Notes under the pieces: model-generated
Database searches by the model: none
Told to the model about the DNA's origin: nothing
The model's input: the letters and a program-made list of their open reading frames with translations, nothing else
Shown here: positions 1-64,000 of the stretch, in pieces
Position numbering within the stretch: the first letter of the stretch is position 1
Layout of the letters: every line of letters begins with the position of its first letter
Assembly (NCBI GenBank): GCA_040754315.1
Contig: JBFMCS010000052.1
Coordinates: 1 to 64,000, forward strand
DNA from: Bacillota bacterium
GTDB lineage: Bacteria > Bacillota > Sulfobacillia > DUSP01 > JBFMCS01
Length of the DNA: 64,000 nucleotides
Reading direction: 5' to 3'
Program-made: the position numbers and the translations under genes

Positions 1-37
1 CCCGTTCCGCTTCCAGACGTTCCTCCTCGAAAGACAT
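1..37 (-). CDS. N-terminus of a gene running off the left edge
   Basis: An ATG on the minus strand at 37 opens a frame reading MSFEEERLEAER before the window ends. A GGAGAGGG ribosome site lies about 7 nt upstream. Only 12 residues are visible, so no family can be named. The charged, Glu-rich start would suit a helical N-terminus, but that is a guess. Confidence 0.35.
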   Translation of the reverse strand, partial: MSFEEERLEAER

Positions 38-289
38 AAGCCACCCTCTCCTGGATGTATTATTACCTCCAGAATAGCGCAAAAAATAACAGCAGTAAAT
101 AGTGAATCACATAATTGTCGTGCACCCGGCCTCTTTCCGGTCGAACTACATAACTGACTAGCACGCAGGCTTGGGGTAAAGAGGCAGCCTTCGGTATCGC
201 TTATTCGGCGCATTGACTCAAATGTGGGTTTCACCTGCCGGAGTTCGGGCCAAGGTAAAGCGCCAAAGGGGTTCTTGTTCTCCGCGTAT
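38..289. other. Intergenic stretch, nothing recognised
   Basis: No open frame with a credible ribosome site and no recognisable repeat or RNA is visible. It separates the partial left-edge gene from the PIN-domain remnant. Confidence 0.4.
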
Positions 290-500
290 CTACCGTGGCT
301 TTGGCAAGTGACTCGGCCATTTTGTGACTTCCAACCGGTCAAAATGGTGGTCGAAGGGAACGATCTTCGGAATTTGCGCCTTCTTTGCGTACGCCGCTAA
401 GTAAGCATCAATGAAACCAAACTTCAAGGTTCCGGTATTCTATCAACGTCGCAAGCACGTCCGGTTGGTCCGCAAGTACCCCGCGCTGGTCGCCTGAGGG
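290..500 (-). pseudogene. PIN-domain (VapC-like) toxin remnant
   Basis: Minus-strand translation gives a typical C-terminal half of a PIN-domain ribonuclease: GFIDAYLAAYAKKAQIPKIV, then PFDHHFDRL, ending at a TAG at 290-292. FIDAYLAA and the FDxxFDRL block are the acidic signatures of the family. The preceding part (LADQPDVLATLIEYRNLEV) is in another frame, and a stop lies between them, so the gene is frameshifted. The N-terminal catalytic Asp region and a partner antitoxin are not visible. It is read as a dead toxin gene; the family assignment rests on pattern recognition only. Confidence 0.6.
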
Positions 501-729
501 ATATGGATACCCCAGATATCAATCTTTTTCGGGAAGTCTTCCCTGTGGGCAGGGCCTGTAGTTGTACTTACAAGACACACTTACGGTCCTACCAGTTCTT
601 TACCGATTTAGCCGAAGGTGGTCGCAACCCGAACTCTTTGCCCATTTGCTCTTGGCCTGCATAACCGGCCAAATTGGCACCTATGCTTTTTCACAAAGGT
701 GTTTAGCAATCCTCTGTATTTTTATTTTG

Positions 730-792
730 CCAAACCCGGAAGTAAAGTGACGCCAAACTCGGAAGTAAAATGGTGACAAACTCGGAAGTTGG
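730..792. repeat. Three tandem 23-bp direct repeats
   Basis: The core CAAACYCGGAAGT recurs at 731, 754 and 777 with an exact period of 23 bp. The first two copies continue as AAARTG and the third diverges after GGAAGTTGG. A TATAAT-like hexamer follows at 799-804. The repeats could be a degenerate insertion-sequence end (IS21-type ends carry multiple internal repeats) or a protein-binding array. Function unknown. Confidence 0.6.
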
Positions 793-833
793 GTATACTA
801 TAATAATTGGGGGTATTCGCTTAATGCGGGTTG

Positions 834-849
834 CTACTACATGTAGTAG
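834..849. repeat. Perfect 16-bp palindrome
   Basis: CTACTACATGTAGTAG is a perfect dyad lying between the 23-bp repeats and the ATPase gene that starts at 1092. It could be an operator for a dimeric regulator. No further copy was noticed in the window. The rest of 850-1091 shows no gene. Confidence 0.5.
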
Positions 850-1091
850 TGAGGACTGGAGATTTATACGAAGAATCTCTCGGATTCGTAGATGTTTGCT
901 ACTGAAGAACCTGCCAGAAATACCTGCTCCACCAAGCTGTTGAGGTGGATCTGACACCGTAACGGAAACTCATTGAGGGCACCGATCACGTACTTTCCAG
1001 TCGTTGACCCTAGATATGGGGGTTGCCTGAGTCAAGCGGATACCCCTACTAATAGATATCTGATATTTATGAATCCCATGGGAGGACAAAA

Positions 1092-2357
1092 ATGGAACGA
1101 AAATATTTGAGCAGAATTGCAGATAAGCTTTTGGATACAGCACTTCATGCATCTGGCGCGGTGTTGATTGAGGGACCTAAATGGTGTGGAAAAACACGGA
1201 CTGCGAAGGAGAGGGCGTCAAGTTTTCTTTTCATGCAGGATCCTGACTATACAGCTTCCTATCTGAAAGCTGCGGACGCAAAGCCCTCTCTTCTGCTCCG
1301 GGGCGCAACACCGCGTCTGATTGATGAGTGGCAGTTGGCTCCCGTGCTGTGGGACGCAGTAAGATTCGCCGTCGATGAGCGCGGAGTTGCTGGGCAGTTT
1401 ATCCTGACAGGCTCAGCAGTACCAATGGATAATGCCATGCGGCATACCGGTACCGGAAGAATTTCCAGAATGCTGATGCGTCCGATGAGCCTGTACGAAT
1501 CGCTAGAGTCAAGCGGTGATATCTCTCTAAAAGCACTTTTCGAGGGAAACACCGATACGGAGGGGCTTTCAAGGCTGACAATCGACAGGTTGGCATATTC
1601 TTTAGCTAGAGGCGGCTGGCCAGCGTCTGTCGGCGAAATTGATAGCACCGCGTTAAGGCGTGTATACGATTATGTGGATGCCGTGATCAATATTGACGTA
1701 TCAAGAGTCGACGAAGTCGAGAAAAGCCCGGCGCGCGTCCGCGCGTTGATGCGTTCCCTTGCGAGAAATGTATCTACGATGGCGAGTCTGACGACAATAA
1801 GAAACGACATCGCCGGAGATGAAGATACCATCTCCGAAAAAACGATTGCCTCATATCTGAACGCGCTCAGGCGGATATTCGTTGTAGAGGACCTCCCCGC
1901 ATGGAATCCGGCATTACGCTCCAAAACCACGCTTAGAACTTCTCCAAAGAGGTATTTTGTTGACCCATCCATTGCCATCGCCGTTCTACGCACCACACCG
2001 GACAGTCTGCTGGAAAACTTTAGTACTTTCGGTTTCCTTTTTGAATCACTATGCATCCGCGATTTACGCGTATACGCCCAGGCGCTGGATGGAGAAGTCT
2101 TCCACTACCGTGACAAGAGCGGACTTGAAGCCGATGCGATTGTACACCTAAAGGACGGTAGATGGGGTGCAATTGAAATAAAGATGGGTTCGAAAGAAAT
2201 TGAGGAAGCCGCCGGAAATCTAAAAACGCTGAGAGAAAAGATCAATCTTGATAAAATGAGGGAACCATCGTTTTTAATGGTTCTGACTGGAACGGAGCTT
2301 GCCTATCGCCGGGGGGACGGAGTATATATCGTACCTATCGGATGTCTGAAAGATTAA
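1092..2357 (+). CDS. AAA ATPase with DUF4143 C-terminal domain
   Basis: A 421-residue protein of the AAA_14/DUF4143 family. The N-terminal P-loop is GPKWCGKT at about residues 28-35, and LIDEWQLAP at about 77-85 is the usual Walker B region, followed by FILTGSAVP. The C-terminal half, with FHYRDKSGLEADAIV, is the DUF4143 nuclease-fold-like portion. GGGAGG lies 7 nt before the ATG. The physiological role of this family is poorly known; it is common in accessory DNA of anaerobes and archaea. Neighbouring repeats and a toxin remnant, and a lower-GC codon style than the glycolytic genes, suggest acquisition. Family call is firm, function is not. Confidence 0.85.
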   Translation: MERKYLSRIADKLLDTALHASGAVLIEGPKWCGKTRTAKERASSFLFMQDPDYTASYLKAADAKPSLLLRGATPRLIDEWQLAPVLWDAVRFAVDERGVAGQFILTGSAVPMDNAMRHTGTGRISRMLMRPMSLYESLESSGDISLKALFEGNTDTEGLSRLTIDRLAYSLARGGWPASVGEIDSTALRRVYDYVDAVINIDVSRVDEVEKSPARVRALMRSLARNVSTMASLTTIRNDIAGDEDTISEKTIASYLNALRRIFVVEDLPAWNPALRSKTTLRTSPKRYFVDPSIAIAVLRTTPDSLLENFSTFGFLFESLCIRDLRVYAQALDGEVFHYRDKSGLEADAIVHLKDGRWGAIEIKMGSKEIEEAAGNLKTLREKINLDKMREPSFLMVLTGTELAYRRGDGVYIVPIGCLKD

Positions 2358-2712
2358 TTAAACGGGGTATCAATATCACTCAGTTACCCCCTATATATAG
2401 TGGTCATGACTGGTAAGGTAATAACAGCACTTCCATGGAGCTAGCCAATGATCTCTTTGCAGGTCACGAGCTGAACCTGAACAGCCTGCTGAACGAGAAG
2501 GTGATTCGGAGAGACGGCCAACTCAATAGCAGGTCTTGACAGCCTATGATCTTGGGATTGGTCGTCGACCTTAGCATATTTCGAATCGAGGAAGTCTACG
2601 GCTGTTGCCCTTGAGGCTCAGGCAATTTGAAGGGCTACTAGGACACCCCCCGTCCATACGGTTCAAGGAGTGACCTCACAAGAGACACCGTGCTGCACAA
2701 CAGCCCGCTCGT
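2358..2712. other. Intergenic stretch downstream of eno and the ATPase
   Basis: Convergent region between the ATPase and enolase. It begins with a weak GGGGTA...TACCCC hairpin at about 2365-2390. A 34-codon frame at 2435-2539 (+), reading MELANDLFAGHELN and onward, looks like a fragment of something larger but has no ribosome site and is not recognised. Nothing else is supported. Confidence 0.4.
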
Positions 2713-4026
<1,314 letters not shown>

Positions 4027-4170
4027 TCACTTCTTGTGCCCACTGGCATCAGACCACATTCGGGCCCATGTCTCTTCTATTAACTGGGCGGATTTCCCTG
4101 CATTGTGGAGGTGAATGCCTCAAGGTGGTCGAAGTGAGGGGTATCTGTCACCTGTGAAGGAGGGGCTTTC

Positions 4171-5028
4171 TTGAAGGAGGTTGCCATAGTAACAGACTCG
4201 TCTTCAGGCCTGCCCCCTGAGATCCTTGAAAGGCTAGGCATATACATGGTGCCCATTCACGTCACCTTCGGCTCCGAAACCTACCTGGACGGCGTCACGA
4301 TGTCAACGGATGAGTTCTACCAGCGCTTGGATGCCGGAGAGCTCCCAATGACCTCACAACCTTCGCCTGGGGACTTCCTGGCGCTCTACCGCAGCCTTAG
4401 GGAAAAAACCAGGTCTATCATCTCTGTTCATGTCAGTGCCAAGGCCAGCGGGACATGCCAGAGTGCCCGGTTGGCGGCGGAGGGAGCCCCGGAGACGGAT
4501 ATCACAATTGTTGATTCCGGATCCACCTCAATGGGCTTGGGTTTCATGGCCATGGCCGGGGCGGAGGCAGCCCTCCAGGGTGCCACCCGAGACCGGGTGC
4601 TCGCAGCCATGGAAGCCATACGCTCCCGCCTCAGCGTCTACGCCACACTCCCAACCTTGGACTACCTGAGACGGAGCGGGCGGTTGAGCCTGGGACGCGC
4701 CCTGATAGCCTCAGCCCTGTCCATCAAACCGGTACTCACCATGAGAGAGGGACTCCTTGAAGCCATCGAGCGGCCCCGGAGCATGAACCGGGCTATGGAT
4801 AGAATGATTAGCCTGACATCCGAGACCGTCGGCGACTCCCTAGTAAGCGCATCGGTCATCTACACTCGCACCCGGCACAGAGCCGAGCAGTTCGCGGAGG
4901 CAGTGAAGAGAACCCTGAACTGCCTTCATGATCCCTACGTCCTGGAAATGGGGCCGTCCCTTGCCACCCACGGCGGGCCCGGCATCATGGGGCTGGTGAC
5001 CATGACCATCGCAGGAGTTACCCTATGA
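4171..5028 (+). CDS. DegV family fatty-acid-binding protein
   Basis: A 285-residue DegV protein. The family binds a fatty acid, and the FakB members present it to the kinase FakA for phospholipid synthesis. Seen: the N-terminal VAIVTDSSSGLPPE, then IHVTFGSETYLDG and TSQPSPGDFLALY, all hallmarks of the family. The start is TTG at 4171, chosen because GAAGGAGGGG sits 5 nt upstream and the family begins at this point. The gene overlaps the next peptidase gene in an ATGA junction, so the two are translationally coupled. Its fatty-acid specificity cannot be read. Confidence 0.9.
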   Translation: MKEVAIVTDSSSGLPPEILERLGIYMVPIHVTFGSETYLDGVTMSTDEFYQRLDAGELPMTSQPSPGDFLALYRSLREKTRSIISVHVSAKASGTCQSARLAAEGAPETDITIVDSGSTSMGLGFMAMAGAEAALQGATRDRVLAAMEAIRSRLSVYATLPTLDYLRRSGRLSLGRALIASALSIKPVLTMREGLLEAIERPRSMNRAMDRMISLTSETVGDSLVSASVIYTRTRHRAEQFAEAVKRTLNCLHDPYVLEMGPSLATHGGPGIMGLVTMTIAGVTL

Positions 5029-6290
5029 CACAGGAACAAGCAGTACTGGAGGCCCTGGCAGGGCTCGAGAACGAGGCCTTGGCCTTTCTCAGAAGGCTGG
5101 TGGCCACTCCCAGCATCACAGGGAATGAAGAGCGTGCTCAGCTAGTCATGGCAGAGCAGATGAAACGCATGGGCCTATACGTGGAGTCCTGGGTTCCCCA
5201 GGGAAAGGACCTGGAGGGGCATCCGGGCTTCTCCATGGTGAGTTTGGGCCCCCCCAGGCCTGTGGTGGTAGGACGGGTGAAGGGTTCGCCGGGGGGCCCA
5301 AGCCTGGCGTTGAACGGCCACATAGATGTGGTTCCTGAGGGGAACAGGTCCAGCTGGGAGGAGGACCCCTGGTCAGGCCTTTACAGGGACGGCCGGGTCT
5401 TCGGGCGGGGCGCCTGTGACATGAAAGGAGGACTCACGGCAGCCCTCTTCGCCGTGGCTGGCCTGCTCTACGCTGGAGTACGGCCGAGGGGCGACGTGAT
5501 GGTACAAAGTGTCACCGGGGAGGAAGACGGGGGAATAGGCACGCTAGCCTGCATATCCCGGGGCCTGGCCGGAGACGCCGCGGTGGTCATGGAGCCCACA
5601 AGACTTGCCGTGTGCCCTGCCCAGGGAGGGGCCCTGACCTTTCGCCTCATTGTCAAGGGTAAGGCAGCTCATGCCTGTGTAAGGGATGAGGGGATCAGCG
5701 CAGTGGAAATGTTCTTTCACATACTCCAGGCCGTGAGAGCCTACGAGGCACGGCGAAATGTTGAACTTTGCCATCCCCTCTACGTAAACAGCACCAACAA
5801 GGTCCCCATAGAATTCGGCACCGTCCGGTCGGGTGACTGGAACTCCACCGTTCCTGACGAGCTGGTGGCTGAGGGACGAGCTGGAGTGTTTCCGGGAGAA
5901 AACGCAGGAAAGGCAAGACAGGACTTCGAGAGGATGCTTGACGGGACAGTAGCACAACACCCGTGGTTAAGGGAGAACCCGCCCAGGGTGGAGTGGCTGG
6001 GAGGCCAGTGGGAACCCGCAGAAACCCCTGCTGATCATACACTAGTCAGCCAGTTGAAGGGGGCCTTCGAGACAGTCATGGGGAGGAGACCCATCATCGA
6101 AGGGGTCACCTACGGTTCCGACATGAGGCTCTTCACCAACTACGCTGGGATCCCTGCAGTACTCTTCGGGCCGGGAGACGTGCGACTGGCTCACTTCGCC
6201 AATGAGTCCGTCCCCTTCAGTGAGGTCATGGCCGTGGCGCGCACCCTGGCCGTGATGCTGGTCCGGTGGGGTGGGGAGCAATCGTCCTAG
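5025..6290 (+). CDS. M20 family metallopeptidase/deacetylase (ArgE/DapE-like)
   Basis: A 421-residue zinc hydrolase of the M20 family, which includes acetylornithine deacetylase, succinyl-diaminopimelate desuccinylase and dipeptidases. Seen: the first metal ligand in LALNGHIDVVPEG, the bridging Asp in GRGACDMKGG, the catalytic TGEEDGG, then VVMEPT and a late H in VRLAHFANES. The start overlaps the DegV stop (ATGA). Its last 4 nt overlap the end of gpmI on the other strand. argG and argH are 9-12 kb away, so an ArgE role is possible, but the substrate is not established. Confidence 0.88.
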   Translation: MTQEQAVLEALAGLENEALAFLRRLVATPSITGNEERAQLVMAEQMKRMGLYVESWVPQGKDLEGHPGFSMVSLGPPRPVVVGRVKGSPGGPSLALNGHIDVVPEGNRSSWEEDPWSGLYRDGRVFGRGACDMKGGLTAALFAVAGLLYAGVRPRGDVMVQSVTGEEDGGIGTLACISRGLAGDAAVVMEPTRLAVCPAQGGALTFRLIVKGKAAHACVRDEGISAVEMFFHILQAVRAYEARRNVELCHPLYVNSTNKVPIEFGTVRSGDWNSTVPDELVAEGRAGVFPGENAGKARQDFERMLDGTVAQHPWLRENPPRVEWLGGQWEPAETPADHTLVSQLKGAFETVMGRRPIIEGVTYGSDMRLFTNYAGIPAVLFGPGDVRLAHFANESVPFSEVMAVARTLAVMLVRWGGEQSS

Positions 6291-7819
6291 CGCGAGGGCA
6301 GGAGGAGCGAGCGTCCCTCCATTGCCTGGGGCTGCGGCAAGCCCAGGATTTCCAGGATGGTAGGGGCAACGTCTGCAAGGATCCCGTCCCTTACAGCAGC
6401 ATCCCTCCTGGAGGGATCCACAAGTACGAAAGGCACCTTGTTTGGCGTATGGGCAGTGTGGACCCCCTTCCCATTCTCCTCCAACATCTGCTCGGCATTG
6501 CCGTGGTCTGCCACGATGAGGGTAACACCACCTATGGCCAGCGCCCCATCGGCCACATTCCCTAGGCATTCATCCACAACCTCTATGGCCTTGATCGCCG
6601 CGTCCAACACACCGGTATGTCCCACCATGTCCGGGTTGGCGTAGTTCATGATAATCACATCGTACTGTCCCAGGAGGTCCAGGGCCCTCCGGGTCACTTC
6701 ATACGCGCTCATACTGGGCAGGGTATCGTAGGTGGCCACCTGGGGGGAGGGAACAAGCACCCTGTCCTCGCCCGGGAAGGGCTCCTCCCGGCCGCCATTG
6801 AGAAAGAAGGTCACATGGGCATACTTTTCCGTCTCGGCAACCCTGAGCTGCGTCAGGCCGTGCATGGACAAGATCTCCCCCAGGGTATCCCCGAGCACCA
6901 CCGACTCGAAGGCAGCGGGAACTGGGGAGTTCTCATTATAGCGTATCATCCCGGCGAAACTGGAGGGCATGACAGGCCTGGGGAACTCGTCAAAAGTCTC
7001 CTGGGTGAAGCAGCGGGTTATCTGCCGTGCCCTGTCCGCCCTGAAGTTGAAGAAGAACATACTGTCACCGGGCCCGATCCTTCCAACGGGCATGCCCCCC
7101 GACACCACTACTGTAGGGGTTACGAACTCGTCAGTCTCACCCCTGGTGTAAGCGAGCTTCACGGCCTCCAGGGAACTGGGGGCTGTAGGTCCATGGCCAA
7201 GGACCATGGCCTCATAGGCTTTGCGCACCCTTGTCCACCGGTTGTCGCGATCCATCGCGAAGTAGCGGCCACATACCGTGGCTACCCTGCCGGCGCCCAG
7301 GTCCTGGGTGAGGCGCTCCAGGTGTTCAAGATACCCAAGGGCCGTCTTGGGGCCTACATCCCTGCCATCAAGAAACGCATGAATGTATACATCCGGCAGG
7401 CCCTGAGCCTTGGCCATTCGCAGGATGGCCTCGAGGTGGCTGAGGTGACTGTGGACACCCCCGTCCGAAACCAGCCCCATGACATGAAATGCGCCACTAC
7501 CCCTCATGACGGACAGGATGACAGGGTTCCGAAAGAAAGCACCGGAGTCTATGGCCTTGTTGATCCTGGCCAGATCCTGGTAGACAATGCGCCCGGCTCC
7601 AAGGTTGAGGTGGCCAACGTTGGAGTTCCCCATCTGGCCTGGGAGAAGCCCCACAGCCTCCCCGTATGCCTCCAGCTGGGAATGAGGGAACCCGGAGACA
7701 AGCCTGTCCATGTTAGGGGTCCGGGCCTGGCTCACGGCATTTCCCTGCTGGCGGTCACTCATGCCCCACCCATCCAGCACCACAAGGACTAGGGGCCTTG
7801 GCACCCTCCCCGGCGTCAT
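6287..7819 (-). CDS. gpmI: 2,3-bisphosphoglycerate-independent phosphoglycerate mutase
   Basis: Interconverts 3- and 2-phosphoglycerate through a phosphoserine intermediate and uses Mn2+. The 510 residues are normal length. Seen: LVVLDGWGMSD at the N-terminus, the catalytic Ser in MGNSNVGHLNLGAGR, DGRDVGP in the mid region, and the metal-binding IVADHGNAEQM near the C-terminus. The start overlaps the tpiA stop by 4 nt, so it is the last gene of the gap-pgk-tpiA-gpmI operon. Confidence 0.97.
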   Translation of the reverse strand: MTPGRVPRPLVLVVLDGWGMSDRQQGNAVSQARTPNMDRLVSGFPHSQLEAYGEAVGLLPGQMGNSNVGHLNLGAGRIVYQDLARINKAIDSGAFFRNPVILSVMRGSGAFHVMGLVSDGGVHSHLSHLEAILRMAKAQGLPDVYIHAFLDGRDVGPKTALGYLEHLERLTQDLGAGRVATVCGRYFAMDRDNRWTRVRKAYEAMVLGHGPTAPSSLEAVKLAYTRGETDEFVTPTVVVSGGMPVGRIGPGDSMFFFNFRADRARQITRCFTQETFDEFPRPVMPSSFAGMIRYNENSPVPAAFESVVLGDTLGEILSMHGLTQLRVAETEKYAHVTFFLNGGREEPFPGEDRVLVPSPQVATYDTLPSMSAYEVTRRALDLLGQYDVIIMNYANPDMVGHTGVLDAAIKAIEVVDECLGNVADGALAIGGVTLIVADHGNAEQMLEENGKGVHTAHTPNKVPFVLVDPSRRDAAVRDGILADVAPTILEILGLPQPQAMEGRSLLLPSR

Positions 7820-8568
7820 CTGGCCGCCGCCAGGATGGCCCGGAACTCCACCGGATCCAGGCTGGCTCCGCCCACCAGGGCGCCATCCACGCCGGGGCTC
7901 TGCAGGAACTCCCGGGCGTTCTTAGCGTTAACACTTCCCCCATAGAGGAACCGCACGCCCTCCGCTGCCGAAAGACCGGCGGACTGGGTGATCACCCTGC
8001 GTACAGCCTCCGCCATGGCCGCGGCATCGCTGCCCTTGGCAGAACGCCCCGTGCCGATGGCCCACACAGGCTCGTAGGCTACCACCATTGTTGCCAGGAT
8101 CTCAGGGGACAGGTCCTGTATGGCCGCGTTCAACTGCCTGACCACAACCTCCTCCGCCCGGCCCGACTCCCGTTCGGCCAGGCACTCCCCCACGCACACA
8201 ACGGGGATAAGATCATTGTTCAAGGCAGCCCTGGTCTTTAGGGACACCCTCTCATCGTCATCGCCGAAGTGCTGCCTGCGCTCGGAATGCCCCACTATGA
8301 CATAGCGGCACCCCGCGTCCCTGAGCATTCTCCCGGATACCTCGCCAGTGAAGGCGCCCTGCGACTCCCAGTGAAGGTCTTGCGCCCCCAGGGCTACACC
8401 GGAACCCTCTAGGATCTGGGCTAACGGCGCCAGGCACGGGAACGGGGGGCAAATGACCGCCTGGCTCTCTCCCCACGGTTCAAACCCGAGAAACTCACCA
8501 GCAAAGGCCAAGGCCTCAGAAATGGTCTTGTGCATCTTCCAGTTTCCCGCTATAATGCGTCTCCTCAT
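7816..8568 (-). CDS. tpiA: Triosephosphate isomerase
   Basis: Interconverts dihydroxyacetone phosphate and glyceraldehyde 3-phosphate. The 250 residues are full length. Seen: GNWKMHKT (catalytic Lys), VIVGHSERR (catalytic His), VVAYEPVWAIGTG (catalytic Glu plus loop 6) and LYGGSVNAKN (phosphate binding). It lies 15 nt after pgk and overlaps gpmI, as expected in a lower-glycolysis operon. Confidence 0.97.
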   Translation of the reverse strand: MRRRIIAGNWKMHKTISEALAFAGEFLGFEPWGESQAVICPPFPCLAPLAQILEGSGVALGAQDLHWESQGAFTGEVSGRMLRDAGCRYVIVGHSERRQHFGDDDERVSLKTRAALNNDLIPVVCVGECLAERESGRAEEVVVRQLNAAIQDLSPEILATMVVAYEPVWAIGTGRSAKGSDAAAMAEAVRRVITQSAGLSAAEGVRFLYGGSVNAKNAREFLQSPGVDGALVGGASLDPVEFRAILAAAR

Positions 8569-8583
8569 GTGGCACCTCGATTC

Positions 8584-9750
8584 TTAGCGATCCATTAGGA
8601 CCTCAATTCCCGGCAGGGAGCGACCCTCCAGGAATTCCAGGGACGCGCCTCCGCCAGTGGAAACATGGGTTATCTCCCCGTATACGCCAGTCTCCTTTAG
8701 GGCAGCAATGGAATCGCCCCCCCCCACCACAGTGACGCCTTTGCATGATGCTATTGCCTTGGCCATCTCCCGGGTGCCCCCGGCAAAGACCGGGTTCTCG
8801 AATACCCCCATGGGCCCGTTCCAGAACACCGTGCCCGCCGGGACCACCGTCTCGCGGTAGGCCGCCACCGTCCTGGGCCCTATGTCCAGGGCCATGAGGC
8901 CAGGGGGGACAGCGTCCACGGGAACCCTGGCAGATTCACCGGCCCACACAGAGGGTGCCACAAGCAAGTCCACGGGCAGGTGGAGGCAACCCCTGGTCTT
9001 TTCCAGCATTTCCCTTGCGAAGGTCGCCCCGTCATTATCTATGATGGATGTCCCCATGGAGAACCCCTTGGCGCTTAGAAAGGTGTTAGCCATGCCCCCT
9101 CCCAGAAGGAGCATGTCAGCCTTGCCGGCGAGGTTTTGGAGTACCCTGATCTTGTCTGACACTTTTATGCCGCCCAGGACGGCGATGAAGGGCCGGGCAG
9201 GTTCCGCCAGCAGGCGGCTGAGGCTCTCTATCTCCCTGGACATGAGGAGGCCTGCCACAGATGGGAGGTGCTTGGCAACCCCCACAGTGGATGCATGGGC
9301 CCTGTGGGCCGTGCCAAAGGCATCATTAACGAACACATCGGCCAGGGATGCCATCTCCCTGGCCAATTCTTCATCGTTGACCTCTTCACCGGGGTGGAAG
9401 CGCACGTTTTCCAAAAGCAGCAACTCGCAGGGCTGGAGGGCCGCGGCCAGGGCCTTGGAAGAGGCACCCGCCACATCACTAGCCTTGGTTACAGGCCTCT
9501 CCAGGATATCTGCCAAACGCCGTGCCACTGGGTCCATCCGCAAAGCCTCCAGAACCTTCCCCTTGGGCCTGCCACGGTGGGAGACCAGGATAATGCGGGC
9601 ATCCTGCTCCAGGAGGTACTCGATGGTGGGAAGGGACGCCCTGATGCGCGTATCATCCGTCACGTCCCCATCCGCCATGGGAACGTTGAAATCCACCCTT
9701 AACAGGACACGTTTCCCCCGGACTTGGAGCTCCCGGACTGACTTCTTCAA
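8584..9750 (-). CDS. pgk: Phosphoglycerate kinase
   Basis: Transfers phosphate from 1,3-bisphosphoglycerate to ADP. The 388 residues are typical of bacterial enzymes. Seen: LRVDFNVPM at the N-terminus, the substrate-binding HRGRPKG, NVRFHPGEE, VFWNGPMGVFE, and the nucleotide-binding GGGDSIAAL. It lies 12 nt downstream of gap and 15 nt upstream of tpiA, so it is co-transcribed with both. Confidence 0.97.
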   Translation of the reverse strand: MKKSVRELQVRGKRVLLRVDFNVPMADGDVTDDTRIRASLPTIEYLLEQDARIILVSHRGRPKGKVLEALRMDPVARRLADILERPVTKASDVAGASSKALAAALQPCELLLLENVRFHPGEEVNDEELAREMASLADVFVNDAFGTAHRAHASTVGVAKHLPSVAGLLMSREIESLSRLLAEPARPFIAVLGGIKVSDKIRVLQNLAGKADMLLLGGGMANTFLSAKGFSMGTSIIDNDGATFAREMLEKTRGCLHLPVDLLVAPSVWAGESARVPVDAVPPGLMALDIGPRTVAAYRETVVPAGTVFWNGPMGVFENPVFAGGTREMAKAIASCKGVTVVGGGDSIAALKETGVYGEITHVSTGGGASLEFLEGRSLPGIEVLMDR

Positions 9751-9762
9751 CTTGGTGCCTCC

Positions 9763-10767
9763 CTAGAGCCCCTTTGCGGCCATGAATTCCACCAGATCGC
9801 AAAGGCGGCCCGCATACGCCCATTCATTGTCATACCAAGCCACAACCTTGACCATCGTGCCCTCCATGACCATGGTTGACAGGGAGTCCACCACCGATGA
9901 GAGCGGGCAACCCTTGTAGTCAATGGACACCAGGGGCTCGCCTGACACCCCAAGTATGCCCTTCATCGGCCCCTCAGCCGCCATTCGAAAGGCCTCATTC
10001 ACCTGGTCCTCCGAGACGGGCTTGCCCAGTTCCGCCACGAAATCCACCAGCGAAACCGTGGATGTGGGAACCCTGAGAGCAAAGCCGTTCAGCTTGCCTT
10101 TCAGCTCGGGCAGCACTAGGCTGACCGCCCTGGCCGCACCAGTAGTGGTGGGAATTATGGACATGCCTGCGGCGCGAGCTCTCCTGAGGTCCGAGTGAGG
10201 CAGATCCAGTATCCTCTGGTCATTGGTGTAGGCATGCACTGTGGTCATGAGTCCTCGTTTCACCCCGAAGGCATCATGGAGCACCTTCACCACCGGAGCC
10301 AGGCAGTTGGTGGTACAGGATGCGTTGGAGGCCACCTGGTGCCTGGAGGGGTCATATGTATGCTCGTTCACCCCAAGGACGATGGTAACGTCTTCACCCT
10401 TGGCCGGGGCACTGATAATGACCTTCGACGCCCCTGCATCCAGGTGCAGCGCCGCCTTGTCCCTGGAGGTGAAGCGCCCAGTGGATTCAATAACTACCTG
10501 GACGCCCATCTCTCGCCAAGGAAGCCTCGCTGGGTCAGCCTGGGAGACAACCTTGAACATGCTGCCTCCCGCCCTTATTGAGTCCCCCTCCGCGCTGACA
10601 TCTGGGAGGGTGCCATAGTTGGAATCGTATCTTAAGAGGTGAGCCAGGGTAGCGGTATCTGTTATGTCGTTCACCACCACTACTTCAATTCCTGACCTCT
10701 CTAGGGCATTTCTTACAAAGAGCCTGCCTATCCGTCCAAAACCATTCACTCCGACCCTTGTAGCCAA
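9763..10767 (-). CDS. gap: Glyceraldehyde-3-phosphate dehydrogenase
   Basis: Phosphorylating, NAD(P)-dependent dehydrogenase of 334 residues. Seen: the Rossmann start [11 protein letters not shown], the catalytic Cys in [13 protein letters not shown], and the C-terminal [11 protein letters not shown]. It is the first gene of the glycolytic operon. In many Firmicutes the repressor gene cggR sits between sigma-54 and gap. Here rpoN is directly upstream and no cggR is present. Confidence 0.97.
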
Positions 10768-10805
10768 GTGCTTTTCCCTCCTAAGGACGATGTCGACCTA
10801 TGGCC

Positions 10806-10834
10806 ATTATAACCTGCCTTCCCGAGTCTTTCCA
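10806..10834 (-). promoter_or_regulatory. Candidate sigma-A promoter of the gap operon
   Basis: On the minus strand TATAAT (10811-10806) is preceded, after 17 bp, by TGGAAA (10834-10829), a poor match to TTGACA. It lies about 40 bp upstream of the gap ATG, and AGGAGG follows near the start codon. The -10 is convincing and the -35 is weak. Confidence 0.5.
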
Positions 10835-10914
10835 GGAGACGCTGAGCCTACTAGGGGAATCCTCCCACCATCTTCACCATTTAACTCCCGGACACTAGAA
10901 CTAGGCTAGGACAA

Positions 10915-10945
10915 ACCAAACAAGAAACCAACCCCGGGGGGTTGG
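10915..10945 (-). terminator. Hairpin terminator after rpoN
   Basis: CCAACCCC (10928-10935) pairs with GGGGTTGG (10938-10945). Reading the minus strand it follows the rpoN stop and leads into TTTCTTGTTTGG, an interrupted U-rich tract. It probably separates rpoN from the gap promoter. Confidence 0.6.
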
Positions 10946-10962
10946 TGCCTAGGCAGGCCTTC

Positions 10963-12333
10963 CTAGTAACGCTTCCGCCTTCCGGAGGAGGGGATCATCA
11001 GTTCCCCGCGGTACTTGGCCACGGTGCGCCGGGATATCGATATCCCTCTCTGGCCTAGAATGCCGGCGATTGCCTGGTCGCTCACGGGATTGTGCTGGTC
11101 CTCACACTGTACAATGTCGGCGATGAACTTCTTGACACTCTCCGCCGAAACGCCCCCGCCGATGGAATCCACCCCGCTGGAGAAGAAGAACCTGAGTTCG
11201 AACACCCCATGGGGTGTCTGGACGTACTTGTTGGAGATCGCCCTGGACACGGTGGACTCGTGTACACCCACCAGTGAGGCGATCTCCTTCAGGGTCATCG
11301 GCTTCAGGTATCGTACTCCCCGGTCGAAGAAGTCACGCTGGAGGTGAATGATGCTTTCTACCACACGGTAGAGGGTCATCCTGCGCTGCTCGATGCTTCT
11401 GAGAAACCAAAGTGCCGAGCTCAGCCTGTGTTCTATGAACCTGCGGGTGGCATGGTCACCCCGGGTTTCGCTGAGCAGGCTCCTGTAAAGGGGGCTGATT
11501 GCCAACCGCGGCATCAGGCTGTCGTTCATTACCACCACATAGTCATCACCCACCCGGAACACGCTGACATCCGGGATGATGTATCGAATGCCCTGGTGCC
11601 CACCGAAGACCCTTCCAGGTTTGGGGTCTAGTGTTCTGATGAGGTCTGCCGCAGCCTGCACCTCCCGGGGGGTTACCCCCAGGGTCTCCGCCAGCCTGTG
11701 GCACCGGCCCATGGCCAGATCCTCCAGGTGGTCCTCAATAATGCGCCTGGCCAGGTTACCAACCTGCGAGATGTTCCCAACCTGGAGCATCAGGCATTCC
11801 TGGAGGTTCCTGGCGCCCACACCAGCAGGGTCAAACCCCTGGATCACCCGGAGGACCTCGGTAACCTTGCTCACGCTCACCCTCAGGGATTGGGCGGTCT
11901 CATCAACGTCGCTTCGCAGGTACCCGTAGTCGTCCATGTTTCCGATGAGGTACTCGCCTATTAGCCTGTCCTCACGGCGGGACACGGAGAGCCTCAGTTG
12001 AAGAAGGAGGTGGTCCTGAAGCGTCGGGGGCCTGGAGGTAAACGTCTCAAAGGAGGGAGGGTTATCCCGGGAGGGCGATATGTAGCCTGTGTCGCTGGAA
12101 TCCAGGAAGTAGTCCAGCCACTCCGGCTCCTCAGCCTTCTGATCCTCACCATTGTCCATGGTGGACTCCTCGGTGATCTCCAGTACGGGGTTATTCAGGA
12201 TCTCCTCCTGGATATACTGGGAAAGCTCCAAGGCGCCCAGCTGGAGCACCGTAATGGCTTGGCGCAGCTGTGGCGTCATGATCAGCTTCTGAGTCTGTTC
12301 AAGGTTAAGGTTGTAGCCCATCTTCACGGCCAT
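10963..12333 (-). CDS. rpoN: RNA polymerase sigma-54 factor
   Basis: Alternative sigma factor (SigL/RpoN) that recognises -24/-12 promoters and needs an AAA+ activator. The 456 residues carry the N-terminal activator-interaction region (LEQTQKLIMTPQLRQAITVLQ), the core-binding and helix-turn-helix regions (KEIASLVGVHESTVSRAISN), and near the C-terminus the RpoN box as RRTVAKYR. The window has two clear sigma-54 promoters (60.53 and 62.47 kb) and one dedicated activator (60651-62405), giving this factor visible targets. The start could also be the Met four codons later. Confidence 0.95.
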   Translation of the reverse strand: MAVKMGYNLNLEQTQKLIMTPQLRQAITVLQLGALELSQYIQEEILNNPVLEITEESTMDNGEDQKAEEPEWLDYFLDSSDTGYISPSRDNPPSFETFTSRPPTLQDHLLLQLRLSVSRREDRLIGEYLIGNMDDYGYLRSDVDETAQSLRVSVSKVTEVLRVIQGFDPAGVGARNLQECLMLQVGNISQVGNLARRIIEDHLEDLAMGRCHRLAETLGVTPREVQAAADLIRTLDPKPGRVFGGHQGIRYIIPDVSVFRVGDDYVVVMNDSLMPRLAISPLYRSLLSETRGDHATRRFIEHRLSSALWFLRSIEQRRMTLYRVVESIIHLQRDFFDRGVRYLKPMTLKEIASLVGVHESTVSRAISNKYVQTPHGVFELRFFFSSGVDSIGGGVSAESVKKFIADIVQCEDQHNPVSDQAIAGILGQRGISISRRTVAKYRGELMIPSSGRRKRY

Positions 12334-12410
12334 CGCCCCTTCGAACCCTCTAACTCTATATTATGTGGGCGTCAAGAAAATTCCTGCAAAGGCCTCTCTC
12401 ATAACCTCCC

Positions 12411-13947
12411 TTATTCCACTTCCTCCATCACGCCGTGGCCTATACCGCTGGCGTGGTCGCCTATGCGCTCCAGGTTACTTATGACGTCAAGGAACACCAC
12501 CCCAGAACCGGGGTAGCACCGTCCCTCGTTAAGGCGCTTTATGTGTGCCCGCCTCATTGCCTTCTCCATAGCGTCTATGTCGTCTTCCGTTATGATAACC
12601 TCTCCGGCCCTGCTAGGGTCGTCCTCGGTCAGGGACGCCAGGCTCTTGCGAAGGCCCCCATAACCCTCTCGTGCATCTCTTTCAGGCTCTTGATGGCTTC
12701 ATCCGAATACGGAAGATCACGCTCCATCTTGTACTCAGCTAGTTCGAGTACGTTCATGGCGTGGTCGCCAATCCTTTCTATGTCATTGACCGCATTGTAT
12801 AGGAAGTTGAGCCTCTCGGACTGAGCCTTGGTCAAGGATCGCTGCGCCAATTCTACCAGGTAAACAGTTATTTCCCTCTCAAGATTGTTAACGGCCTCTT
12901 CCCTTGCCCTCGCTGGGCGCACCAGGCGTTCATTACCCGTAAAGAAGACCTCCGTGGCTCCGGATAGCGCTTCAAGGGCAAACTTACCCATCCGCCCGAG
13001 TTCCTTGACCACTTGCTGCAGGGCGATGGCAGGTGAATCGAGGAGCCTGCGGTCCAGGTACTTGGGGGCTGTCTCCAGGATTGGGTCCTCCCCTCTGATG
13101 ATGCGGGTAGCCGCCACTACGAGAAGGTAGGCGAAGGGAAGCTGTATTACCGTGTTGACCTTATTGAACAGGGTGTGCGCGTTGGCGATTCCCCTCACGG
13201 GGTCTTGAGAGGTCCACAGCACCACCTTCAGGACCAGCGGCATGAGGAGCATGAATACCACCGTGCCCACGCAGTTAAACAGGAGATGGCAGCCCTGCGC
13301 GCAGCAATGGACGTGCCAGTGCTGGAGAGTAGAGCGGTAACACAGGTGCCGATGTTGTCCCCGAACAAGATGGGAAGGGCAACACGGATATCCACCAATC
13401 CCTGGCCAGCCAATCCTTGAAGAATACCTATGGTGGCGCTGGAGGATTGGACGGCAGCGGTAAGGCCCATGCCAGTAATGACACCCATGAAGGGATGCTG
13501 GCTCAGGGTCACCATGAGGTCGGTGAAGGCGGGGATGTCCTTTAGGGGCTTCATGGCGTTGGTCATCACTGGCATTCCCAGGAACAGCATGCCGAAGCCC
13601 ACGAATACCTGGGCGACGTTCCTATGCAGAGGCCTCTTAGCCACGAGGGACAGGAAGACCCCGACAGCGATGCTGGCAGGGCGAAGTCAGTGAGCTCGAA
13701 GGCAATGACCTGGGCGGTGAAGGTCGTACCGATGTTGGCGCCCATGATCACCGCGACGGCCTGGCGAAGAGACGTGAGGCCCACGTTGGAAGCTTACAAC
13801 CATGACCGTCGTGGCGCTGGAGGATTGCACCAGCCCGGTTATGCCTGCCCCTACGATTACCCCCATGATGGGATTACTGGTCAAAATCTCAGGGATCCGT
13901 CTCATTGATGAAAAGACCGAGACCACCCACCGAGCCGGATAGCATCT
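12411..13947 (-). pseudogene. Na/Pi cotransporter (PhoU-domain type), multiply frameshifted
   Basis: Pieces of one Na+/phosphate symporter plus PhoU protein occur in order on the minus strand but in changing frames: a first QSSSATT transmembrane repeat (about 13900-13800), VAVIMGANIGTTFTAQVIAF (about 13750), a second repeat with AAVQSSSATIGILQGLAG and GDNIGTC (13640-13300), the linker and PhoU helices with NDIERIGDHAMNVLELAEY (13270-12630), and a last PhoU repeat with NLERIGDHASGIG ending at TAA 12411. At least four frame changes are needed, and the N-terminal first helix appears partly deleted. All neighbouring genes are intact, so decay is more likely than poor sequence. Confidence 0.8.
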
Positions 13948-14945
13948 CAAGGTTCAAAGGCACTGTCTCCCCCAGGTTCACCGGTATGGCTCTCCAGGCT
14001 GAGCCTTCTGGCTGCGACATTGAGCACTAGAACGTTCAAAGATGTGGAGAACTCTACTGCCTCCCTGACCCTCTCCTGTACATAAGTGAGAACAGGAACC
14101 ACCTTTACCCCGAACTTCAACACCAGGTCCAGGTCGATGGTAATGCCTTCGGGCAAGCCTTCCAGGCGGCATCGCAAGACTCCTGCTACCCCTTGGACTC
14201 GCTTTGCCTCAAAGTGGCATATCGAGGATATCACCGTATCCGCGATGAAAAACCGCCCTAGGGAACTATAGGTGGGTCTTACCACTGACTTCTCAATAAC
14301 CAGGCTTTCGGACTGCTGGCTCTTGGGGCGAAGAAGGAAGTGGAGTGGGTCCACTAGGTAACCGGAAAAGGTCTTCTTCACCTCGAATGTGGGGGCGGGG
14401 ATCACGTGTTTGCCTAGATCCCTGCGAATCCTCAATGCCCTGTTGATCTCTTCTACAGTGCTGACCTCCTCGATTTCGATGACCCTTGAAGGGTAAGGGA
14501 GGCTCAGCGAACGGCAGATCCTTGACACCATTGCATGGGACGTGCCCAGTACCAGAATCCTCCTGGGACTGGCTCTCCGGATAGCATTGACAGCCTCCCG
14601 GGCGTCCCTGCTGTCGCTGAAGATGGCTCGGCGCACAGCTGCCAACTTGGTATCCTCGCGCTTGGCCGAGCGGCCTGCAAGGATCCTGCCTTCCTGTACG
14701 ACCAGCCCGTCATCGATTATGAGGTCGGCTCCAATCTCGTTGGCAACGAAGGAAGCCCGGTGGCTCTTCCCCGTGCCCGACCTGCCCACCAAGGCGATGA
14801 CGTCAGGCTTCCTGTAGATTGACTTTTCCTCCAGGTCCATCCAGGATAATCCTCCCCCGACTGCCCCAGCTAGTATTCTAGCCTGTGCCTGATGATCCTC
14901 CATGGTTTCCATCCTAGAGCGCATCGTCCCATCTCCATTATTCAC
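13947..14945 (-). CDS. P-loop protein fused to an Asp23-like domain
   Basis: 332 residues, two recognisable parts. The N-terminal half has a Walker A motif, VALVGRSGTGKSHRA, at about residues 51-65, and LILVLGTSHAM-like hydrophobic strands follow. The C-terminal part, from about residue 220 (VIEKSVVRPTYSSLG), reads like an Asp23/Gls24 envelope-stress domain: ICHFEAKRVQGVAGVLR, then ITIDLDLVLKFGVKV and VQERVREAVEFSTSLNVLVLNV. Asp23 proteins are normally stand-alone. A nucleotide-binding module on the same chain is unusual, and its role is unknown. The stop abuts the broken Na/Pi cotransporter. Confidence 0.7.
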   Translation of the reverse strand: MNNGDGTMRSRMETMEDHQAQARILAGAVGGGLSWMDLEEKSIYRKPDVIALVGRSGTGKSHRASFVANEIGADLIIDDGLVVQEGRILAGRSAKREDTKLAAVRRAIFSDSRDAREAVNAIRRASPRRILVLGTSHAMVSRICRSLSLPYPSRVIEIEEVSTVEEINRALRIRRDLGKHVIPAPTFEVKKTFSGYLVDPLHFLLRPKSQQSESLVIEKSVVRPTYSSLGRFFIADTVISSICHFEAKRVQGVAGVLRCRLEGLPEGITIDLDLVLKFGVKVVPVLTYVQERVREAVEFSTSLNVLVLNVAARRLSLESHTGEPGGDSAFEP

Positions 14946-14959
14946 CTACTATGCCAGGC

Positions 14960-14991
14960 AAAAAACAAGCCTGCATCAGGTGGACGCAGGC
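14960..14991 (-). terminator. Rho-independent terminator
   Basis: On the minus strand GCCTGC (14991-14986) and GCAGGC (14974-14969) form a stem followed by TTGTTTTTTGCC. It ends the argG-argH-small ORF transcript just before the P-loop/Asp23 gene. Confidence 0.75.
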
Positions 14992-15035
14992 CGAAACGAT
15001 GTTTCTCCCCGACCGGGAAATCACTCCCTGCCAGG

Positions 15036-15203
15036 TCAGCCCCGGGGCGGGGACTTCCTGGGCACTGGTGAGGGGCTTGCTGGAGGTCTCCTCCTTAGGA
15101 GACTCGGGTCAAGGCCCAGCTCTTGGGCTACCTCGAATTCCAGCCGGTCAACGCTGAAAGGTAGCCGGGTCTTTGCGGGACCTTGAGGTGTTTCCTTGAC
15201 CAT
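15036..15203 (-). CDS. Small protein resembling the start of an alpha/beta SASP
   Basis: A 55-residue frame from ATG 15203 to TGA 15036, with GGAGGTGA 5 nt upstream, which is an excellent ribosome site. The central segment DRLEFEVAQELGLDPS resembles the (F/Y)EVAxELG helix of alpha/beta-type small acid-soluble spore proteins. The second SASP signature around the conserved Gly is missing, and the C-terminus is Pro/Arg/Ser-rich (RRRPPASPSPVPRKSPPRG). It lies 26 nt after argH and before a terminator, so it is probably transcribed with argGH. Either a diverged DNA-binding small protein or a chance likeness; expression is unproven. Confidence 0.5.
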   Translation of the reverse strand: MVKETPQGPAKTRLPFSVDRLEFEVAQELGLDPSLLRRRPPASPSPVPRKSPPRG

Positions 15204-15229
15204 CAGGGTCACCTCCGCAATTGGCCATC

Positions 15230-16657
15230 TTACACCATATTCTCTTCGGAGGCCCCGCTTTTATGTAACCAAAATACTTCTTGATCATCCAACGTCTTTG
15301 CTGCGGTTTCCATTTGTTCCCGCAAGCGCACTTCAGCGGTGCCCATGGGTGAGGTCCTGGAATTGACGGCAGCCACCGGATTAATGACACCCAGGGCATC
15401 CAGATCAAACTGGGGATGATACCTGGATAGCTCTTGGGCGTCGAGGTCCCCGAGGCTCCTTCCCGAGGCGATACAGTCGCCCACGAGCCTACCCACGGCG
15501 TGGTGGGCCTCCCGGAAGGGTACGCCCTTCCGCGCTAGGTAGTCCGCGAGCTCAGTGGCAAGGAGAAAACCTCCCCCAGCAGCCTGGGCCATGGCTTCTT
15601 CCTTTACCTTCAGGGTGGATAACATGCCCGCGAAAACCCGCAGGCACGACTGGACTGTGTTCACCGCGTTGAAGGTGCCCTCCTTGTCCTCCTGCATGTC
15701 TGAGTTGTAGGTCAAGGGCAACCCTTTCACTACAGTGAGGAGCCCCAGGAGACTCCCGAACACCCTCCCGGACTTCCCGCGCCCCAGTTCCGCCACATCG
15801 GGGTTCTTCTTCTGTGGCATGATGCTGGAGCCGGTCGAGTAGGCGTCGTCCATTTCGATGAAACCGAATTCCTGGCTGGACCACAGCACCAGCTCCTCGG
15901 CCAAGCGGCTGGTGTGCACCATGATGAGGCTTAGGCAAAACAAGAATTCCAGGATGTAGTCCCGGTCAGAGACCGCATCCATGCTGTTTTCGTACAGGCG
16001 GCCAAAGCCGAGTTCCGCTGCCACGTAGCCCGGGTCGATGGGAAACCCCGTGCCAGAAAGGGCCGAAGCCCCCAGGGGCATCATATCCACCCTGGACAGG
16101 CAGTCCTTCAGCCTGTCCAGGTCCCTGGCGAACATCCAGAAGTAGGCCATGACGTGGTGGGAGAAGAGCACGGGCTGAGCCCTCTGCAGGTGGGTGTAAC
16201 CTGGCATGACCACCCCTATATGGTCCTTTGCCAGTTGCAGTAACGCCCACTCCAGCTGCATCAACAGAGACGCCGTTATAGAAGTCTCCTCCCTGATGTA
16301 CATGTGCATGTCCAGGGCCACCTGGTCATTCCGGCTCCGTGCGGTGTGAAGCCTTCCCGCCACGCGCCCTATCTTCTCTGCCAGGCGCCCCTCGATGTTC
16401 AGGTGTATGTCCTCCAGGTCTGGTCTGAAAGGGAAGGAACCATCTTCCAGTTCCTTGCCTATCTCGTCGAGCCCCCGGATGATCAGGTCCGCATCCTCCT
16501 GGGTGATGATGCGCTGCCTGGCCAGCATCTTGGCGTGGGCCACACTCCCCACCAGGTCATACCGCCAGAGCACCCTGTCAAAGGAAAGGGAGGAGGTGAA
16601 CCCCTCAGCCTTCCTTCCACCCTCTGAGGAGAAGCGCCCCCCCCACATCTTCCGCAT
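15230..16657 (-). CDS. argH: Argininosuccinate lyase
   Basis: Cleaves argininosuccinate to arginine and fumarate in the last step of arginine synthesis. Seen: MWGGRFS at the N-terminus, TARSRNDQVALD in the mid region, and the superfamily signature GSSIMPQKKNPD with the catalytic Ser loop. The start is placed at the Met before RKMWGGRF (16657), because the upstream extension to 16750 overlaps the end of argG in another frame and is rich in Lys/Arg. About 475 residues, the usual length. It follows argG by 19 nt. Confidence 0.96.
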   Translation of the reverse strand: MRKMWGGRFSSEGGRKAEGFTSSLSFDRVLWRYDLVGSVAHAKMLARQRIITQEDADLIIRGLDEIGKELEDGSFPFRPDLEDIHLNIEGRLAEKIGRVAGRLHTARSRNDQVALDMHMYIREETSITASLLMQLEWALLQLAKDHIGVVMPGYTHLQRAQPVLFSHHVMAYFWMFARDLDRLKDCLSRVDMMPLGASALSGTGFPIDPGYVAAELGFGRLYENSMDAVSDRDYILEFLFCLSLIMVHTSRLAEELVLWSSQEFGFIEMDDAYSTGSSIMPQKKNPDVAELGRGKSGRVFGSLLGLLTVVKGLPLTYNSDMQEDKEGTFNAVNTVQSCLRVFAGMLSTLKVKEEAMAQAAGGGFLLATELADYLARKGVPFREAHHAVGRLVGDCIASGRSLGDLDAQELSRYHPQFDLDALGVINPVAAVNSRTSPMGTAEVRLREQMETAAKTLDDQEVFWLHKSGASEENMV

Positions 16658-16676
16658 CCTGCAAGTTCCTCCCCCT

Positions 16677-17918
16677 CTAGTCTCCAACCAGGGGCACCTT
16701 CTCCTCTTCCCTTTCCCCTTCCCCTTGAGCGGCCCTGTGCACCGCCGCATAGGTCCGGGTGGGAAGCCCCCAGATATCTATGAAGCCCTCTGATGACTTG
16801 TGGCTGAAGGCATCGGCCTTGTCGTAAGTGGCTAGGGAGAAATCGTACAGTGACACCGGCGACTTCCGGCCAACCACATGACACAGGCCCTTGTACAGCT
16901 TCAGCCTTACCGTTCCGGACACGCTCTCTTGTACCTTATCCACGAAGGCATCAATGGATTCCTTCAGCTGCGAGTACCACAGGCCAAAGTACACCAGCTC
17001 AGCGTACTTCTCCTCCAGCCTTGTCTTGAATGATACGGTCTCCCTGGGCAGAGTGAGGAACTCCATCTCCTTGTGGGCCTGGATCAACACAGTGGATGCC
17101 GGGCACTCGTATATCTCCCTGGACTTGATCCCAACGAGGCGGTTCTCTACATGGTCTATCCTGCCAACGCCGTGTCGCCCCCCTATGTTGTTGAGTTCAG
17201 CGATTAGGGCTACAGGCTCCATTGGCCTGCCATTCAAGGCTACGGGAGTGCCCTGGACGAACTCGATCTCAAGGTACTCCGGTTCACCCGGGGCATCCGC
17301 CGGGGAGACAGTCCACTGGTAGATATCTTCCGGAGGCTCCACCCAGGGGTCCTCCAGGACACCGCACTCAATGCTCCGCCCCCACAGGTTCTGGTCTATG
17401 CTGTAGGGGTTCTTCTTTCCCACAGGTATGGGGATTCCCTTCTCCCTGGCGTAGTCTATCTCTTCTTCCCGGGACATGGGCCATTCTCTCACGGGGGCTA
17501 TGACCTTGATGTCCGGGGCCAGGGCAGACACGGATACATCGAACCGCACCTGGTCATTGCCTTTGCCTGTGCAACCGTGGGCAACGGCCTCCGCGCCCTC
17601 GCTCTTGGCCACATCTACCAGTATCTTGGATATCAGGGGCCTGGAGAGGGACGCCGTGAGAGGGTACTTCCCCTCGTAAAGGGCATTAGCCTTCAATGCC
17701 CTGAAGGCATAGTTCCTGGCGAAGTCATCCTTGACGTCGACCACCTGGCACTTGACACAACCCAGGGACAGTGCCTTCTTCCTGATGAACTCAAGGTCCC
17801 GGCCCTCTCCCACATCGGCAGTAAGGGCTATCACATCCATGTTGTACTTGTCCTGCAGCCAGCGGATACACACGGAGGTGTCAAGACCCCCAGAGTACGC
17901 CAGAACTACGCTCCCCAT
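16677..17918 (-). CDS. argG: Argininosuccinate synthase
   Basis: ATP-dependent ligation of citrulline and aspartate. The PP-loop AYSGGLDTSVCIRWL is at residues 7-21, and LTADVGEG and CTGKGNDQVRF follow. The start at 17918 (MGSVVLAYSGG) is set by AGGAGGG 7 nt upstream. A longer frame reaching 18152 would run through the promoter and is not credible. 413 residues, normal for the family. First gene of an argG-argH-small ORF unit ending at the terminator near 14975. An ARG-box-like dyad overlaps its promoter. Confidence 0.97.
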   Translation of the reverse strand: MGSVVLAYSGGLDTSVCIRWLQDKYNMDVIALTADVGEGRDLEFIRKKALSLGCVKCQVVDVKDDFARNYAFRALKANALYEGKYPLTASLSRPLISKILVDVAKSEGAEAVAHGCTGKGNDQVRFDVSVSALAPDIKVIAPVREWPMSREEEIDYAREKGIPIPVGKKNPYSIDQNLWGRSIECGVLEDPWVEPPEDIYQWTVSPADAPGEPEYLEIEFVQGTPVALNGRPMEPVALIAELNNIGGRHGVGRIDHVENRLVGIKSREIYECPASTVLIQAHKEMEFLTLPRETVSFKTRLEEKYAELVYFGLWYSQLKESIDAFVDKVQESVSGTVRLKLYKGLCHVVGRKSPVSLYDFSLATYDKADAFSHKSSEGFIDIWGLPTRTYAAVHRAAQGEGEREEEKVPLVGD

Positions 17919-17964
17919 GCTTTCTCCCTCCTGGTTTGCCCCGGCGGGCGCCATGATAGTAAAA

Positions 17965-17993
17965 ATTATAGACCAGGACGCATATTTATGCAA
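17965..17993 (-). promoter_or_regulatory. Sigma-A promoter of argGH with ARG-box-like dyad
   Basis: Minus strand: TTGCAT (17993-17988), 17-bp spacer, perfect TATAAT (17970-17965). The -35 is embedded in TTGCATAAATATGCG, an AT-rich imperfect palindrome like ArgR operators. Binding there would block the -35, the expected mode of arginine repression. Promoter seen directly; the repressor is inferred. Confidence 0.75.
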
Positions 17994-18078
17994 GAGATTC
18001 CCTGAGGTTCCTGCGGTTCCTGGGGTTTCCCGGGAGTTCACGGCGAAGACCCTGGAGAATGCGGGGGTAATGGCCGGT

Positions 18079-19047
18079 CTACCTCGGGGGGATGTAGGCG
18101 CTCCTTTCCAGGTACTTGTCCCAGGCAGTCCATGGGGTGCCGGTATCATCATGGTTTTTCACCAGGACGGCGAACTGGTTCAACCTGGCGCTGACCAGGT
18201 CTGCGTAGAACAAGGCAAAGGCATTCATGGTCTTGGGTACCTCTGGGGCTCCCCAGTCCTTCTGCCCGTGGTGGCTCAGGATCATGTGGTCCAGTTCCAT
18301 CTTGATGTCCTCGGGGAAGCCCTCCATCCCTCCGGTGGCCCTGTCTACCATCTCCTTGCCTATGACCACATGGCCTATGAGTTTGCCCCTATCAGTCATC
18401 TGGAAGGACACGCTGTCCATGTCATATTCCTGCACCTTGCCCACATCGTGGAGAAGCGCCCCGGTTATGAGGCGGTCCAGGTCCAAGGACTCCGGGTGAA
18501 GCCGCCACATACCCTGGCACAGGTCAGCCACCTCCAGGGTATGCTCCAGGAGCCCCCCGGCGAAGGCGTGGTGAACCCTCATGCCGCCGGGCGCCCTGGA
18601 GAAGATCGCAGCGAAACTGTGGTCCCCAAAGAAGGCGTGGAGGAGGGCCTTCAGGTGAGGGTTCTTCACCTGCCCGGCTGTCTCCAGGACCTTCTCCATC
18701 ATCTGACCGCGGTCCTTGGAGGTAACAGGCTGGAACAGGCTGGGATCCATCTCGGAAAGGGATCGCTTCTCGAGCCTGGACACGTTCAGCTGGGGGCCCA
18801 TGTAGTCAACAACCTGGCCCTCGACATAGACAAGGTCATCCACGTCAAACAGGCCGGACAGCCTGTCAGCGTTGTCCCAGACGCGTGTCTCGATCACGCC
18901 GCTGGAATCACCCAGCTGCAGTTTCAGGTAGCGCTCTCCCGAGCGCTGGCTGGCTTGGCTGTAGGTCACCAGGCTCTTTTTCACCACCGCAAAGGTGCTT
19001 GCCACCCTGTCCCCCGGCTTCAGTTCACTGGCCATTCTTCTAGACAT
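18079..19047 (-). CDS. YhaM-type 3'-5' exoribonuclease (OB fold + HD domain)
   Basis: About 322 residues. An N-terminal OB-fold nucleic-acid-binding region (residues about 10-95, including LKLQLGDSSGVIETRVWD) is followed by an HD domain with HTLEVADLC, ALLHDVGKVQEYD and MILSHHGQKDWGAPE, the order found in YhaM/CBF1 nucleases of Firmicutes. Start chosen at ATG 19047 (MSRRMASELKPG), which has GGGGGAG about 9 nt upstream and overlaps the end of the DUF523 gene by 8 nt. Likely role: RNA or ssDNA 3' trimming. Confidence 0.85.
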   Translation of the reverse strand: MSRRMASELKPGDRVASTFAVVKKSLVTYSQASQRSGERYLKLQLGDSSGVIETRVWDNADRLSGLFDVDDLVYVEGQVVDYMGPQLNVSRLEKRSLSEMDPSLFQPVTSKDRGQMMEKVLETAGQVKNPHLKALLHAFFGDHSFAAIFSRAPGGMRVHHAFAGGLLEHTLEVADLCQGMWRLHPESLDLDRLITGALLHDVGKVQEYDMDSVSFQMTDRGKLIGHVVIGKEMVDRATGGMEGFPEDIKMELDHMILSHHGQKDWGAPEVPKTMNAFALFYADLVSARLNQFAVLVKNHDDTGTPWTAWDKYLERSAYIPPR

Positions 19048-19507
19048 CGCTCTTGTCTCCCCCGGTATAATGCTCATCACTGGACACAATGATCCCCTCC
19101 CTGCTAAGCAGGGCAGCGGTGACCCCCATCCCTGCCCTGGTTCGTCCTGAGAAGGTCCCGTCCGCTATCTCGAAGGTTCCACAGGAAGGACTCCTCTCCT
19201 TCAGCACTGCCCTCTTTAGGCCACACAACTGGCATATTTGCAGGACCTCCCGGGCGCCCCGCAGGAAGGCTCCGGTCCTGTCATTCCCATCCCGGTCCAC
19301 GACGGGGCAGCGCCCGTCGATGACATCAAACCCGTTCCCGCCGCTTATCTCCGAGGGCACCCTGGGGGTGGGCATGCCTCCCAGCTGCTCCGGGCATACC
19401 GGTATGACCTCTCCCCTGGAGAATGCCTCTAGTAGCTGAGGGTTAGGGGATGAGCCCCCGTCATACCGGCACCCTATTCCCAGGAGACACGCGCTCACCA
19501 CCAGCAT
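19040..19507 (-). CDS. DUF523 family protein
   Basis: 155 residues with the family start VVSACLLGIGCRYDG and further conserved Cys in CPEQLGG and RSPSCG. The function of DUF523 is not established. Start ATG 19507 is preceded by GGAGGACC, and this start overlaps the end of the hydantoinase-family gene by 47 nt; its stop overlaps the YhaM start. Part of a tight minus-strand run from the PocR regulator to yhaM. Confidence 0.8.
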   Translation of the reverse strand: MLVVSACLLGIGCRYDGGSSPNPQLLEAFSRGEVIPVCPEQLGGMPTPRVPSEISGGNGFDVIDGRCPVVDRDGNDRTGAFLRGAREVLQICQLCGLKRAVLKERSPSCGTFEIADGTFSGRTRAGMGVTAALLSREGIIVSSDEHYTGGDKSDV

Positions 19508-21482
19508 GGTCTGGTCCTCCGTCCACAGGGGTGTCAAACCACTTGGGGGTCCCCACAGCTGTGATGGAGATCTCAGTGCCAAGGCAGAGAGAGTTCTCAG
19601 TGGCCATAGCCACCATGCAGTCCCGGACCTTGACCGATACCTCAACCCCGGAGGCCCCGGCCCTTAGCGCGCCTTCCCTCACTCTCTTAGTGCCCATCTC
19701 AATGGCGAAGGACCTTGCCTCATCCAGGATGTCGAACTCCTGCCTGAGCCAGGGAGAGAACAGTATGTAACCGCCATCGCTGGAGCTGTGTATCAGGAGA
19801 TCGGCCGTCTCAACCACATTCCCCACGATGGCCCCCACGGCGTTGGCCACATCGGCATCCCCCGGCACCATTATCCCGGTCCCCAGGCGCCCAGCGACCC
19901 CAGGCAGGTAGGCATGGGCTGGAGCCCCCACCCCCACCAGGGGGATCTTGAGCCTCATGGAAACATCTAGGAGGTCCATTCTCTTTGGACCCAACGCCTC
20001 CCGGGTGAGCCCATGGCAGACAGGGCAATACACTGGGTCCTCCAGGTTCAGGCCGTCGCCAATGACCTTTCTCAGTATCTCCGATGATAGTCTATCCTCC
20101 ATCGCCTGGAGTACATCTTGAGCCAGGACATCAGGCTCGACCCCCATTCGTCTAGCCATGATGGCCATGGCACTCCCAGACGCATCCCGGTTCCACGCAT
20201 CCAGCCTTCCGAGGTAGTGAAGCACGTCGGTGGGAGTCAGGCCTGCCCGGAGTATCACGCCGTTGGCCTCAAGGCGATCCAGGGGAAGAAGGTCAGCATC
20301 CCGCTGCAGGGCCTTCCCCAGCGCCCTCACAGACAGGGGCCCTCCCCTGAGGGCCGAGACCACATCCGCCTCGCCCCCGTCCTGAACAGCGCCGTCCCTG
20401 ATGAGGATCAGGAAGTCCTGCATCTCGCTCCTGGTGGGGCCGAAAACCGGGTCCTCCCGGATGAGTTTTAGTTCCTTCAGGGCCCCTGAGTGCTCGTAGG
20501 CCAGCCACGACAGGGGAGCAACCCGCTTGGGCCCCACGCGAAGGTTATGGTCCCGGTCCCTCCATATGTAGCTGTCCCCACCCAAGCCGATGGTGGTCAT
20601 GTCCGCAGCCCGCACCCGGGTCCGCCATCCCCCCACGGAGGCACCCTCGCGGTTGAGGGTGGGCCTGCCCTCCAGGACCACGGCCACGTCTGAGGTTGTA
20701 CCTCCTACGTCCACTACCAGCCCGTTGTCGACGCCAGTGAGGAAGACCGCCCCCAGCACGCTGGCGGCGGGTCCTGAGAGCAGCGTCTGGATGGGACGCA
20801 TCCATGCCTCTGCCTCATCGACAAGGGAACCATCGCTCCTGACAACCATCACGGGGGCCTTGATGCCTATGTCCGCCAGGGCACCCTTCACGGCAGCCAG
20901 GAGTTCCTTGATTATGGGAATGAGCCGGGCATTGAGGACCGCGGTGACAGTCCTTTCACGGAAGCCCAGGGCCGTTGTGAGCTCGTGCCCGCACACCACC
21001 GGCACCCTCGTTATCGCTTCCAGAAGGGCCTTGGCCTCCAGCTCGTGCTCCGGGTTCCTCACACTCAGGTAGGTACTGATGGCCACCGCCTCTACCCGGC
21101 CCTGGAAGTGGCGGGCTGCCTCCTGTACGGACGCCACATCTAGTTCTGCCGCTGCTTCACCGTTGATGCGGTGCCCCCCGTCCACAACACGAACCTGGGC
21201 CGGAGGCAGCGGCCACTCTATTTCGGCCCCCGCCACTACCAGGCCCACGTCGGCACCTCGGCCCTCCACTACCGCATTCGTGGCCAGGGTTGTGGATAGG
21301 GCTACCACATCGGCCTTCAGTGCTTCCTCCCTCACGGCGCGGACAGCCTCCAGTACACTCCTGGCCAGGTTGGACCGGTCCGTCAGGGCCTTCCCCTTGG
21401 CCAAGATCTGGCCTGACGCCCTGTCCAGGACAACAGCATCAGTGTAGGTACCGCCGGTGTCTATCCCCAAGCCTACTGCCAT
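19461..21482 (-). CDS. Hydantoinase/oxoprolinase family protein
   Basis: 673 residues of the HyuA/N-methylhydantoinase A family, an ASKHA-fold ATPase group. Seen: the phosphate-1 motif GLGIDTGGTYTDAVVLD at residues 5-21 and the second phosphate motif VVDVGGTTSDVAVVL near 265, with a Cys pair in VYCPVCHG near 495. Start chosen at MAVGLGIDTGG (21482), with GAGGTGG upstream. It follows a corrinoid protein by 23 nt. True hydantoinases cleave cyclic imides with ATP, usually with a HyuB partner, which is absent here. Given the corrinoid neighbour, an ATP-driven activation role is another possibility (inference). Confidence 0.8.
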   Translation of the reverse strand: MAVGLGIDTGGTYTDAVVLDRASGQILAKGKALTDRSNLARSVLEAVRAVREEALKADVVALSTTLATNAVVEGRGADVGLVVAGAEIEWPLPPAQVRVVDGGHRINGEAAAELDVASVQEAARHFQGRVEAVAISTYLSVRNPEHELEAKALLEAITRVPVVCGHELTTALGFRERTVTAVLNARLIPIIKELLAAVKGALADIGIKAPVMVVRSDGSLVDEAEAWMRPIQTLLSGPAASVLGAVFLTGVDNGLVVDVGGTTSDVAVVLEGRPTLNREGASVGGWRTRVRAADMTTIGLGGDSYIWRDRDHNLRVGPKRVAPLSWLAYEHSGALKELKLIREDPVFGPTRSEMQDFLILIRDGAVQDGGEADVVSALRGGPLSVRALGKALQRDADLLPLDRLEANGVILRAGLTPTDVLHYLGRLDAWNRDASGSAMAIMARRMGVEPDVLAQDVLQAMEDRLSSEILRKVIGDGLNLEDPVYCPVCHGLTREALGPKRMDLLDVSMRLKIPLVGVGAPAHAYLPGVAGRLGTGIMVPGDADVANAVGAIVGNVVETADLLIHSSSDGGYILFSPWLRQEFDILDEARSFAIEMGTKRVREGALRAGASGVEVSVKVRDCMVAMATENSLCLGTEISITAVGTPKWFDTPVDGGPDHAGGERVSPGNRVPV

Positions 21483-21505
21483 GGTTTCCACCTCTCTCCC
21501 CAGTG

Positions 21506-22159
21506 TCAAGAGCCTTGCCTGGACATGAGCCGCCTGGCCGTCCTGGCCGCTGCTCGCGCGTCATGGGCATAGGCGTCAGCCCCAACCCGCTTGGCAAACT
21601 CCCGAGTGACCGGCCGGCCTCCCACTATTATCTTCACCCGACTGCGGAGCCCTGCGGCACTCAGGTAGTCCAGGGTCTCCCGGATGAAGGGCATCGTGGT
21701 GGTCAGGAGCGACGACAGTCCCAGGATATCCGGGGAATAGCGCTCCACCGCCATGGCGAATTCCTCGGGTGAGATGTCAATGCCCACGTCAAGAACCTCA
21801 AAACCCACAGCCTTCAGCATCATTGCCACCAGTGACTTCCCTATGTCGTGAAGGTCTCCGGCCACAGTACCTATGACCACCCGGCCCTCGTGGGTCTGGG
21901 CCGAGCCGGTGAGTAGGGGTCTCAAGGCATGGATCCCGGCATGGACCGCCCTGGATGCCATCAGCACGTCGGGTATGTATATGGTACCGTCCCCGAACCT
22001 CTCGGACACCAGGTCCATGCCGGCTATGAGGTGGTCCTCCAGCAGGGCCTCAGGTGACACCCCACTGTCTATGGCCGATCTCACCAAGGACATGACCTGG
22101 CTGGCTGAGCCGTGCAGGACAGCGTAGACAATTGGGCTGGGAACACCGCAATGGGGCAT
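21506..22159 (-). CDS. Corrinoid (B12-binding) methyl-carrier protein
   Basis: 217 residues: a helical cap domain (about 1-85) then a Rossmann-like B12 domain. The base-off/His-on motif is GDLHDIGKSLV (DxHxxG), with SSLLTTT and the IVGGRPV loop following. It belongs to the MtaC/MttC/MtbC family that shuttles a methyl group on cobalamin. No methyltransferase gene is adjacent: the partners are the PocR/AraC regulator, whose TAG stop abuts its ATG (GGGGGAGGTCTAGATG), and the hydantoinase-family gene. It is distinct in sequence from the two near-identical corrinoid proteins at 45 and 56 kb. Confidence 0.9.
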   Translation of the reverse strand: MPHCGVPSPIVYAVLHGSASQVMSLVRSAIDSGVSPEALLEDHLIAGMDLVSERFGDGTIYIPDVLMASRAVHAGIHALRPLLTGSAQTHEGRVVIGTVAGDLHDIGKSLVAMMLKAVGFEVLDVGIDISPEEFAMAVERYSPDILGLSSLLTTTMPFIRETLDYLSAAGLRSRVKIIVGGRPVTREFAKRVGADAYAHDARAAARTARRLMSRQGS

Positions 22160-23440
22160 CTAGACCTCCCCCTTTGCCGGCTCTCCGGGACACCTGGCGC
22201 AGTTGTCCCGGAATTGTCCTGGTGTGCAGCCTTCCAGGGCCTTGAAAACCTTGGAGAAGTAACCTGGGTCAGAAAACCCAACCCTCCGGGCTATCTCCCT
22301 GATGGGCAACAGCGTGTCCCTGAGGAGGTCCTTCGCCACGGAGAGCCTGGCATTGGCCAAGTACTCCATTATCGTGCAGCCATACTCCCTCTTAAAGAGC
22401 CTGGAAAGGTAGTGAGGGCTCAAGTGCACAGTGCGGGAGACGTCCTCGACATTCACAGGCCTGTGGTAGTTCTCGGAAAGGTAGGTGGTGACCTCTCGGA
22501 GCACCCTCCCGTGCCTCCGGCCCTGATTTGCTGCCTCCGCCACGCATTCATCCAGCACCTGGTAAAGAAGGGAGCAGATCTCGGGAGTGGACTGCATCCG
22601 GGTGAGTTCGCGGAAGTGACGGTCATTGAGGGCAAGTAGCCGCTCCATATCCCCGCCCCCCTCCACAGCCGCCCTGGCCATGAGCACCAGGAACTGGTGA
22701 ACCCTTGCCCGCAGCGCGGCTGGCTGGGCCACATAGCGCTCAAGGTCCTCGTCAAGGAGCGCCTCCAGCGCCTCACGGGCCTGGACGAGATTGCCCTGCC
22801 TGACCTCGGACAGCATTTCCCGCTCCTTCTTCAGCGAATAGATGGCGGGATAGGCGCTCTTACGGCTGCGCAGGCCTTGGCTCAGGGCGGCCTGGGTCTC
22901 GGCGATCCTCCGCCTCTGATCCAGGATGACGGATCCCTTCTTCATCATATAGTTGGCCACCATAAACAACATATCCGCCGCGGCCTTCACCTGAGCTGCC
23001 GGGATCACCCGGAGGCCCTTGGCCGCCTGGCATAACCGGGGAAACGGGATGCGGAGCCCCTGGGTGGCGGATTTGAGCTCCTCCCAGAAGAACTCCTCAG
23101 GTTCCCACATGAGCACCTGCCCGCAGACAATGGTGGCCACGTGGCGGTCTCCCAGGATCAAGGGGGCCGCCCACCCGATAAGGCCGGCGTGACAGCGAAA
23201 AATGTAGGGCTCACCCCACTTGGCTGCCTCCCTCCCGGCCCGGGTGTAGGACTTCCGGCACTTCTCCCTGCCTACCGAGCTATCCCTGATAAGCGTGCAG
23301 AAGGTACAATCACTCCGTTCCCCACCGGCCTCGAACACCGTGCCTCCATCGATGTCAGCCACAAGCACCTTGAGGCCTGTCACGGAGCTAAAGGACGTGA
23401 GGATTTCCCGGAATACCTTCTCCTCAATTATGTCTGTCAT
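22160..23440 (-). CDS. PocR-domain AraC family transcriptional regulator
   Basis: About 426 residues. The N-terminal PocR ligand-binding domain (about 1-170) has CTFCTLIRDSSVGREKCRKS and YIFRCHAGLIGWAAPLILG, with the conserved Cys cluster. A linker with coiled-coil character follows, then a C-terminal AraC-type double helix-turn-helix (about 320-420: VEDVSRTVHLSPHYLSRLFK and REIARRVGFSDPGYFSKVFK). PocR domains are associated with control of corrinoid-linked and diol or methyl metabolism. Directly upstream of the corrinoid gene. A TTG at 23461 in frame is an alternative start. Confidence 0.88.
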   Translation of the reverse strand: MTDIIEEKVFREILTSFSSVTGLKVLVADIDGGTVFEAGGERSDCTFCTLIRDSSVGREKCRKSYTRAGREAAKWGEPYIFRCHAGLIGWAAPLILGDRHVATIVCGQVLMWEPEEFFWEELKSATQGLRIPFPRLCQAAKGLRVIPAAQVKAAADMLFMVANYMMKKGSVILDQRRRIAETQAALSQGLRSRKSAYPAIYSLKKEREMLSEVRQGNLVQAREALEALLDEDLERYVAQPAALRARVHQFLVLMARAAVEGGGDMERLLALNDRHFRELTRMQSTPEICSLLYQVLDECVAEAANQGRRHGRVLREVTTYLSENYHRPVNVEDVSRTVHLSPHYLSRLFKREYGCTIMEYLANARLSVAKDLLRDTLLPIREIARRVGFSDPGYFSKVFKALEGCTPGQFRDNCARCPGEPAKGEV

Positions 23441-23588
23441 GTGCTCGGGTCCTGGAACCAATGTGCTAGATCAACCCCTCGAGTATTGTAACCTAGAGCA
23501 ATTTCGACAGCCTGAAACGCAAAACCTTGTTGCCTCACCGGATCACGCCCGGGGCAGTCATAAAGAACCCCATAACCTGAATGGAGGC
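23441..23588. other. Upstream region of the PocR regulator
   Basis: This stretch lies between the regulator start and the terminator at 23589. It should hold the promoter of the PocR operon. No convincing -10/-35 pair or operator was seen. Confidence 0.35.
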
Positions 23589-23626
23589 AAAAAAACACCG
23601 GGTCGAAGGCGCAACGCCTTACCCGG
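23589..23626 (-). terminator. Strong rho-independent terminator
   Basis: Minus strand: CCGGGT-AAGGCG pairs with CGCCTT-(CG)-ACCCGG around a TTG loop (23626-23598), then TG and seven T residues. It ends transcription coming from the oxidoreductase/pseudogene block before the PocR regulator. The remaining 23627-23915 holds no recognisable gene. Confidence 0.85.
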
Positions 23627-23915
23627 CAAGGAAAAGAGACCCCCTCTTATGTTCTGTTCTTACGGGAACAGTATTGACTATTCGATGTTCTTTCCAGATC
23701 TCCTTCTTAGCAGCCAAGTGAGGTGCCACTTTTTAGGCCTCCTGGATTAAGACGCCAGCGCCTAGCCTGGATTTCCACGGCCCGGAGTTCAACTAACATT
23801 TCCCATATACTGTGGGGTTGAACAGGACGCCCAGAGAGGGCGCGGGCTCGGGTTGCCCATGTTAGGTTTTTGACTAAACGCCACGTACTCACCCGAAGAT
23901 GAAGCGCAAGCGCCT

Positions 23916-24891
23916 TTAGTCCAGCCAAGGTATGGGCGTGGACATATCTAGGAAGCGCGCGGCCACCAGAAGCGGGTTATGTGCACGCCGGTTGAAGCGC
24001 ACCTGGAGTTCGTTGTCTGTCAAAGTGACCCGGGCGGCGGCGACCAGATCGCGGAAGATGTGGTTGGAATTAGCAGCCTGCCCAACATGTTGGTGGGGGA
24101 TCAAGTTCAACCGTACTTCGAGTCCCCCCAGGCCGGGGCCACCCGGGAGACCTTGAACGTGTCGTAGGCCAGCACGTAGTGACCGTCCTCGATCTCCACG
24201 GACAGGTTGCCCCCGGTCACCCTGGCCTTGCCCACCAGCGTTACCCGCTCTGTCAAGAGCGATCCTGCCCGGGGATGCAGCAGTACCACCCGCTGGTCCT
24301 GGCTCATCGGGATGACGGGCCATTCCCGGACCTGGGCGTTCTCGATGGTGCGGGCCACGGCATCCACCCTGGCATCGAAAGTGATGATGGTGTACGGGTA
24401 ACTCACGGCCGGGTTGGAGGGGCCCTGGATCCTGAAGTTGACCACGAACACCTTGGCCGGGCGGGCGATCCCGTCCACTTCCACCGTGTAAGTAGCGCCG
24501 GGTCTTTCCCCTGCAGCGAAGATCATCACCGTCTGGTCGCCGTGCTCCAGTAGGTAGGCTACCGGTGTCTTCATCTCGGCCAGCGCCCGGGCCCACGCAG
24601 CGATCTTGTCGTGGGTGCCCCCGCCCTAACGTTGACATCGGGCGTACCCAGCGGTGTTAGGGGCTGCGCGACGGCGAACAGCTGGGCGATGAGCCGGTCC
24701 AGCTCGACCACGTACACGTGCTGGTGGTTACGCGAGTCCACAAACACCAGGTGTCCCATGGTTCCCGCCGCCCGGTCCAGGAAGCAGTAGAACTTCTTGC
24801 CGCCGGCTACGAGATGGTAGGCGGCGGTGACCAAATGATATACTAACGCAAAGCACGCTTTTCGTGCGGGCAATAGATTCTTCCCGGTCAT
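23916..24891 (-). pseudogene. PrcB-C / Gmad2-domain protein remnant
   Basis: Fragments in successive frames. The first is KKFYCFLDRAAGTMGHLVFV (about 24800). Next comes GGTHDKIAAWARALAEMKTP running into VAYLLEHGDQTVMIFAAGER (24620-24500), which resembles the PrcB C-terminal domain ending YPYTIITFDA. Then LLHPRAGSLLTERVTLVGKA and TFKVSRVAPAWGD (24300-24110), a Gmad2 immunoglobulin-like domain of the spore-germination type, and EVRLNLIPHQ onward in yet another frame. At least two frameshifts break it. Such proteins are usually secreted or lipoproteins. It shares the CpG-rich style of the genes to its right. Confidence 0.6.
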
Positions 24892-24934
24892 TGCCCGAGG
24901 CCAGCAGTTTGGAAATCAAGGAAAATAGTAGATG

Positions 24935-25219
24935 TCAGATGGGCCCGAAGGTTCCCTCGCTCGCCAGGCCGAGGTCCAGGCAGGCCAACCCCATACCCTT
25001 GCGGGCCTTGGCCCGGGCCGCATCCAGTTGACTACCAGATCGCGCCACTCCCGTTGCGAAGGTGCCGAAGCGGTCGGTATCAAAGTCCGCGCGCACCACC
25101 AGCGCACAACCGGTGCGAGCCTCGAATACCGGCTGGATGGCTTGTTCCTTGCCGTGTTTGGTAAGGAGGACGACGCGCCGACCCCCGAAAAAGCGGTCTA
25201 CGGGGTCGGCGACGGTCAA
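24935..25219 (-). pseudogene. DUF6671-like protein, apparently truncated
   Basis: Frame beginning TTG 25219, overlapping the ferredoxin stop (TTGA), with FFGGRRVVLLTKHGKEQAIQ, then FDTDRFGTFATG and GMGLACLDLGLASEGTFGP. These blocks resemble the first third of DUF6671 proteins, which as I recall are much longer. The frame stops at 24935, right after SEGTFGP, and the next sequence is unrelated, so the gene was probably cut by the same rearrangement that damaged the neighbour. The family name is from memory and moderately sure. Confidence 0.5.
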
Positions 25220-25437
25220 GTCCGAGCCCGCTCCGTGAGCGCCTCCAGTACGAGGGCCGCTTTCGAGCAGGTCGTAACGCACAGCCCACAACCCTTGCAT
25301 CGGGTCGCCTCCACTTTCACTTTCTTATCGTCGGGCAAGAACCAGATAACGTTCGGATCAGGGCAGGCGAGTATACATAGCTTGCATCCGGTGCAACGGC
25401 TCAATTCAACCTTGGCGGCCGCATACACGGCAACCAT
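25216..25437 (-). CDS. 2x[4Fe-4S] ferredoxin, delta subunit of the 2-oxoacid oxidoreductase
   Basis: 73 residues with CTGCKLCILACPDPNV and CKGCGLCVTTCSKAALV, two CxxCxxCxxxC clusters. It takes electrons from the thiamine-diphosphate site of the oxidoreductase and passes them to free ferredoxin. The start lies inside the end of the gamma-subunit gene (32-nt overlap), consistent with one transcript. Confidence 0.88.
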   Translation of the reverse strand: MVAVYAAAKVELSRCTGCKLCILACPDPNVIWFLPDDKKVKVEATRCKGCGLCVTTCSKAALVLEALTERART

Positions 25438-26116
25438 CCCCTCTCAACGCGGTGATCGAGTGTTCCTGCACCGCTTCAGCAGCCGCTTCCATCACCTGCA
25501 TGTTCCTATCCACCAGCTGATCCATCTTGGTGAACTTCGCGGCCAGCACGTTGTCCAGTGCAGCCGTGGTCCCCGAGGCCACGAATTTGGCCCCGCCGAA
25601 ACGCTCCAGTACCGCCTCGCGCAGGGATCCAAAAGTCACGATCCGGGCTATGCCGATCAGGGCACCCAGCATGGCCATGTTGGTGGCCAGTTCCGTCTCG
25701 GCTACTCTCACGGCGATGGCCGTGGCGGGTATCGAGTATAGCCGGGCGCCGAGCGCGCTCAGTTTTTCGAGATCTTCCCGGCCTATCCCCAGATCGCCGT
25801 CGGTATTGACGATGATGGTGCCTTCGGGCTGCAGTCCGTCAAAAAAGGGCATGGTGTAGCACTTGCCCAGGGTGATCACGTGAGGGTGGAAGATCATGAT
25901 GATGTTAGGGAACAGCACTTCGCCCCGCTGGTATATTGGTTCGGCGGAGATGCGGACGTAGCTTTCGGCCGGGGCCAGGCGCTTCTCTGCCCCGAAGAAC
26001 GGGTTGACCGTGGCCATGAGTCCGTCCTTGGTGGCCGCAGTGCCCAGGATATGGGCGGCAGTCACCAGACCTTGGCCGCCCAGGCCTGACATCCTGATCA
26101 GGGCCATCTTCATCAC
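25406..26116 (-). CDS. 2-oxoacid:ferredoxin oxidoreductase, gamma subunit
   Basis: 236 residues of the POR gamma (PorG/KorC) family. Seen: RMSGLGGQGLVTAAHILGTA at the N-terminus and ESYVRISAEPIYQ, both typical, then VITLGKCYTMPFFDG. It binds the CoA/thiamine domain interface. The start overlaps the beta-subunit stop by 4 nt. The C-terminus continues with a linker having C-x-x-C (VCGRQG), which is unremarkable. Confidence 0.9.
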   Translation of the reverse strand: MMKMALIRMSGLGGQGLVTAAHILGTAATKDGLMATVNPFFGAEKRLAPAESYVRISAEPIYQRGEVLFPNIIMIFHPHVITLGKCYTMPFFDGLQPEGTIIVNTDGDLGIGREDLEKLSALGARLYSIPATAIAVRVAETELATNMAMLGALIGIARIVTFGSLREAVLERFGGAKFVASGTTAALDNVLAAKFTKMDQLVDRNMQVMEAAAEAVQEHSITALRGDGCRVCGRQG

Positions 26117-26988
26117 CGTTTCTCCCCTTCCGATGCAGCGAGGTATTGCTGGGCCTCAGGGGTAATGTACTCCCGGTACTGGAAGACCCCTTCCTTCTCG
26201 CGCTTGCGTATCACGCCCAGGGTCTCGTCCGGTCGGAATTTGAAGTTCGTCGGACAGGGGCAGAAGACCTGAACGTAAGTGGGACCTACATCTCGGGCCA
26301 CCAGGATGGCTCGGCGGATGGCCTTCTCGAAGCGACGGGCGTTCGCAGGCGATGTCACCGCAACGTAGGCACAGCCGGACTCCCGGGCGATCTCCGGCAT
26401 GGCTACCTTTTCGAACTTCTTGCCGGTAGGGGCCATGTTGAGCACCGCGCCCCGGGGGGACATGCCGCTTTCCTGACCTCCGGTATTAGCGTATGCTTCG
26501 TTGTCAAGCATCACGGTGGCGATGTTCTCGGCCCGGAACCACGAGTGCATCACCATCTCCAGGCCAATGTCGGCGGTGGCGCCGTCGCCTGCGACCACTA
26601 CCACGTCCTTGGGCCGGTCGGGAAACCTGAGCTTCAGCGCCCGTTTCAGCCCGGACGCGATGGCGTTCTGGTTGCCAAACAGGCCGTGGATGTTATGCAG
26701 GCCCACCTGTGGGAAGGCGATGGCGCTGCAGCCGGTCGAACCCACCACTACCGTGTCGGCCGGGGCGGGCAAGGAAGCCAGGAACAGGCGCAGCGACAGG
26801 GCAAGCCCGCAGCCCGCGCACAGCGGGTGCTCCTCGAGCAACTCCTTGAAGGTACCCAGGTCGGCGACGCCCACGCTCCGGTCATAGGGACCGTCTGTCA
26901 CCAGTTCCCGATACTCCTCCGGCATTATCTCCTCGAAGCCCGGGGCTATCCGGAATATCTGTTTGGTCATGGTCACATCCCATCCCAT
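26113..26988 (-). CDS. 2-oxoacid:ferredoxin oxidoreductase, beta (thiamine diphosphate) subunit
   Basis: 291 residues. The TPP-binding module is seen as VVVAGDGATADIGLEMVMHS followed by LDNEAYANTGGQ. Iron-sulfur Cys are in HPLCAGCG, GSTGCSA and the late VFCPCPTNFKF. The DNEAYANTGGQ and PCPT blocks resemble pyruvate-type enzymes (PorB) more than oxoglutarate-type ones, but the substrate is not proven. Met at 26970 is an alternative start. Six nucleotides separate it from the alpha gene. Confidence 0.9.
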   Translation of the reverse strand: MGWDVTMTKQIFRIAPGFEEIMPEEYRELVTDGPYDRSVGVADLGTFKELLEEHPLCAGCGLALSLRLFLASLPAPADTVVVGSTGCSAIAFPQVGLHNIHGLFGNQNAIASGLKRALKLRFPDRPKDVVVVAGDGATADIGLEMVMHSWFRAENIATVMLDNEAYANTGGQESGMSPRGAVLNMAPTGKKFEKVAMPEIARESGCAYVAVTSPANARRFEKAIRRAILVARDVGPTYVQVFCPCPTNFKFRPDETLGVIRKREKEGVFQYREYITPEAQQYLAASEGEKR

Positions 26989-26994
26989 CCTTAG

Positions 26995-28149
26995 TCAGCG
27001 TGTGGCCGGAACGCATGCTTGCAACTGGGCTAATATCATCTCGCTAGGCATGGTCATGCCGCCGAACACGCGCGGGGCGCCCACGACCCGGCTGTTGTCC
27101 TCGACAACCGACTTGATCTCCCGGGCCAGCCAGCCCACCCGGTTGAACTCGGGCACGACGATGGCCCGCGCCCGCCGAGCCAGGTGTTGGATTTCCTCGG
27201 TGGGGAAGGGCCGGAGACACTTGATCTTCACCAGGCCCACGTCGATCCCCTGCGCCCGTGCCAGCTGGATGGCTTCCCGGCTCTGGGAGACGGCGGTGCC
27301 CGCGGCCATGATCAGGATATCGGCCTCCTCGTTCTCCGTCTCCAGGAGTCCCCCGAGATACTCATGGACGTACTTGCGGGAGCGTTCGACGGCCGCCAAG
27401 ATCTCCTGTTGCCAGGATGCGTGAGCGGCGTAGCTGATGAAGTTGCTCTTCATCACGAAGGGATCGCGCATATGGCGGACGGGCACGCCCTCCATGTCCA
27501 TGGCCGGCACCGGCGACCGGTGCGGGTCGTACGGCGGCAGTTTCACGTCGGGAGGTCCGACGGTGACCATCTCCCGGGTGTGGGTCACGAAGAACCCATC
27601 GGCAAACACGCCCACGGGGATATGTACGTCCGTCTGCTCGGCGATGGCGAAAGCCCGCAGCGTGAAATCGTACAGATCCTGGGCTCCCTCAGCATGAAGC
27701 ATGATGATGCCGGTGTCGAGGAGGAAGGCCATCTCAATGGTATCCGGCTGGATGGACAGGGGTGAGTTCACGCCCCGCGTGAAGAAGCAACAGACGATGG
27801 GCAGGCGCATCCCGGCCCAACAAGGGAACATCTCGAAAGCCCGCAGGGTGCCGGGGCCGCCGGTGGCAGTGAACACCCGCACGCCACCCATGGCCGCCCC
27901 CGCCACCTGGCCCATCACGGCGAACTCGCTCTCGCCCCGAAAATAGTCGGGGATGTAACCTTCGGCGTACAGGTCGCCAACGAGGTGCATGCTTTCGGAC
28001 TGCGGGGTTATCGGGTAGGCGATGGCCATGGTTATGTTGGACCGCTGGATCGCCTCCTTGACCGCCTCGCTGCCGGTTATGAAGCGGCTTTCGCACCTGG
28101 TCGGTTGAAACACTTCATCGACCATCAGCGCCACTCTCTGCTCGATCAT
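26995..28149 (-). CDS. 2-oxoacid:ferredoxin oxidoreductase, alpha subunit
   Basis: 384 residues with the family motif AIAYPITPQSE, then RGESEFAVMGQVAGAAMGG and VFTATGGPGTL. The C-terminal domain contains VKIKCLRPFPTEEI. The complex oxidatively decarboxylates a 2-oxoacid to an acyl-CoA and reduces ferredoxin, central to anaerobic carbon flow. The ATG overlaps the CdhB-like gene stop (ATGATC). Gene order is CdhB-like, alpha, beta, gamma, delta. Confidence 0.9.
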   Translation of the reverse strand: MIEQRVALMVDEVFQPTRCESRFITGSEAVKEAIQRSNITMAIAYPITPQSESMHLVGDLYAEGYIPDYFRGESEFAVMGQVAGAAMGGVRVFTATGGPGTLRAFEMFPCWAGMRLPIVCCFFTRGVNSPLSIQPDTIEMAFLLDTGIIMLHAEGAQDLYDFTLRAFAIAEQTDVHIPVGVFADGFFVTHTREMVTVGPPDVKLPPYDPHRSPVPAMDMEGVPVRHMRDPFVMKSNFISYAAHASWQQEILAAVERSRKYVHEYLGGLLETENEEADILIMAAGTAVSQSREAIQLARAQGIDVGLVKIKCLRPFPTEEIQHLARRARAIVVPEFNRVGWLAREIKSVVEDNSRVVGAPRVFGGMTMPSEMILAQLQACVPATR

Positions 28150-28730
28150 CCGACGTCACCTGCCTTGCGCTTCATTTCCCTCACCATCGCGGTCAACCGC
28201 TCGAGCGTTCGCAGGCCGGCGTCCCGCAAGCTGATCATGGCGTCTTCATGTCCCACTTCGCCGCAAATGGCGATGGTATAGCAGTCCGTCCCTCCGCGGA
28301 TGATCTTTAGCGCCACATTCGCGTAATGGCAGTGCACCCCGATGAAGACGCACACGTCGATGTGGTTGTGCCAGATGGTAAGGTTGGGGTGATTGGGGTT
28401 GATCTCTACCGCAGGGTTGATCATGGGGTACTTGGGACGGTAGTCGGGCATCGGGATGATCTTGGCCCGGACTTCCCTGGCCAGGACCTGGAGGGCGCGC
28501 GCCTTCTCAGCCACCCCTTCTTTCCAGTCCCAGAGGATCAGCGGGCCGGGGAAGAACACGGGATTGCCCGCGGCCAGCAGGCGCCGGGCGATCTCTTCCA
28601 GGGCCCGTTCCTCCGGGACGAGCTCTCCCTCAAGGAGCGCATGACCCCTTTCCGGCAGGCAAATGCCGACACAGGCGGCAGCCGGGGGCAAGTACCCCTC
28701 CGGTCCCGCCTTCACCCTGTAACTATCCAC
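28146..28730 (-). CDS. CdhB-like protein (CODH/ACS epsilon subunit family)
   Basis: 194 residues. The region ARRLLAAGNPVFFPGPLILW, then AKIIPMPDYRPKYPMINPAVE and DVCVFIGVHCHYANVALKII, resembles the epsilon subunit (CdhB) of archaeal acetyl-CoA decarbonylase/synthase, a DHS-like FAD/nucleotide fold. No other CO dehydrogenase subunit is present. Instead it opens an operon for a 2-oxoacid:ferredoxin oxidoreductase, with 4-nt overlap to alpha. The inference is a fifth subunit or accessory factor of that complex. Family call fairly sure, role unknown. Confidence 0.7.
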   Translation of the reverse strand: MDSYRVKAGPEGYLPPAAACVGICLPERGHALLEGELVPEERALEEIARRLLAAGNPVFFPGPLILWDWKEGVAEKARALQVLAREVRAKIIPMPDYRPKYPMINPAVEINPNHPNLTIWHNHIDVCVFIGVHCHYANVALKIIRGGTDCYTIAICGEVGHEDAMISLRDAGLRTLERLTAMVREMKRKAGDVG

Positions 28731-28766
28731 TTACATCCTCCATCCTTCCAGTGGACGCCGCCCGCC

Positions 28767-29915
28767 TCAGGTGGCCTGTCCCTGGTAAAGTCGGTCAGCC
28801 CAGCGCAACGCAACGTCCGGGGCGCCGCCCAGCACGTTCAAGTGTCCCATCTTGCGACGTGCTACCGGTGTTCCCTGTTTGCCGTATAGATGCACCTTCA
28901 CGTTGTCCGGGAAGTGAGGCATCCCCCTCAGGACTGCGGGAACCTGCTCCCCCAGGACATTCACCATCACTGCCGGGGTCAGAAGCCGGGTTGACCCGAG
29001 CGGAAGTCCGCTGGTCGCCCGGATCAACTGCTCGAACTGAGAAGTGGCACTGGCATCCCACGTGTAATGACCGGAATTATGCGGGCGCGGCGCCAGTTCG
29101 TTCACGACCAGTCCTTTTGCAGTCACGAATAACTCGATGGCCATCAAACCTACCAGTCCCAGCGCATCGGCGAGGTCCGCGCCGAGTGCCTCCGCTTCCG
29201 CCTGCAGGGCGGGTTCGATGCGAGCAGGGACGACCGTACTGTGCAGGATGTTTGCGCGATGCGCATTCTCCCCTATGGGATACGTCACCGTTTGACCAGT
29301 TTCCTGCCGCGCGACTATAATGGAAGCTTCGCACAAAAAGCAGACGAACTTTTCAACCATCCACTCCCCGGTCAAGGGAGGCACCTTATCCAGCTGGGCA
29401 GCTGCCGCCTCCAGGTCGGCAGGGGCGTTCAGAACCATCTGCCCCTTGCCGTCGTATCCGCCGGCACAGGTCTTAAGCACGCAAGGAAGCTCCAGTTCAT
29501 GCACGGCGCGGCGGAGTCCGGCCGCATCCCGGACGAGGCGAAAGGGGACCACGGGGAAGCCAGCCCCCACCAGGACCGTCTTCTCGCGGCCGCGATGCTG
29601 GGATACCCGGAGGATGCGGCTCCCCTGGGGCAACCAGAACTCGTGCTCCAGGGCCTCGACAACCTGGAAAGGGATGTTCTCGAACTCGTATACGATGAGG
29701 TCGGAAGCCCGTCCCAGGCGGCGGGCGGCCTCCACGTCGTGGAACGGGGCGACTATCTGCTCGCGGGCGATCTGGCCACAGGGCGAGTTGGGGGTGGGGT
29801 CGAGGCAGACCACATCGTATCCCATGCGCCTAGCTTCGAGGGCGATCATCCGGCCCAGTTGCCCACCGCCCAGGATGCCGATGGTGCTCCCCGGCAGGAC
29901 CGGCTGTCGAGCCAT
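28767..29915 (-). CDS. purK: N5-carboxyaminoimidazole ribonucleotide synthase
   Basis: ATP-grasp enzyme making N5-CAIR from AIR, bicarbonate and ATP in purine synthesis. Seen: GILGGGQLGRMIALEARRMG at the N-terminus, VYEFENIP, the ATP-grasp lid CVLKTCAGGYDGKGQ, and the C-terminal ELAPRPHNSGHYTWD with SQFEQLIR. About 382 residues. The ATG at 29915 overlaps the purE stop in a TGATG junction; a GTG three codons upstream is also possible. Confidence 0.95.
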   Translation of the reverse strand: MARQPVLPGSTIGILGGGQLGRMIALEARRMGYDVVCLDPTPNSPCGQIAREQIVAPFHDVEAARRLGRASDLIVYEFENIPFQVVEALEHEFWLPQGSRILRVSQHRGREKTVLVGAGFPVVPFRLVRDAAGLRRAVHELELPCVLKTCAGGYDGKGQMVLNAPADLEAAAAQLDKVPPLTGEWMVEKFVCFLCEASIIVARQETGQTVTYPIGENAHRANILHSTVVPARIEPALQAEAEALGADLADALGLVGLMAIELFVTAKGLVVNELAPRPHNSGHYTWDASATSQFEQLIRATSGLPLGSTRLLTPAVMVNVLGEQVPAVLRGMPHFPDNVKVHLYGKQGTPVARRKMGHLNVLGGAPDVALRWADRLYQGQAT

Positions 29916-30406
29916 CACCGCCACTCTCTGGCATCACGCACTGCTTGGGCCGCTTGCTCGCGGCGCGAGCGCAGACGACCGACAAGGCGCTCATCGTGGA
30001 GGGCCAGGATCTGCGCCGCCAGCAAGGCCGCGTTCTTGGCCCCGGCGGCGCCGATCGCGACCGTGGCCACCGGCACCCCGGCCGGCATCTGCACAATCGA
30101 AAGCAGCGAGTCGAGTCCCCGCAGGTCAGTCGAAGGCACCGGCACGCCGATCACGGGCAGGAGCGTGCGCGACGCCACCATCCCGGGCAAGTGGGCCGCC
30201 CCGCCCGCGCCGGCAATGATCACCTTGATGCCCCGGCCCGCTGCTTCGCTGGCGAAAGCGAACATCTCCTCGGGCGTGCGATGGGCGGATACGATCCGCT
30301 TCTCGAAAGGAATCTCGAGCTCGGCCAGCACCGAACAGGCTTCCTTCATGACCTCCCAGTCCGACCGGCTGCCCATTATCACCGATACGCTCGGCTTATC
30401 GTCCAT
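29915..30406 (-). CDS. purE: N5-carboxyaminoimidazole ribonucleotide mutase
   Basis: Moves the carboxylate of N5-CAIR to C4, giving CAIR for purine synthesis. 163 residues. Seen: [12 protein letters not shown] (phosphate and substrate loop), [12 protein letters not shown] (catalytic His) and [17 protein letters not shown]. The start at 30406 is chosen because GGGAGG lies 9 nt upstream. A longer frame to 30685 has no ribosome site or homology. Coupled to purK. The CpG-rich codon style matches the oxidoreductase cluster. Confidence 0.95.
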
Positions 30407-30825
30407 GACACCCATCCTCCCGGTTATTCCGGAATCAGGCTTGGCGGCACCGCGCCCCGCCGGGGGTTCCCTCCAGCCACCGGAGTCTACGGCCATCCAG
30501 CCCCGCAACCGGGCTCGGGCTTCGCGCCTACCAGGCACAGCGATCCAGCCACCACCCGCCAGCAGATCAGCCCGTGGCGGGGCGCCGTCGCTGGGGGCTC
30601 CACCACTTCGACCGCATCGCATGTACGACTCGCTGCCCTGGCCATGGCGCCCGGGTCGGCCGCCCGTCCAGGATAGGAGGAGCACGTCGTCTGCGCCATG
30701 GCGGGAGCGGCTCGACGAGACCGTCGCATATTCTTGTCCGCCATAGCCCCCGGCACCATCACGGGATGTGCCCCGGGCAAGGTAGAAATTCGGTAAGCCC
30801 AGCTACGTTCCTTCTTTTGGACATT
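30407..30825. other. Intergenic stretch before the IS3 remnant
   Basis: Very GC-rich, with several overlapping frames but none with a ribosome site and recognisable product. No purine riboswitch core was seen upstream of purE. The right end runs into insertion-sequence debris. Confidence 0.4.
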
Positions 30826-31194
30826 CTAGCTGTCGGGAACTGGGCAAACTTTTTGCGTGGGGGCCGGGTACGCCTTGAAACTTGGGCTATGGTGCAAGAA
30901 TGGAAACCAGGATCCTCCCGCCCGGGGTCGGGCGGCGGCCTTTTCTAGGATCTCGCGCTCCTGTCGCAGGATGAGGGTCTCCTGGCGCAAGCGGTGCAGC
31001 TTTGCGCACCCGGAGGTGATCAACCCTTCCCGCAGGCCCGCATCGGTCTCCTGATGCCGCGCCCAGCACCGGAGCGACTCATGGGATATGTCCAAGTTTT
31101 TGGCGGTCTGGGTGATGCTCTCCCCACTCTCGCGTACCAAGCGGACAGCTTCCGTCCCGAACTCCGGCGGATATGGTCGTCTGGTTCCTGGCAT
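30826..31194 (-). pseudogene. IS3-family transposase OrfA remnant
   Basis: Starts MPGTRRPYPPEFGTEAVRLV and continues SGESITQTAKNLDISHESLR and LHRLRQETLILRQEREILEK, which are the helix-turn-helix and leucine zipper of IS3-type OrfA. After LEKAA the sequence becomes unrelated (RPRAGGSWFPFL) and there is no OrfB. The element is therefore a 3'-truncated relic. Confidence 0.8.
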
Positions 31195-31502
31195 TGGCAA
31201 CAACTCCCCTATTCCCAAGTATGTCCACCTGAGAGCCGGGTTAGGCCCAGGGAGCCCGGGTCGCAGTCGCAACGACCGCCAGCACACCTCGGCCGGCCAA
31301 GGACATCCATCTCTATCTCCTCCGGCCGGACTTTCCGGAGGTGTTGCGCCGTGCGGCATCAACAACTACTGCTACGAGAATTACTGAAGAGGGATCACGT
31401 TACTTCCTCCGAGGTAACGCGATAACTTATGATGACTATCGAGTTAGGCCAGCATGGGTGACATTTTGGACGGTTATGCAGGCTGAGAGCAAATGAGCAA
31501 AG
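31195..31502. other. Non-coding debris between two IS relics
   Basis: No gene seen. It contains a CCTCCGG...CCGGAGG hairpin at about 31318-31342 and AT-richer sequence from about 31400. A GTGACATTTTGGAC segment near 31450 looks like an insertion-sequence end but was not matched to a partner repeat. Confidence 0.35.
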
Positions 31503-31690
31503 AGTTCAGGCTGCAACGGCCCACCGAGGGTAAGAAGCGGTCATTTTTCGCCGGACCTTTCTGTAAGGTAACAAAGGAGCGAGCAGGCGCTGTTTCTCGC
31601 CATGGTGGAGATGGTGGTAAGCGGTGTGTCTACGCGGAAGGTAAGGGCGGTGGTGCAGGAGCTTTGCGGGACCGTAGTCGGGGCTGAGGT
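31503..31690 (+). pseudogene. IS256-family transposase fragment
   Basis: The plus strand reads FRLQRPTEGKKRSFFAGPF and, after a frame change, RSEQALFLAMVEMVVSGVST with RKVRAVVQELCGT. This is the internal segment before the catalytic core of Mutator/IS256 transposases. It stops abruptly and continues into an unrelated IS1595-type fragment. Confidence 0.75.
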
Positions 31691-32480
31691 CCTGGTAGTG
31701 GGTATGGTACTTCAGCATATGGTCCACGGCGCGCCAACAGCTGCAATGCGCCGCGTGCCAGCACCAGACTTCAGTGATTGCGGGCACGGTCCTCGAAGGT
31801 ACTCGGAAGCCGTTGCGCGTCTGGTTCCAGACGATGTGGTACGTGACGAGCCAGAAGAACGGTGGCAACGCTCTCGGTCTCAAGCGCATTCTTGGCTTCG
31901 GAAGCTACCAGACGGCATGGAGTTGGCTGCACAAGATGCGACGCGCGATGGTACGCCCTGGGCGGGACCACTTGAGCGGACGGGCATGCGGTCGACGAAA
32001 CCTACGTTGGCGAAAGCGATCGTCGTCGCAGCCATCGAGGTCCGTGAGCTCAAGTGCTTCGGGCGGGTCAGGTTTAGACAAGTCCCACGTCTCTGTTCAC
32101 AGCCTGGTGCCTTTCGTGAGAGATGTCATCGTGCCGGAGTCCGTCGTCCTGACCGATGGTTGGCAGGGCTATGCGATGTTGTCTCGGTACGGCTACACCC
32201 ACGAGAAGACCATTATGTCCGCCTCCTGGGACCCTGCACACGTGGCGATGCCCGGAGTGCACCGTGTAGCATCTCTCCTCAAACGGTGGCTGCTGGGCAC
32301 GCATCACGGAGCTGTCGGAGAGCGAGCATCTCGACTACTACCTCGACGAGTACACATCCGGTTCAATCGGCGCACGTCCAAAGCTCGCGGTCTCTTGTTT
32401 TACCGGCTACTCCAACAATCCGTGCAGACCTCTCCGACTCCATATCGCCAGCTCGCCGGTGGCAGACCGCACCTAACTCA
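31691..32480 (+). pseudogene. IS1595-family (ISXO2-like) transposase, frameshifted
   Basis: A Cys-containing zinc-ribbon relic (QCAACQHQTSVIAGT) runs into LEGTRKPLRVWFQTMWYVTS, SYQTAWSWLHKMRRAMVRPG and, after frame changes, LTDGWQGYAML, HRVASLLKRWLLGTHHGAV, then HIRFNRRTSKARGLLFYRLL. The order matches ISXO2-like DDE transposases. The catalytic Asp of GxVEVDET is not in frame (HAVDETYVG appears in a neighbouring frame), so the gene is dead. Confidence 0.8.
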
Positions 32481-32496
32481 CGGATCTGAAGAGTAA

Positions 32497-32845
32497 CACA
32501 CATATACGAGAGGAAAGTGGATACCCCCTTTATAATACGTCCAGTCAAGGGGGCGACTAGCAGAGCAACCCTGATACCGCAATACTCTCAAGCAGGGAAA
32601 TGCGGAACGGGGGATGTGGGGACAACGGTACCCGCCGCAGAATAGTAAGGTGAGTATGTCTGGTGATATACGACCGACGCCTAACGAAAGCTGGCGGCAA
32701 ACAATCTGTAACTGGGCTGCCGTCCACAGAAAGCTAGAACAGACTGTATGCGTGAAATCCAGGCTAGTCCCTTGTCCGGGTCCTCAGGCATTCCGGGAGG
32801 GAGAACGGGTTAGATTACAGAGGTAATGAGAAGGGAGGGCCCAAG
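32497..32845 (+). other. Intergenic stretch, possible group II intron 5' fragment
   Basis: The stretch 32530-32680 is rich in short purine runs. It is followed by a frame with PTPNESWRQTICNWAAVHRK, reminiscent of the extreme N-terminus of group II intron reverse transcriptases (W..I.W..V...). No RT domain follows. The relic call is weak. The last 20 nt hold the GGGAGGG ribosome site of the next gene. Confidence 0.3.
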
Positions 32846-33289
32846 ATGATCCTGGCGGGTATCGCCGCCGCCCTTTCGGGTGTGGCCATGGCAATCCAGG
32901 GCTCCCTGAATGGTGCCCTGTCCAAGGTGATAGGCGTTTGGACCACCACCTTCCTGGTTCTCCTGATAGGTGTCACCGGCGTAGGCATTCCCCGCTTCGC
33001 CCTGGGCCTTGAGCCCGGTTCTCTTGGGAAACTGGGTGCTGCCCCATGGTACCTCTACCTCGGGGGTCTCCTCTCTGGCCCTATAGTCTTCGGGGTCGCG
33101 TCCAGCATACCAAGGCTTGGGGTTGCGCCTGCCACTACGGCCATCATCGTGGGCCAGGTACTCACAGCGACGCTCATTGACCACTTCGGTCTCCTCGGGC
33201 TGAATAGGATCCCCTTATCGTGGATGAAGGGTCTTGGCCTTGTGCTGCTAGCCTCTGGGGCCTGGCTGCTCCTGGATAGACCAGGCTGA
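32846..33289 (+). CDS. DMT-superfamily (DUF606/YdcZ) membrane protein
   Basis: 147 residues with five likely membrane segments (starting at about 3, 32, 67, 96 and 124). Seen: LSGVAMAIQGSLNGALSKVIG and VAPATTAIIVGQVLTATLIDHFG, the typical DUF606 blocks including the Asp-His-Phe-Gly. The family consists of small multidrug/metabolite transporter-like proteins with unknown substrates. GGGAGGG lies 6 nt before the ATG. It stands at the border between the insertion-sequence graveyard and the methyl-metabolism island. Confidence 0.85.
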   Translation: MILAGIAAALSGVAMAIQGSLNGALSKVIGVWTTTFLVLLIGVTGVGIPRFALGLEPGSLGKLGAAPWYLYLGGLLSGPIVFGVASSIPRLGVAPATTAIIVGQVLTATLIDHFGLLGLNRIPLSWMKGLGLVLLASGAWLLLDRPG

Positions 33290-33308
33290 GGCACAAGACC
33301 GCCGGAGA

Positions 33309-33959
33309 CTAAAGGAACATTGCCTGCCGGACCTCCCCGGGGTGTTCGATAACCAGGAAGTCGTGATCCCACAGGGAATCATCCAGAAGCCTCTTGAAGT
33401 AGGTATCAAGTCCCTTAATCTCCTCCAGGGGGAGGTTCAGGAAGGCCGCTACGTCCCTGGAGTACTTGCGGTATTCCTCCAGGTCGCCAACCCCTGTGTC
33501 GATCAGGCAAAGCCGGGTGTAGTTCTTGTACTCCTCCTCTATCACCCACTTGGCCGTGTCTTCGCCATGCTTCTCACAGTAACCCTGGTATTCGGAAAGG
33601 GGATCTCCCTTGCAGTCTATCCACCCCTTGGAGAGGTACACCGTGCCAGGGCACTTGCCGAACTCGGCGTAGTATGCCTGGCGCGAACCCATTAGAAGGC
33701 TTATGCAGTCGTGGACACGGGGTATCACCAAGCGCTGGCCCCTTTTCGGGCAAAGGCCCACCACACCGTTGGAACACAGGCCATAGCCCAGGATCACCGT
33801 GGCCGCGTCGATGCTCCTGAGCCGCTCTTTCAGCTCATCCCTCAGCATCTCGGGGGTCCTGTGAAGGCCATACGGGAGATACTCTCTCTTTATCCCTGCT
33901 CCCACCAAGCGCTCCATCTCGTCCTTGACTGTCTGGCAAGCCAGCACCTCAACACTCAC
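33309..33959 (-). CDS. DUF1638 family protein
   Basis: 216 residues with the family blocks EVLACQTVKDEME, VILGYGLCSNGVVGL, IPRVHDCISLLMGSRQAYYA and GTVYLSKGWID. The function is not established. From general knowledge such genes are often found near corrinoid methyltransferases, as here. The conserved Cys in LCSNG and HDC suggest a metal or cofactor site (inference). Start GTG 33959, with GGGGGGAT upstream. The divergent region shared with the FAD oxidoreductase contains a 21-bp-phased direct repeat. Confidence 0.8.
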   Translation of the reverse strand: MSVEVLACQTVKDEMERLVGAGIKREYLPYGLHRTPEMLRDELKERLRSIDAATVILGYGLCSNGVVGLCPKRGQRLVIPRVHDCISLLMGSRQAYYAEFGKCPGTVYLSKGWIDCKGDPLSEYQGYCEKHGEDTAKWVIEEEYKNYTRLCLIDTGVGDLEEYRKYSRDVAAFLNLPLEEIKGLDTYFKRLLDDSLWDHDFLVIEHPGEVRQAMFL

Positions 33960-34041
33960 TTGACTATCCCCCCTGGCCGTACGTAACCCCGGATCACCGG
34001 CATATTACTGCATGTGGCTTCTTGCACCGGAAACCAGGTCC

Positions 34042-34083
34042 CTTTGGAGAATCCTCCACATTGAGGGTAGATTCCGTAGAAAC
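34042..34083. promoter_or_regulatory. Direct-repeat operator, copy A
   Basis: Two half-sites exactly 21 bp apart: GGAGAATCCTC at 34046-34056 and GTAGATTCCGT at 34067-34077, preceded by CTTT and followed by AGAAAC. The same layout recurs at 48546 and 55599. It lies in the 197-bp divergent region between the DUF1638 gene and the FAD oxidoreductase. Repeats one or two helical turns apart on the same face are typical of activator sites. The cognate regulator is unknown. Confidence 0.6.
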
Positions 34084-34156
34084 GGGGCGCCTCCTTCACC
34101 CTGCCTGGAGGTTTCCACTGGCTGCCCTAGAAGATTCACGCTGGGAGGGATCTGGC

Positions 34157-35299
34157 GTGCACGAGACGGCAGATGCCGTGGTGATAGGAGGAGGGTCTGT
34201 CGGCTGTTCTGTAGCATACAACCTGGCCCGCAGGGGGGTCAGGAAGGTCGTCATCCTGGAGAAGAGCTACCTCAATGCAGGCTCCACGGGACGGTGCGCG
34301 GCGGGGATACGGCAGCAGTGGGGCACCAGGATCAACTGCCTCATGGGAATGGGCAGCGTAGAAAGGTTCAAGGGGTTCAGCGAGGAGGTGTGGCCCGAGA
34401 GCATTGACTTCAGGCAAAGCGGCTACCTCTTGCTGGGCCATACAGAAAGCGAAGCCCGCCAGCTTGCGTTGAACGTGCAACTCCAGAGGAGCCTGGGCAT
34501 ACCTGTGGAGGTGCTCACTGGCTGTGACGCTGGAGCCATCGTTCCATTCCTGAACACTACTGATGTCTCCCTGGCCACCTTCTGCCCTGAGGACGGCTTC
34601 GTCGATCCCTTCAAGGTCACCCTCTTTTACGCCAAGGCCGCAGCCCGCCTGGGAGCCACGCTGAGAAGGTTCACCGAGGTTATATCAATAACATCCCAGG
34701 GCGGGCGGGTAACCTCAGTCAAGACCAACAACGGGGTTATCGACACCCCCGTCGTAATCAACGCCACCGAAGCCTATGCTGCCTCACTGGGAGCCCTGGC
34801 TGGACTCAACCACCCGGTGAAGCCGGAGAGACACCAGATCCTTGTGACCGAGCAGGTGGAACCCCTGCTTGGCCCCATGGTGATGTCGTTCTATCACAAG
34901 TCATACTGCCAGCAGTCCCCCAACGGATCCTTCCTGATGGGCTTCGGCAATCCCTGCGAACCCGCGGGGATAAACTACAAGAGCAGCCTGGATTTCGTTA
35001 CCTCGATGGCCCGGAAGGCGGTCCAGCTCATGCCGCTCTTGGGTTCTCTCAGGGTCGTCCGGCAGTGGGCGGGCCACTACGGGATCTCCCCGGATGGGCA
35101 GCCAATAATCGGCCCATCCCCTCGCCTCAGGGGCTACTACACCGCACTGGGCTGCGGCAAGGGGTTCATGTTCTCCCCCATGATCGGAGAGATCGTGTCC
35201 CAGATGGTGGTGGGAGAGGAGACAACGCTCCCCGCCAAAACCATGAGCGAGGAGCGCTTCGCCAAGGGCGAACTCATTATGGAGCCTGCGGTCGTCTAG
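34157..35299 (+). CDS. FAD-dependent amine oxidoreductase (sarcosine/dimethylglycine type)
   Basis: 380 residues of the DAO family. Seen: the dinucleotide motif AVVIGGGSVGCSVAYNLARR at residues 7-26, STGRCAAGIRQQWGT near 50, and the C-terminal GHYGISPDGQPIIGPSP and GCGKGFMFSP. Closest in pattern to the sarcosine oxidase beta subunit and glycine oxidase, which oxidise N-methyl amino acids. Start GTG 34157 chosen for GGGAGGGA 6 nt upstream and because homology begins there. In a methyl-transfer island it may handle dimethylglycine, sarcosine or N-methylproline (inference). Confidence 0.85.
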   Translation: MHETADAVVIGGGSVGCSVAYNLARRGVRKVVILEKSYLNAGSTGRCAAGIRQQWGTRINCLMGMGSVERFKGFSEEVWPESIDFRQSGYLLLGHTESEARQLALNVQLQRSLGIPVEVLTGCDAGAIVPFLNTTDVSLATFCPEDGFVDPFKVTLFYAKAAARLGATLRRFTEVISITSQGGRVTSVKTNNGVIDTPVVINATEAYAASLGALAGLNHPVKPERHQILVTEQVEPLLGPMVMSFYHKSYCQQSPNGSFLMGFGNPCEPAGINYKSSLDFVTSMARKAVQLMPLLGSLRVVRQWAGHYGISPDGQPIIGPSPRLRGYYTALGCGKGFMFSPMIGEIVSQMVVGEETTLPAKTMSEERFAKGELIMEPAVV

Positions 35300-35307
35300 G
35301 GTCAGTG

Positions 35308-37152
35308 TCAAGCCGCGCCGCCGCGTTGAATCCCCAACCGGTCCAGGGTTGCCTCCAGGGGCCTTCCCTCTGAATCCCAGCCCCGCACCTCATAGTACTC
35401 GTCAAGCATGGCACCCTGTTCCTCGGGGGTTATCCGGTGCCCCTGGGCGGGCCCGTCCGGAAGGCGCTCCGCCGAGAACCGGCGTGGGAGGGAGTCCTGT
35501 TCCCTCCTAAACCCATTGGCCACGTTGAAGAGGCGGGTCACGTTCCACACCCTCTCCCCCAGCCGGATGAGGTCTTCACCGGTCCAATCCTGGCCGGTGG
35601 CGGCAGAGAGCATGGCCCTGTATGTAGCCTCAGACACCGAGTACTGGCCAAAGTCACACTTCACCAGGGTGTCCAAGGCTGCCAGGTAGTCCTGCAATCC
35701 CGCCACAAGGGCAGCCTTTCCCTCCACCGAGAGCCTATCCAGGTTCTTCCCCCGGTACTCTTCCCCACCCACCTCATAGGATATGGGGAATGCCCTCTGG
35801 TGACAGCCCCCCCTGTCAGCGGTCATCAGGGCCAGCCCCATTCCCGGGGCGCCCCTGGGACCCCATGCTGGGCACTCCAGGCCCTTCACGTGCACCGCCA
35901 GTTCTCCCAGGGCGGTTTCCTCCGAAGCCCGCATTACCCCCTCGGCAAGGAGATCCCCCAGGGGGGTCCTGCGGTGGGCAATGTCCTTTATGAGTTCCAG
36001 CGTGCCCTGGGTGTCCCCGAAGGCCAGCCCCGGCTTGACCAGGGCATCCGGCAAGAGACCCTTCTCCTGTGCCTCCATGGCGAAGCCAATCACCCCGCCG
36101 GTGGACATGCCATCCAGCCCCAGTCCATCACAGAGCCGCACAGCGTAGGCCAGGCGGTGAATGTCCGAGATGCCCAGGTTGGCCCCGAGCATGGCTGCGG
36201 TCTCGTACTCCACCACATCCGTAACGGCGCCCCGCCCGGGCCCCTCCCGTATAACCCCTACCTTGCCGCAGGCGATGGGGCAGAAGGCACAGGCTGTATC
36301 CCTCAGCCAGATGGCCTTGCGCTGCGCTTCCTGGTCAACGCCGGAGGCGCCAGGGAATGTGCCCCCTTGGTAGTTCCTGGAGGGGAGCAGCCCCTCCGCG
36401 TTGGCATAGGGGACCGAACCCGGTGTCCCGTCCACCCTGAAGGCCCTGGCATAGCCGGAGTCCGCGATTTCCTTCCAGGCCTGCCTGACCGCCTCCATGA
36501 AGGCCCTGGGGCGCTTTGACCCTACCCTCTGGGTGCCCTTGATGGCCACGGCCTTGAGGAACTTGGATCCCATCACCGCGCCCAGTCCTCCCCGGCCGGC
36601 GTGCCTGTTGTACTCGCAGCTGACCATGGCGAACCGCACCCGCTTTTCACCGGCAGGGCCTATGCAGGCCACCTTGAAGGAGTCATCCCCCAGCATGGCC
36701 TTGACAGCGCTGTTCGTCTCAAAGGTGTCCATTCCCCAGAGCCCCCGGGCATCCCTTAAGGATACGTTGCCGTCTTCTATGACAATGCACACGGGGCCGG
36801 AGGCCTTGCCCCGCACCAGGAGGCCATAGTAGCCTGCGTAACGTATCTCCTGGGCGAAGGACCCCCCGTGGTAGGAATCGCAGAAGGTCCGGGTGAGGGG
36901 TGACTGGGCCACGACACACCCCCTCATGGAGGGGGCTACGGTGCCCGTGAGAGGCCCCGCTAGGAACATGAGAACGTTCTCAGGACCCAAAGGATCGCTC
37001 CCTGGCGGTACCAGATCATAGAGCAGCCTCGCCCCAAGTCCCTTCCCGCCCACGTATGAGCCCAGGAGATCCCCTCGGAGGGTCTCAGAGCTCGTGGTCC
37101 CGCCAGTAAGATCGACCTGCAGTATCCTGGCCTCAAGACCGCCCAAGGTCAT
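35308..37152 (-). CDS. Tungsten-containing aldehyde:ferredoxin oxidoreductase
   Basis: 614 residues of the AOR family, which oxidise aldehydes to acids with ferredoxin using tungstopterin and a [4Fe-4S] cluster. Seen: the N-terminal ARILQVDLTGG, then YVGGKGLGARLLYDL and HAGRGGLGAVMGSK (pterin binding), and cluster Cys in DTACAFCPIACGK near residue 290, with a fourth candidate in KCDFGQYS near 505. The start overlaps the ferredoxin gene by 20 nt, so the two are coupled. Confidence 0.93.
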   Translation of the reverse strand: MTLGGLEARILQVDLTGGTTSSETLRGDLLGSYVGGKGLGARLLYDLVPPGSDPLGPENVLMFLAGPLTGTVAPSMRGCVVAQSPLTRTFCDSYHGGSFAQEIRYAGYYGLLVRGKASGPVCIVIEDGNVSLRDARGLWGMDTFETNSAVKAMLGDDSFKVACIGPAGEKRVRFAMVSCEYNRHAGRGGLGAVMGSKFLKAVAIKGTQRVGSKRPRAFMEAVRQAWKEIADSGYARAFRVDGTPGSVPYANAEGLLPSRNYQGGTFPGASGVDQEAQRKAIWLRDTACAFCPIACGKVGVIREGPGRGAVTDVVEYETAAMLGANLGISDIHRLAYAVRLCDGLGLDGMSTGGVIGFAMEAQEKGLLPDALVKPGLAFGDTQGTLELIKDIAHRRTPLGDLLAEGVMRASEETALGELAVHVKGLECPAWGPRGAPGMGLALMTADRGGCHQRAFPISYEVGGEEYRGKNLDRLSVEGKAALVAGLQDYLAALDTLVKCDFGQYSVSEATYRAMLSAATGQDWTGEDLIRLGERVWNVTRLFNVANGFRREQDSLPRRFSAERLPDGPAQGHRITPEEQGAMLDEYYEVRGWDSEGRPLEATLDRLGIQRGGAA

Positions 37153-37576
37153 TTCCCCCCCGTACTAGAACGGTCTCCTCTACCAGCGCTAAGGCGCCCA
37201 CGGGGCAGCTGGCGGCACACAGGGGGTGCCCCCCGCACAGGTCACACTTGTCCGCTGTCCCAGCCTCGCCTAGGAACATGGCACCATAGGGGCACTCTTT
37301 AACGCACTCGCCACACCCGGTGCAGGCCCCCGGGTCCACAAGCCAGGGCCCGCCGGGATCCATCTTGATGGCCCCTTGGTCACACACCTTGGCACACCAG
37401 GCGTTCTCGCACTGCCGGCAGAGGACAACGCTACATGATAGGCCTTCCCTGGCCGTCTTCACCCTCAGCACCGCCCAGCGGGGGTTTACGCCAGGTGCAT
37501 CACCCCTCTGGGAGCACATGGCCTGGCATGTGCCGCAGCCTGTGCAGAGGTCCTCCCGGGCCACCAGCCTCCTCAT
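37133..37576 (-). CDS. 4Fe-4S polyferredoxin partner of the aldehyde oxidoreductase
   Basis: 147 residues with about 15 Cys in four cluster motifs: CTGCGTCQAMC, CRQCENAWCAKVC, CTGCGECVKECPYG and CDLCGGHPLCAASCPVG. This is the HycB/AorF-like ferredoxin commonly paired with AOR. It probably relays electrons from the aldehyde oxidoreductase. It lies 11 nt after the alcohol dehydrogenase gene. Confidence 0.9.
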   Translation of the reverse strand: MRRLVAREDLCTGCGTCQAMCSQRGDAPGVNPRWAVLRVKTAREGLSCSVVLCRQCENAWCAKVCDQGAIKMDPGGPWLVDPGACTGCGECVKECPYGAMFLGEAGTADKCDLCGGHPLCAASCPVGALALVEETVLVRGGNDLGRS

Positions 37577-37587
37577 AGCGGCACCCC

Positions 37588-38748
37588 CTAGGCCTCGTTG
37601 TAGAGCCTGGTGTACAGGCGAACGTATCCATCGTAGTCCACTATCCTGGGGTTGCCCACGGTCTGGGGGTCCTCGAAGGCCAGCCGGGCCAGCTCAGGTA
37701 TGTCATCCTGGGTCATCCCGGTGCTCCTGATGGGCTGGATCTCAAGGTCCCGGGCCAGTTCCGCCACGGCCTTGTATGAGAGTCTCGCAGCCTCCTCCAG
37801 CCTAAGCCCGTGCACGTTCTCTCCCAGGGCCTGCGCTATGCGGGCGAACTTCTCGGGCCAGCCCATCCAGTTGAATTCCATGACCGGGGAAAGCATGACG
37901 GCGGTGAGATAGCCGTGGTGCACGTCATGAAAGCCCCCAAAGGTCTGCGCCATGGCATGCACGGCACCGGCGCTGTCCACCCCGTAGGCCATGCCCCCTA
38001 GTGTGGCCGCAAGACACATTTTATGCCTTGCCTCGATATCCTCGCCGTTGGCAAAGGCTCGCCTCAGGTACTTTCCCACGTACTCTATGCATAGCAGGGC
38101 CACGGCATCGGTCACCGGCTGGGAGTACGCACAGGTGTAACACTCAATAGCGTGGCTGAGGGCATCCATTCCGGTCCAAGCCGTCAAGCGCGGGGGCATT
38201 GACACGGTCAGCAAGGGGTCTATCAAGGCTACGCTGGCTGCGATGAGAGGGGTGCCCCCTACGTTGAACTTGATCCTCCTGTCTGGGTCGGTGATGACCG
38301 ACCAGAGTGTGGCCTCGCTCCCTGTGCCTGAGGTGGTGGGAACGCACACAAGGGGTGGGATCCTCTTGGTGATCTCCGTCTTGCCGAACTCGTAATCCAG
38401 TATCTGACCGTCATGAGCGACCTCCACCCCGATGGCCTTGGCAGTATCCATGGAACTCCCGCCCCCCACGGCCACCATGGAGTCACAGCCGTTGGACAAA
38501 TAGGCCCCAGTGCCCTCCCCCACCAGGGTGGCAGGCGGGTTTCCCACCACCGCGTCGAAGACGGCATAGGGCAGGCCCTCCCTGTCCAAGACTGCCGTGA
38601 CCTTGTCCAGGAGGCCCGCGGAGATGACCCCCCTGTCTGTTACAATGAGGGGCTTGGATCCCCCGATTCGCCTAACCTCGGCCCCCAGGATTTCCAGGGC
38701 TCCAGGCCCGTGCTTGATCGCTGTAGGCGATTCCCAGTACTGAACCAA
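37588..38748 (-). CDS. Iron-containing alcohol dehydrogenase
   Basis: 386 residues of the group III Fe-ADH family. Seen: the NAD motif VGGGSSMDTAKAIG near 100, PTTSGTGSEAT, and metal ligands in GMDALSHAIECY and GAVHAMAQTFGGFHDVHHG. With AOR and a ferredoxin in the same operon it can link an alcohol, its aldehyde and the acid. A choline-like amino alcohol is one possibility given the island, but no residue shows the substrate. Confidence 0.92.
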   Translation of the reverse strand: MVQYWESPTAIKHGPGALEILGAEVRRIGGSKPLIVTDRGVISAGLLDKVTAVLDREGLPYAVFDAVVGNPPATLVGEGTGAYLSNGCDSMVAVGGGSSMDTAKAIGVEVAHDGQILDYEFGKTEITKRIPPLVCVPTTSGTGSEATLWSVITDPDRRIKFNVGGTPLIAASVALIDPLLTVSMPPRLTAWTGMDALSHAIECYTCAYSQPVTDAVALLCIEYVGKYLRRAFANGEDIEARHKMCLAATLGGMAYGVDSAGAVHAMAQTFGGFHDVHHGYLTAVMLSPVMEFNWMGWPEKFARIAQALGENVHGLRLEEAARLSYKAVAELARDLEIQPIRSTGMTQDDIPELARLAFEDPQTVGNPRIVDYDGYVRLYTRLYNEA

Positions 38749-38772
38749 TTTGGGCCACCTCCGTGAGTTCTT

Positions 38773-39708
38773 CTAACCTGAGGTAAGCACGTACTTCTTG
38801 ACGCCGTTCTTGTCCAGGTCCACCAGGCACCCCAGGAGCACGCCTTGCTCGTACATGCTCCCGGGGTTCATGCAGATGGTCTTGCCGATCCGCTTGACAC
38901 CCTTGGATTCGTGGATGTGGCCGAAAAGGCCAAGCGGGGGCTGGTACTTCTTCACCACCTCCATCACGGAGTGGCTGCCCACGGGAACCAGCGAGCGCCC
39001 GGCAAACTTCGGCCTCAGGTCCCTGTCGAGTTCCGGGGCCTCATCCAGGCTTGACCCAAAGGGGGGCACGTGGAAGTTGAACACGGTCCTGTCCATGCCC
39101 GGCGCCAAGGCCATCGCTTCCTCGAGCTTCACCAGGAGATCCTCCTCAGAGCACTCTCGGAAGGTATCCCAAGGCGTGGGGTTCGACCACCCGGTGCTCA
39201 CCATGGTCCAGTCCTTGTCCAGTTCAATTGCCTTTCCCTCACACAGGTGAACATGGGAGGCCCGGTCGATCACCTCGTCTATCTCGAACATGTCGTCGTT
39301 GCCTGGGCACACATAGCAGGGGATCCCCCACTGGGACAGGCGTTCATCCGCATACCGCATCCAGCGCTCCGCCGTCTCCAGGACGTGGCCGGTGAATGTC
39401 CTCTCCACCAGTTCCTTGTCCTGGTTGAGCGCCTCCACCATCTCCTCGTCCACCCTGAGAGGGTAGTACCCCCTGTCGGAGATCATCCTCTCAATACCGG
39501 GGAGGTCCTTTTCCGTGGCGGTCAACTCCTGTTCCAGGAAAGACACCTTGAAGATGTTCCCCTCCTGCATGATGGGTACCAAGGCCTTCCCCGTCATGTC
39601 CCCACCCAGGACCAGCACGTCTGCCTCGTAGAACTTGCCTGCGTTGATCATCTTCCTCCAGCAGACCTCTGACCCGTGGACATCCGTCGCGAAGAATATC
39701 CTGGTCAT
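38773..39708 (-). CDS. Calcineurin-like metallophosphoesterase
   Basis: 311 residues with the family motifs FFATDVHGSE (metal site 1), VLVLGGDMTG, CPGNDDMFE (a GNHD variant), FNFHVPPFG and FGHIHESKG. It is a cytoplasmic phosphoesterase of unknown substrate. It lies between the permease (18 nt) and the alcohol dehydrogenase (24 nt) on one strand, an unusual partner in a catabolic operon. Confidence 0.85.
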   Translation of the reverse strand: MTRIFFATDVHGSEVCWRKMINAGKFYEADVLVLGGDMTGKALVPIMQEGNIFKVSFLEQELTATEKDLPGIERMISDRGYYPLRVDEEMVEALNQDKELVERTFTGHVLETAERWMRYADERLSQWGIPCYVCPGNDDMFEIDEVIDRASHVHLCEGKAIELDKDWTMVSTGWSNPTPWDTFRECSEEDLLVKLEEAMALAPGMDRTVFNFHVPPFGSSLDEAPELDRDLRPKFAGRSLVPVGSHSVMEVVKKYQPPLGLFGHIHESKGVKRIGKTICMNPGSMYEQGVLLGCLVDLDKNGVKKYVLTSG

Positions 39709-39726
39709 ACCGGGCCTCCTATCCCT

Positions 39727-41346
39727 TTACTCCACGGGAATGTTCTTGTACACCATATCCAGGTCGATGCCCTGCTTCCGGCGGTACCACTTGGAGCCCA
39801 CGTACAGCCCAATAGCGACAAGGTAGAGTATCACCATGTAAACCGCTGACGTGGGATGGTTTACGCCGTACACGGGGTCGACTATCCACATGTAAAGGTT
39901 GTATCCCAGGAAGATGATGAAGATCACTCCCGCCACCACGATCCAGGGGAGCCCGAAGATGGTGTACCGGGCTACCGGGGACGATCCGTATAGCTGCGGG
40001 TCCCTGTACGGGAGCAGTATAGCGGCAACGGTTGTCCCGAGGTACATGATGGCTATCACCACTGTGGCGTCCAGGGTATAGGTGGCGAAGTTCGGGGTGT
40101 AGCAGTAAAGGGCGCTGGTGATGATGGAGGGTATGGCCAGGAGCAGCAGGGCGTTGAAGGGAACCCTCTGCTTAGGGGTAACCTGTGCCACCCACTCAGG
40201 GAGCACCCTGTCAAATGCCGCTGCGAAGATCATGCGCGTTGAGGACAGGAACACGGTGCCTGCCCACCCGAAGAACCACGCGCTCATGGTAATGATTATC
40301 CATACCTGGAGCAGTGGGTTCTGGGTGAGGAAGGCTGCCAGGAGCCCAGGATAAGGGAACACCGGCAGCGGTGAACTGCCTGACCAGAAGGTCCAGTTAG
40401 CCGCGTGGTAGAAGTCCCAGCCGATGGTCTTGGCGATGAGGGCAAGGAAGATGACCGCCAGGACGGTGGTGACGAGCAAGGCCAGTGCCATCCCGCTGAA
40501 GTTCCGCCGGAAGTCGCTGGCTCCCCTGACCTCGCCGTAGAGGGTGGCCCCCCAGTTTGGCCACATGTTGAAGAACACCACCATTGGTATCAGGGGCATG
40601 CTAGCCCAGATGGGCATGGCCCCCCAGGCCACAGGCGTGTAGCCCTCCTGTGCCGCCTGGGATATGATGCTGGAGTAGACATCCCCTTCCGCACCGAAGA
40701 GGCTGGCTGTCATGGAGTTGAAGGACGCCATGAAGGAGCTGTTGCTGGAGGCCAGGAGCACTATGAACACTGTGGCCAGCCCCACCATGGCTATGTAGAA
40801 GCACGTCTTCTGGATCCGGGCATACCACTTCATTCCCAGCCCCACGTAGACGAAGGCCAGGCCGATTACCATAAGACACGTCAGGAAGAGCCCGTTAACG
40901 TCCATGAACCACAGGGCCGTTCCCAGGAGGCCTTTTGAACCGGTCCAGCCCGCTATGATGGTTAGCAGGGGCACAACAACCTCGTAGGCCAGCATTGAAG
41001 CATACAGGGGCACCCAGTGCCAGAGGATGAACCACCAGCCCGTGGCTGCCAGCACAAAGCCGATGCCTCCTCCCAGCATCCTGCTCTGCCACACGTAGTC
41101 CCCGCCCGCCCTGGGCATGGCCGATATCAGCATCGCGTATACCACTATCTCGAAGAGTATGAAGACGGCGCTGATGATGATAGCGATAACCAGGTGTCCC
41201 TCGGGAATGAAGGGGGCGAAGGAGAAGATGTACAGGCCCAGCGTGATGAGGTTGATGGAGAAGAAGGCGTAGATGAAGGCATCGAAAACCGACCAGGCTC
41301 TGACTAGGCCGCTGGCCTTCCTGACAAACATACCAACCTCTGCCAC
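39727..41346 (-). CDS. APC-family amino acid/amine permease
   Basis: 539 residues with about 12-13 hydrophobic helices. Early segments INLITLGLYIFSFAPFIPEG and AMPRAGGDYVWQSRMLGGGI carry the PRAGGDYVW consensus of the APC superfamily. Probably imports an amino acid, polyamine or quaternary amine by cation symport or exchange. First gene of the permease-phosphoesterase-ADH-ferredoxin-AOR operon. Confidence 0.88.
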   Translation of the reverse strand: MAEVGMFVRKASGLVRAWSVFDAFIYAFFSINLITLGLYIFSFAPFIPEGHLVIAIIISAVFILFEIVVYAMLISAMPRAGGDYVWQSRMLGGGIGFVLAATGWWFILWHWVPLYASMLAYEVVVPLLTIIAGWTGSKGLLGTALWFMDVNGLFLTCLMVIGLAFVYVGLGMKWYARIQKTCFYIAMVGLATVFIVLLASSNSSFMASFNSMTASLFGAEGDVYSSIISQAAQEGYTPVAWGAMPIWASMPLIPMVVFFNMWPNWGATLYGEVRGASDFRRNFSGMALALLVTTVLAVIFLALIAKTIGWDFYHAANWTFWSGSSPLPVFPYPGLLAAFLTQNPLLQVWIIITMSAWFFGWAGTVFLSSTRMIFAAAFDRVLPEWVAQVTPKQRVPFNALLLLAIPSIITSALYCYTPNFATYTLDATVVIAIMYLGTTVAAILLPYRDPQLYGSSPVARYTIFGLPWIVVAGVIFIIFLGYNLYMWIVDPVYGVNHPTSAVYMVILYLVAIGLYVGSKWYRRKQGIDLDMVYKNIPVE

Positions 41347-41733
41347 TTCGAAACCTCCCTTCTGGCATTGGAAATCGGGATCTCCAGTGACCCTTTCTTA
41401 CCTTTTCTTCTTGATGACCGCCCCCTTCGTCACCTGAGATGATAGCGGGTGCTTGGCTCAAAGGTGCAGCATCCTTGCCCGCATCCTTGCTGAGGCCCTG
41501 TGGAGGGTCCCTTTCCATGGCACGACAGCCGGGCCACTGTGCAATATGGATGAATGGGTGACATCATTCTCCGATCAAGGTGGGACCGTAAAGGGCACGG
41601 GGGTATGGCGAGTATGGCCTTCGCCTCTAGTCTTCTAGTAAAGGGACTGGCTTCCTTTGTGCGGGAATTCCAACGATTGCGGGGCCGTTGGTGCAAGACG
41701 CACAAGATGCTGGCACCTGCAGGCGGCCTGTGT
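41347..41733. other. Upstream region of the permease operon
   Basis: Separates the PucR regulator stop from the permease. It should carry the promoter of the five-gene operon. No -24/-12 element and no copy of the 21-bp-phased repeat was seen. GGGAGG sits before the permease start. Confidence 0.4.
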
Positions 41734-43338
41734 CTACTGGGAGAGGCGATGAGATACCGCAGCCAGGTAGTAGAGGACCCTCTTTTCCTCGCCCAGGAAG
41801 TCGTGCCCGAGTATGGACTCTATCTTCTTCAGGCGATACCGGAGGGAGTTGCGGTGAATGTACAGGCGGGAAGCGGTGGCCGAAGCCCGGCAGCCGGAAA
41901 GGAGATACTCCTCCAGGGTTTCGGCAAGCACGCCTCCGTCTTCAGCATCCTTCCCGAGGAGCGGTCCGAAGGCCCCCTGGTAGAGGGCTTCCCTCTCCTC
42001 CCTTGGGACATGACGCTCCAGGACGTGGAAGGCCTGGAGGTCATCATAGAGCGCCACGGAGCCCCTCCCCCTCAGCCGCAGGCCGATTTCCAGTGCCCTC
42101 TCAGCCTGCTGGAATGCCTCGGACAACTGCTCCTCAGTAAAGACCACAGGGCTCATGCCCGCCGCGAAGGCATGGGGCCCTAGCCCATCCGCAAGGCGCT
42201 GCTCCAGCCGCTGGGCCAGGGGTCTTACCCCAGAGGCCCCATTCACCTTGAGGAAGGCGATAACCCTGTCTCTCTTCAGCGTTGAGGCGTTCTGAGGGCA
42301 CTCAAGCCTCACTATGGAATCGATTCTCTCCCAGGGGGCCGCGGGGGACAATGCTGGATACCTGTGTCTTCCGTTCTCAGAGGGCACTGCCTCCACCACG
42401 ACCACCGCTCGCCTCCCGCTGAGGTCCACACCCAAGGCCCTGGCCCTGTCAAGCACAGGCCCGCTTACATTCCCTGAGAGTATCTCATCAAACAGGTCCC
42501 GGGCTGCCCTGCGCTCACCCTCGCGTATGGCCTCGTCCTTCATGTGCTCCAGGGATACCGCGGTGCCGGCAGCCTCCAGGGGCACCGTGTAGAGGGGGTC
42601 AAGGGTGTCCTCAAGCCCTGAGACAATGAAGAGGCCGTGGAAACGGCCGCCCGCTGTCACCGGGAAAAGGAGGTGCCCCTTGGGTGCCTCATCGCCCTCC
42701 ACCGGCCGGTAGTAACAGGGGTGCCCGCTCCTCCTGACATCGCTGATCACCCCCGCAGGGGGTGGCGGCGCTTTGGGAACGGGAAAATCGCCTGACCGGC
42801 TCACGGGGACGAGGTTCGCGTCTAATAACTCCACGGGGTACCTCAGCATCTCGCTGAGGGCTTCCACAATTTGCTGGTAGCCGTCCCCGCGGAGGATGAT
42901 GTCCGTCATCTGCCTGTGAACCATCTGGGAGTACTCCAGATCCGCGACCTTCTTATCCAAGATGGCGCTGAGCACTGGAACGATTACATCAACATATGAC
43001 ATGTCAGGCATGGTCAACAAGGGGAAGTCCGTCTCGTCAGCCCTGTGAACCAGGCCTTCATCCAAGGCATCCAGGTAACGCTCGGGGGAGAACACCACAA
43101 GGCCTGAGCACCCCGCATCCACCAGGTCCTCCAGCATCTTCACTTGGGCCTTGGGATTATCCTTCAGCACATACAGGGTGCTGACGACCAGCGCCCCTGG
43201 CCTGAACCACAAGGCGGCGTCAGGCACGTCGATGAGGTCCACCGCGGTCACCATGCGGTCGAGCCCCCCCTGGCCGGCTATGACCTTGGCCTCCCTGAGG
43301 CCTCCTATCCCCAGGCAATCGCTGACACTGATCCCCAT
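41734..43338 (-). CDS. PucR/CdaR-family transcriptional regulator
   Basis: About 534 residues. The N-terminal PucR domain (about 1-125) begins ISVSDCLGIGGLREAKVIAG and has WFRPGALVVSTLY. A middle CdaR GGDEF-like domain follows (AVVVVEAVPSENG onward). The C-terminal PucR helix-turn-helix is LAETLEEYLLSGCRASATAS with YIHRNSLRYRLKKIESILG. PucR proteins control purine, amine and amino-acid catabolism. It follows the four-gene methyltransferase operon by 105 nt and precedes the permease operon, so it is a candidate regulator of one or both. Confidence 0.88.
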   Translation of the reverse strand: MGISVSDCLGIGGLREAKVIAGQGGLDRMVTAVDLIDVPDAALWFRPGALVVSTLYVLKDNPKAQVKMLEDLVDAGCSGLVVFSPERYLDALDEGLVHRADETDFPLLTMPDMSYVDVIVPVLSAILDKKVADLEYSQMVHRQMTDIILRGDGYQQIVEALSEMLRYPVELLDANLVPVSRSGDFPVPKAPPPPAGVISDVRRSGHPCYYRPVEGDEAPKGHLLFPVTAGGRFHGLFIVSGLEDTLDPLYTVPLEAAGTAVSLEHMKDEAIREGERRAARDLFDEILSGNVSGPVLDRARALGVDLSGRRAVVVVEAVPSENGRHRYPALSPAAPWERIDSIVRLECPQNASTLKRDRVIAFLKVNGASGVRPLAQRLEQRLADGLGPHAFAAGMSPVVFTEEQLSEAFQQAERALEIGLRLRGRGSVALYDDLQAFHVLERHVPREEREALYQGAFGPLLGKDAEDGGVLAETLEEYLLSGCRASATASRLYIHRNSLRYRLKKIESILGHDFLGEEKRVLYYLAAVSHRLSQ

Positions 43339-43400
43339 TGGCAAGAACCCCCAAAATCCCTGGGCAATAGCGGGTGACATCATGAGAAGGCTGCTAGGTT

Positions 43401-43430
43401 GGAAGGGACGCCCTGGCGAGCGTCCCTTCC
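43401..43430 (-). terminator. Strong hairpin after the methyltransferase operon
   Basis: GGAAGGGACGC and GCGTCCCTTCC form a perfect 11-bp stem with an 8-nt loop, 14 nt past the stop of the last methyltransferase gene. There is no U-tract, so it may attenuate or protect the 3' end rather than fully terminate before pucR. Confidence 0.6.
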
Positions 43431-43443
43431 TGGCTACCAGGGA

Positions 43444-44895
43444 CTACTCCTTGTACTTCGCGTCGGCCCTGGAGACTATGCCTTCTATGGCCTTAAGACC
43501 TGCGTCTGGCACAGCAAGGGGCTTATGTGTGGCCAGGATCTCCTGCACCTTGGCCTTGGTGCGCTCTCCCATCGTGGTTGCGCCCATGGCGGCCCACTGG
43601 TCATAGCGGTTCCTGTCGATGAGCCGCGGGAACCAGGTTTGGTTCTTGAAGTGGCGCAGTGTGTGCTCCTCGCTGAGGAAGTGGCCTCCCGGCCCCACGC
43701 GGTCTATTACATCCACTGCCAGGGTGTCATCGTTCACCTCTATACCCCGGACGATCCTCTTGACCATGCCTATGATCTCGTCGGACATCACCAGCATCTC
43801 GTAGGAGCCTGTGCTCCCATACTCAATGTAACCGACGTCATGGATGAGGTTGGCCCCGGACTGAGCCGCGACGAGGCACGAGAGGGCAGCCTCTATGGCG
43901 GCCTGCTCATCTACGATCTTGGAGTCAGTGCAACCGGCCGTGCTGAATATTGGCTTCCTGTAGTAGTGGCTCAGGTCAGCGAATGCAGCGTGGAGCAGGG
44001 TGAACTCCGGCGCTCCATAGGAGAAGATGGTTGACTGCATATCCATTATGGTGTAGACACCGCCAATGATGAAGGGGGCCCCCGGGTTCTTCAGCTGGTG
44101 GATAACCATACCGCTCAGGCTCTCAGCGTTCCCTGTCACCAGGGCACCCGCCAGGGTTGCCGGGACAGTGGCCCCAGCCATGACACACGGGGTGTAAACT
44201 ACCGGAATGCGCATCTGGGCCGTCCTGAGCAGCTTGGTGACGGATTCCTTGGCATGCTTCAGCGGGGATATGGGCTCAGTGTACAGGCATATCGTAGGAT
44301 TCGCCTGCAGCTCTTCCAGGCCTCCCACTGATGCCGCCGCCATGTCCACGATATCGTTGTAGCCTTCCAGATCGTGAGCGGTGAACACGATGGGCTTCAC
44401 CGTGTTCATGAGCATGGCCTCGAACTGGTGCCTGTCCGAGGACAGGGAGGGGACGTCGGAGACAAGGCCTAGCGACATGACGAAGTCGATGTTGGGCAGG
44501 GCGTCACAGATCGTCGCCGCCTTGCACACATCGTCCTTGGTGACCTTCCTCCGCACGCCAGTGTAGCTGTCCAGTATGAACGGGCAGTCGGACCCAGTGC
44601 CGAAGTAGATGTTGTGGGCCTCCAGGCGGACACTGCGCTTGCCATCCCTTGTGGACAGTGTAACCCTGGATGGGGCCGTCCTGAGAGCCTTCTCCACCAG
44701 TGATGAGGGGATCCTGGCCCGGTTACCCTTTACATGGGCCCCAGCCGCCTTCAGGAGTGCCAGGGCTTCATCGTAGTAGACCTCTACGCCCACACGCTCC
44801 AGGACCTCCAGGCTTGCCCGGTGGATTTCCTCCACCTGGTCAATGGACAGGACCTGGAACTGGGCACTCGCGTTGACCTTGTAGTTAGATCTCAT
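43444..44895 (-). CDS. MttB/MtgB-type methylamine:corrinoid methyltransferase (paralog 1)
   Basis: 483 residues of the trimethylamine methyltransferase (MttB) superfamily, which moves a methyl group from a quaternary or tertiary amine to a corrinoid protein. Seen: SNYKVNASAQFQVLSIDQVE at the N-terminus, YFGTGSDCPFILD, YTEPISPLKHAKESVTKLLR, and the late STAGCTDSKIVDEQAAIEA and GPGGHFLSEEHTLRHF. The frame has no internal amber codon, so it is the non-pyrrolysine (MtgB-like) class. The second Met at 44895 is preferred by GGGGAGG spacing. Last of a four-gene operon with its own corrinoid gene 15 nt upstream. Confidence 0.9.
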   Translation of the reverse strand: MRSNYKVNASAQFQVLSIDQVEEIHRASLEVLERVGVEVYYDEALALLKAAGAHVKGNRARIPSSLVEKALRTAPSRVTLSTRDGKRSVRLEAHNIYFGTGSDCPFILDSYTGVRRKVTKDDVCKAATICDALPNIDFVMSLGLVSDVPSLSSDRHQFEAMLMNTVKPIVFTAHDLEGYNDIVDMAAASVGGLEELQANPTICLYTEPISPLKHAKESVTKLLRTAQMRIPVVYTPCVMAGATVPATLAGALVTGNAESLSGMVIHQLKNPGAPFIIGGVYTIMDMQSTIFSYGAPEFTLLHAAFADLSHYYRKPIFSTAGCTDSKIVDEQAAIEAALSCLVAAQSGANLIHDVGYIEYGSTGSYEMLVMSDEIIGMVKRIVRGIEVNDDTLAVDVIDRVGPGGHFLSEEHTLRHFKNQTWFPRLIDRNRYDQWAAMGATTMGERTKAKVQEILATHKPLAVPDAGLKAIEGIVSRADAKYKE

Positions 44896-44910
44896 CATGC
44901 TATCCTCCCC

Positions 44911-45543
44911 TTAGCCCAGCAAGCCCTTGGCCAGGTCGGTGGCGGTCACGGCATCCGGGGCGTAGCCATCAGCGCCGATCTCCGTGGCGAAGTCCTGGGT
45001 TACCGGGGCGCCGCCGATCATGACCTTGACACTGTCTCTGAGGTTTGCCTCCTTGAGCGCGTCGATGACATCCTTCATAACAAGCATGGTCGTGGTCAGG
45101 AGCGCGGACATCCCCACGATCTGAGGGGAGTGCTGCTTCACGGCATTCACGAAGGTCTCCGCCGAAACGTCCACCCCCAGGTTCACCACGTTCAGGCCCT
45201 TGGACTCAAGGAGCATGGCCACGAGGTTCTTCCCGATGTCGTGGAGGTCCCCCTTGACCGTCCCGATGACCACCGTCCCGGTTCCTGCCCTGCTAGCGGA
45301 GTCCAGGTGAGGCTTGACCAGGTCAAGGCCCATGTTCATGGCCTTGGCCGCCATCAGGACCTCAGGCACGAACATGTCGCACCTTTTGAACCTCTCACCC
45401 ACCACGTTCATGCCTGCCATGAGACCCTGATCCACGATGTCCAGGGGCTTGGCACCCCCATCCAGGGCCTTCCTTACCAGTTCCTGCGACTTGGCGGGAT
45501 CCCCCGCGATTACCGCTGACGCGATCTCCTCGAAAAACGCCAT
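44911..45543 (-). CDS. Corrinoid methyl-carrier protein (copy 1)
   Basis: 210 residues: helical cap then B12 domain with GDLHDIGKNLVAM (His ligand), SALLTTTMLV and MIGGAPVTQDFA. It belongs to the MttC/MtgC family that accepts the methyl group from the MttB-type enzymes. Start ATG 45543, with GGAGGAGG upstream. Nearly identical, about 99% over the whole gene, to the copy at 55789-56421 but placed between paralogs 2 and 1. Confidence 0.94.
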   Translation of the reverse strand: MAFFEEIASAVIAGDPAKSQELVRKALDGGAKPLDIVDQGLMAGMNVVGERFKRCDMFVPEVLMAAKAMNMGLDLVKPHLDSASRAGTGTVVIGTVKGDLHDIGKNLVAMLLESKGLNVVNLGVDVSAETFVNAVKQHSPQIVGMSALLTTTMLVMKDVIDALKEANLRDSVKVMIGGAPVTQDFATEIGADGYAPDAVTATDLAKGLLG

Positions 45544-45565
45544 CTCAAAGATCCTCCTCCTTCCG

Positions 45566-47017
45566 TTATTTTCCTACCCTGTTCTCCGCATCCTGGATGA
45601 TCTGGTCAATCTTGGAGCGGGCTTCCTTCTCCAAGGGCTTGGGTTTGTGGGTCTCCAGGATCTGCCTGGCCCTTTCCCTCACCCTGTCTCCCATGCTCAG
45701 TTCGCCCCTGGCCTTCCAGTCATCGTAGCGCCGCCGGTCTACCAGGTCCAGGTTTGTGGTCTCAGTCCTGAAGTGAGCCAGGGTGTGAGGCTCTGCAAGG
45801 AAGTGGCCTCCTGGTCCCACGGCTTCGATGACGTTCACAGCCAGGGCATTCTGGTCTACCCTGATGCCCCTTATAACTCGCTTCACATAGCCGATTATGT
45901 CGTTGGCCATCACCATCTGCAGCTGGGACCCCGTAGATCCGTACTCGGAGTAACCCACATCATGAATGAGATTGGCTCCGGATTCGGCAGCCATCATGAT
46001 GGACAGCGCACCCTCTATAGCTGCCTGCTGGTCAAGGCCCTTCGAATCGGTGCAACCCGCGGTCCCGAACACCGGGAGGCCATTGTAGTGGGCCAGCTCA
46101 GTGAGCCCCGCTTGAAGCAGGCTGAGTTCGGGAGCGCCGTAGCTGAAAACGGTGCTGCCCATGTCCATGATGGTCACGACTCCGCCTACGATGACGGGGG
46201 CACCCTCTCTCTTCAGCTGGGAGGCAACAACCCCTACCATGCATTCGGAGTTCGCTATCACCAGCGTTCCTGCCATGGTGGCCGGGGCCGTGCCGCCCGC
46301 CATCACGCAGGGGGTGTAGACCGCAGGCAGGCCTTGGCCCGCCATGAACAGGAGCTTGGAGATGGCCTCTTCGCTGTGCTGCAGAGGGGAACTGGGCTCA
46401 GAGTAAAGACACACAAAGGGGTTCTGCCTCAAGTCCTCCAGGCTGCCTGCCACAGCCACGCACATGTCAATGATGGTTTGGTAACCGCTGACGTCAAATC
46501 CCCAGGCCGTGATGGGTTTCGTTGTGTTGGACAAGAGAGCCTCGAAGGCGTGGATGTCCGCCAGGGTGGCTGTGACGTCTGAGGGCGTGCCCAGGTCCAT
46601 TGCGAAGTCTATGTTGGGCAAGGCATCTACCAGAATGCCGGTCCTCCTGTTATCCTCCTTCCTGACCTTCCTTCTTTCCCCCGTGAAGACATCGATGGTG
46701 AAGTTGTTGGTGGGACCGGGACCGAAGTAGGAGTTGTGCCCCTCCAGGAACAGGCGGCGGCTGCCGTTCCGGTCACACAGCACAACCCTGGAGGGTGCGG
46801 ACTTGAGCGCCCACTCCACCAGGTGTGATGGGATCCGGACCCGGTTCCTGTCAACCTTGGCGCCAGCCTTCCGGAATAGCTCCAGCGCCTCCTTGTCGAA
46901 GATGTTTACCCCGGTCCGCTCCAGCACTTCCATGGTAGCCGACTGGATCTCGCTCAACTGGTCACAGCTGAGCACCTTGAACTGGGTTGTGGCGTTAACC
47001 CTGTAGTTGGACCTCAT
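45566..47017 (-). CDS. MttB/MtgB-type methyltransferase (paralog 2)
   Basis: 483 residues. The N-terminus SNYRVNATTQFKVLSCDQLS matches paralogs 1 and 6. Further marks: YFGPGPTNNFTIDVFTGERR, LYSEPSSPLQHSEEAISKLL, MAGGTAPATMAG and GTAGCTDSKGLDQQAAIEG. The nearest relative here is paralog 6 at 62.5 kb (both share SQLKREGAP and the LQHS block), suggesting the same or a similar substrate. No in-frame stop for pyrrolysine. Co-transcribed with corrinoid copy 1 (22 nt). Confidence 0.9.
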   Translation of the reverse strand: MRSNYRVNATTQFKVLSCDQLSEIQSATMEVLERTGVNIFDKEALELFRKAGAKVDRNRVRIPSHLVEWALKSAPSRVVLCDRNGSRRLFLEGHNSYFGPGPTNNFTIDVFTGERRKVRKEDNRRTGILVDALPNIDFAMDLGTPSDVTATLADIHAFEALLSNTTKPITAWGFDVSGYQTIIDMCVAVAGSLEDLRQNPFVCLYSEPSSPLQHSEEAISKLLFMAGQGLPAVYTPCVMAGGTAPATMAGTLVIANSECMVGVVASQLKREGAPVIVGGVVTIMDMGSTVFSYGAPELSLLQAGLTELAHYNGLPVFGTAGCTDSKGLDQQAAIEGALSIMMAAESGANLIHDVGYSEYGSTGSQLQMVMANDIIGYVKRVIRGIRVDQNALAVNVIEAVGPGGHFLAEPHTLAHFRTETTNLDLVDRRRYDDWKARGELSMGDRVRERARQILETHKPKPLEKEARSKIDQIIQDAENRVGK

Positions 47018-47043
47018 CGTCTCCCTCCTTACTCTTGCTCCTC

Positions 47044-48453
47044 TCAGAGAGCGTTATGATCAACCGGTGCCTGCGTCATTTCCCTGAAGAAGGCCTCAAC
47101 CTGGCTGTCCAGGGGAGGCGGGGAGTACGCGGAGAGCCTTGACTGCCAGGCCTCTCGGGCCTTGTCCTTCACGTCCTTGGAGCCTGCCATCCTCCACACA
47201 TCGTAGTTGCCCCGGGTAAACAGCCCCGGTCTCCACATCTCCCTGAAGTGTCTCAACGTGTGCTCCGTTGTGAGGAAGTGGGAACCGGGACCGTTCTGGA
47301 CGGTAAGGTCCACCGCCAGTGCCTCTTCATCGAAGGACGGGGGCTTGGCCAGGAACTTGAGCATGGATACAAACTCCTCGTCGAGCATGAATTTCTCGTA
47401 GGACATAGTCATGAAGCTCTCCAGGATACCGCAGGCATGGAGCACGAAATTCACACCGCTCAACACGGATATCATCATAGCCATGGCCGATTCGGCGCCC
47501 CCCTGGGCGTCAGGGAGCATAGAATCGGTGACGGACCCCCCTGTCCTGCTAGGCAGGCGGTAGTAACGGGCCATCTGCACCGTGGCCGCAGCCATTGCGG
47601 ATGCCTCCGGCGCCCCCATGCTCAGGCTGCCATAACGCATATCGGCCACGGAGGACACGGAGCCGTATACCACCGGGCAGCCGGGCCTCAAGGCCTGGGT
47701 AGCGCAGACCCCCGCGAGAACCTCGGCGTTCTGGAGGGCCAGGGTGCCCGCTATGGAACAGGGGGCGGTAGCGCCGGCCATAGCCAGGGACGCGATGATG
47801 AGCGCCTCCCCCTCCCGGGCGTACTCCACCAGGGCGCCCAGCATGTTGGGGTCGTACGCCAGGGGCGTGTTCACATTCACAAGACCTATGAGACAGGGGC
47901 TATCGCCAGCCCCCAGGGCCGCCCGGGCCATGGTGATGGCGTCCCTGGCCTCCCTTTGCCCCTTGGTTATCCCGATGAGGGGCTTGCCGGACCCCCGTAT
48001 GGCCGAGGCCATCATGGCCACATGCCTTTGGGGGGCCGGCACATCGGAGGGCTCCACAAGGACCCCTCCGTTCACATCCAGCACTGGGCTGGAGGCTACA
48101 AGACGCACGAAGTTTTCATAGTCCTCCAGAAGGGCCTTCCGCCGGCCCCCCGTCTCTGACCTCACGAAGGGCGCCCCGTACCCCGGGCCTAGGTACGTGC
48201 CATCGCCCACAGTGACACTCTTTCCGGGATCCCTTGCCCTGAGGAGAAACCGGGTTGGGGCACTCTCCAGGAGGGAACTCACCAATCGCCAGTCAAGGTA
48301 GACCCGTTCGCCATCGACCCTGGCGCCGGCAGCCGCCAGGCCCTCCCTCACCTGTGGGTCGTGAAAGAGCACCCCTGCGGTCTGGAGTATCTCCATGGAG
48401 GCAGCATGTATCGCGTTGAGGTCCTCATCCTTGAGGTACTGGTAGAAACCCAA
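47044..48453 (-). CDS. Divergent MttB-family methyltransferase (paralog 3)
   Basis: About 469 residues. The fold signature is kept (LKDEDLNAIHAASMEILQTA, AGATAPCSIAGTLALQNAEV, GPGSHFLTTEHTLRHFREMW), but the usual STAGCTDSK block is GGSVTDSMLPDAQGG and the SEP..P..H motif is replaced by VNVNTPLAYDPN. The substrate pocket therefore probably differs. The start is TTG 48453, chosen because GGGGAGGGGA lies 5 nt upstream and homology begins with GFYQYLKDED. First gene of the operon with paralogs 2 and 1; copy B of the direct-repeat operator is about 95 bp upstream. Confidence 0.82.
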   Translation of the reverse strand: MGFYQYLKDEDLNAIHAASMEILQTAGVLFHDPQVREGLAAAGARVDGERVYLDWRLVSSLLESAPTRFLLRARDPGKSVTVGDGTYLGPGYGAPFVRSETGGRRKALLEDYENFVRLVASSPVLDVNGGVLVEPSDVPAPQRHVAMMASAIRGSGKPLIGITKGQREARDAITMARAALGAGDSPCLIGLVNVNTPLAYDPNMLGALVEYAREGEALIIASLAMAGATAPCSIAGTLALQNAEVLAGVCATQALRPGCPVVYGSVSSVADMRYGSLSMGAPEASAMAAATVQMARYYRLPSRTGGSVTDSMLPDAQGGAESAMAMMISVLSGVNFVLHACGILESFMTMSYEKFMLDEEFVSMLKFLAKPPSFDEEALAVDLTVQNGPGSHFLTTEHTLRHFREMWRPGLFTRGNYDVWRMAGSKDVKDKAREAWQSRLSAYSPPPLDSQVEAFFREMTQAPVDHNAL

Positions 48454-48545
48454 GGCATTCCCCTCCCCTGCCGTGCCGAGCCCATACTGGCAATGTGGGC
48501 CTCTCTGTGCCCGAGCCATTGGTTTCTATGGCGAACTGGGTGTCC

Positions 48546-48588
48546 CTTTGGAGAATCCTCTACGCCACAGGTAGTATCCTTCGGAAAT
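48546..48588. promoter_or_regulatory. Direct-repeat operator, copy B
   Basis: GGAGAATCCTC (48550-48560) and GTAGTATCCTT (48571-48581), again 21 bp apart, preceded by CTTT and followed by CGGAAAT. It lies between the end of the ABC importer operon and the methyltransferase operon, in the same orientation relative to its downstream genes as copy C. Confidence 0.6.
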
Positions 48589-48595
48589 TTCGCGA

Positions 48596-48627
48596 CACAA
48601 CCGCCCCAGGGCGAAGTGGCGGTTGTG
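48596..48627 (-). terminator. 10-bp perfect hairpin after livF
   Basis: CACAACCGCC (48596-48605) pairs fully with GGCGGTTGTG (48618-48627) around a 12-nt loop, just past the livF stop. No U-tract follows on the minus strand (TCGCGAAATTTCC), so it may be a processing or partial termination element between the importer and methyltransferase genes. Confidence 0.5.
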
Positions 48628-48655
48628 GGTAGTACTGTTATGCCCGGGCACGAAT

Positions 48656-49363
48656 CTATACCAGGCCCAGGTATGCCTTTTGCACGTGGTCGTTGACCAA
48701 AAGATCCCTGCTGGAGCCCTCCAGTGTCACCCTTCCCTGCTCCAAGACATAGGCCCTGTTGGTAATGTGGAGCGTGGTGTTGACGTTCTGCTCCACCAGG
48801 AAAATGGTAGCCCCCTCTTTGCTCAGCCTCTGAAGGGCCTCAAAAACAGTCACCACCAGCTTGGGTGCCAGTCCCAGGGAGGGTTCATCCACCAGCAGGA
48901 TCTTGGGACTAGCCATGAGCCCCCGGGCGATGGCCAGCATTTTGCGTTCACCACCGCTGAGGGTGCCAGCCATCTGGTTTCTCCTCTCCGCAAGCCTTGG
49001 GAACATCTCCAAGATAGCCTCCAGGGACTCGGCGGACTTCTTCCTGTCATTGACGACGAAGGCACCAAGGAGGAGGTTCTCCCTCACCGACATCCCTGTG
49101 AAGAGGTTCATATCCTCGGGTATAAAGCTCATGCCCATCCTTGCCACCTCATGGGTGGGAAGACCCCCGATTTCCTTGCCCAGGAACTTGATGCTGCCGC
49201 TCATGGGTCGCAACAGCCCGGCAATGCTTCTGAGGCTGGTGGTCTTGCCCGCGCCGTTGGGCCCCACCAAGGCGACAAACTCGCCCTCCTCCACCTCCAT
49301 GGACACATCCCACAGGACCTGGACTTGACCGTAGCCAGAACCCAAGTTTTGCACCTTCAGCAA
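48656..49363 (-). CDS. livF: Branched-chain amino acid-type ABC transporter ATPase
   Basis: 235 residues, the LivF-type ATPase. Seen: Walker A GPNGAGKTTSLRSIAG, signature TLSGGERKMLAIARGL, Walker B ILLVDEPSLGLAP, and the switch His region IFLVEQNVNTTL. It powers import with LivG and the LivHM channel. In this island the substrate may be a betaine rather than leucine (inference). Confidence 0.92.
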   Translation of the reverse strand: MLKVQNLGSGYGQVQVLWDVSMEVEEGEFVALVGPNGAGKTTSLRSIAGLLRPMSGSIKFLGKEIGGLPTHEVARMGMSFIPEDMNLFTGMSVRENLLLGAFVVNDRKKSAESLEAILEMFPRLAERRNQMAGTLSGGERKMLAIARGLMASPKILLVDEPSLGLAPKLVVTVFEALQRLSKEGATIFLVEQNVNTTLHITNRAYVLEQGRVTLEGSSRDLLVNDHVQKAYLGLV

Positions 49364-49392
49364 ACGTGTCCCCTCCCCTCCGACCTGGGCCC

Positions 49393-50127
49393 CTAGAGGA
49401 TGTAGGTCTCGCCGAGGTAGGCCTCGGCTACTTTCTTGTTCTTCACTATCTCATCCGGGGGCCCCTCCGCGATCTTCTCACCGTAGTGCAAGACGGCTAT
49501 CTGGTCGCAGATCTCCATGATGACCCTCATGACATGTTCTATCGTCATGATGGTGATGCCCTGATCGCGGATCCTCCTGATGGTACAGGTGAAGTCCACT
49601 AGTTCCGTCGGCGTGAGCCCGGCCGCCAGTTCATCCAGCAATAGCATCCTGGGCTCACTGGCAAGCGCCCTCGCGAGGTCCAGGCGTTTGAGCTGGGCGG
49701 TGTTAAGATGCTTCGCCACCGTGTCTACGGGCATGGGGAACTCCACGAATTCCAGCACTTCCCTGGCTTTCTTTGCAGGATTCCCGCGGTGTCCCAATCC
49801 CCCGAAGATGGCAGGGACCATCACGTTCTCCAGCACCGTCATGTCCTTGAAGGCCCTTACTATCTGAAAGGTCCTGGCTATACCCTTGTGACACACCTGT
49901 TCAGGCGACAGGACCGTTATGTCCTCTCCCTGGAAGTACACCTTGCCGCCCTCCGGGCGGTACACCCCCGCGATGACGTTGAGCAGCGTGGTCTTGCCCG
50001 CTCCGTTGGGACCTATGAGGCCGAAGATCGTGCCCTCCTCAACCTGGATCGACACATTGTTAACGGCCACCAGTCCCCCGAACCTCTTCACCACCGATTC
50101 CGTCCTGAGGATCATCTGCCACACCAC
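49393..50127 (-). CDS. livG: Branched-chain amino acid-type ABC transporter ATPase
   Basis: 244 residues, LivG type. Walker A is GPNGAGKTTLLNVIAGVYRP, then GIARTFQIVRAFKDMTVLEN (typical LivG Q-loop region) and LLLDELAAGLTPTEL. The signature is NTAQLKRLDLARAL, in which the usual LSGGQ is replaced by LNTAQL, a weak spot to note. It sits 29 nt before livF and 63 nt after the binding-protein gene. Confidence 0.9.
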   Translation of the reverse strand: MVWQMILRTESVVKRFGGLVAVNNVSIQVEEGTIFGLIGPNGAGKTTLLNVIAGVYRPEGGKVYFQGEDITVLSPEQVCHKGIARTFQIVRAFKDMTVLENVMVPAIFGGLGHRGNPAKKAREVLEFVEFPMPVDTVAKHLNTAQLKRLDLARALASEPRMLLLDELAAGLTPTELVDFTCTIRRIRDQGITIMTIEHVMRVIMEICDQIAVLHYGEKIAEGPPDEIVKNKKVAEAYLGETYIL

Positions 50128-50190
50128 CCAGCGTTCAAGTTGGTAAAGAGGGTGGCGGGAAGGGGTTTCCCGCCACCCGCGCCGCTGCCG

Positions 50191-51477
50191 CTACTGCATG
50201 TAAGGCGGTATCTCGATGTCCGCTTCCTTCCACTCATCAGGCCAGATCACCACGGGCTCTCCGCCGAAGTACTGGAGCACCGGGAAGATGAAGTAGCCCT
50301 TCCCTACCACCGGGTCAGGTATTGACTCCGGCGTGAACTTGTACTCCTCCATGATTATGCCATCGGTGAAGGACATGGTGCCCGCCTTGATGTTATCCAT
50401 GGCGAACTTGTGTATGTTCTCGCTGTTTAGTTCCCCATACTCCGCCAGGGTGTCCTGGAGGATCTTGATGAAGAACCGGGAGGAGTCATAGCTGAGTCCT
50501 CCGGCGGAGGGACTCGGCTTGATGCCCCACTTGGACTCGAAGGTCTCAGCGAACTCCTTGGCCTCCGGCGTGGTGAAGCCAGGGATCTGGTCCAGAACAT
50601 AGTCTGACATCTCGCCGCTGAGCTCGTACCACTCACCGATCCAGCCAAGGCCATCGGCGATGACCAGGGCGTTGAGGTTCACCTCACGACCCTGCTTCAC
50701 GAAGGCCGCGAAGGCCGGGGCGGAAGTGGCGGTGCTGGCCACGATCTCAACCCCCAGATCCCTAAACCGGGTGAGGAGCGGGTAGAACTCGGTCTCCCCG
50801 ATGGGGAAGTACTCCTCGGTCACCACTGTCCACCCGATGTTCTCCAGGTCTTTCCTTATGGCGCCCCCGAAGCTGCGGCCCCAGTCGGTGTCTTCACCGC
50901 AGACCGCCGCCTTCTTGTTCTTGGGAGTCCACTTCCCGGTGTCAACGATTTCCTCCAGCGCTGTCGCGTAGGCCACCGTGAGCTTGGCAGGGCTTGGCCA
51001 GGACTTCAGCCAGTAACTGTACTTCTCAGGATCGCTGGCGTACTTCTCATTGACCACCTCGGTCGCACCGTACCCGAAGAAGTGAGGCACCTTGTGCTTG
51101 GCGGTCACCTCCATGCACGCCACCGCCACGGAACTGTGCCAGTTCAGCACGCCTGCCTGGATGCCGTGGCGAAGGATGGCCTCCTCGTAGGCCCGGGTAG
51201 CCTTCTCAGGGTCTGACTGGGAATCGATCCATACCAGCTCAATCTTGTAGTCCCCCACCTTGTAGTCGATCTCTTCGAAGGCCATCTGCGCGGAGCCCTT
51301 GAACTCATCACCGGTACGCGCCGCCGGGCCCGTGAAGGGACCCATGACACCTACCCTCAGCACCTTTTCTGGTGGAGTCTCACCCGAAGGAGCGCCGCCC
51401 CCGCACCCTGATAGGGCCAGGGCTACGATCAAAAGAAGGGAGAGCACCCTAACGAGTTTCTTCGTGGATCCTTCCAT
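50191..51477 (-). CDS. ABC transporter substrate-binding lipoprotein (Leu/Ile/Val-type)
   Basis: About 428 residues. A lipoprotein signal peptide ends at the lipobox LALSGC near residue 25, so the mature protein is anchored outside the membrane. The periplasmic-binding fold follows: LRVGVMGPFTGPAARTGDEF, then VLNWHSSVAVACMEVTAKHK and TSAPAFAAFVKQGREV. Start ATG 51477 is set by GGAGAGGG upstream and places the signal peptide correctly. The ligand is unknown; a betaine-like compound would suit the context. Confidence 0.9.
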   Translation of the reverse strand: MEGSTKKLVRVLSLLLIVALALSGCGGGAPSGETPPEKVLRVGVMGPFTGPAARTGDEFKGSAQMAFEEIDYKVGDYKIELVWIDSQSDPEKATRAYEEAILRHGIQAGVLNWHSSVAVACMEVTAKHKVPHFFGYGATEVVNEKYASDPEKYSYWLKSWPSPAKLTVAYATALEEIVDTGKWTPKNKKAAVCGEDTDWGRSFGGAIRKDLENIGWTVVTEEYFPIGETEFYPLLTRFRDLGVEIVASTATSAPAFAAFVKQGREVNLNALVIADGLGWIGEWYELSGEMSDYVLDQIPGFTTPEAKEFAETFESKWGIKPSPSAGGLSYDSSRFFIKILQDTLAEYGELNSENIHKFAMDNIKAGTMSFTDGIIMEEYKFTPESIPDPVVGKGYFIFPVLQYFGGEPVVIWPDEWKEADIEIPPYMQ

Positions 51478-51531
51478 TTTCGTGACCCTCTCCTTTCTCG
51501 CTCTAGCGGTTTTGAATGCCATTGCCGGGGC

Positions 51532-52707
51532 CTAGATCTCCGGGCACCCCCTCCTTTCCCTGAGACACCTGGCCAGTATGAAAAGGGCCGGAACCATTAC
51601 CAGAGCATTCACATAGTAGGTCACGCCCGGGGAGAGACTCTGGGCCACCAGGCCACCCGTAGCCGGGCCCACGATCATTCCCACGCCCACCATGGTCTCG
51701 AATACCCCCGTGGCCGCCCCCCGGCGATGGGCCGGGACACAGCGGGATATCAGGGCTATGCAGGCCGGGAATACGCTGCCCAGGCCCACGCCCAGGGCGA
51801 AGGCAGACGCTATCATCGCCATGCCATGGGTCAGGGTCCCAACAAGCACTGAGGCCACAACGGCTATCCCCAGGGCGAACATGAGCACGGGCACGGAGCC
51901 GTACCTGTCCGACATCATCCCGGCCGTGGTGAAGGCTACCACACGGCCAAACCAGAAGGTTGCCATCAACACGCCTACCATGGCCTCGGTACCCAGGATG
52001 CCCAAGGCATACAGGGGCAAAAGGACCATGGTGGCATGCATTGCGAAACTGTAGAGAACTGCCACGATGTAGGGGACAAGGGCCATAAGACCGCGGGGAG
52101 CCTCCGTCCCCTGCCGAGCGCTGGCCTGGGCCTGCTCGTCATGGGTCTGCCTGGGTATCCGCACTAAGGCATAGAACATCACTGTTGCCAGGAGGGACAA
52201 GGCCAGGGCCGCCCTGAAGGCAAAGCCATGCCCCAGGCCGGCTGATATCAGACCTGCCAGAATACTGCCTCCCACAAAGCCTGATCCATAGACAGTACTG
52301 ATGAACCCCATGAGCCTCCCAGATCCCTTCTCCGTGGCCATGTGAGTGGTCAATGCCTCAAGGGAGCACCACCAGGTCGCCCAGCCAATCCCCTCGAGGA
52401 CCCTCGCGGCCCCGAGGTGCGGTATGGTGGACGAGGCGGAGTATCCCAGGTAGGAAGCAAGGGTGAACGCCATGCCTGCCAGCATGATGTTCTTGGTGCC
52501 CAGGCGGTCCGACATCAACCCGGAGGGAATAGCGGACGCCAGGTAGGCAATGCCGTAGAAGAGCCCCAGCATTCCCACATCAAGGTGGCTCCCTCCCACT
52601 CTACCTGCGAAAAGGGGGACCACGGTGGCGATTATGCCTGTTCCCAGGCTGAACAGCCCCACAACAACAATGAGGTATACCCGTGACCCCTTACTTGCCT
52701 TGTTCAT
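51532..52707 (-). CDS. MFS transporter inside the ABC importer operon
   Basis: 391 residues with about 12 hydrophobic segments. The loop motifs GLMSDRLGTKNIML (between helices 2 and 3) and GMMSDRYGSVPVL (between 8 and 9) mark the major facilitator fold. Its start overlaps the livM stop by 17 nt, and the binding-protein gene follows, so it is built into the liv operon. It may export the demethylated product or give a second import route; this is inference. Confidence 0.88.
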   Translation of the reverse strand: MNKASKGSRVYLIVVVGLFSLGTGIIATVVPLFAGRVGGSHLDVGMLGLFYGIAYLASAIPSGLMSDRLGTKNIMLAGMAFTLASYLGYSASSTIPHLGAARVLEGIGWATWWCSLEALTTHMATEKGSGRLMGFISTVYGSGFVGGSILAGLISAGLGHGFAFRAALALSLLATVMFYALVRIPRQTHDEQAQASARQGTEAPRGLMALVPYIVAVLYSFAMHATMVLLPLYALGILGTEAMVGVLMATFWFGRVVAFTTAGMMSDRYGSVPVLMFALGIAVVASVLVGTLTHGMAMIASAFALGVGLGSVFPACIALISRCVPAHRRGAATGVFETMVGVGMIVGPATGGLVAQSLSPGVTYYVNALVMVPALFILARCLRERRGCPEI

Positions 52708-53707
52708 GACCTAACCCCAGGTCCACCGTCTTTGAACGCCAGCGATTGGCCCTTCGCAGCAGGCCCTCGTATGCGGCATTGAACCCGCCGGGGTAGAAAA
52801 CCATGATGAGGATGAGCATGACACCGTAAATGACCAGGCGGAGCTCCATCAGGTGCTTCAGGTACTCAAACGCCGGGATCAAGACAAAGCCTGCCAGGAG
52901 TCCCCCCCAGATGCTGCCCCTGCCCCCCACATAGGCCAGGGTAAGCACCTGGACCGTGTGCCGTGTGTGCATGACGTCAGGGGTGAGAATGCCCATGAAG
53001 TGCGCGTAGTAGGCCCCCAGCGCCCCGGCGATGGCGCACGACAGGGTGAAGTTGATCACCTTGTACTTGGTTGGGTTCACCCCTGAGGCCTGGGCGGCCT
53101 CCAAATCCTGTCCTATGGCCTTAAAGGCGAGGCCTACCCTGGACCGCGTCACTGTCCTCAGCAGGATCCAGGTGAGAAGGGTGAAAGGCAGTAGTGTATA
53201 GTAGTACGGTAGCTTGTGGGCGGTATCAAAGAATAGTGGCACGTTGAGCCCCAGCTGGCCCCTGGTGAGGTCCACTAGTTGCGTTGCCAGCGCCATGAGG
53301 TTGAGTCCCACAAACCAAGACATGACCGCGGCGAATATGCCTCTGAGGCGCAGTGTCAGCACTCCGGTAAAGAACCCCACGATGGCCGCGGATAAGGTTG
53401 CGAAGATGATGCCCAGCCACGGGGACACCCCCAGCCTGACGGCCAAGAGTGCAGAGGTGTAGGCTCCCAAGCCCCAGAAGGCTGCATATCCAAAGTTCAC
53501 TATCCCAATGAAGCCCGTGGTGAAGTCGAATCCCATGGCCAGTGTGCCGAAGAGAAGGCTCGAGATCATGAGGTGGAGCAGGAACTCGCTCTTAATCACC
53601 TGGGGCGCCAGCACCAGGAGAATGCCGATGAGCGCTACATGCGGCGAAAGCCCGATGCTTGCCATTCTGGACAACAGGGTAGCCCTCTTGAAGTCCTGTT
53701 CCGTCAC
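52691..53707 (-). CDS. livM: Branched-chain amino acid-type ABC permease
   Basis: 338 residues, LivM type, eight to nine membrane segments. Seen: FDFTTGFIGIVNFGYAAFWG near the N-terminus, LTLRLRGIFAAVMSWFVGLN, and the EAA-like loop SRVGLAFKAIGQDLEAAQAS with GVNPTKYK. Four nucleotides separate it from livH. Confidence 0.9.
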   Translation of the reverse strand: MTEQDFKRATLLSRMASIGLSPHVALIGILLVLAPQVIKSEFLLHLMISSLLFGTLAMGFDFTTGFIGIVNFGYAAFWGLGAYTSALLAVRLGVSPWLGIIFATLSAAIVGFFTGVLTLRLRGIFAAVMSWFVGLNLMALATQLVDLTRGQLGLNVPLFFDTAHKLPYYYTLLPFTLLTWILLRTVTRSRVGLAFKAIGQDLEAAQASGVNPTKYKVINFTLSCAIAGALGAYYAHFMGILTPDVMHTRHTVQVLTLAYVGGRGSIWGGLLAGFVLIPAFEYLKHLMELRLVIYGVMLILIMVFYPGGFNAAYEGLLRRANRWRSKTVDLGLGHEQGK

Positions 53708-53711
53708 CTTT

Positions 53712-54590
53712 TCATACCCCCTTGGCCGCCGTTCCGAACAGCCCAGCGGGCTTTAACAGCAGGATCAGTATGATTATTGAGAGGCTGAAGATGTCTTGCC
53801 ATCCAGCACCCAGAGTGTAGTAGGAAACGGTCTCAAGGAACCCCACTACCAGACCTCCCAGAATGCTGGCCCCAATGTTGCCCAGGCCCACAAGGATAAC
53901 GACGTACCAGGACTTGTACAGGGGCATTAGTCCCATGGTAGGGTAGGCAGGGTTAATGGAGAGGAGAAGAGCCCCGGCGACACCTGCAAGCATACTAGCC
54001 AGGGCGAAGGTGAGGGTCTGGATCTTGTTCAGGTCTATGCCCACCAGCATGGCACCGGTTTCATCCTGCGACACCGCCCGGATGGACCGCCCTGTGGTGG
54101 TCTTGCTCAGAAAGAGCCAGAAGATGGCGATCATTAGGGCCGCTACCAGGAAGCCCGCTGCCCTGTCCATGGGTATGCTCATGCCCGACACGAAGGAAAC
54201 GCTGCCGGGCCAGTACTGCCTCACGCCACGGAACTTGGTGCCCCAGACCGATTGGGCCAGGTTCTGCATGGCCACGGAGAGGCCAACCGTCAGGAGGAAG
54301 GTGTTCATGATCCACTGCTCTTTTGACCTCCTGCGAAGCGGGTAGAACACACTCTTCTCCGTGAAGCCGCCCGCAGCGAAGCCTGCTATCCCCGCGATGA
54401 TGATGGCGGCTATGGGGTTCAGACCCGCCGCGACCGAGAAGAAAGCAACGTAGGCCCCGAGCATGTAGAACTCTCCGTGGGCGAAGTTGGGGATATTCAT
54501 GACGCCAAACACCAGTGACAAACCCACGGCCATGAGGGCATACAGGCCCCCGCGGAGTATTGAGGTGACAGTAAGGTCCCACCATTCCAT
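53712..54590 (-). CDS. livH: Branched-chain amino acid-type ABC permease
   Basis: 292 residues, LivH type, seven to eight membrane segments. Seen: LMAVGLSLVFGVMNIPNFAH at the N-terminus, the loop TGRSIRAVSQDETGAMLVGI, and LVGLGNIGASILGGLVVGFL. First permease of the importer operon, 72 nt after the iron-sulfur protein gene. Confidence 0.92.
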   Translation of the reverse strand: MEWWDLTVTSILRGGLYALMAVGLSLVFGVMNIPNFAHGEFYMLGAYVAFFSVAAGLNPIAAIIIAGIAGFAAGGFTEKSVFYPLRRRSKEQWIMNTFLLTVGLSVAMQNLAQSVWGTKFRGVRQYWPGSVSFVSGMSIPMDRAAGFLVAALMIAIFWLFLSKTTTGRSIRAVSQDETGAMLVGIDLNKIQTLTFALASMLAGVAGALLLSINPAYPTMGLMPLYKSWYVVILVGLGNIGASILGGLVVGFLETVSYYTLGAGWQDIFSLSIIILILLLKPAGLFGTAAKGV

Positions 54591-54662
54591 GGACTTCAGC
54601 TCCTTGCCTGTTCTTTCGTGCAGTGCTGGCTTTTGGCTCCCAGGAAATAGCCAGGATCCTTG

Positions 54663-55418
54663 TCAGGGACGGGTAACTGCCTCCCAGCAACTCCTGACAC
54701 AGATCCCACATACCTCGTCATCTAGGCCAAGTGCATCGATCCGCTGGCGGCACCTCTCCCGGTACACGTCCTGGTCCTCCTCACCCACGTACTTGTCCAG
54801 GATGGGGCAGGCGCTTAGACATGCGGTGCAGTCACCACACTCCCCTGCCTGGCGCGACTCCACCTCCATCATCCCCGGCAGGTACAGGGTGGCCATGCGA
54901 AAGGCAGCCCCCCACTGGGGCGTGACGATTAGCCGGTGCCGCCCCCTCCAGCCGAGGCCGGCAGCCTCTGCCACGCTCCGGTGGGACGCGGAGTGAGGGA
55001 AGTAGTCCCGCACATGAGAAGCCTGGCTTACGAAACCCTCCAGTGTAGCGCCTTCATGGATGCCCCCAAATCTCCCGGCAAGGGCTTTTGCCACCCGGTC
55101 TAGGGCGTTGTTCAGGAGGGTGTAGGCGTGGGCGTACTCATTCCAGCGGCTGCCCTCGGGGGGCCGGGCCACCCAGTGGCCGGGAATGGCCTCGATCTCA
55201 CCAGGGTGGTAGGCCATGGCCAGGGACACTGCCACTATGTCCTTCCACTTGACCCCCAGGACTTGAGTCTTGTCTCTCAGGTAGGCCTCCTGAGGGGGTA
55301 TCCACCTCACTCCGGCCAGGGATACAGCAGCCAGTGACCCCTGGCGCCCGTAGTCGTGGCAGAATGTATCGAATTCCTTCTTAATGTCAGTCCATACCGG
55401 CGCTTGGCTCTTCCCCAT
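54663..55418 (-). CDS. 4Fe-4S protein related to epoxyqueuosine reductase
   Basis: 251 residues. The C-terminal third carries CGDCTACLSACPILDKY and VCGICVRSCWEA, a 2x[4Fe-4S] arrangement as in QueG and reductive-dehalogenase-like proteins. The N-terminal part (SLAMAYHPGEIEAI, HVRDYFPHSASHRSVAEAAG, GWRGRHRLIVTPQWGAAFR) resembles the QueG cobalamin-binding body, but the protein is shorter than QueG. Such proteins may reactivate corrinoids (inference). Upstream of the liv operon and downstream of operator copy C. Confidence 0.75.
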   Translation of the reverse strand: MGKSQAPVWTDIKKEFDTFCHDYGRQGSLAAVSLAGVRWIPPQEAYLRDKTQVLGVKWKDIVAVSLAMAYHPGEIEAIPGHWVARPPEGSRWNEYAHAYTLLNNALDRVAKALAGRFGGIHEGATLEGFVSQASHVRDYFPHSASHRSVAEAAGLGWRGRHRLIVTPQWGAAFRMATLYLPGMMEVESRQAGECGDCTACLSACPILDKYVGEEDQDVYRERCRQRIDALGLDDEVCGICVRSCWEAVTRP

Positions 55419-55598
55419 TCCGAGTCCCTCCCCGTCAAGGCCCCTTGAAAGGTATGGCTGTTATTCGCCCTGGCCGGGCCAGTCCCTCTATACTGCACTG
55501 GAAAGCCCACTGGTAATACCAGGCAGGAGTGGGTTTTCTACCACGCTGGCTCGCGTTTGCATTGATGGCTTTGAGTTTCGCCTAGTACTAGGCACTGC
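55419..55598. other. Leader region of the iron-sulfur/liv operon
   Basis: No gene. It contains a perfect 12-bp palindrome, CCTAGTACTAGG at 55581-55592, directly next to operator copy C. No strong -10/-35 pair was found; the transcription start is not assigned. Confidence 0.4.
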
Positions 55599-55640
55599 CT
55601 TTGTAGAATCCTCCGTTGTTCTGGTAGAATTCTCAGAAAC
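55599..55640. promoter_or_regulatory. Direct-repeat operator, copy C
   Basis: The clearest copy: GTAGAATCCTC (55603-55613) and GTAGAATTCTC (55624-55634) differ at one base and start exactly 21 bp apart. CTTT precedes and AGAAAC follows, as in copy A. It lies about 180 bp upstream of the iron-sulfur protein/importer operon. Confidence 0.65.
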
Positions 55641-55730
55641 TAAGGGTAAAAGCCTTTCCAAGTCAAGGCCGGTCTTTTTCCCCATTTCACCGGGGCATTC
55701 CCTATGCCCAAGGACAGTGATCCCGTGAAC

Positions 55731-55769
55731 AAAAAGGAATTGGGCTCTTGTCGGGTGTAGACAGAGCCC
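55731..55769 (-). terminator. Rho-independent terminator of the proline-racemase/methyltransferase operon
   Basis: Minus strand: GGGCTCT (55769-55763) pairs with AGAGCCC (55748-55742), then AATTCC and five T residues. It is placed 20 nt after the stop of corrinoid copy 2. Confidence 0.7.
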
Positions 55770-55788
55770 ATTCGCCCCAGGGTACCCC

Positions 55789-56421
55789 TTAGCCCAGCAA
55801 GCCCTTGGCCAGGTCGGTGGCGGTCACGGCATCCGGGGCATAGCCGTCAGCGCCGATCTCCGTGGCGAAGTCCTGGGTTACCGGGGCGCCGCCGATCATG
55901 ACCTTGACACTGTCTCTGAGGTTGGCCTCCTTGAGCGCATCGATGACATCCTTCATAACAAGCATGGTCGTGGTCAGGAGCGCGGACATCCCCACGATCT
56001 GAGGGGAGTGCTGCTTCACGGCATTCACGAAGGTCTCCGCCGAAACGTCCACCCCCAGGTTCACCACGTTCAGGCCCTTGGACTCAAGGAGCATGGCCAC
56101 GAGGTTCTTCCCGATGTCGTGGAGGTCCCCCTTGACCGTCCCGATGACCACCGTCCCGGTTCCTGCCCTGCTAGCGGAGTCCAGGTGAGGCTTGACCAGG
56201 TCAAGGCCCATGTTCATGGCCTTGGCCGCCATCAGGACCTCAGGCACGAACATGTCGCACCTTTTGAACCTCTCACCCACCACGTTCATGCCTGCCATGA
56301 GACCCTGATCCACGATGTCCAGGGGCTTGGCACCCCCATCCAGGGCCTTCTTTACCAGTTCCTGCGACTTGGCGGGATCCCCCGCGATTACCGCTGACGC
56401 GATCTCCTCGAAAAACGCCAC
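55789..56421 (-). CDS. Corrinoid methyl-carrier protein (copy 2)
   Basis: 210 residues, differing from copy 1 only by Lys for Arg at residue 24. All B12-binding motifs are intact (GDLHDIGKNLV, SALLTTT, IGGAPVT). The start codon is GTG where copy 1 has ATG, with GGGGGAT upstream, so translation may be weaker. Last gene of the sigma-54 operon paralog 5 - racemase - paralog 4 - corrinoid. It presumably accepts methyl groups from those two enzymes and is interchangeable with copy 1. Confidence 0.94.
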   Translation of the reverse strand: MAFFEEIASAVIAGDPAKSQELVKKALDGGAKPLDIVDQGLMAGMNVVGERFKRCDMFVPEVLMAAKAMNMGLDLVKPHLDSASRAGTGTVVIGTVKGDLHDIGKNLVAMLLESKGLNVVNLGVDVSAETFVNAVKQHSPQIVGMSALLTTTMLVMKDVIDALKEANLRDSVKVMIGGAPVTQDFATEIGADGYAPDAVTATDLAKGLLG

Positions 56422-56495
56422 CTGGTATCCCCCTTTTCCTGCTCGTACTCGCCCGCGGGCTCTCCTGAATGGCCCTGGCGGCGAACCCAGTCAAC

Positions 56496-57929
56496 CTACC
56501 GTGCCCACCACTTCTTCTCCATCTGGTCCAGCCTCGACTGGACGCCCGCGGCCAAGGGCGCTGGCCTGTGGCTCTCCAAGATCTCACAGGCCTTCTCCCG
56601 CAGCACCTGATCCAGGGGCTTCATGCCCTCCATCTGAGCCAGCTGGTACCTGCTCCGGTCCAGGTGTTTGGTCCGGTGCAGTTCCCGGAAGTGCCTGAAG
56701 GTGTGTTCCTCCGCAACGAAGGTGCCCCCCGGCCCGACCCTGCCAATGATGTCCAGTGCCAAGGTTTCATCGGAGACCTCCACGCCCTTCATGAACTGCC
56801 GGATGTATCCCGCTAGTTCATCCATGAGAAGGTGCCCCTCAAAACTCAGGACCTCGGAGTGGTCCAGGAACCCTGTGTCATGGATGAGGTTGGATCCGCA
56901 CATCACTGAGGCCAGGGCTGAAATGCCGTATTCCATCCCTGCCTGTGCATCCAGGAACTTGGAGTCGCTGACCCCTGCAGTGCCGAACATGGGAAGGTCA
57001 TAGTAGTGGCTCATGTCGGTCAGGGCCGAACACAGGAGAGGCAGTTCCGGTGTGCCATAGGAGTAGATGGTGGTGAGCATGTCCATGGCCGAGGGTATCC
57101 CGCCGAAGACACTGGGGGCTCCTGGCTTCACCAGCTGCTGCATAACGATGCCGCTGACGCTCTCCGCGGTGCCTAGGGTGATTATGCCAGCGTAGGTCAC
57201 CGGCGCGGTGGCCCCGCCCATAGGCATCGGGGTATTCACAACAGGCAGGCCCCTCTCAACGGAGCGTAGCGCCACCTCCAACCCGTAGCCATGAACCAGG
57301 GGGGTGATGGGCTCCGTGTAGACAATGAGGAAGGGCCTCTCGGCCAAGGCATCCGCCCCGCCGCTGATGGCAACCAGCATCTCGTACACGTCCTCAAACA
57401 CATCCATCTCGTTGCAGCACATCAGGATGGGTTTAACGGTGTTGGACACTGTCTCCTTGAACTCTACCTGGGTGGCAATGAGGGATGGAACATCCCTGAC
57501 CTGCCCCAGGAGCATGATGAACTCCATGTTGGGAAGGTAGTCGTTCATCCGGGCGAACTCGGCCACATCCGCGCGGGTGCATGGGCGACGCTCACCCGTC
57601 CTGGGATCCAGGATCTGGGGGCAGCTGGCACAGCCTCCGAAGTGGCTCCGGCGTCCCCCCAGCTCGAGGGCCTCGTTGCCCAGGCGGTCCCACACCGTGA
57701 AGGACGATGGGGCCTTCTTCAAGGCCTCTTCCACCAGGCCCTTGGGTATCTTGACGATCTCCCCTTCAACGGTGGCCCCAGCCTTCCTGAGGATCTCCCG
57801 GCCCTCCGGGAGTTCAACCTTTACGCCAACGGTTTCCAGGACCTTGAGTGTGGCCCTGTGTATTCTCTCGCACTGTTCCTCGGAGAGCACCCTGAAAGAG
57901 GGCGAGTTCACCTTGCTGCCGTCGATCAT
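56496..57929 (-). CDS. MttB/MtgB-type methyltransferase (paralog 4)
   Basis: 477 residues. Family marks: SFRVLSEEQCERIHRATLKV, CPQILDPRTGERR, VYTEPITPLVHGYGLEVALR, MGGATAPVTYAGI, GTAGVSDSKFLDAQAGMEYG and GPGGTFVAEEHTFRHF. In the last motif the usual His of GGHF is replaced by Thr. No pyrrolysine-type stop. Clear GGAGGGAG ribosome site. It lies 34 nt after the racemase-family gene, so a proline-betaine-type substrate is plausible (inference). Confidence 0.9.
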   Translation of the reverse strand: MIDGSKVNSPSFRVLSEEQCERIHRATLKVLETVGVKVELPEGREILRKAGATVEGEIVKIPKGLVEEALKKAPSSFTVWDRLGNEALELGGRRSHFGGCASCPQILDPRTGERRPCTRADVAEFARMNDYLPNMEFIMLLGQVRDVPSLIATQVEFKETVSNTVKPILMCCNEMDVFEDVYEMLVAISGGADALAERPFLIVYTEPITPLVHGYGLEVALRSVERGLPVVNTPMPMGGATAPVTYAGIITLGTAESVSGIVMQQLVKPGAPSVFGGIPSAMDMLTTIYSYGTPELPLLCSALTDMSHYYDLPMFGTAGVSDSKFLDAQAGMEYGISALASVMCGSNLIHDTGFLDHSEVLSFEGHLLMDELAGYIRQFMKGVEVSDETLALDIIGRVGPGGTFVAEEHTFRHFRELHRTKHLDRSRYQLAQMEGMKPLDQVLREKACEILESHRPAPLAAGVQSRLDQMEKKWWAR

Positions 57930-57963
57930 TCGTTCTCCCTCCTGTTGCCTGGCTACATCCCCC

Positions 57964-58962
57964 TCACAGGCGAAAGCCCATCTTCAGCGGGTCATCGGGG
58001 TGCATTACCAGGTTGTTGAGGCCCGTGATATGGGCTCTAGCAGTGATAGTGGGCTGAACAGCATCGAATTCTCCTACCTTGGCCTGGCCAACAAGCCGCC
58101 CGGCAAAGAGCGTCCCCAGGATGCTCTCGTGGACGAACTCCTGGCCCAGTGGCAGCTTGCCCTTGGCATGAAGGGCTGCCATCTTTGCCGAGGTGCCGGT
58201 ACCGCAGGGTGACCGGTCCACCTGTCCCTCCCCGAATATCACCACGTTCCGGGCGTGAGCCCGGGGATTTGAGGGAGGCCCAGAGATCTCCACCAGGTCA
58301 ATGCTGCTGATGTGGGTCTGGACAGGGTGCCTGACGGGGAAGTCCTGGAGCTCCCGGAGTATCCTCATGCCGATCTGGACCAGTTCGCCGAGGTTCTCCA
58401 AGGAGATCTCACCTACCTGGTCCGAAGAGACTATCCCAAAGAAGTTGCCTCCGAAAGACACATCAACCTTCACATCGCCATGACCTGGCACGGGAACGCT
58501 GACATCGCCGGCAAAGAGGAATGAGGGAACGTTTGTGATGGTCACCGACTTCACCAGGTCGCCCTCCATCACTGCCTTGGCTCTGACAAGCCCTGCCGGC
58601 GTGTCCAGGACCACCTCTGGCTCGCCCTCCCTGGAGGCGACCAAGCCTGTTTCCAAGGCCGCGCTGGCCACGCCGATGCAGCCGTGCCCGCACATGTTCA
58701 GGAAACCGAAGGTGTCCATGAAGATCACACCCAGGTCAGCCTCCGGATGGGTAGGTTCCGTGAGGACCGCCCCGAACATATCGGCATGCCCCCTGGGCTC
58801 CCTCATAAGGAAGCCGCGGAGGTGGTCCAGGTTCTTCATGAGGTAGTCTCGTTTCTGGGCCATTGTGGCGCCGGGAAGGTAAGGAAACCCTCCGGTGACT
58901 ATCCGCGTGGGCTCACCCTCAGTGTGGGAATCCACAACGGTAATGAGCCTTTCAAAACGCAT
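57964..58962 (-). CDS. Proline racemase / 4-hydroxyproline epimerase family enzyme
   Basis: 332 residues. Both catalytic Cys are present: NMCGHGCIG near residue 90 and DRSPCGTGTSA near 255, so it is a racemase or epimerase rather than the Thr-containing 3-hydroxyproline dehydratase. Other marks: VVDSHTEGEPTRIVTGG at the N-terminus and HPEADLGVIFMDTFGFLNM. It acts on the alpha carbon of proline, hydroxyproline or an N-methyl derivative. Sandwiched between two methyltransferase genes, it suggests the operon demethylates proline betaine or hydroxyproline betaine and then racemises the product (inference). Confidence 0.9.
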   Translation of the reverse strand: MRFERLITVVDSHTEGEPTRIVTGGFPYLPGATMAQKRDYLMKNLDHLRGFLMREPRGHADMFGAVLTEPTHPEADLGVIFMDTFGFLNMCGHGCIGVASAALETGLVASREGEPEVVLDTPAGLVRAKAVMEGDLVKSVTITNVPSFLFAGDVSVPVPGHGDVKVDVSFGGNFFGIVSSDQVGEISLENLGELVQIGMRILRELQDFPVRHPVQTHISSIDLVEISGPPSNPRAHARNVVIFGEGQVDRSPCGTGTSAKMAALHAKGKLPLGQEFVHESILGTLFAGRLVGQAKVGEFDAVQPTITARAHITGLNNLVMHPDDPLKMGFRL

Positions 58963-58997
58963 GGCAATCTCTCCTTCCGCTTATCCGGACGATGGCG

Positions 58998-60446
58998 TCA
59001 GGCCCTGGCGTCAGCGGCATCCACTATGGCCCTGATATGCTTCAGCGTGCCAGCGGGCAAGGGTTCAACCCTGTGTCCCTCGAGAACCTCCGCCGCTCGT
59101 TCGTGCACCCTCTGGCCCAAGGTCTTCCCGCCCCCGGCCTTCCAGGCATCATAACGCTGGCGGGTAATGAGGTCAGAAAAGGTCAGTTCCTTGCGGAAAA
59201 ACCGTGTTGTGTGCTCCTCTTCCAGGAAGTGGCCACCAGGTCCCACCGACTGGGTGACGTTGACGGCCAGTGTATCGTCGTTAACCTCGATGCCCCTGAT
59301 GAACCGTTTCGCCATTGCAATGACCTCATTGCTGAGGACCATCATCTCCACGGACCCAGTAGACCCGTACTCGATGTAGCCCACATCGTGGATGAGGTTT
59401 CCCCCGCTGAGGGCGTTCACCAGGATGGAGAAGGTGGCCTCCACCGTAGCCTGCTCATCGAAGGCCGGAGAGTCACTGCACCCGGCAGTGCAGAACAGGG
59501 GGATCTTCGTGTACTGGGCCACATCGGCCAGTGCCGCCTGGAGCAGGTCGAACTCCACGGCACCGTAGGAGAAGAGGGTGGTTCTCATGTCCATCACGGT
59601 AAAAACGCCACCCAGTATGAAGGGCGCCCCCTCCCGGACCAGCTGGTGGAGCACCAACCCGCTCAGGCTCTCAGCCAACCCCGAAGCGAGGGTGCCCGCC
59701 AGCGTGGCCGGGGCGGTAGCCCCCGCCATGGGAGCCGGAGTGTACACTACCGGGATGCCAGCCTCGGCGGAGCGGATCAGCTTATCCACCGCTTCAAGGG
59801 GGTGCCTGAGAGGGGATATGGGTTCGGTGTACATGGCCAGGATCGGGCGTTCGGCCAAGGCCTGGGGGCCTCCAACCACAGCCTCAGCCATGGAGATTAT
59901 GTCGTTGTAGCCCTCCAGGTCATGGGCGGTCACCACCACGGGCTTCCCGGTGTTGAGGAGCATGGCCTCATACTGGTGCCTGTCAGAAGAGAGGGTCGGA
60001 ACGTCCTGGACCAGTCCGAGGGACATGCAAAAGTCCAGGTTCTTCAGGCCGTCCAAGGCCTTGGCCGCATCGGCAACATTCTTCTTGGTGGTACGGTTCC
60101 TCTGGCCCGTCCAGGGGTCCACGAAATTGGGACAATCAGAGCCGGTTCCGAAGTAGATCTTTGTGCCCTCCAGCTCCACGTCACCCTTGCCAGTCCGGCT
60201 GTTGTGGAGGGTCACCTTTGAAGGGGCCTGAGTCATTGCCCTCTCCACCATGGCCCGGGGGAATCTCACCCTGATGCCGTCAGCCTTGGCACCAGCCTTC
60301 CGGAGCATCTCCAGGGCAGGTTCGTGATGGAAATCCGCCCCCGTCTCCTCCAGCAGCCTGAGGCTGGCATCAAGGACCCTCTCGATATCGCTGTCTGCCA
60401 GGACCCTTAGCCTCATGGACCTGCACTGACTAGTCTCACACGACAC
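58998..60446 (-). CDS. MttB/MtgB-type methyltransferase (paralog 5)
   Basis: 482 residues. Family marks: MRLRVLADSDIERVLDASLR, YFGTGSDCPNFVDPWTGQRN, MYTEPISPLRHPLEAVDKLI, CTAGCSDSPAFDEQATVEAT and GPGGHFLEEEHTTRFF. Start GTG 60446 is set by GGGAGGG 7 nt upstream; the frame to 60500 would begin inside the leader. It resembles paralog 1 most (TGSDCPN, SPLRH). First gene of the sigma-54 operon; the -24/-12 element lies 78-93 bp upstream. Confidence 0.9.
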   Translation of the reverse strand: MSCETSQCRSMRLRVLADSDIERVLDASLRLLEETGADFHHEPALEMLRKAGAKADGIRVRFPRAMVERAMTQAPSKVTLHNSRTGKGDVELEGTKIYFGTGSDCPNFVDPWTGQRNRTTKKNVADAAKALDGLKNLDFCMSLGLVQDVPTLSSDRHQYEAMLLNTGKPVVVTAHDLEGYNDIISMAEAVVGGPQALAERPILAMYTEPISPLRHPLEAVDKLIRSAEAGIPVVYTPAPMAGATAPATLAGTLASGLAESLSGLVLHQLVREGAPFILGGVFTVMDMRTTLFSYGAVEFDLLQAALADVAQYTKIPLFCTAGCSDSPAFDEQATVEATFSILVNALSGGNLIHDVGYIEYGSTGSVEMMVLSNEVIAMAKRFIRGIEVNDDTLAVNVTQSVGPGGHFLEEEHTTRFFRKELTFSDLITRQRYDAWKAGGGKTLGQRVHERAAEVLEGHRVEPLPAGTLKHIRAIVDAADARA

Positions 60447-60523
60447 TTGTATCCCTCCCAGCTTGTCAGAAGACACCAAATTAGCACTTAGCATTCCCAT
60501 CTACTGGCGCGTAGAGAGCATTC

Positions 60524-60539
60524 AGCAAGTTCCGTGCCA
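60524..60539 (-). promoter_or_regulatory. Sigma-54 (-24/-12) promoter of the racemase/methyltransferase operon
   Basis: Minus strand TGGCACGGAACTTGCT matches the consensus TGGCAC-N5-TTGC completely, with GG and GC ten bases apart. Transcription would start near 60513 and give a leader of about 66 nt. Confidence 0.9.
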
Positions 60540-60590
60540 CACCCGGAGAAGCCGGAGCCACTCCCCCTTTGGCCGGGCCTCCTGGGAAGC

Positions 60591-60636
60591 GCAAATAATA
60601 TTTGCATAACTGGCGCAAGTGGTACTGGCAGCGCCA
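60591..60636. promoter_or_regulatory. Candidate activator-binding dyads upstream of the sigma-54 promoter
   Basis: GCAAATA-A-TATTTGC (60591-60605) is a perfect 7-bp-arm dyad. Just beyond it TGGCGC (60611-60616) pairs with GCGCCA (60631-60636). Both lie 50-100 bp upstream of the -24 element, where enhancer sites for bacterial sigma-54 activators are usual. They sit between the activator gene stop and its presumed target. Confidence 0.6.
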
Positions 60637-60650
60637 AGCATTCTTGCGTT

Positions 60651-62405
60651 TCAGCCCTGCCGGAATTCTTCGAGCCTCAGCCCCATCTTCTTGAGCCGGT
60701 ACTGCAGGTTCTGGCGGCTGAGACCCAGGGACCGCGCCGCCCGGGATACATTGCCCTGGTGGGCACGGAGGGCCCGGTTCAGGAAGGCTCGCTCTGCGTC
60801 CTCCATGGCGACACGGAAGGTTTCGTGCTCAATGGGAGGCTTTGCCTCTTCCGCCGTGGCAGGGTGAAGGAAGTAGTAGGGGAGGTGCTTGACCTCGATG
60901 CATTCCTCTCCAGGGGCCACCATGTTCAGTGAACTCTCCACGCAGTGTTCAAGTTCCCGTACATTCCCTGGCCACGGGTGCTTAAGAAACAAAGCCATGA
61001 CCGCGGCCGAGGCAGACTTCACCTGCCGGCCAAACCTGCGGTTGTACTTTCTGATGAACCTCTCGGTGAGTTCTGGGATGTCCTCCAGGCGCCTTCTGAG
61101 AGGCGGCAAGCCAAGGTAGACCACACCCAGGCGGTAAAAGAGGTCCTGCCGGATGGTGCCCTTCTCCACCGCCTTCAGGGGATCCACGTTCATGCTGCTG
61201 ATTATCCTGGGGGTGACCCGCCTCTCCTTGGTGTCACCCACCCTCCTGATGGTACCCTCCTCGAGAACCCTTAGGAGCTTGCTCTGCAGGAATGGCTGCA
61301 TGGAGTTGATCTCGTCCAGGAAGATGGTTCCCCGTGAGGCCTCCTCGAAGAGGCCTCGCCTGTCCACGGCACCCGTGAAGGCCCCCTTGCTGGTACCAAA
61401 GAGGATCCCCTCCAGGAGTCCCTCGGGAATGGCCGCGCAGTTTATCGCCATGAAGGGCTCTCCGGTCCGGGGGCTGTTGCGGTGGATGCTCTGGGCGAAG
61501 AGTTCCTTACCGGTTCCCGTCTCCCCGTGGATGAGAATGGGGGAATCCGTCCCGGAAGCCTGCCGGGCTTCCCTTATGACCCGGAGAAAGGAGGGATCCT
61601 GCCCTGCTATGTCCTCAAAGCTATAGGTGGCCTCCAGTGAGCTCCCCTCGGCAACAGGCGTCGTCGAACCCTGTATCTTCATCTCCATCTCTCTCCACTT
61701 GTCCGAGAACCTCCGGGCCATGCTGTAGTCCTTTGTTATAGCCACGGCCCCCACCATGTTGCTGTCCTCGTACAAGGGCACGGCCGTGCATATTATGTTT
61801 ACCATCTTGCCGTACTTCGTCACATAGGTCTGGTGCTCATTTATAATGGGCTTCCCTGTTCTCATGGCCCTGACCATCAGGCTGGATTCCGGGGCCAGCC
61901 TGTATACCTCACTCACGTGGCGGTAGAGCGCATCGGAGCGGCGCATCTCGTCTATCTCCTCTTGGGAACGGTTCATGAAGATAAGCCGGCCGTCCCGGTC
62001 GACCACCTCAATTCCCTCGCTTATGGAGTTCAATATGTTCTCGTAGCTGTTCTTGGTGGTAACGGTGTTCCTCAGCTGGTCCTTAAGCAGTTCTACCTCT
62101 GTGTAGTCCCTGATGATGAGGGCGGTGGGACACCCCTGGCAGCCCCCGGCCAGAGACACCCGGCAGATCTCCAGGGTCCTCCCTCCTTGGGCATCCCTGA
62201 TCTCCCGGGTTATCCGTGAGCGGTCGCTGGGGAAGGTTAGGTGCGGGAGGGCCTCCTCAAGGCTGCGCCCCTCGATTGAGGCGGCACTGTTACCCAGGAG
62301 TTCCAGGGCGCTTGGGTTGTGGCCCCGGATGAAGCCCTCAGCATCCACTAGGACTACGCCTATGGGAAGTGCGTCGATGATCATCCCTTGGGTTGCTGGA
62401 TCCAT
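60651..62405 (-). CDS. Sigma-54-dependent transcriptional activator (PAS-PAS-AAA+-Fis)
   Basis: 584 residues. Two N-terminal PAS domains (about 5-105 and 115-225), the AAA+ domain with Walker A HGETGTGKE at about 293-301, the sigma-54 contact loop GAFTGA at 341-346, Walker B GTIFLDEI, and a C-terminal Fis-type helix-turn-helix (GNVSRAARSLGLSRQNLQYR). It remodels sigma-54 polymerase in response to a ligand sensed by the PAS region. Its gene lies between two sigma-54 promoters, one on each side, both driving methyltransferase genes. No receiver domain, so a phosphorelay is not involved. Confidence 0.95.
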   Translation of the reverse strand: MDPATQGMIIDALPIGVVLVDAEGFIRGHNPSALELLGNSAASIEGRSLEEALPHLTFPSDRSRITREIRDAQGGRTLEICRVSLAGGCQGCPTALIIRDYTEVELLKDQLRNTVTTKNSYENILNSISEGIEVVDRDGRLIFMNRSQEEIDEMRRSDALYRHVSEVYRLAPESSLMVRAMRTGKPIINEHQTYVTKYGKMVNIICTAVPLYEDSNMVGAVAITKDYSMARRFSDKWREMEMKIQGSTTPVAEGSSLEATYSFEDIAGQDPSFLRVIREARQASGTDSPILIHGETGTGKELFAQSIHRNSPRTGEPFMAINCAAIPEGLLEGILFGTSKGAFTGAVDRRGLFEEASRGTIFLDEINSMQPFLQSKLLRVLEEGTIRRVGDTKERRVTPRIISSMNVDPLKAVEKGTIRQDLFYRLGVVYLGLPPLRRRLEDIPELTERFIRKYNRRFGRQVKSASAAVMALFLKHPWPGNVRELEHCVESSLNMVAPGEECIEVKHLPYYFLHPATAEEAKPPIEHETFRVAMEDAERAFLNRALRAHQGNVSRAARSLGLSRQNLQYRLKKMGLRLEEFRQG

Positions 62406-62468
62406 GGATTGATCCCCCCGGTAAGAGACACTATTCTACTATTACGGGACATTACCTCCCGGAGGGAA

Positions 62469-62484
62469 TGGCATGGACCTTGCA
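62469..62484 (+). promoter_or_regulatory. Sigma-54 (-24/-12) promoter of methyltransferase paralog 6
   Basis: TGGCATGGACCTTGCA: TGGCAY-N5-TTGC with GG and GC ten bases apart, on the plus strand 58-73 bp before the gene. Divergent from the activator gene. Confidence 0.88.
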
Positions 62485-62542
62485 GAAACATCTGGCAAGG
62501 ACATCTTCCGGAGCGTGAAAACCGGGTGAAAGGAGAATGACC

Positions 62543-63994
62543 GTGAGGAGCAATTACGTAGCGAACGCCACCGCGCAGTTCCGGATCCTCTCCCAAGACC
62601 AGGTCGAGGAGATCCACGCGGGGACCATGGAGGTCTTGCAGAGGACGGGCGTTGAGGTGCACCACCCGGAGGCCCTAGACCTCCTGAAGAGGGCGGGTTG
62701 CCATGTGGACGGGCCCCGGGTCAGGATCCCCTCCTGGCTGGTGGAACGCTCCATCCGGTCGGCCCCGTCCCGGGTTGTGCTGTGCGGCCGTGACGGCAGC
62801 CGCAGGTTATTCCTGGAAAACCGCAACTTCCACTTCGGTCCAGGGGTCACCAACCCCTTCATATCTGATCCTGTCACAGGCGAAAGGCGCCTTGTCACCC
62901 ACGGGGATGTGGCCAACACTGCAAGACTGGTGGATTCCTTGCCAAACCTGGATTTCGTGATGTCCCTGGCAATGATAAGCGATGTGACCAAGGGACTCGC
63001 CGACGTCTACGAGGTCGAGGCCATGCTCTCCAATACCACCAAGCCAATAGTGAGCTGGGGCTTCGGGGTGGAAGGCTACCGGGACATCGTGGACATGTGC
63101 ATTGCCGTGGCCGGAGGACTGGAGGCACTCCAGAAGAACCCCTTCATCTGCCTCTACTCCGAACCCACCACACCCTTGCAGCACTCCTTCGAGGCCATGG
63201 GCAAGCTCCTCTTCATGGCTGAGCACAACCTCCCCTGCATATATACGCCTGCACCCATGGCGGGAGCCACTGCTCCGGCTACCCTCGCGGGGGTACTGGT
63301 GATGGGGAACGCCGAGTGCCTCACCGGTGTCGTGGTCAGCCAGTTGAAGCGGGAGGGCGCCCCCATCATAATGGGCGGGGTCCTGACCGTGATGGACATG
63401 CGATCCACCCTCTTCAGTTACGGGGCGCCAGAGATGCCCCTCCAGAGCGCAGCCATGGTCGATGTGGCCCACTACTACAAGATACCCTCTTTCAGCACGG
63501 CCGGCTGTACCGATGCCAAGACCTTAGATCTCCAGGCGGCGTCGGAGCTCACCTTCAGTGTCCTCTCCGCGGCCCTCAGCGGGGCCAACCTCATACATGA
63601 TGTGGGCTTCCTGGAGTATGGGTCCTCGGGCTCCTACGAGATGCTCCTTCTCGGAGACGAGGTGATAGGGATGGCCAAGCGCCTGGTGAGGGGGATCGAG
63701 GTTACCCGGGATACCATGGCCCTGGACATCATCGACGACGTGGGCCCCGCGGGCCACTTCCTCACGCAGGCCCATACCTTCCGCCATTTCCGGGACCAGC
63801 TCTGGACGCCGCGGTACTTCGACAGGAACCGCTACGACTTGTGGAAGGCGGAGGGCCAGATAGACATGGGGCAGCGATTGAGGGATGAGGCAAACAGGCT
63901 CATGAGGGAGCATTCGGTGGAGCCCCTGGACAAGAAGGTCGTGGAGGGGATCGAGAGGGTTCTCGCCAGGGCCGAAGCGCGGGTGCGCGGGTAG
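62543..63994 (+). CDS. MttB/MtgB-type methyltransferase (paralog 6)
   Basis: 483 residues. RSNYVANATAQFRILSQDQV at the start, HFGPGVTNPFISDPVTGERR, LYSEPTTPLQHSFEAMGKLL, MAGATAPATLAGVLVMGNAE, STAGCTDAKTLDLQAASELT and GPAGHFLTQAHTFRHF. Start GTG 62543 is preferred over ATG 62537: AAGGAG then has a 7-nt spacer and the N-terminus lines up with paralogs 1 and 2. No pyrrolysine-type stop. Closest to paralog 2. The gene ends 6 nt before the window edge, so operon partners may follow outside. Confidence 0.9.
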   Translation: MRSNYVANATAQFRILSQDQVEEIHAGTMEVLQRTGVEVHHPEALDLLKRAGCHVDGPRVRIPSWLVERSIRSAPSRVVLCGRDGSRRLFLENRNFHFGPGVTNPFISDPVTGERRLVTHGDVANTARLVDSLPNLDFVMSLAMISDVTKGLADVYEVEAMLSNTTKPIVSWGFGVEGYRDIVDMCIAVAGGLEALQKNPFICLYSEPTTPLQHSFEAMGKLLFMAEHNLPCIYTPAPMAGATAPATLAGVLVMGNAECLTGVVVSQLKREGAPIIMGGVLTVMDMRSTLFSYGAPEMPLQSAAMVDVAHYYKIPSFSTAGCTDAKTLDLQAASELTFSVLSAALSGANLIHDVGFLEYGSSGSYEMLLLGDEVIGMAKRLVRGIEVTRDTMALDIIDDVGPAGHFLTQAHTFRHFRDQLWTPRYFDRNRYDLWKAEGQIDMGQRLRDEANRLMREHSVEPLDKKVVEGIERVLARAEARVRG

Positions 63995-64000
63995 TCACCG

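Follow-up and report, generated by a model that had tools for sequence, protein, structure and literature searches.

What substrate is handled by an operon in which a gene of the proline racemase family stands between two genes for MttB-type methyltransferases? The question is raised by a 64,000-nucleotide stretch of a Bacillota genome (the window in what follows). To our knowledge a substrate is known for few MttB-family proteins, and most are without one. A racemase whose pocket can be read and which is tied to MttB genes by its operon narrows the guess to a few purchasable compounds. We favor the possibility, at a probability of roughly 0.58, that the operon would use a corrinoid protein to demethylate proline betaine (stachydrine), or a closely related compound with no hydroxyl group, and would racemize proline or possibly N-methylproline.

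Operon layout and sigma-54 control

The features concerned are the following.
58998-60446, minus strand: MttB_1 (PF06253, MTTB, 295 bits; alignment and tree), with Cys at the pyrrolysine position
57964-58962, minus strand: proline racemase, canonical pocket type (PF05544, Pro_racemase, 401 bits)
56496-57929, minus strand: MttB_2 (PF06253, MTTB, 302 bits; tree), with Val at the pyrrolysine position
55789-56421, minus strand: corrinoid protein, MtgC/MttC type (PF02310, PF02607 and TIGR02370 over cut-off)
60525-60539, minus strand: sigma-54 promoter element TGGCACGGAACTTGC (-24/-12), perfect match with 0 mismatches
55769-55742, minus strand: terminator hairpin and then a T run (CCTTTTT), read in the sequence; fold z = -2.8
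60591-60636, no strand: GCAAATA/TATTTGC and TGGCGC/GCGCCA, two inverted repeats 5' of the promoter
60651-62405, minus strand: sigma-54 activator, PAS-PAS-AAA+-Fis by domain search, adjoining the operon
62537-63994, plus strand: divergent MttB-family gene with its own one-mismatch sigma-54 site at 62469-62483
48659-54590, minus strand: LIV-type ABC transporter LivHMKGF, split by an MFS gene; its orthologues in three further genomes have MttB genes around them

The operon runs on the minus strand in the order MttB_1, racemase, MttB_2, corrinoid protein gene, with gaps of 35, 34 and 74 nt, and its MTTB, Pro_racemase and B12-binding Pfam matches are all far above cut-off. An earlier note on this DNA had described the gene order, the 34-35 nt gaps and the corrinoid gene, and the coordinates and Pfam bear it out; the terminator that it proposed is likewise present as a hairpin and T run 3' of the corrinoid gene, and is missing from the output of a simple terminator scan. 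By chance alone, the probability of one racemase gene lying no more than 50 nt from any of 26 MttB genes is about 0.001. MttB_1 starts with GTG at 60446, preceded by a GGGAGG ribosome site, and an in-frame ATG lies upstream at 60500.

The sigma-54 promoter that the note had placed before the operon proved to be a perfect -24/-12 element. Sites of this type at no more than one mismatch number 11 in the window against 5.2 expected, and 11 was reached by no shuffle. With an RpoN gene confirmed in the window at 10963-12333, the hallmarks of a sigma-54 operon (-24/-12 promoter, enhancer-binding activator and rpoN) are all present at the sequence level. The activator is distant from PrdR. The inverted repeats upstream of the promoter are possible activator sites; they are short, and a chance origin is conceivable.

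A proline-type pocket in the racemase

Both catalytic cysteines previously reported for the racemase were confirmed, in the motifs MCGH and DRSPCGTG. The protein is the sole full-length member of its superfamily in the genome and is 52% identical to AsProR, whose structure is solved. In TcPRAC numbering (PMC1964878) its pocket reads F102, L270, F290, H132, D296, C130 and C300. Proline racemases have Phe102, Leu or Cys270 and Phe290, and hydroxyproline epimerases have Val or Ser, His and a non-Phe residue at these positions (PMC1964878, PMC4364671); all of the diagnostic proline-racemase residues are present here and none of those of the epimerases. The curated NCBIfam proline racemase model (NF010576) is top-scoring among all the models listed for the protein, at 448 bits against a cut-off of 556, a shortfall that we count against our reading. 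Despite this score, the enzyme is, on all the pocket residues examined, a proline racemase. An identity as 4-hydroxyproline epimerase was rejected, given Leu rather than His at 270 and Phe rather than Ser or Val at 102. Of the original assignment to the proline racemase/hydroxyproline epimerase family, the proline racemase part stands and the Phe/Leu/Phe pocket speaks against the other.

These residues also make it improbable that the racemase is a hydroxyproline epimerase in an operon for hydroxyproline betaines (betonicine, turicine): R1, R2 and site 5 each match the proline type and there is no His at 270, although a Phe-bearing proline-type pocket, that of FaProR, can have some hydroxyproline activity (PMC4364671). 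Another cyclic amino-acid betaine, for example pipecolate betaine (homostachydrine), is very improbable as the substrate; any such compound would presumably fit the same architecture, but the pocket is identical to that of enzymes characterised on proline. As to the form of the ligand, His132 and Asp296 lie in motifs that bind the carboxylate or the ring nitrogen (PMC4364671), which would favour proline or N-methylproline over a quaternary betaine. That the enzyme racemizes the betaine itself appears unlikely because the residues holding the ring NH are retained.

No partner for Stickland fermentation

The racemase has the same pocket residues as PrdF/AsProR of Stickland fermenters, with 52-58% identity. 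PrdF/AsProR, however, feeds D-proline reductase, whereas the neighbours of the racemase in the window are MttB genes, and PrdA and PrdB gave no meaningful score in the searched genome. The racemase is therefore not feeding D-proline reductase and Stickland proline fermentation was ruled out; the one GrdB-family gene of the genome is of the sarcosine/glycine reductase kind. Proline dehydrogenase was not found in the genome either, so that family does not oxidise L-proline here. D-proline may feed an unrecognised dehydrogenase, one candidate being the SoxB-like gene at 34022-35299, which has only about 25% identity to D-amino-acid-dehydrogenase-like proteins from other clusters. That a racemase is present though the genome is without D-proline reductase counts against proline betaine as the substrate. 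The operon gives a proline racemase of an anaerobe a likely role that does not involve Stickland fermentation. Sarcosine-reductase-like GrdF/GrdG and component C genes were seen at L005:7333-11516 (G000:C51), and sarcosine for these could originate in glycine betaine demethylation.

The MttB proteins and glycine betaine

MttB_1 and MttB_2 score over cut-off for the MTTB domain and have no in-frame amber codon, which places both in the non-pyrrolysine MttB superfamily. In a tree of 47 MttB proteins, the clade of MttB_2 (96/97) holds the MttB that follows the LIV genes in genome G155 and the MttBs beside Bipolaricaulota racemases. MttB_1 pairs with 43444-44898 (95/92), which belongs to a choline/glycine-betaine-like cluster with a choline-dehydrogenase-type gene, and we count this kinship against proline betaine. 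The wider MttB_1 group (94/93) includes the MttBs of racemase loci L075, L076, L159-L161, L179 and L180; L079, with an MtgB-like MttB, is the exception. Neither group takes in the trimethylamine enzyme or the MtgB of Desulfitobacterium hafniense.

Although MttB_1 and MttB_2 share superfamily and predicted fold with D. hafniense MtgB, they do not belong with it. Of the residues proposed to bind glycine betaine in MtgB (Y94, N199, R309 and H345; PMC6855144), here read one column shifted from the printed alignment labels, they keep the His only; Y94, N199 and R309 are missing and the two proteins fall in other clades. All four residues are retained in 47044-48519, an MtgB-like MttB that clusters near MtgB. 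It is therefore a separate candidate enzyme for glycine betaine, and likely the one this genome uses. Glycine betaine as the sole substrate of the operon is disfavoured by the presence of this gene.

A broader scenario is that the MttBs act on a different quaternary amine (glycine betaine, carnitine or a choline product), with the racemase as a recently recruited passenger for some D-proline use. We consider this unlikely, if worth keeping in mind. It would account for the kinship of MttB_1 with 43444-44898 in the tree, and for a proline-type racemase adjoining MttB being found only here, but it is at odds with the following: (i) genes of the racemase superfamily are repeatedly linked to MttB in other lineages; (ii) D-proline reductase is missing from the genome; (iii) an MtgB-like gene is already available for glycine betaine and (iv) the racemase is translationally packed between both MttBs.

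The region 35308-47017 holds genes for an aldehyde ferredoxin oxidoreductase, an Fe-S protein, a choline-dehydrogenase-type Fe-ADH (above its NCBIfam cut-off), an amino acid permease and an MttB-corrinoid-MttB group; a similar set, of nearly the same genes, is clustered in G392 (L173). Two MttB genes, L015 (G000:C14:91677-93080) and L008 (G000:C53:29755-31170), have an in-frame TAG that aligns with the pyrrolysine of M. barkeri MttB and lie in its clade; from these, the source bacterium may use pyrrolysine. The MttB homologue L014 (G000:C4:63948-65423) has two in-frame TGA codons, and is either a broken gene or one with an unusual reading.

The adjacent transporter

LivHMKGF lies just downstream of the operon, beyond the terminator; in the interval before LivH, 54663-55418 encodes a distant QueG-like protein with no Pfam match. 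Orthologues of LivK (53-55% identity) occur in 3 of 398 genomes and are amid MttB genes in 3 of 3. The LIV blocks of G200 and G319 also include a corrinoid gene and a racemase of the Asp-270 type. In G155, an MttB comes next after the LIV genes, and behind it stands a hydroxyproline-degradation set consisting of an FAD protein, an Fe-S protein, a D-amino-acid-dehydrogenase-like protein and a dihydrodipicolinate-synthase-like protein. Three of these four are 52-58% identical to a set adjoining a hydroxyproline epimerase in G001, a genome of the same order as the source of the window, and hydroxyproline catabolism is marked by DAAO- and DHDPS-family genes (PMC4113996).

We regard the G155 arrangement as the strongest pointer toward proline-type betaines. 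Taken literally it points to hydroxyproline, whereas the racemase of the window is of the proline type. An orthologous transporter adjoining such a set would suit hydroxyproline betaines as the substrate of the operon, but in the window such a set was not seen; only two of its components have homologues there, and these are distant.

Racemase genes beside MttB genes in other genomes

Genes of the racemase superfamily and their neighbourhoods were surveyed across the phylum (398 genomes), across the class (154 genomes) and in the loci from a named-genome scan; many of the genomes are drafts, and the class search around G044 covered three genomes. Outside this genome, superfamily genes with three further pocket types accompany MttB genes, both in Bacillota and in Bipolaricaulota. 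An MttB gene was in the locus for 7 of 8 racemases of the Asp-270 type (9 of 10 including L179 and L180; 6 of 7 groups when counted by genus) and for both of the Arg-270/His-290 type (2/2, both Bipolaricaulota). The corresponding counts were 1/37 for the proline type, 0/20 for the hydroxyproline epimerase type and 0/19 for the remaining types, those that lack the Cys pair included; linkage outside the Asp-270 and Arg-270 classes is thus 1/76, the one being this window. Comparing the Asp and Arg classes with the rest gave a Fisher p of about 2e-10, in which independence is overstated as some loci are closely related. G088 provides an internal control, with MttB near its Asp-270 gene and none near its epimerase-type or dehydratase-type genes. 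The Asp-270 proteins show two residue patterns (YNCHDLDC and VACADFDC) in one clade (97 SH-aLRT).

A proline-type racemase adjoining MttB was found in this genome only, which we count against proline betaine; the 18 loci of the named-genome scan contain no such pair. Tentatively, and with more doubt than confidence, we suggest that corrinoid betaine catabolism has taken up superfamily enzymes on several occasions, that the MttB-linked Asp or Arg+His (270/290) classes would be enzymes, not described before, that racemize or epimerize N-methylated or quaternary amino acids themselves, and that the variant in the window would act on fully or partly demethylated proline. A literature search on racemases with corrinoid or MttB proteins found no relevant report, and the survey marks MttB-linked pocket classes described in no paper that we found.

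Loci of the Asp-270 class (L075, L076, L079, L083, L159, L160, L161, L179 and L180) combine the racemase with MttB and quaternary-amine transporters. Among the MttB-linked loci, transporters of the glycine-betaine/choline ABC type occur in L076, L079, L147, L150 and L160, BCCT transporters in L179 and L180, a sodium-solute symporter in L083 and LIV transporters in L159 and L161; those of L076, L079, L147, L150 and L180 are named from sequence alone. The Bipolaricaulota loci L147:2604-6654 and L150:4285-12013 consist of an OpuC-type ABC transporter, an Arg270/His290 racemase and two MttBs. An enolase-family gene in L160 was considered as a hydroxyproline betaine epimerase, a role that is not supported, as it gave only weak matches to sugar-acid dehydratases and mandelate racemases.

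A proposed pathway

If proline betaine is the substrate, the LIV-type transporter beside the operon would import it, and MttB_1 and MttB_2, by some division of labour, would transfer its N-methyl groups onto the corrinoid protein for onward passage to tetrahydrofolate. The racemase would interconvert the D and L forms of the demethylated product, proline or possibly N-methylproline. Racemization would serve both enantiomers or both demethylation steps, and an opposite enantiomer preference of MttB_1 and MttB_2 is one option. The adjacent sigma-54 activator would turn the operon on. The earlier note had suggested proline-betaine-type substrates, hydroxylated ones included; the canonical pocket, the recurrence of racemase-MttB linkage, the context of the LIV orthologues, the clade of MttB_2 and the separate MtgB-like gene argue for the proline betaine part, and the hydroxyproline part did not hold up.

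There is precedent for such a system in MtpB-MtqC-MtqA, the proline betaine methyltransferase system of Eubacterium limosum (Picking 2019, via PMC8604678). Compared by description, both have a non-pyrrolysine MttB-family enzyme and a corrinoid protein, with proline betaine the proposed substrate here. Unlike the window, the E. limosum corrinoid and MttB genes are in separate clusters, and PMC8604678 mentions no racemase for that system. The hydroxyproline betaine pathway (cited in PMC4113996) likewise has an enzyme of the proline racemase superfamily in the same catabolic route as demethylation, but that route is aerobic and its 4-hydroxyproline epimerase is of the His-270 type.

The corrinoid genes at 55789-56421 and 44911-45543 are 99% identical in DNA (627/633) and neither flank is similar, a pattern such as might be left after gene conversion confined to coding sequence.
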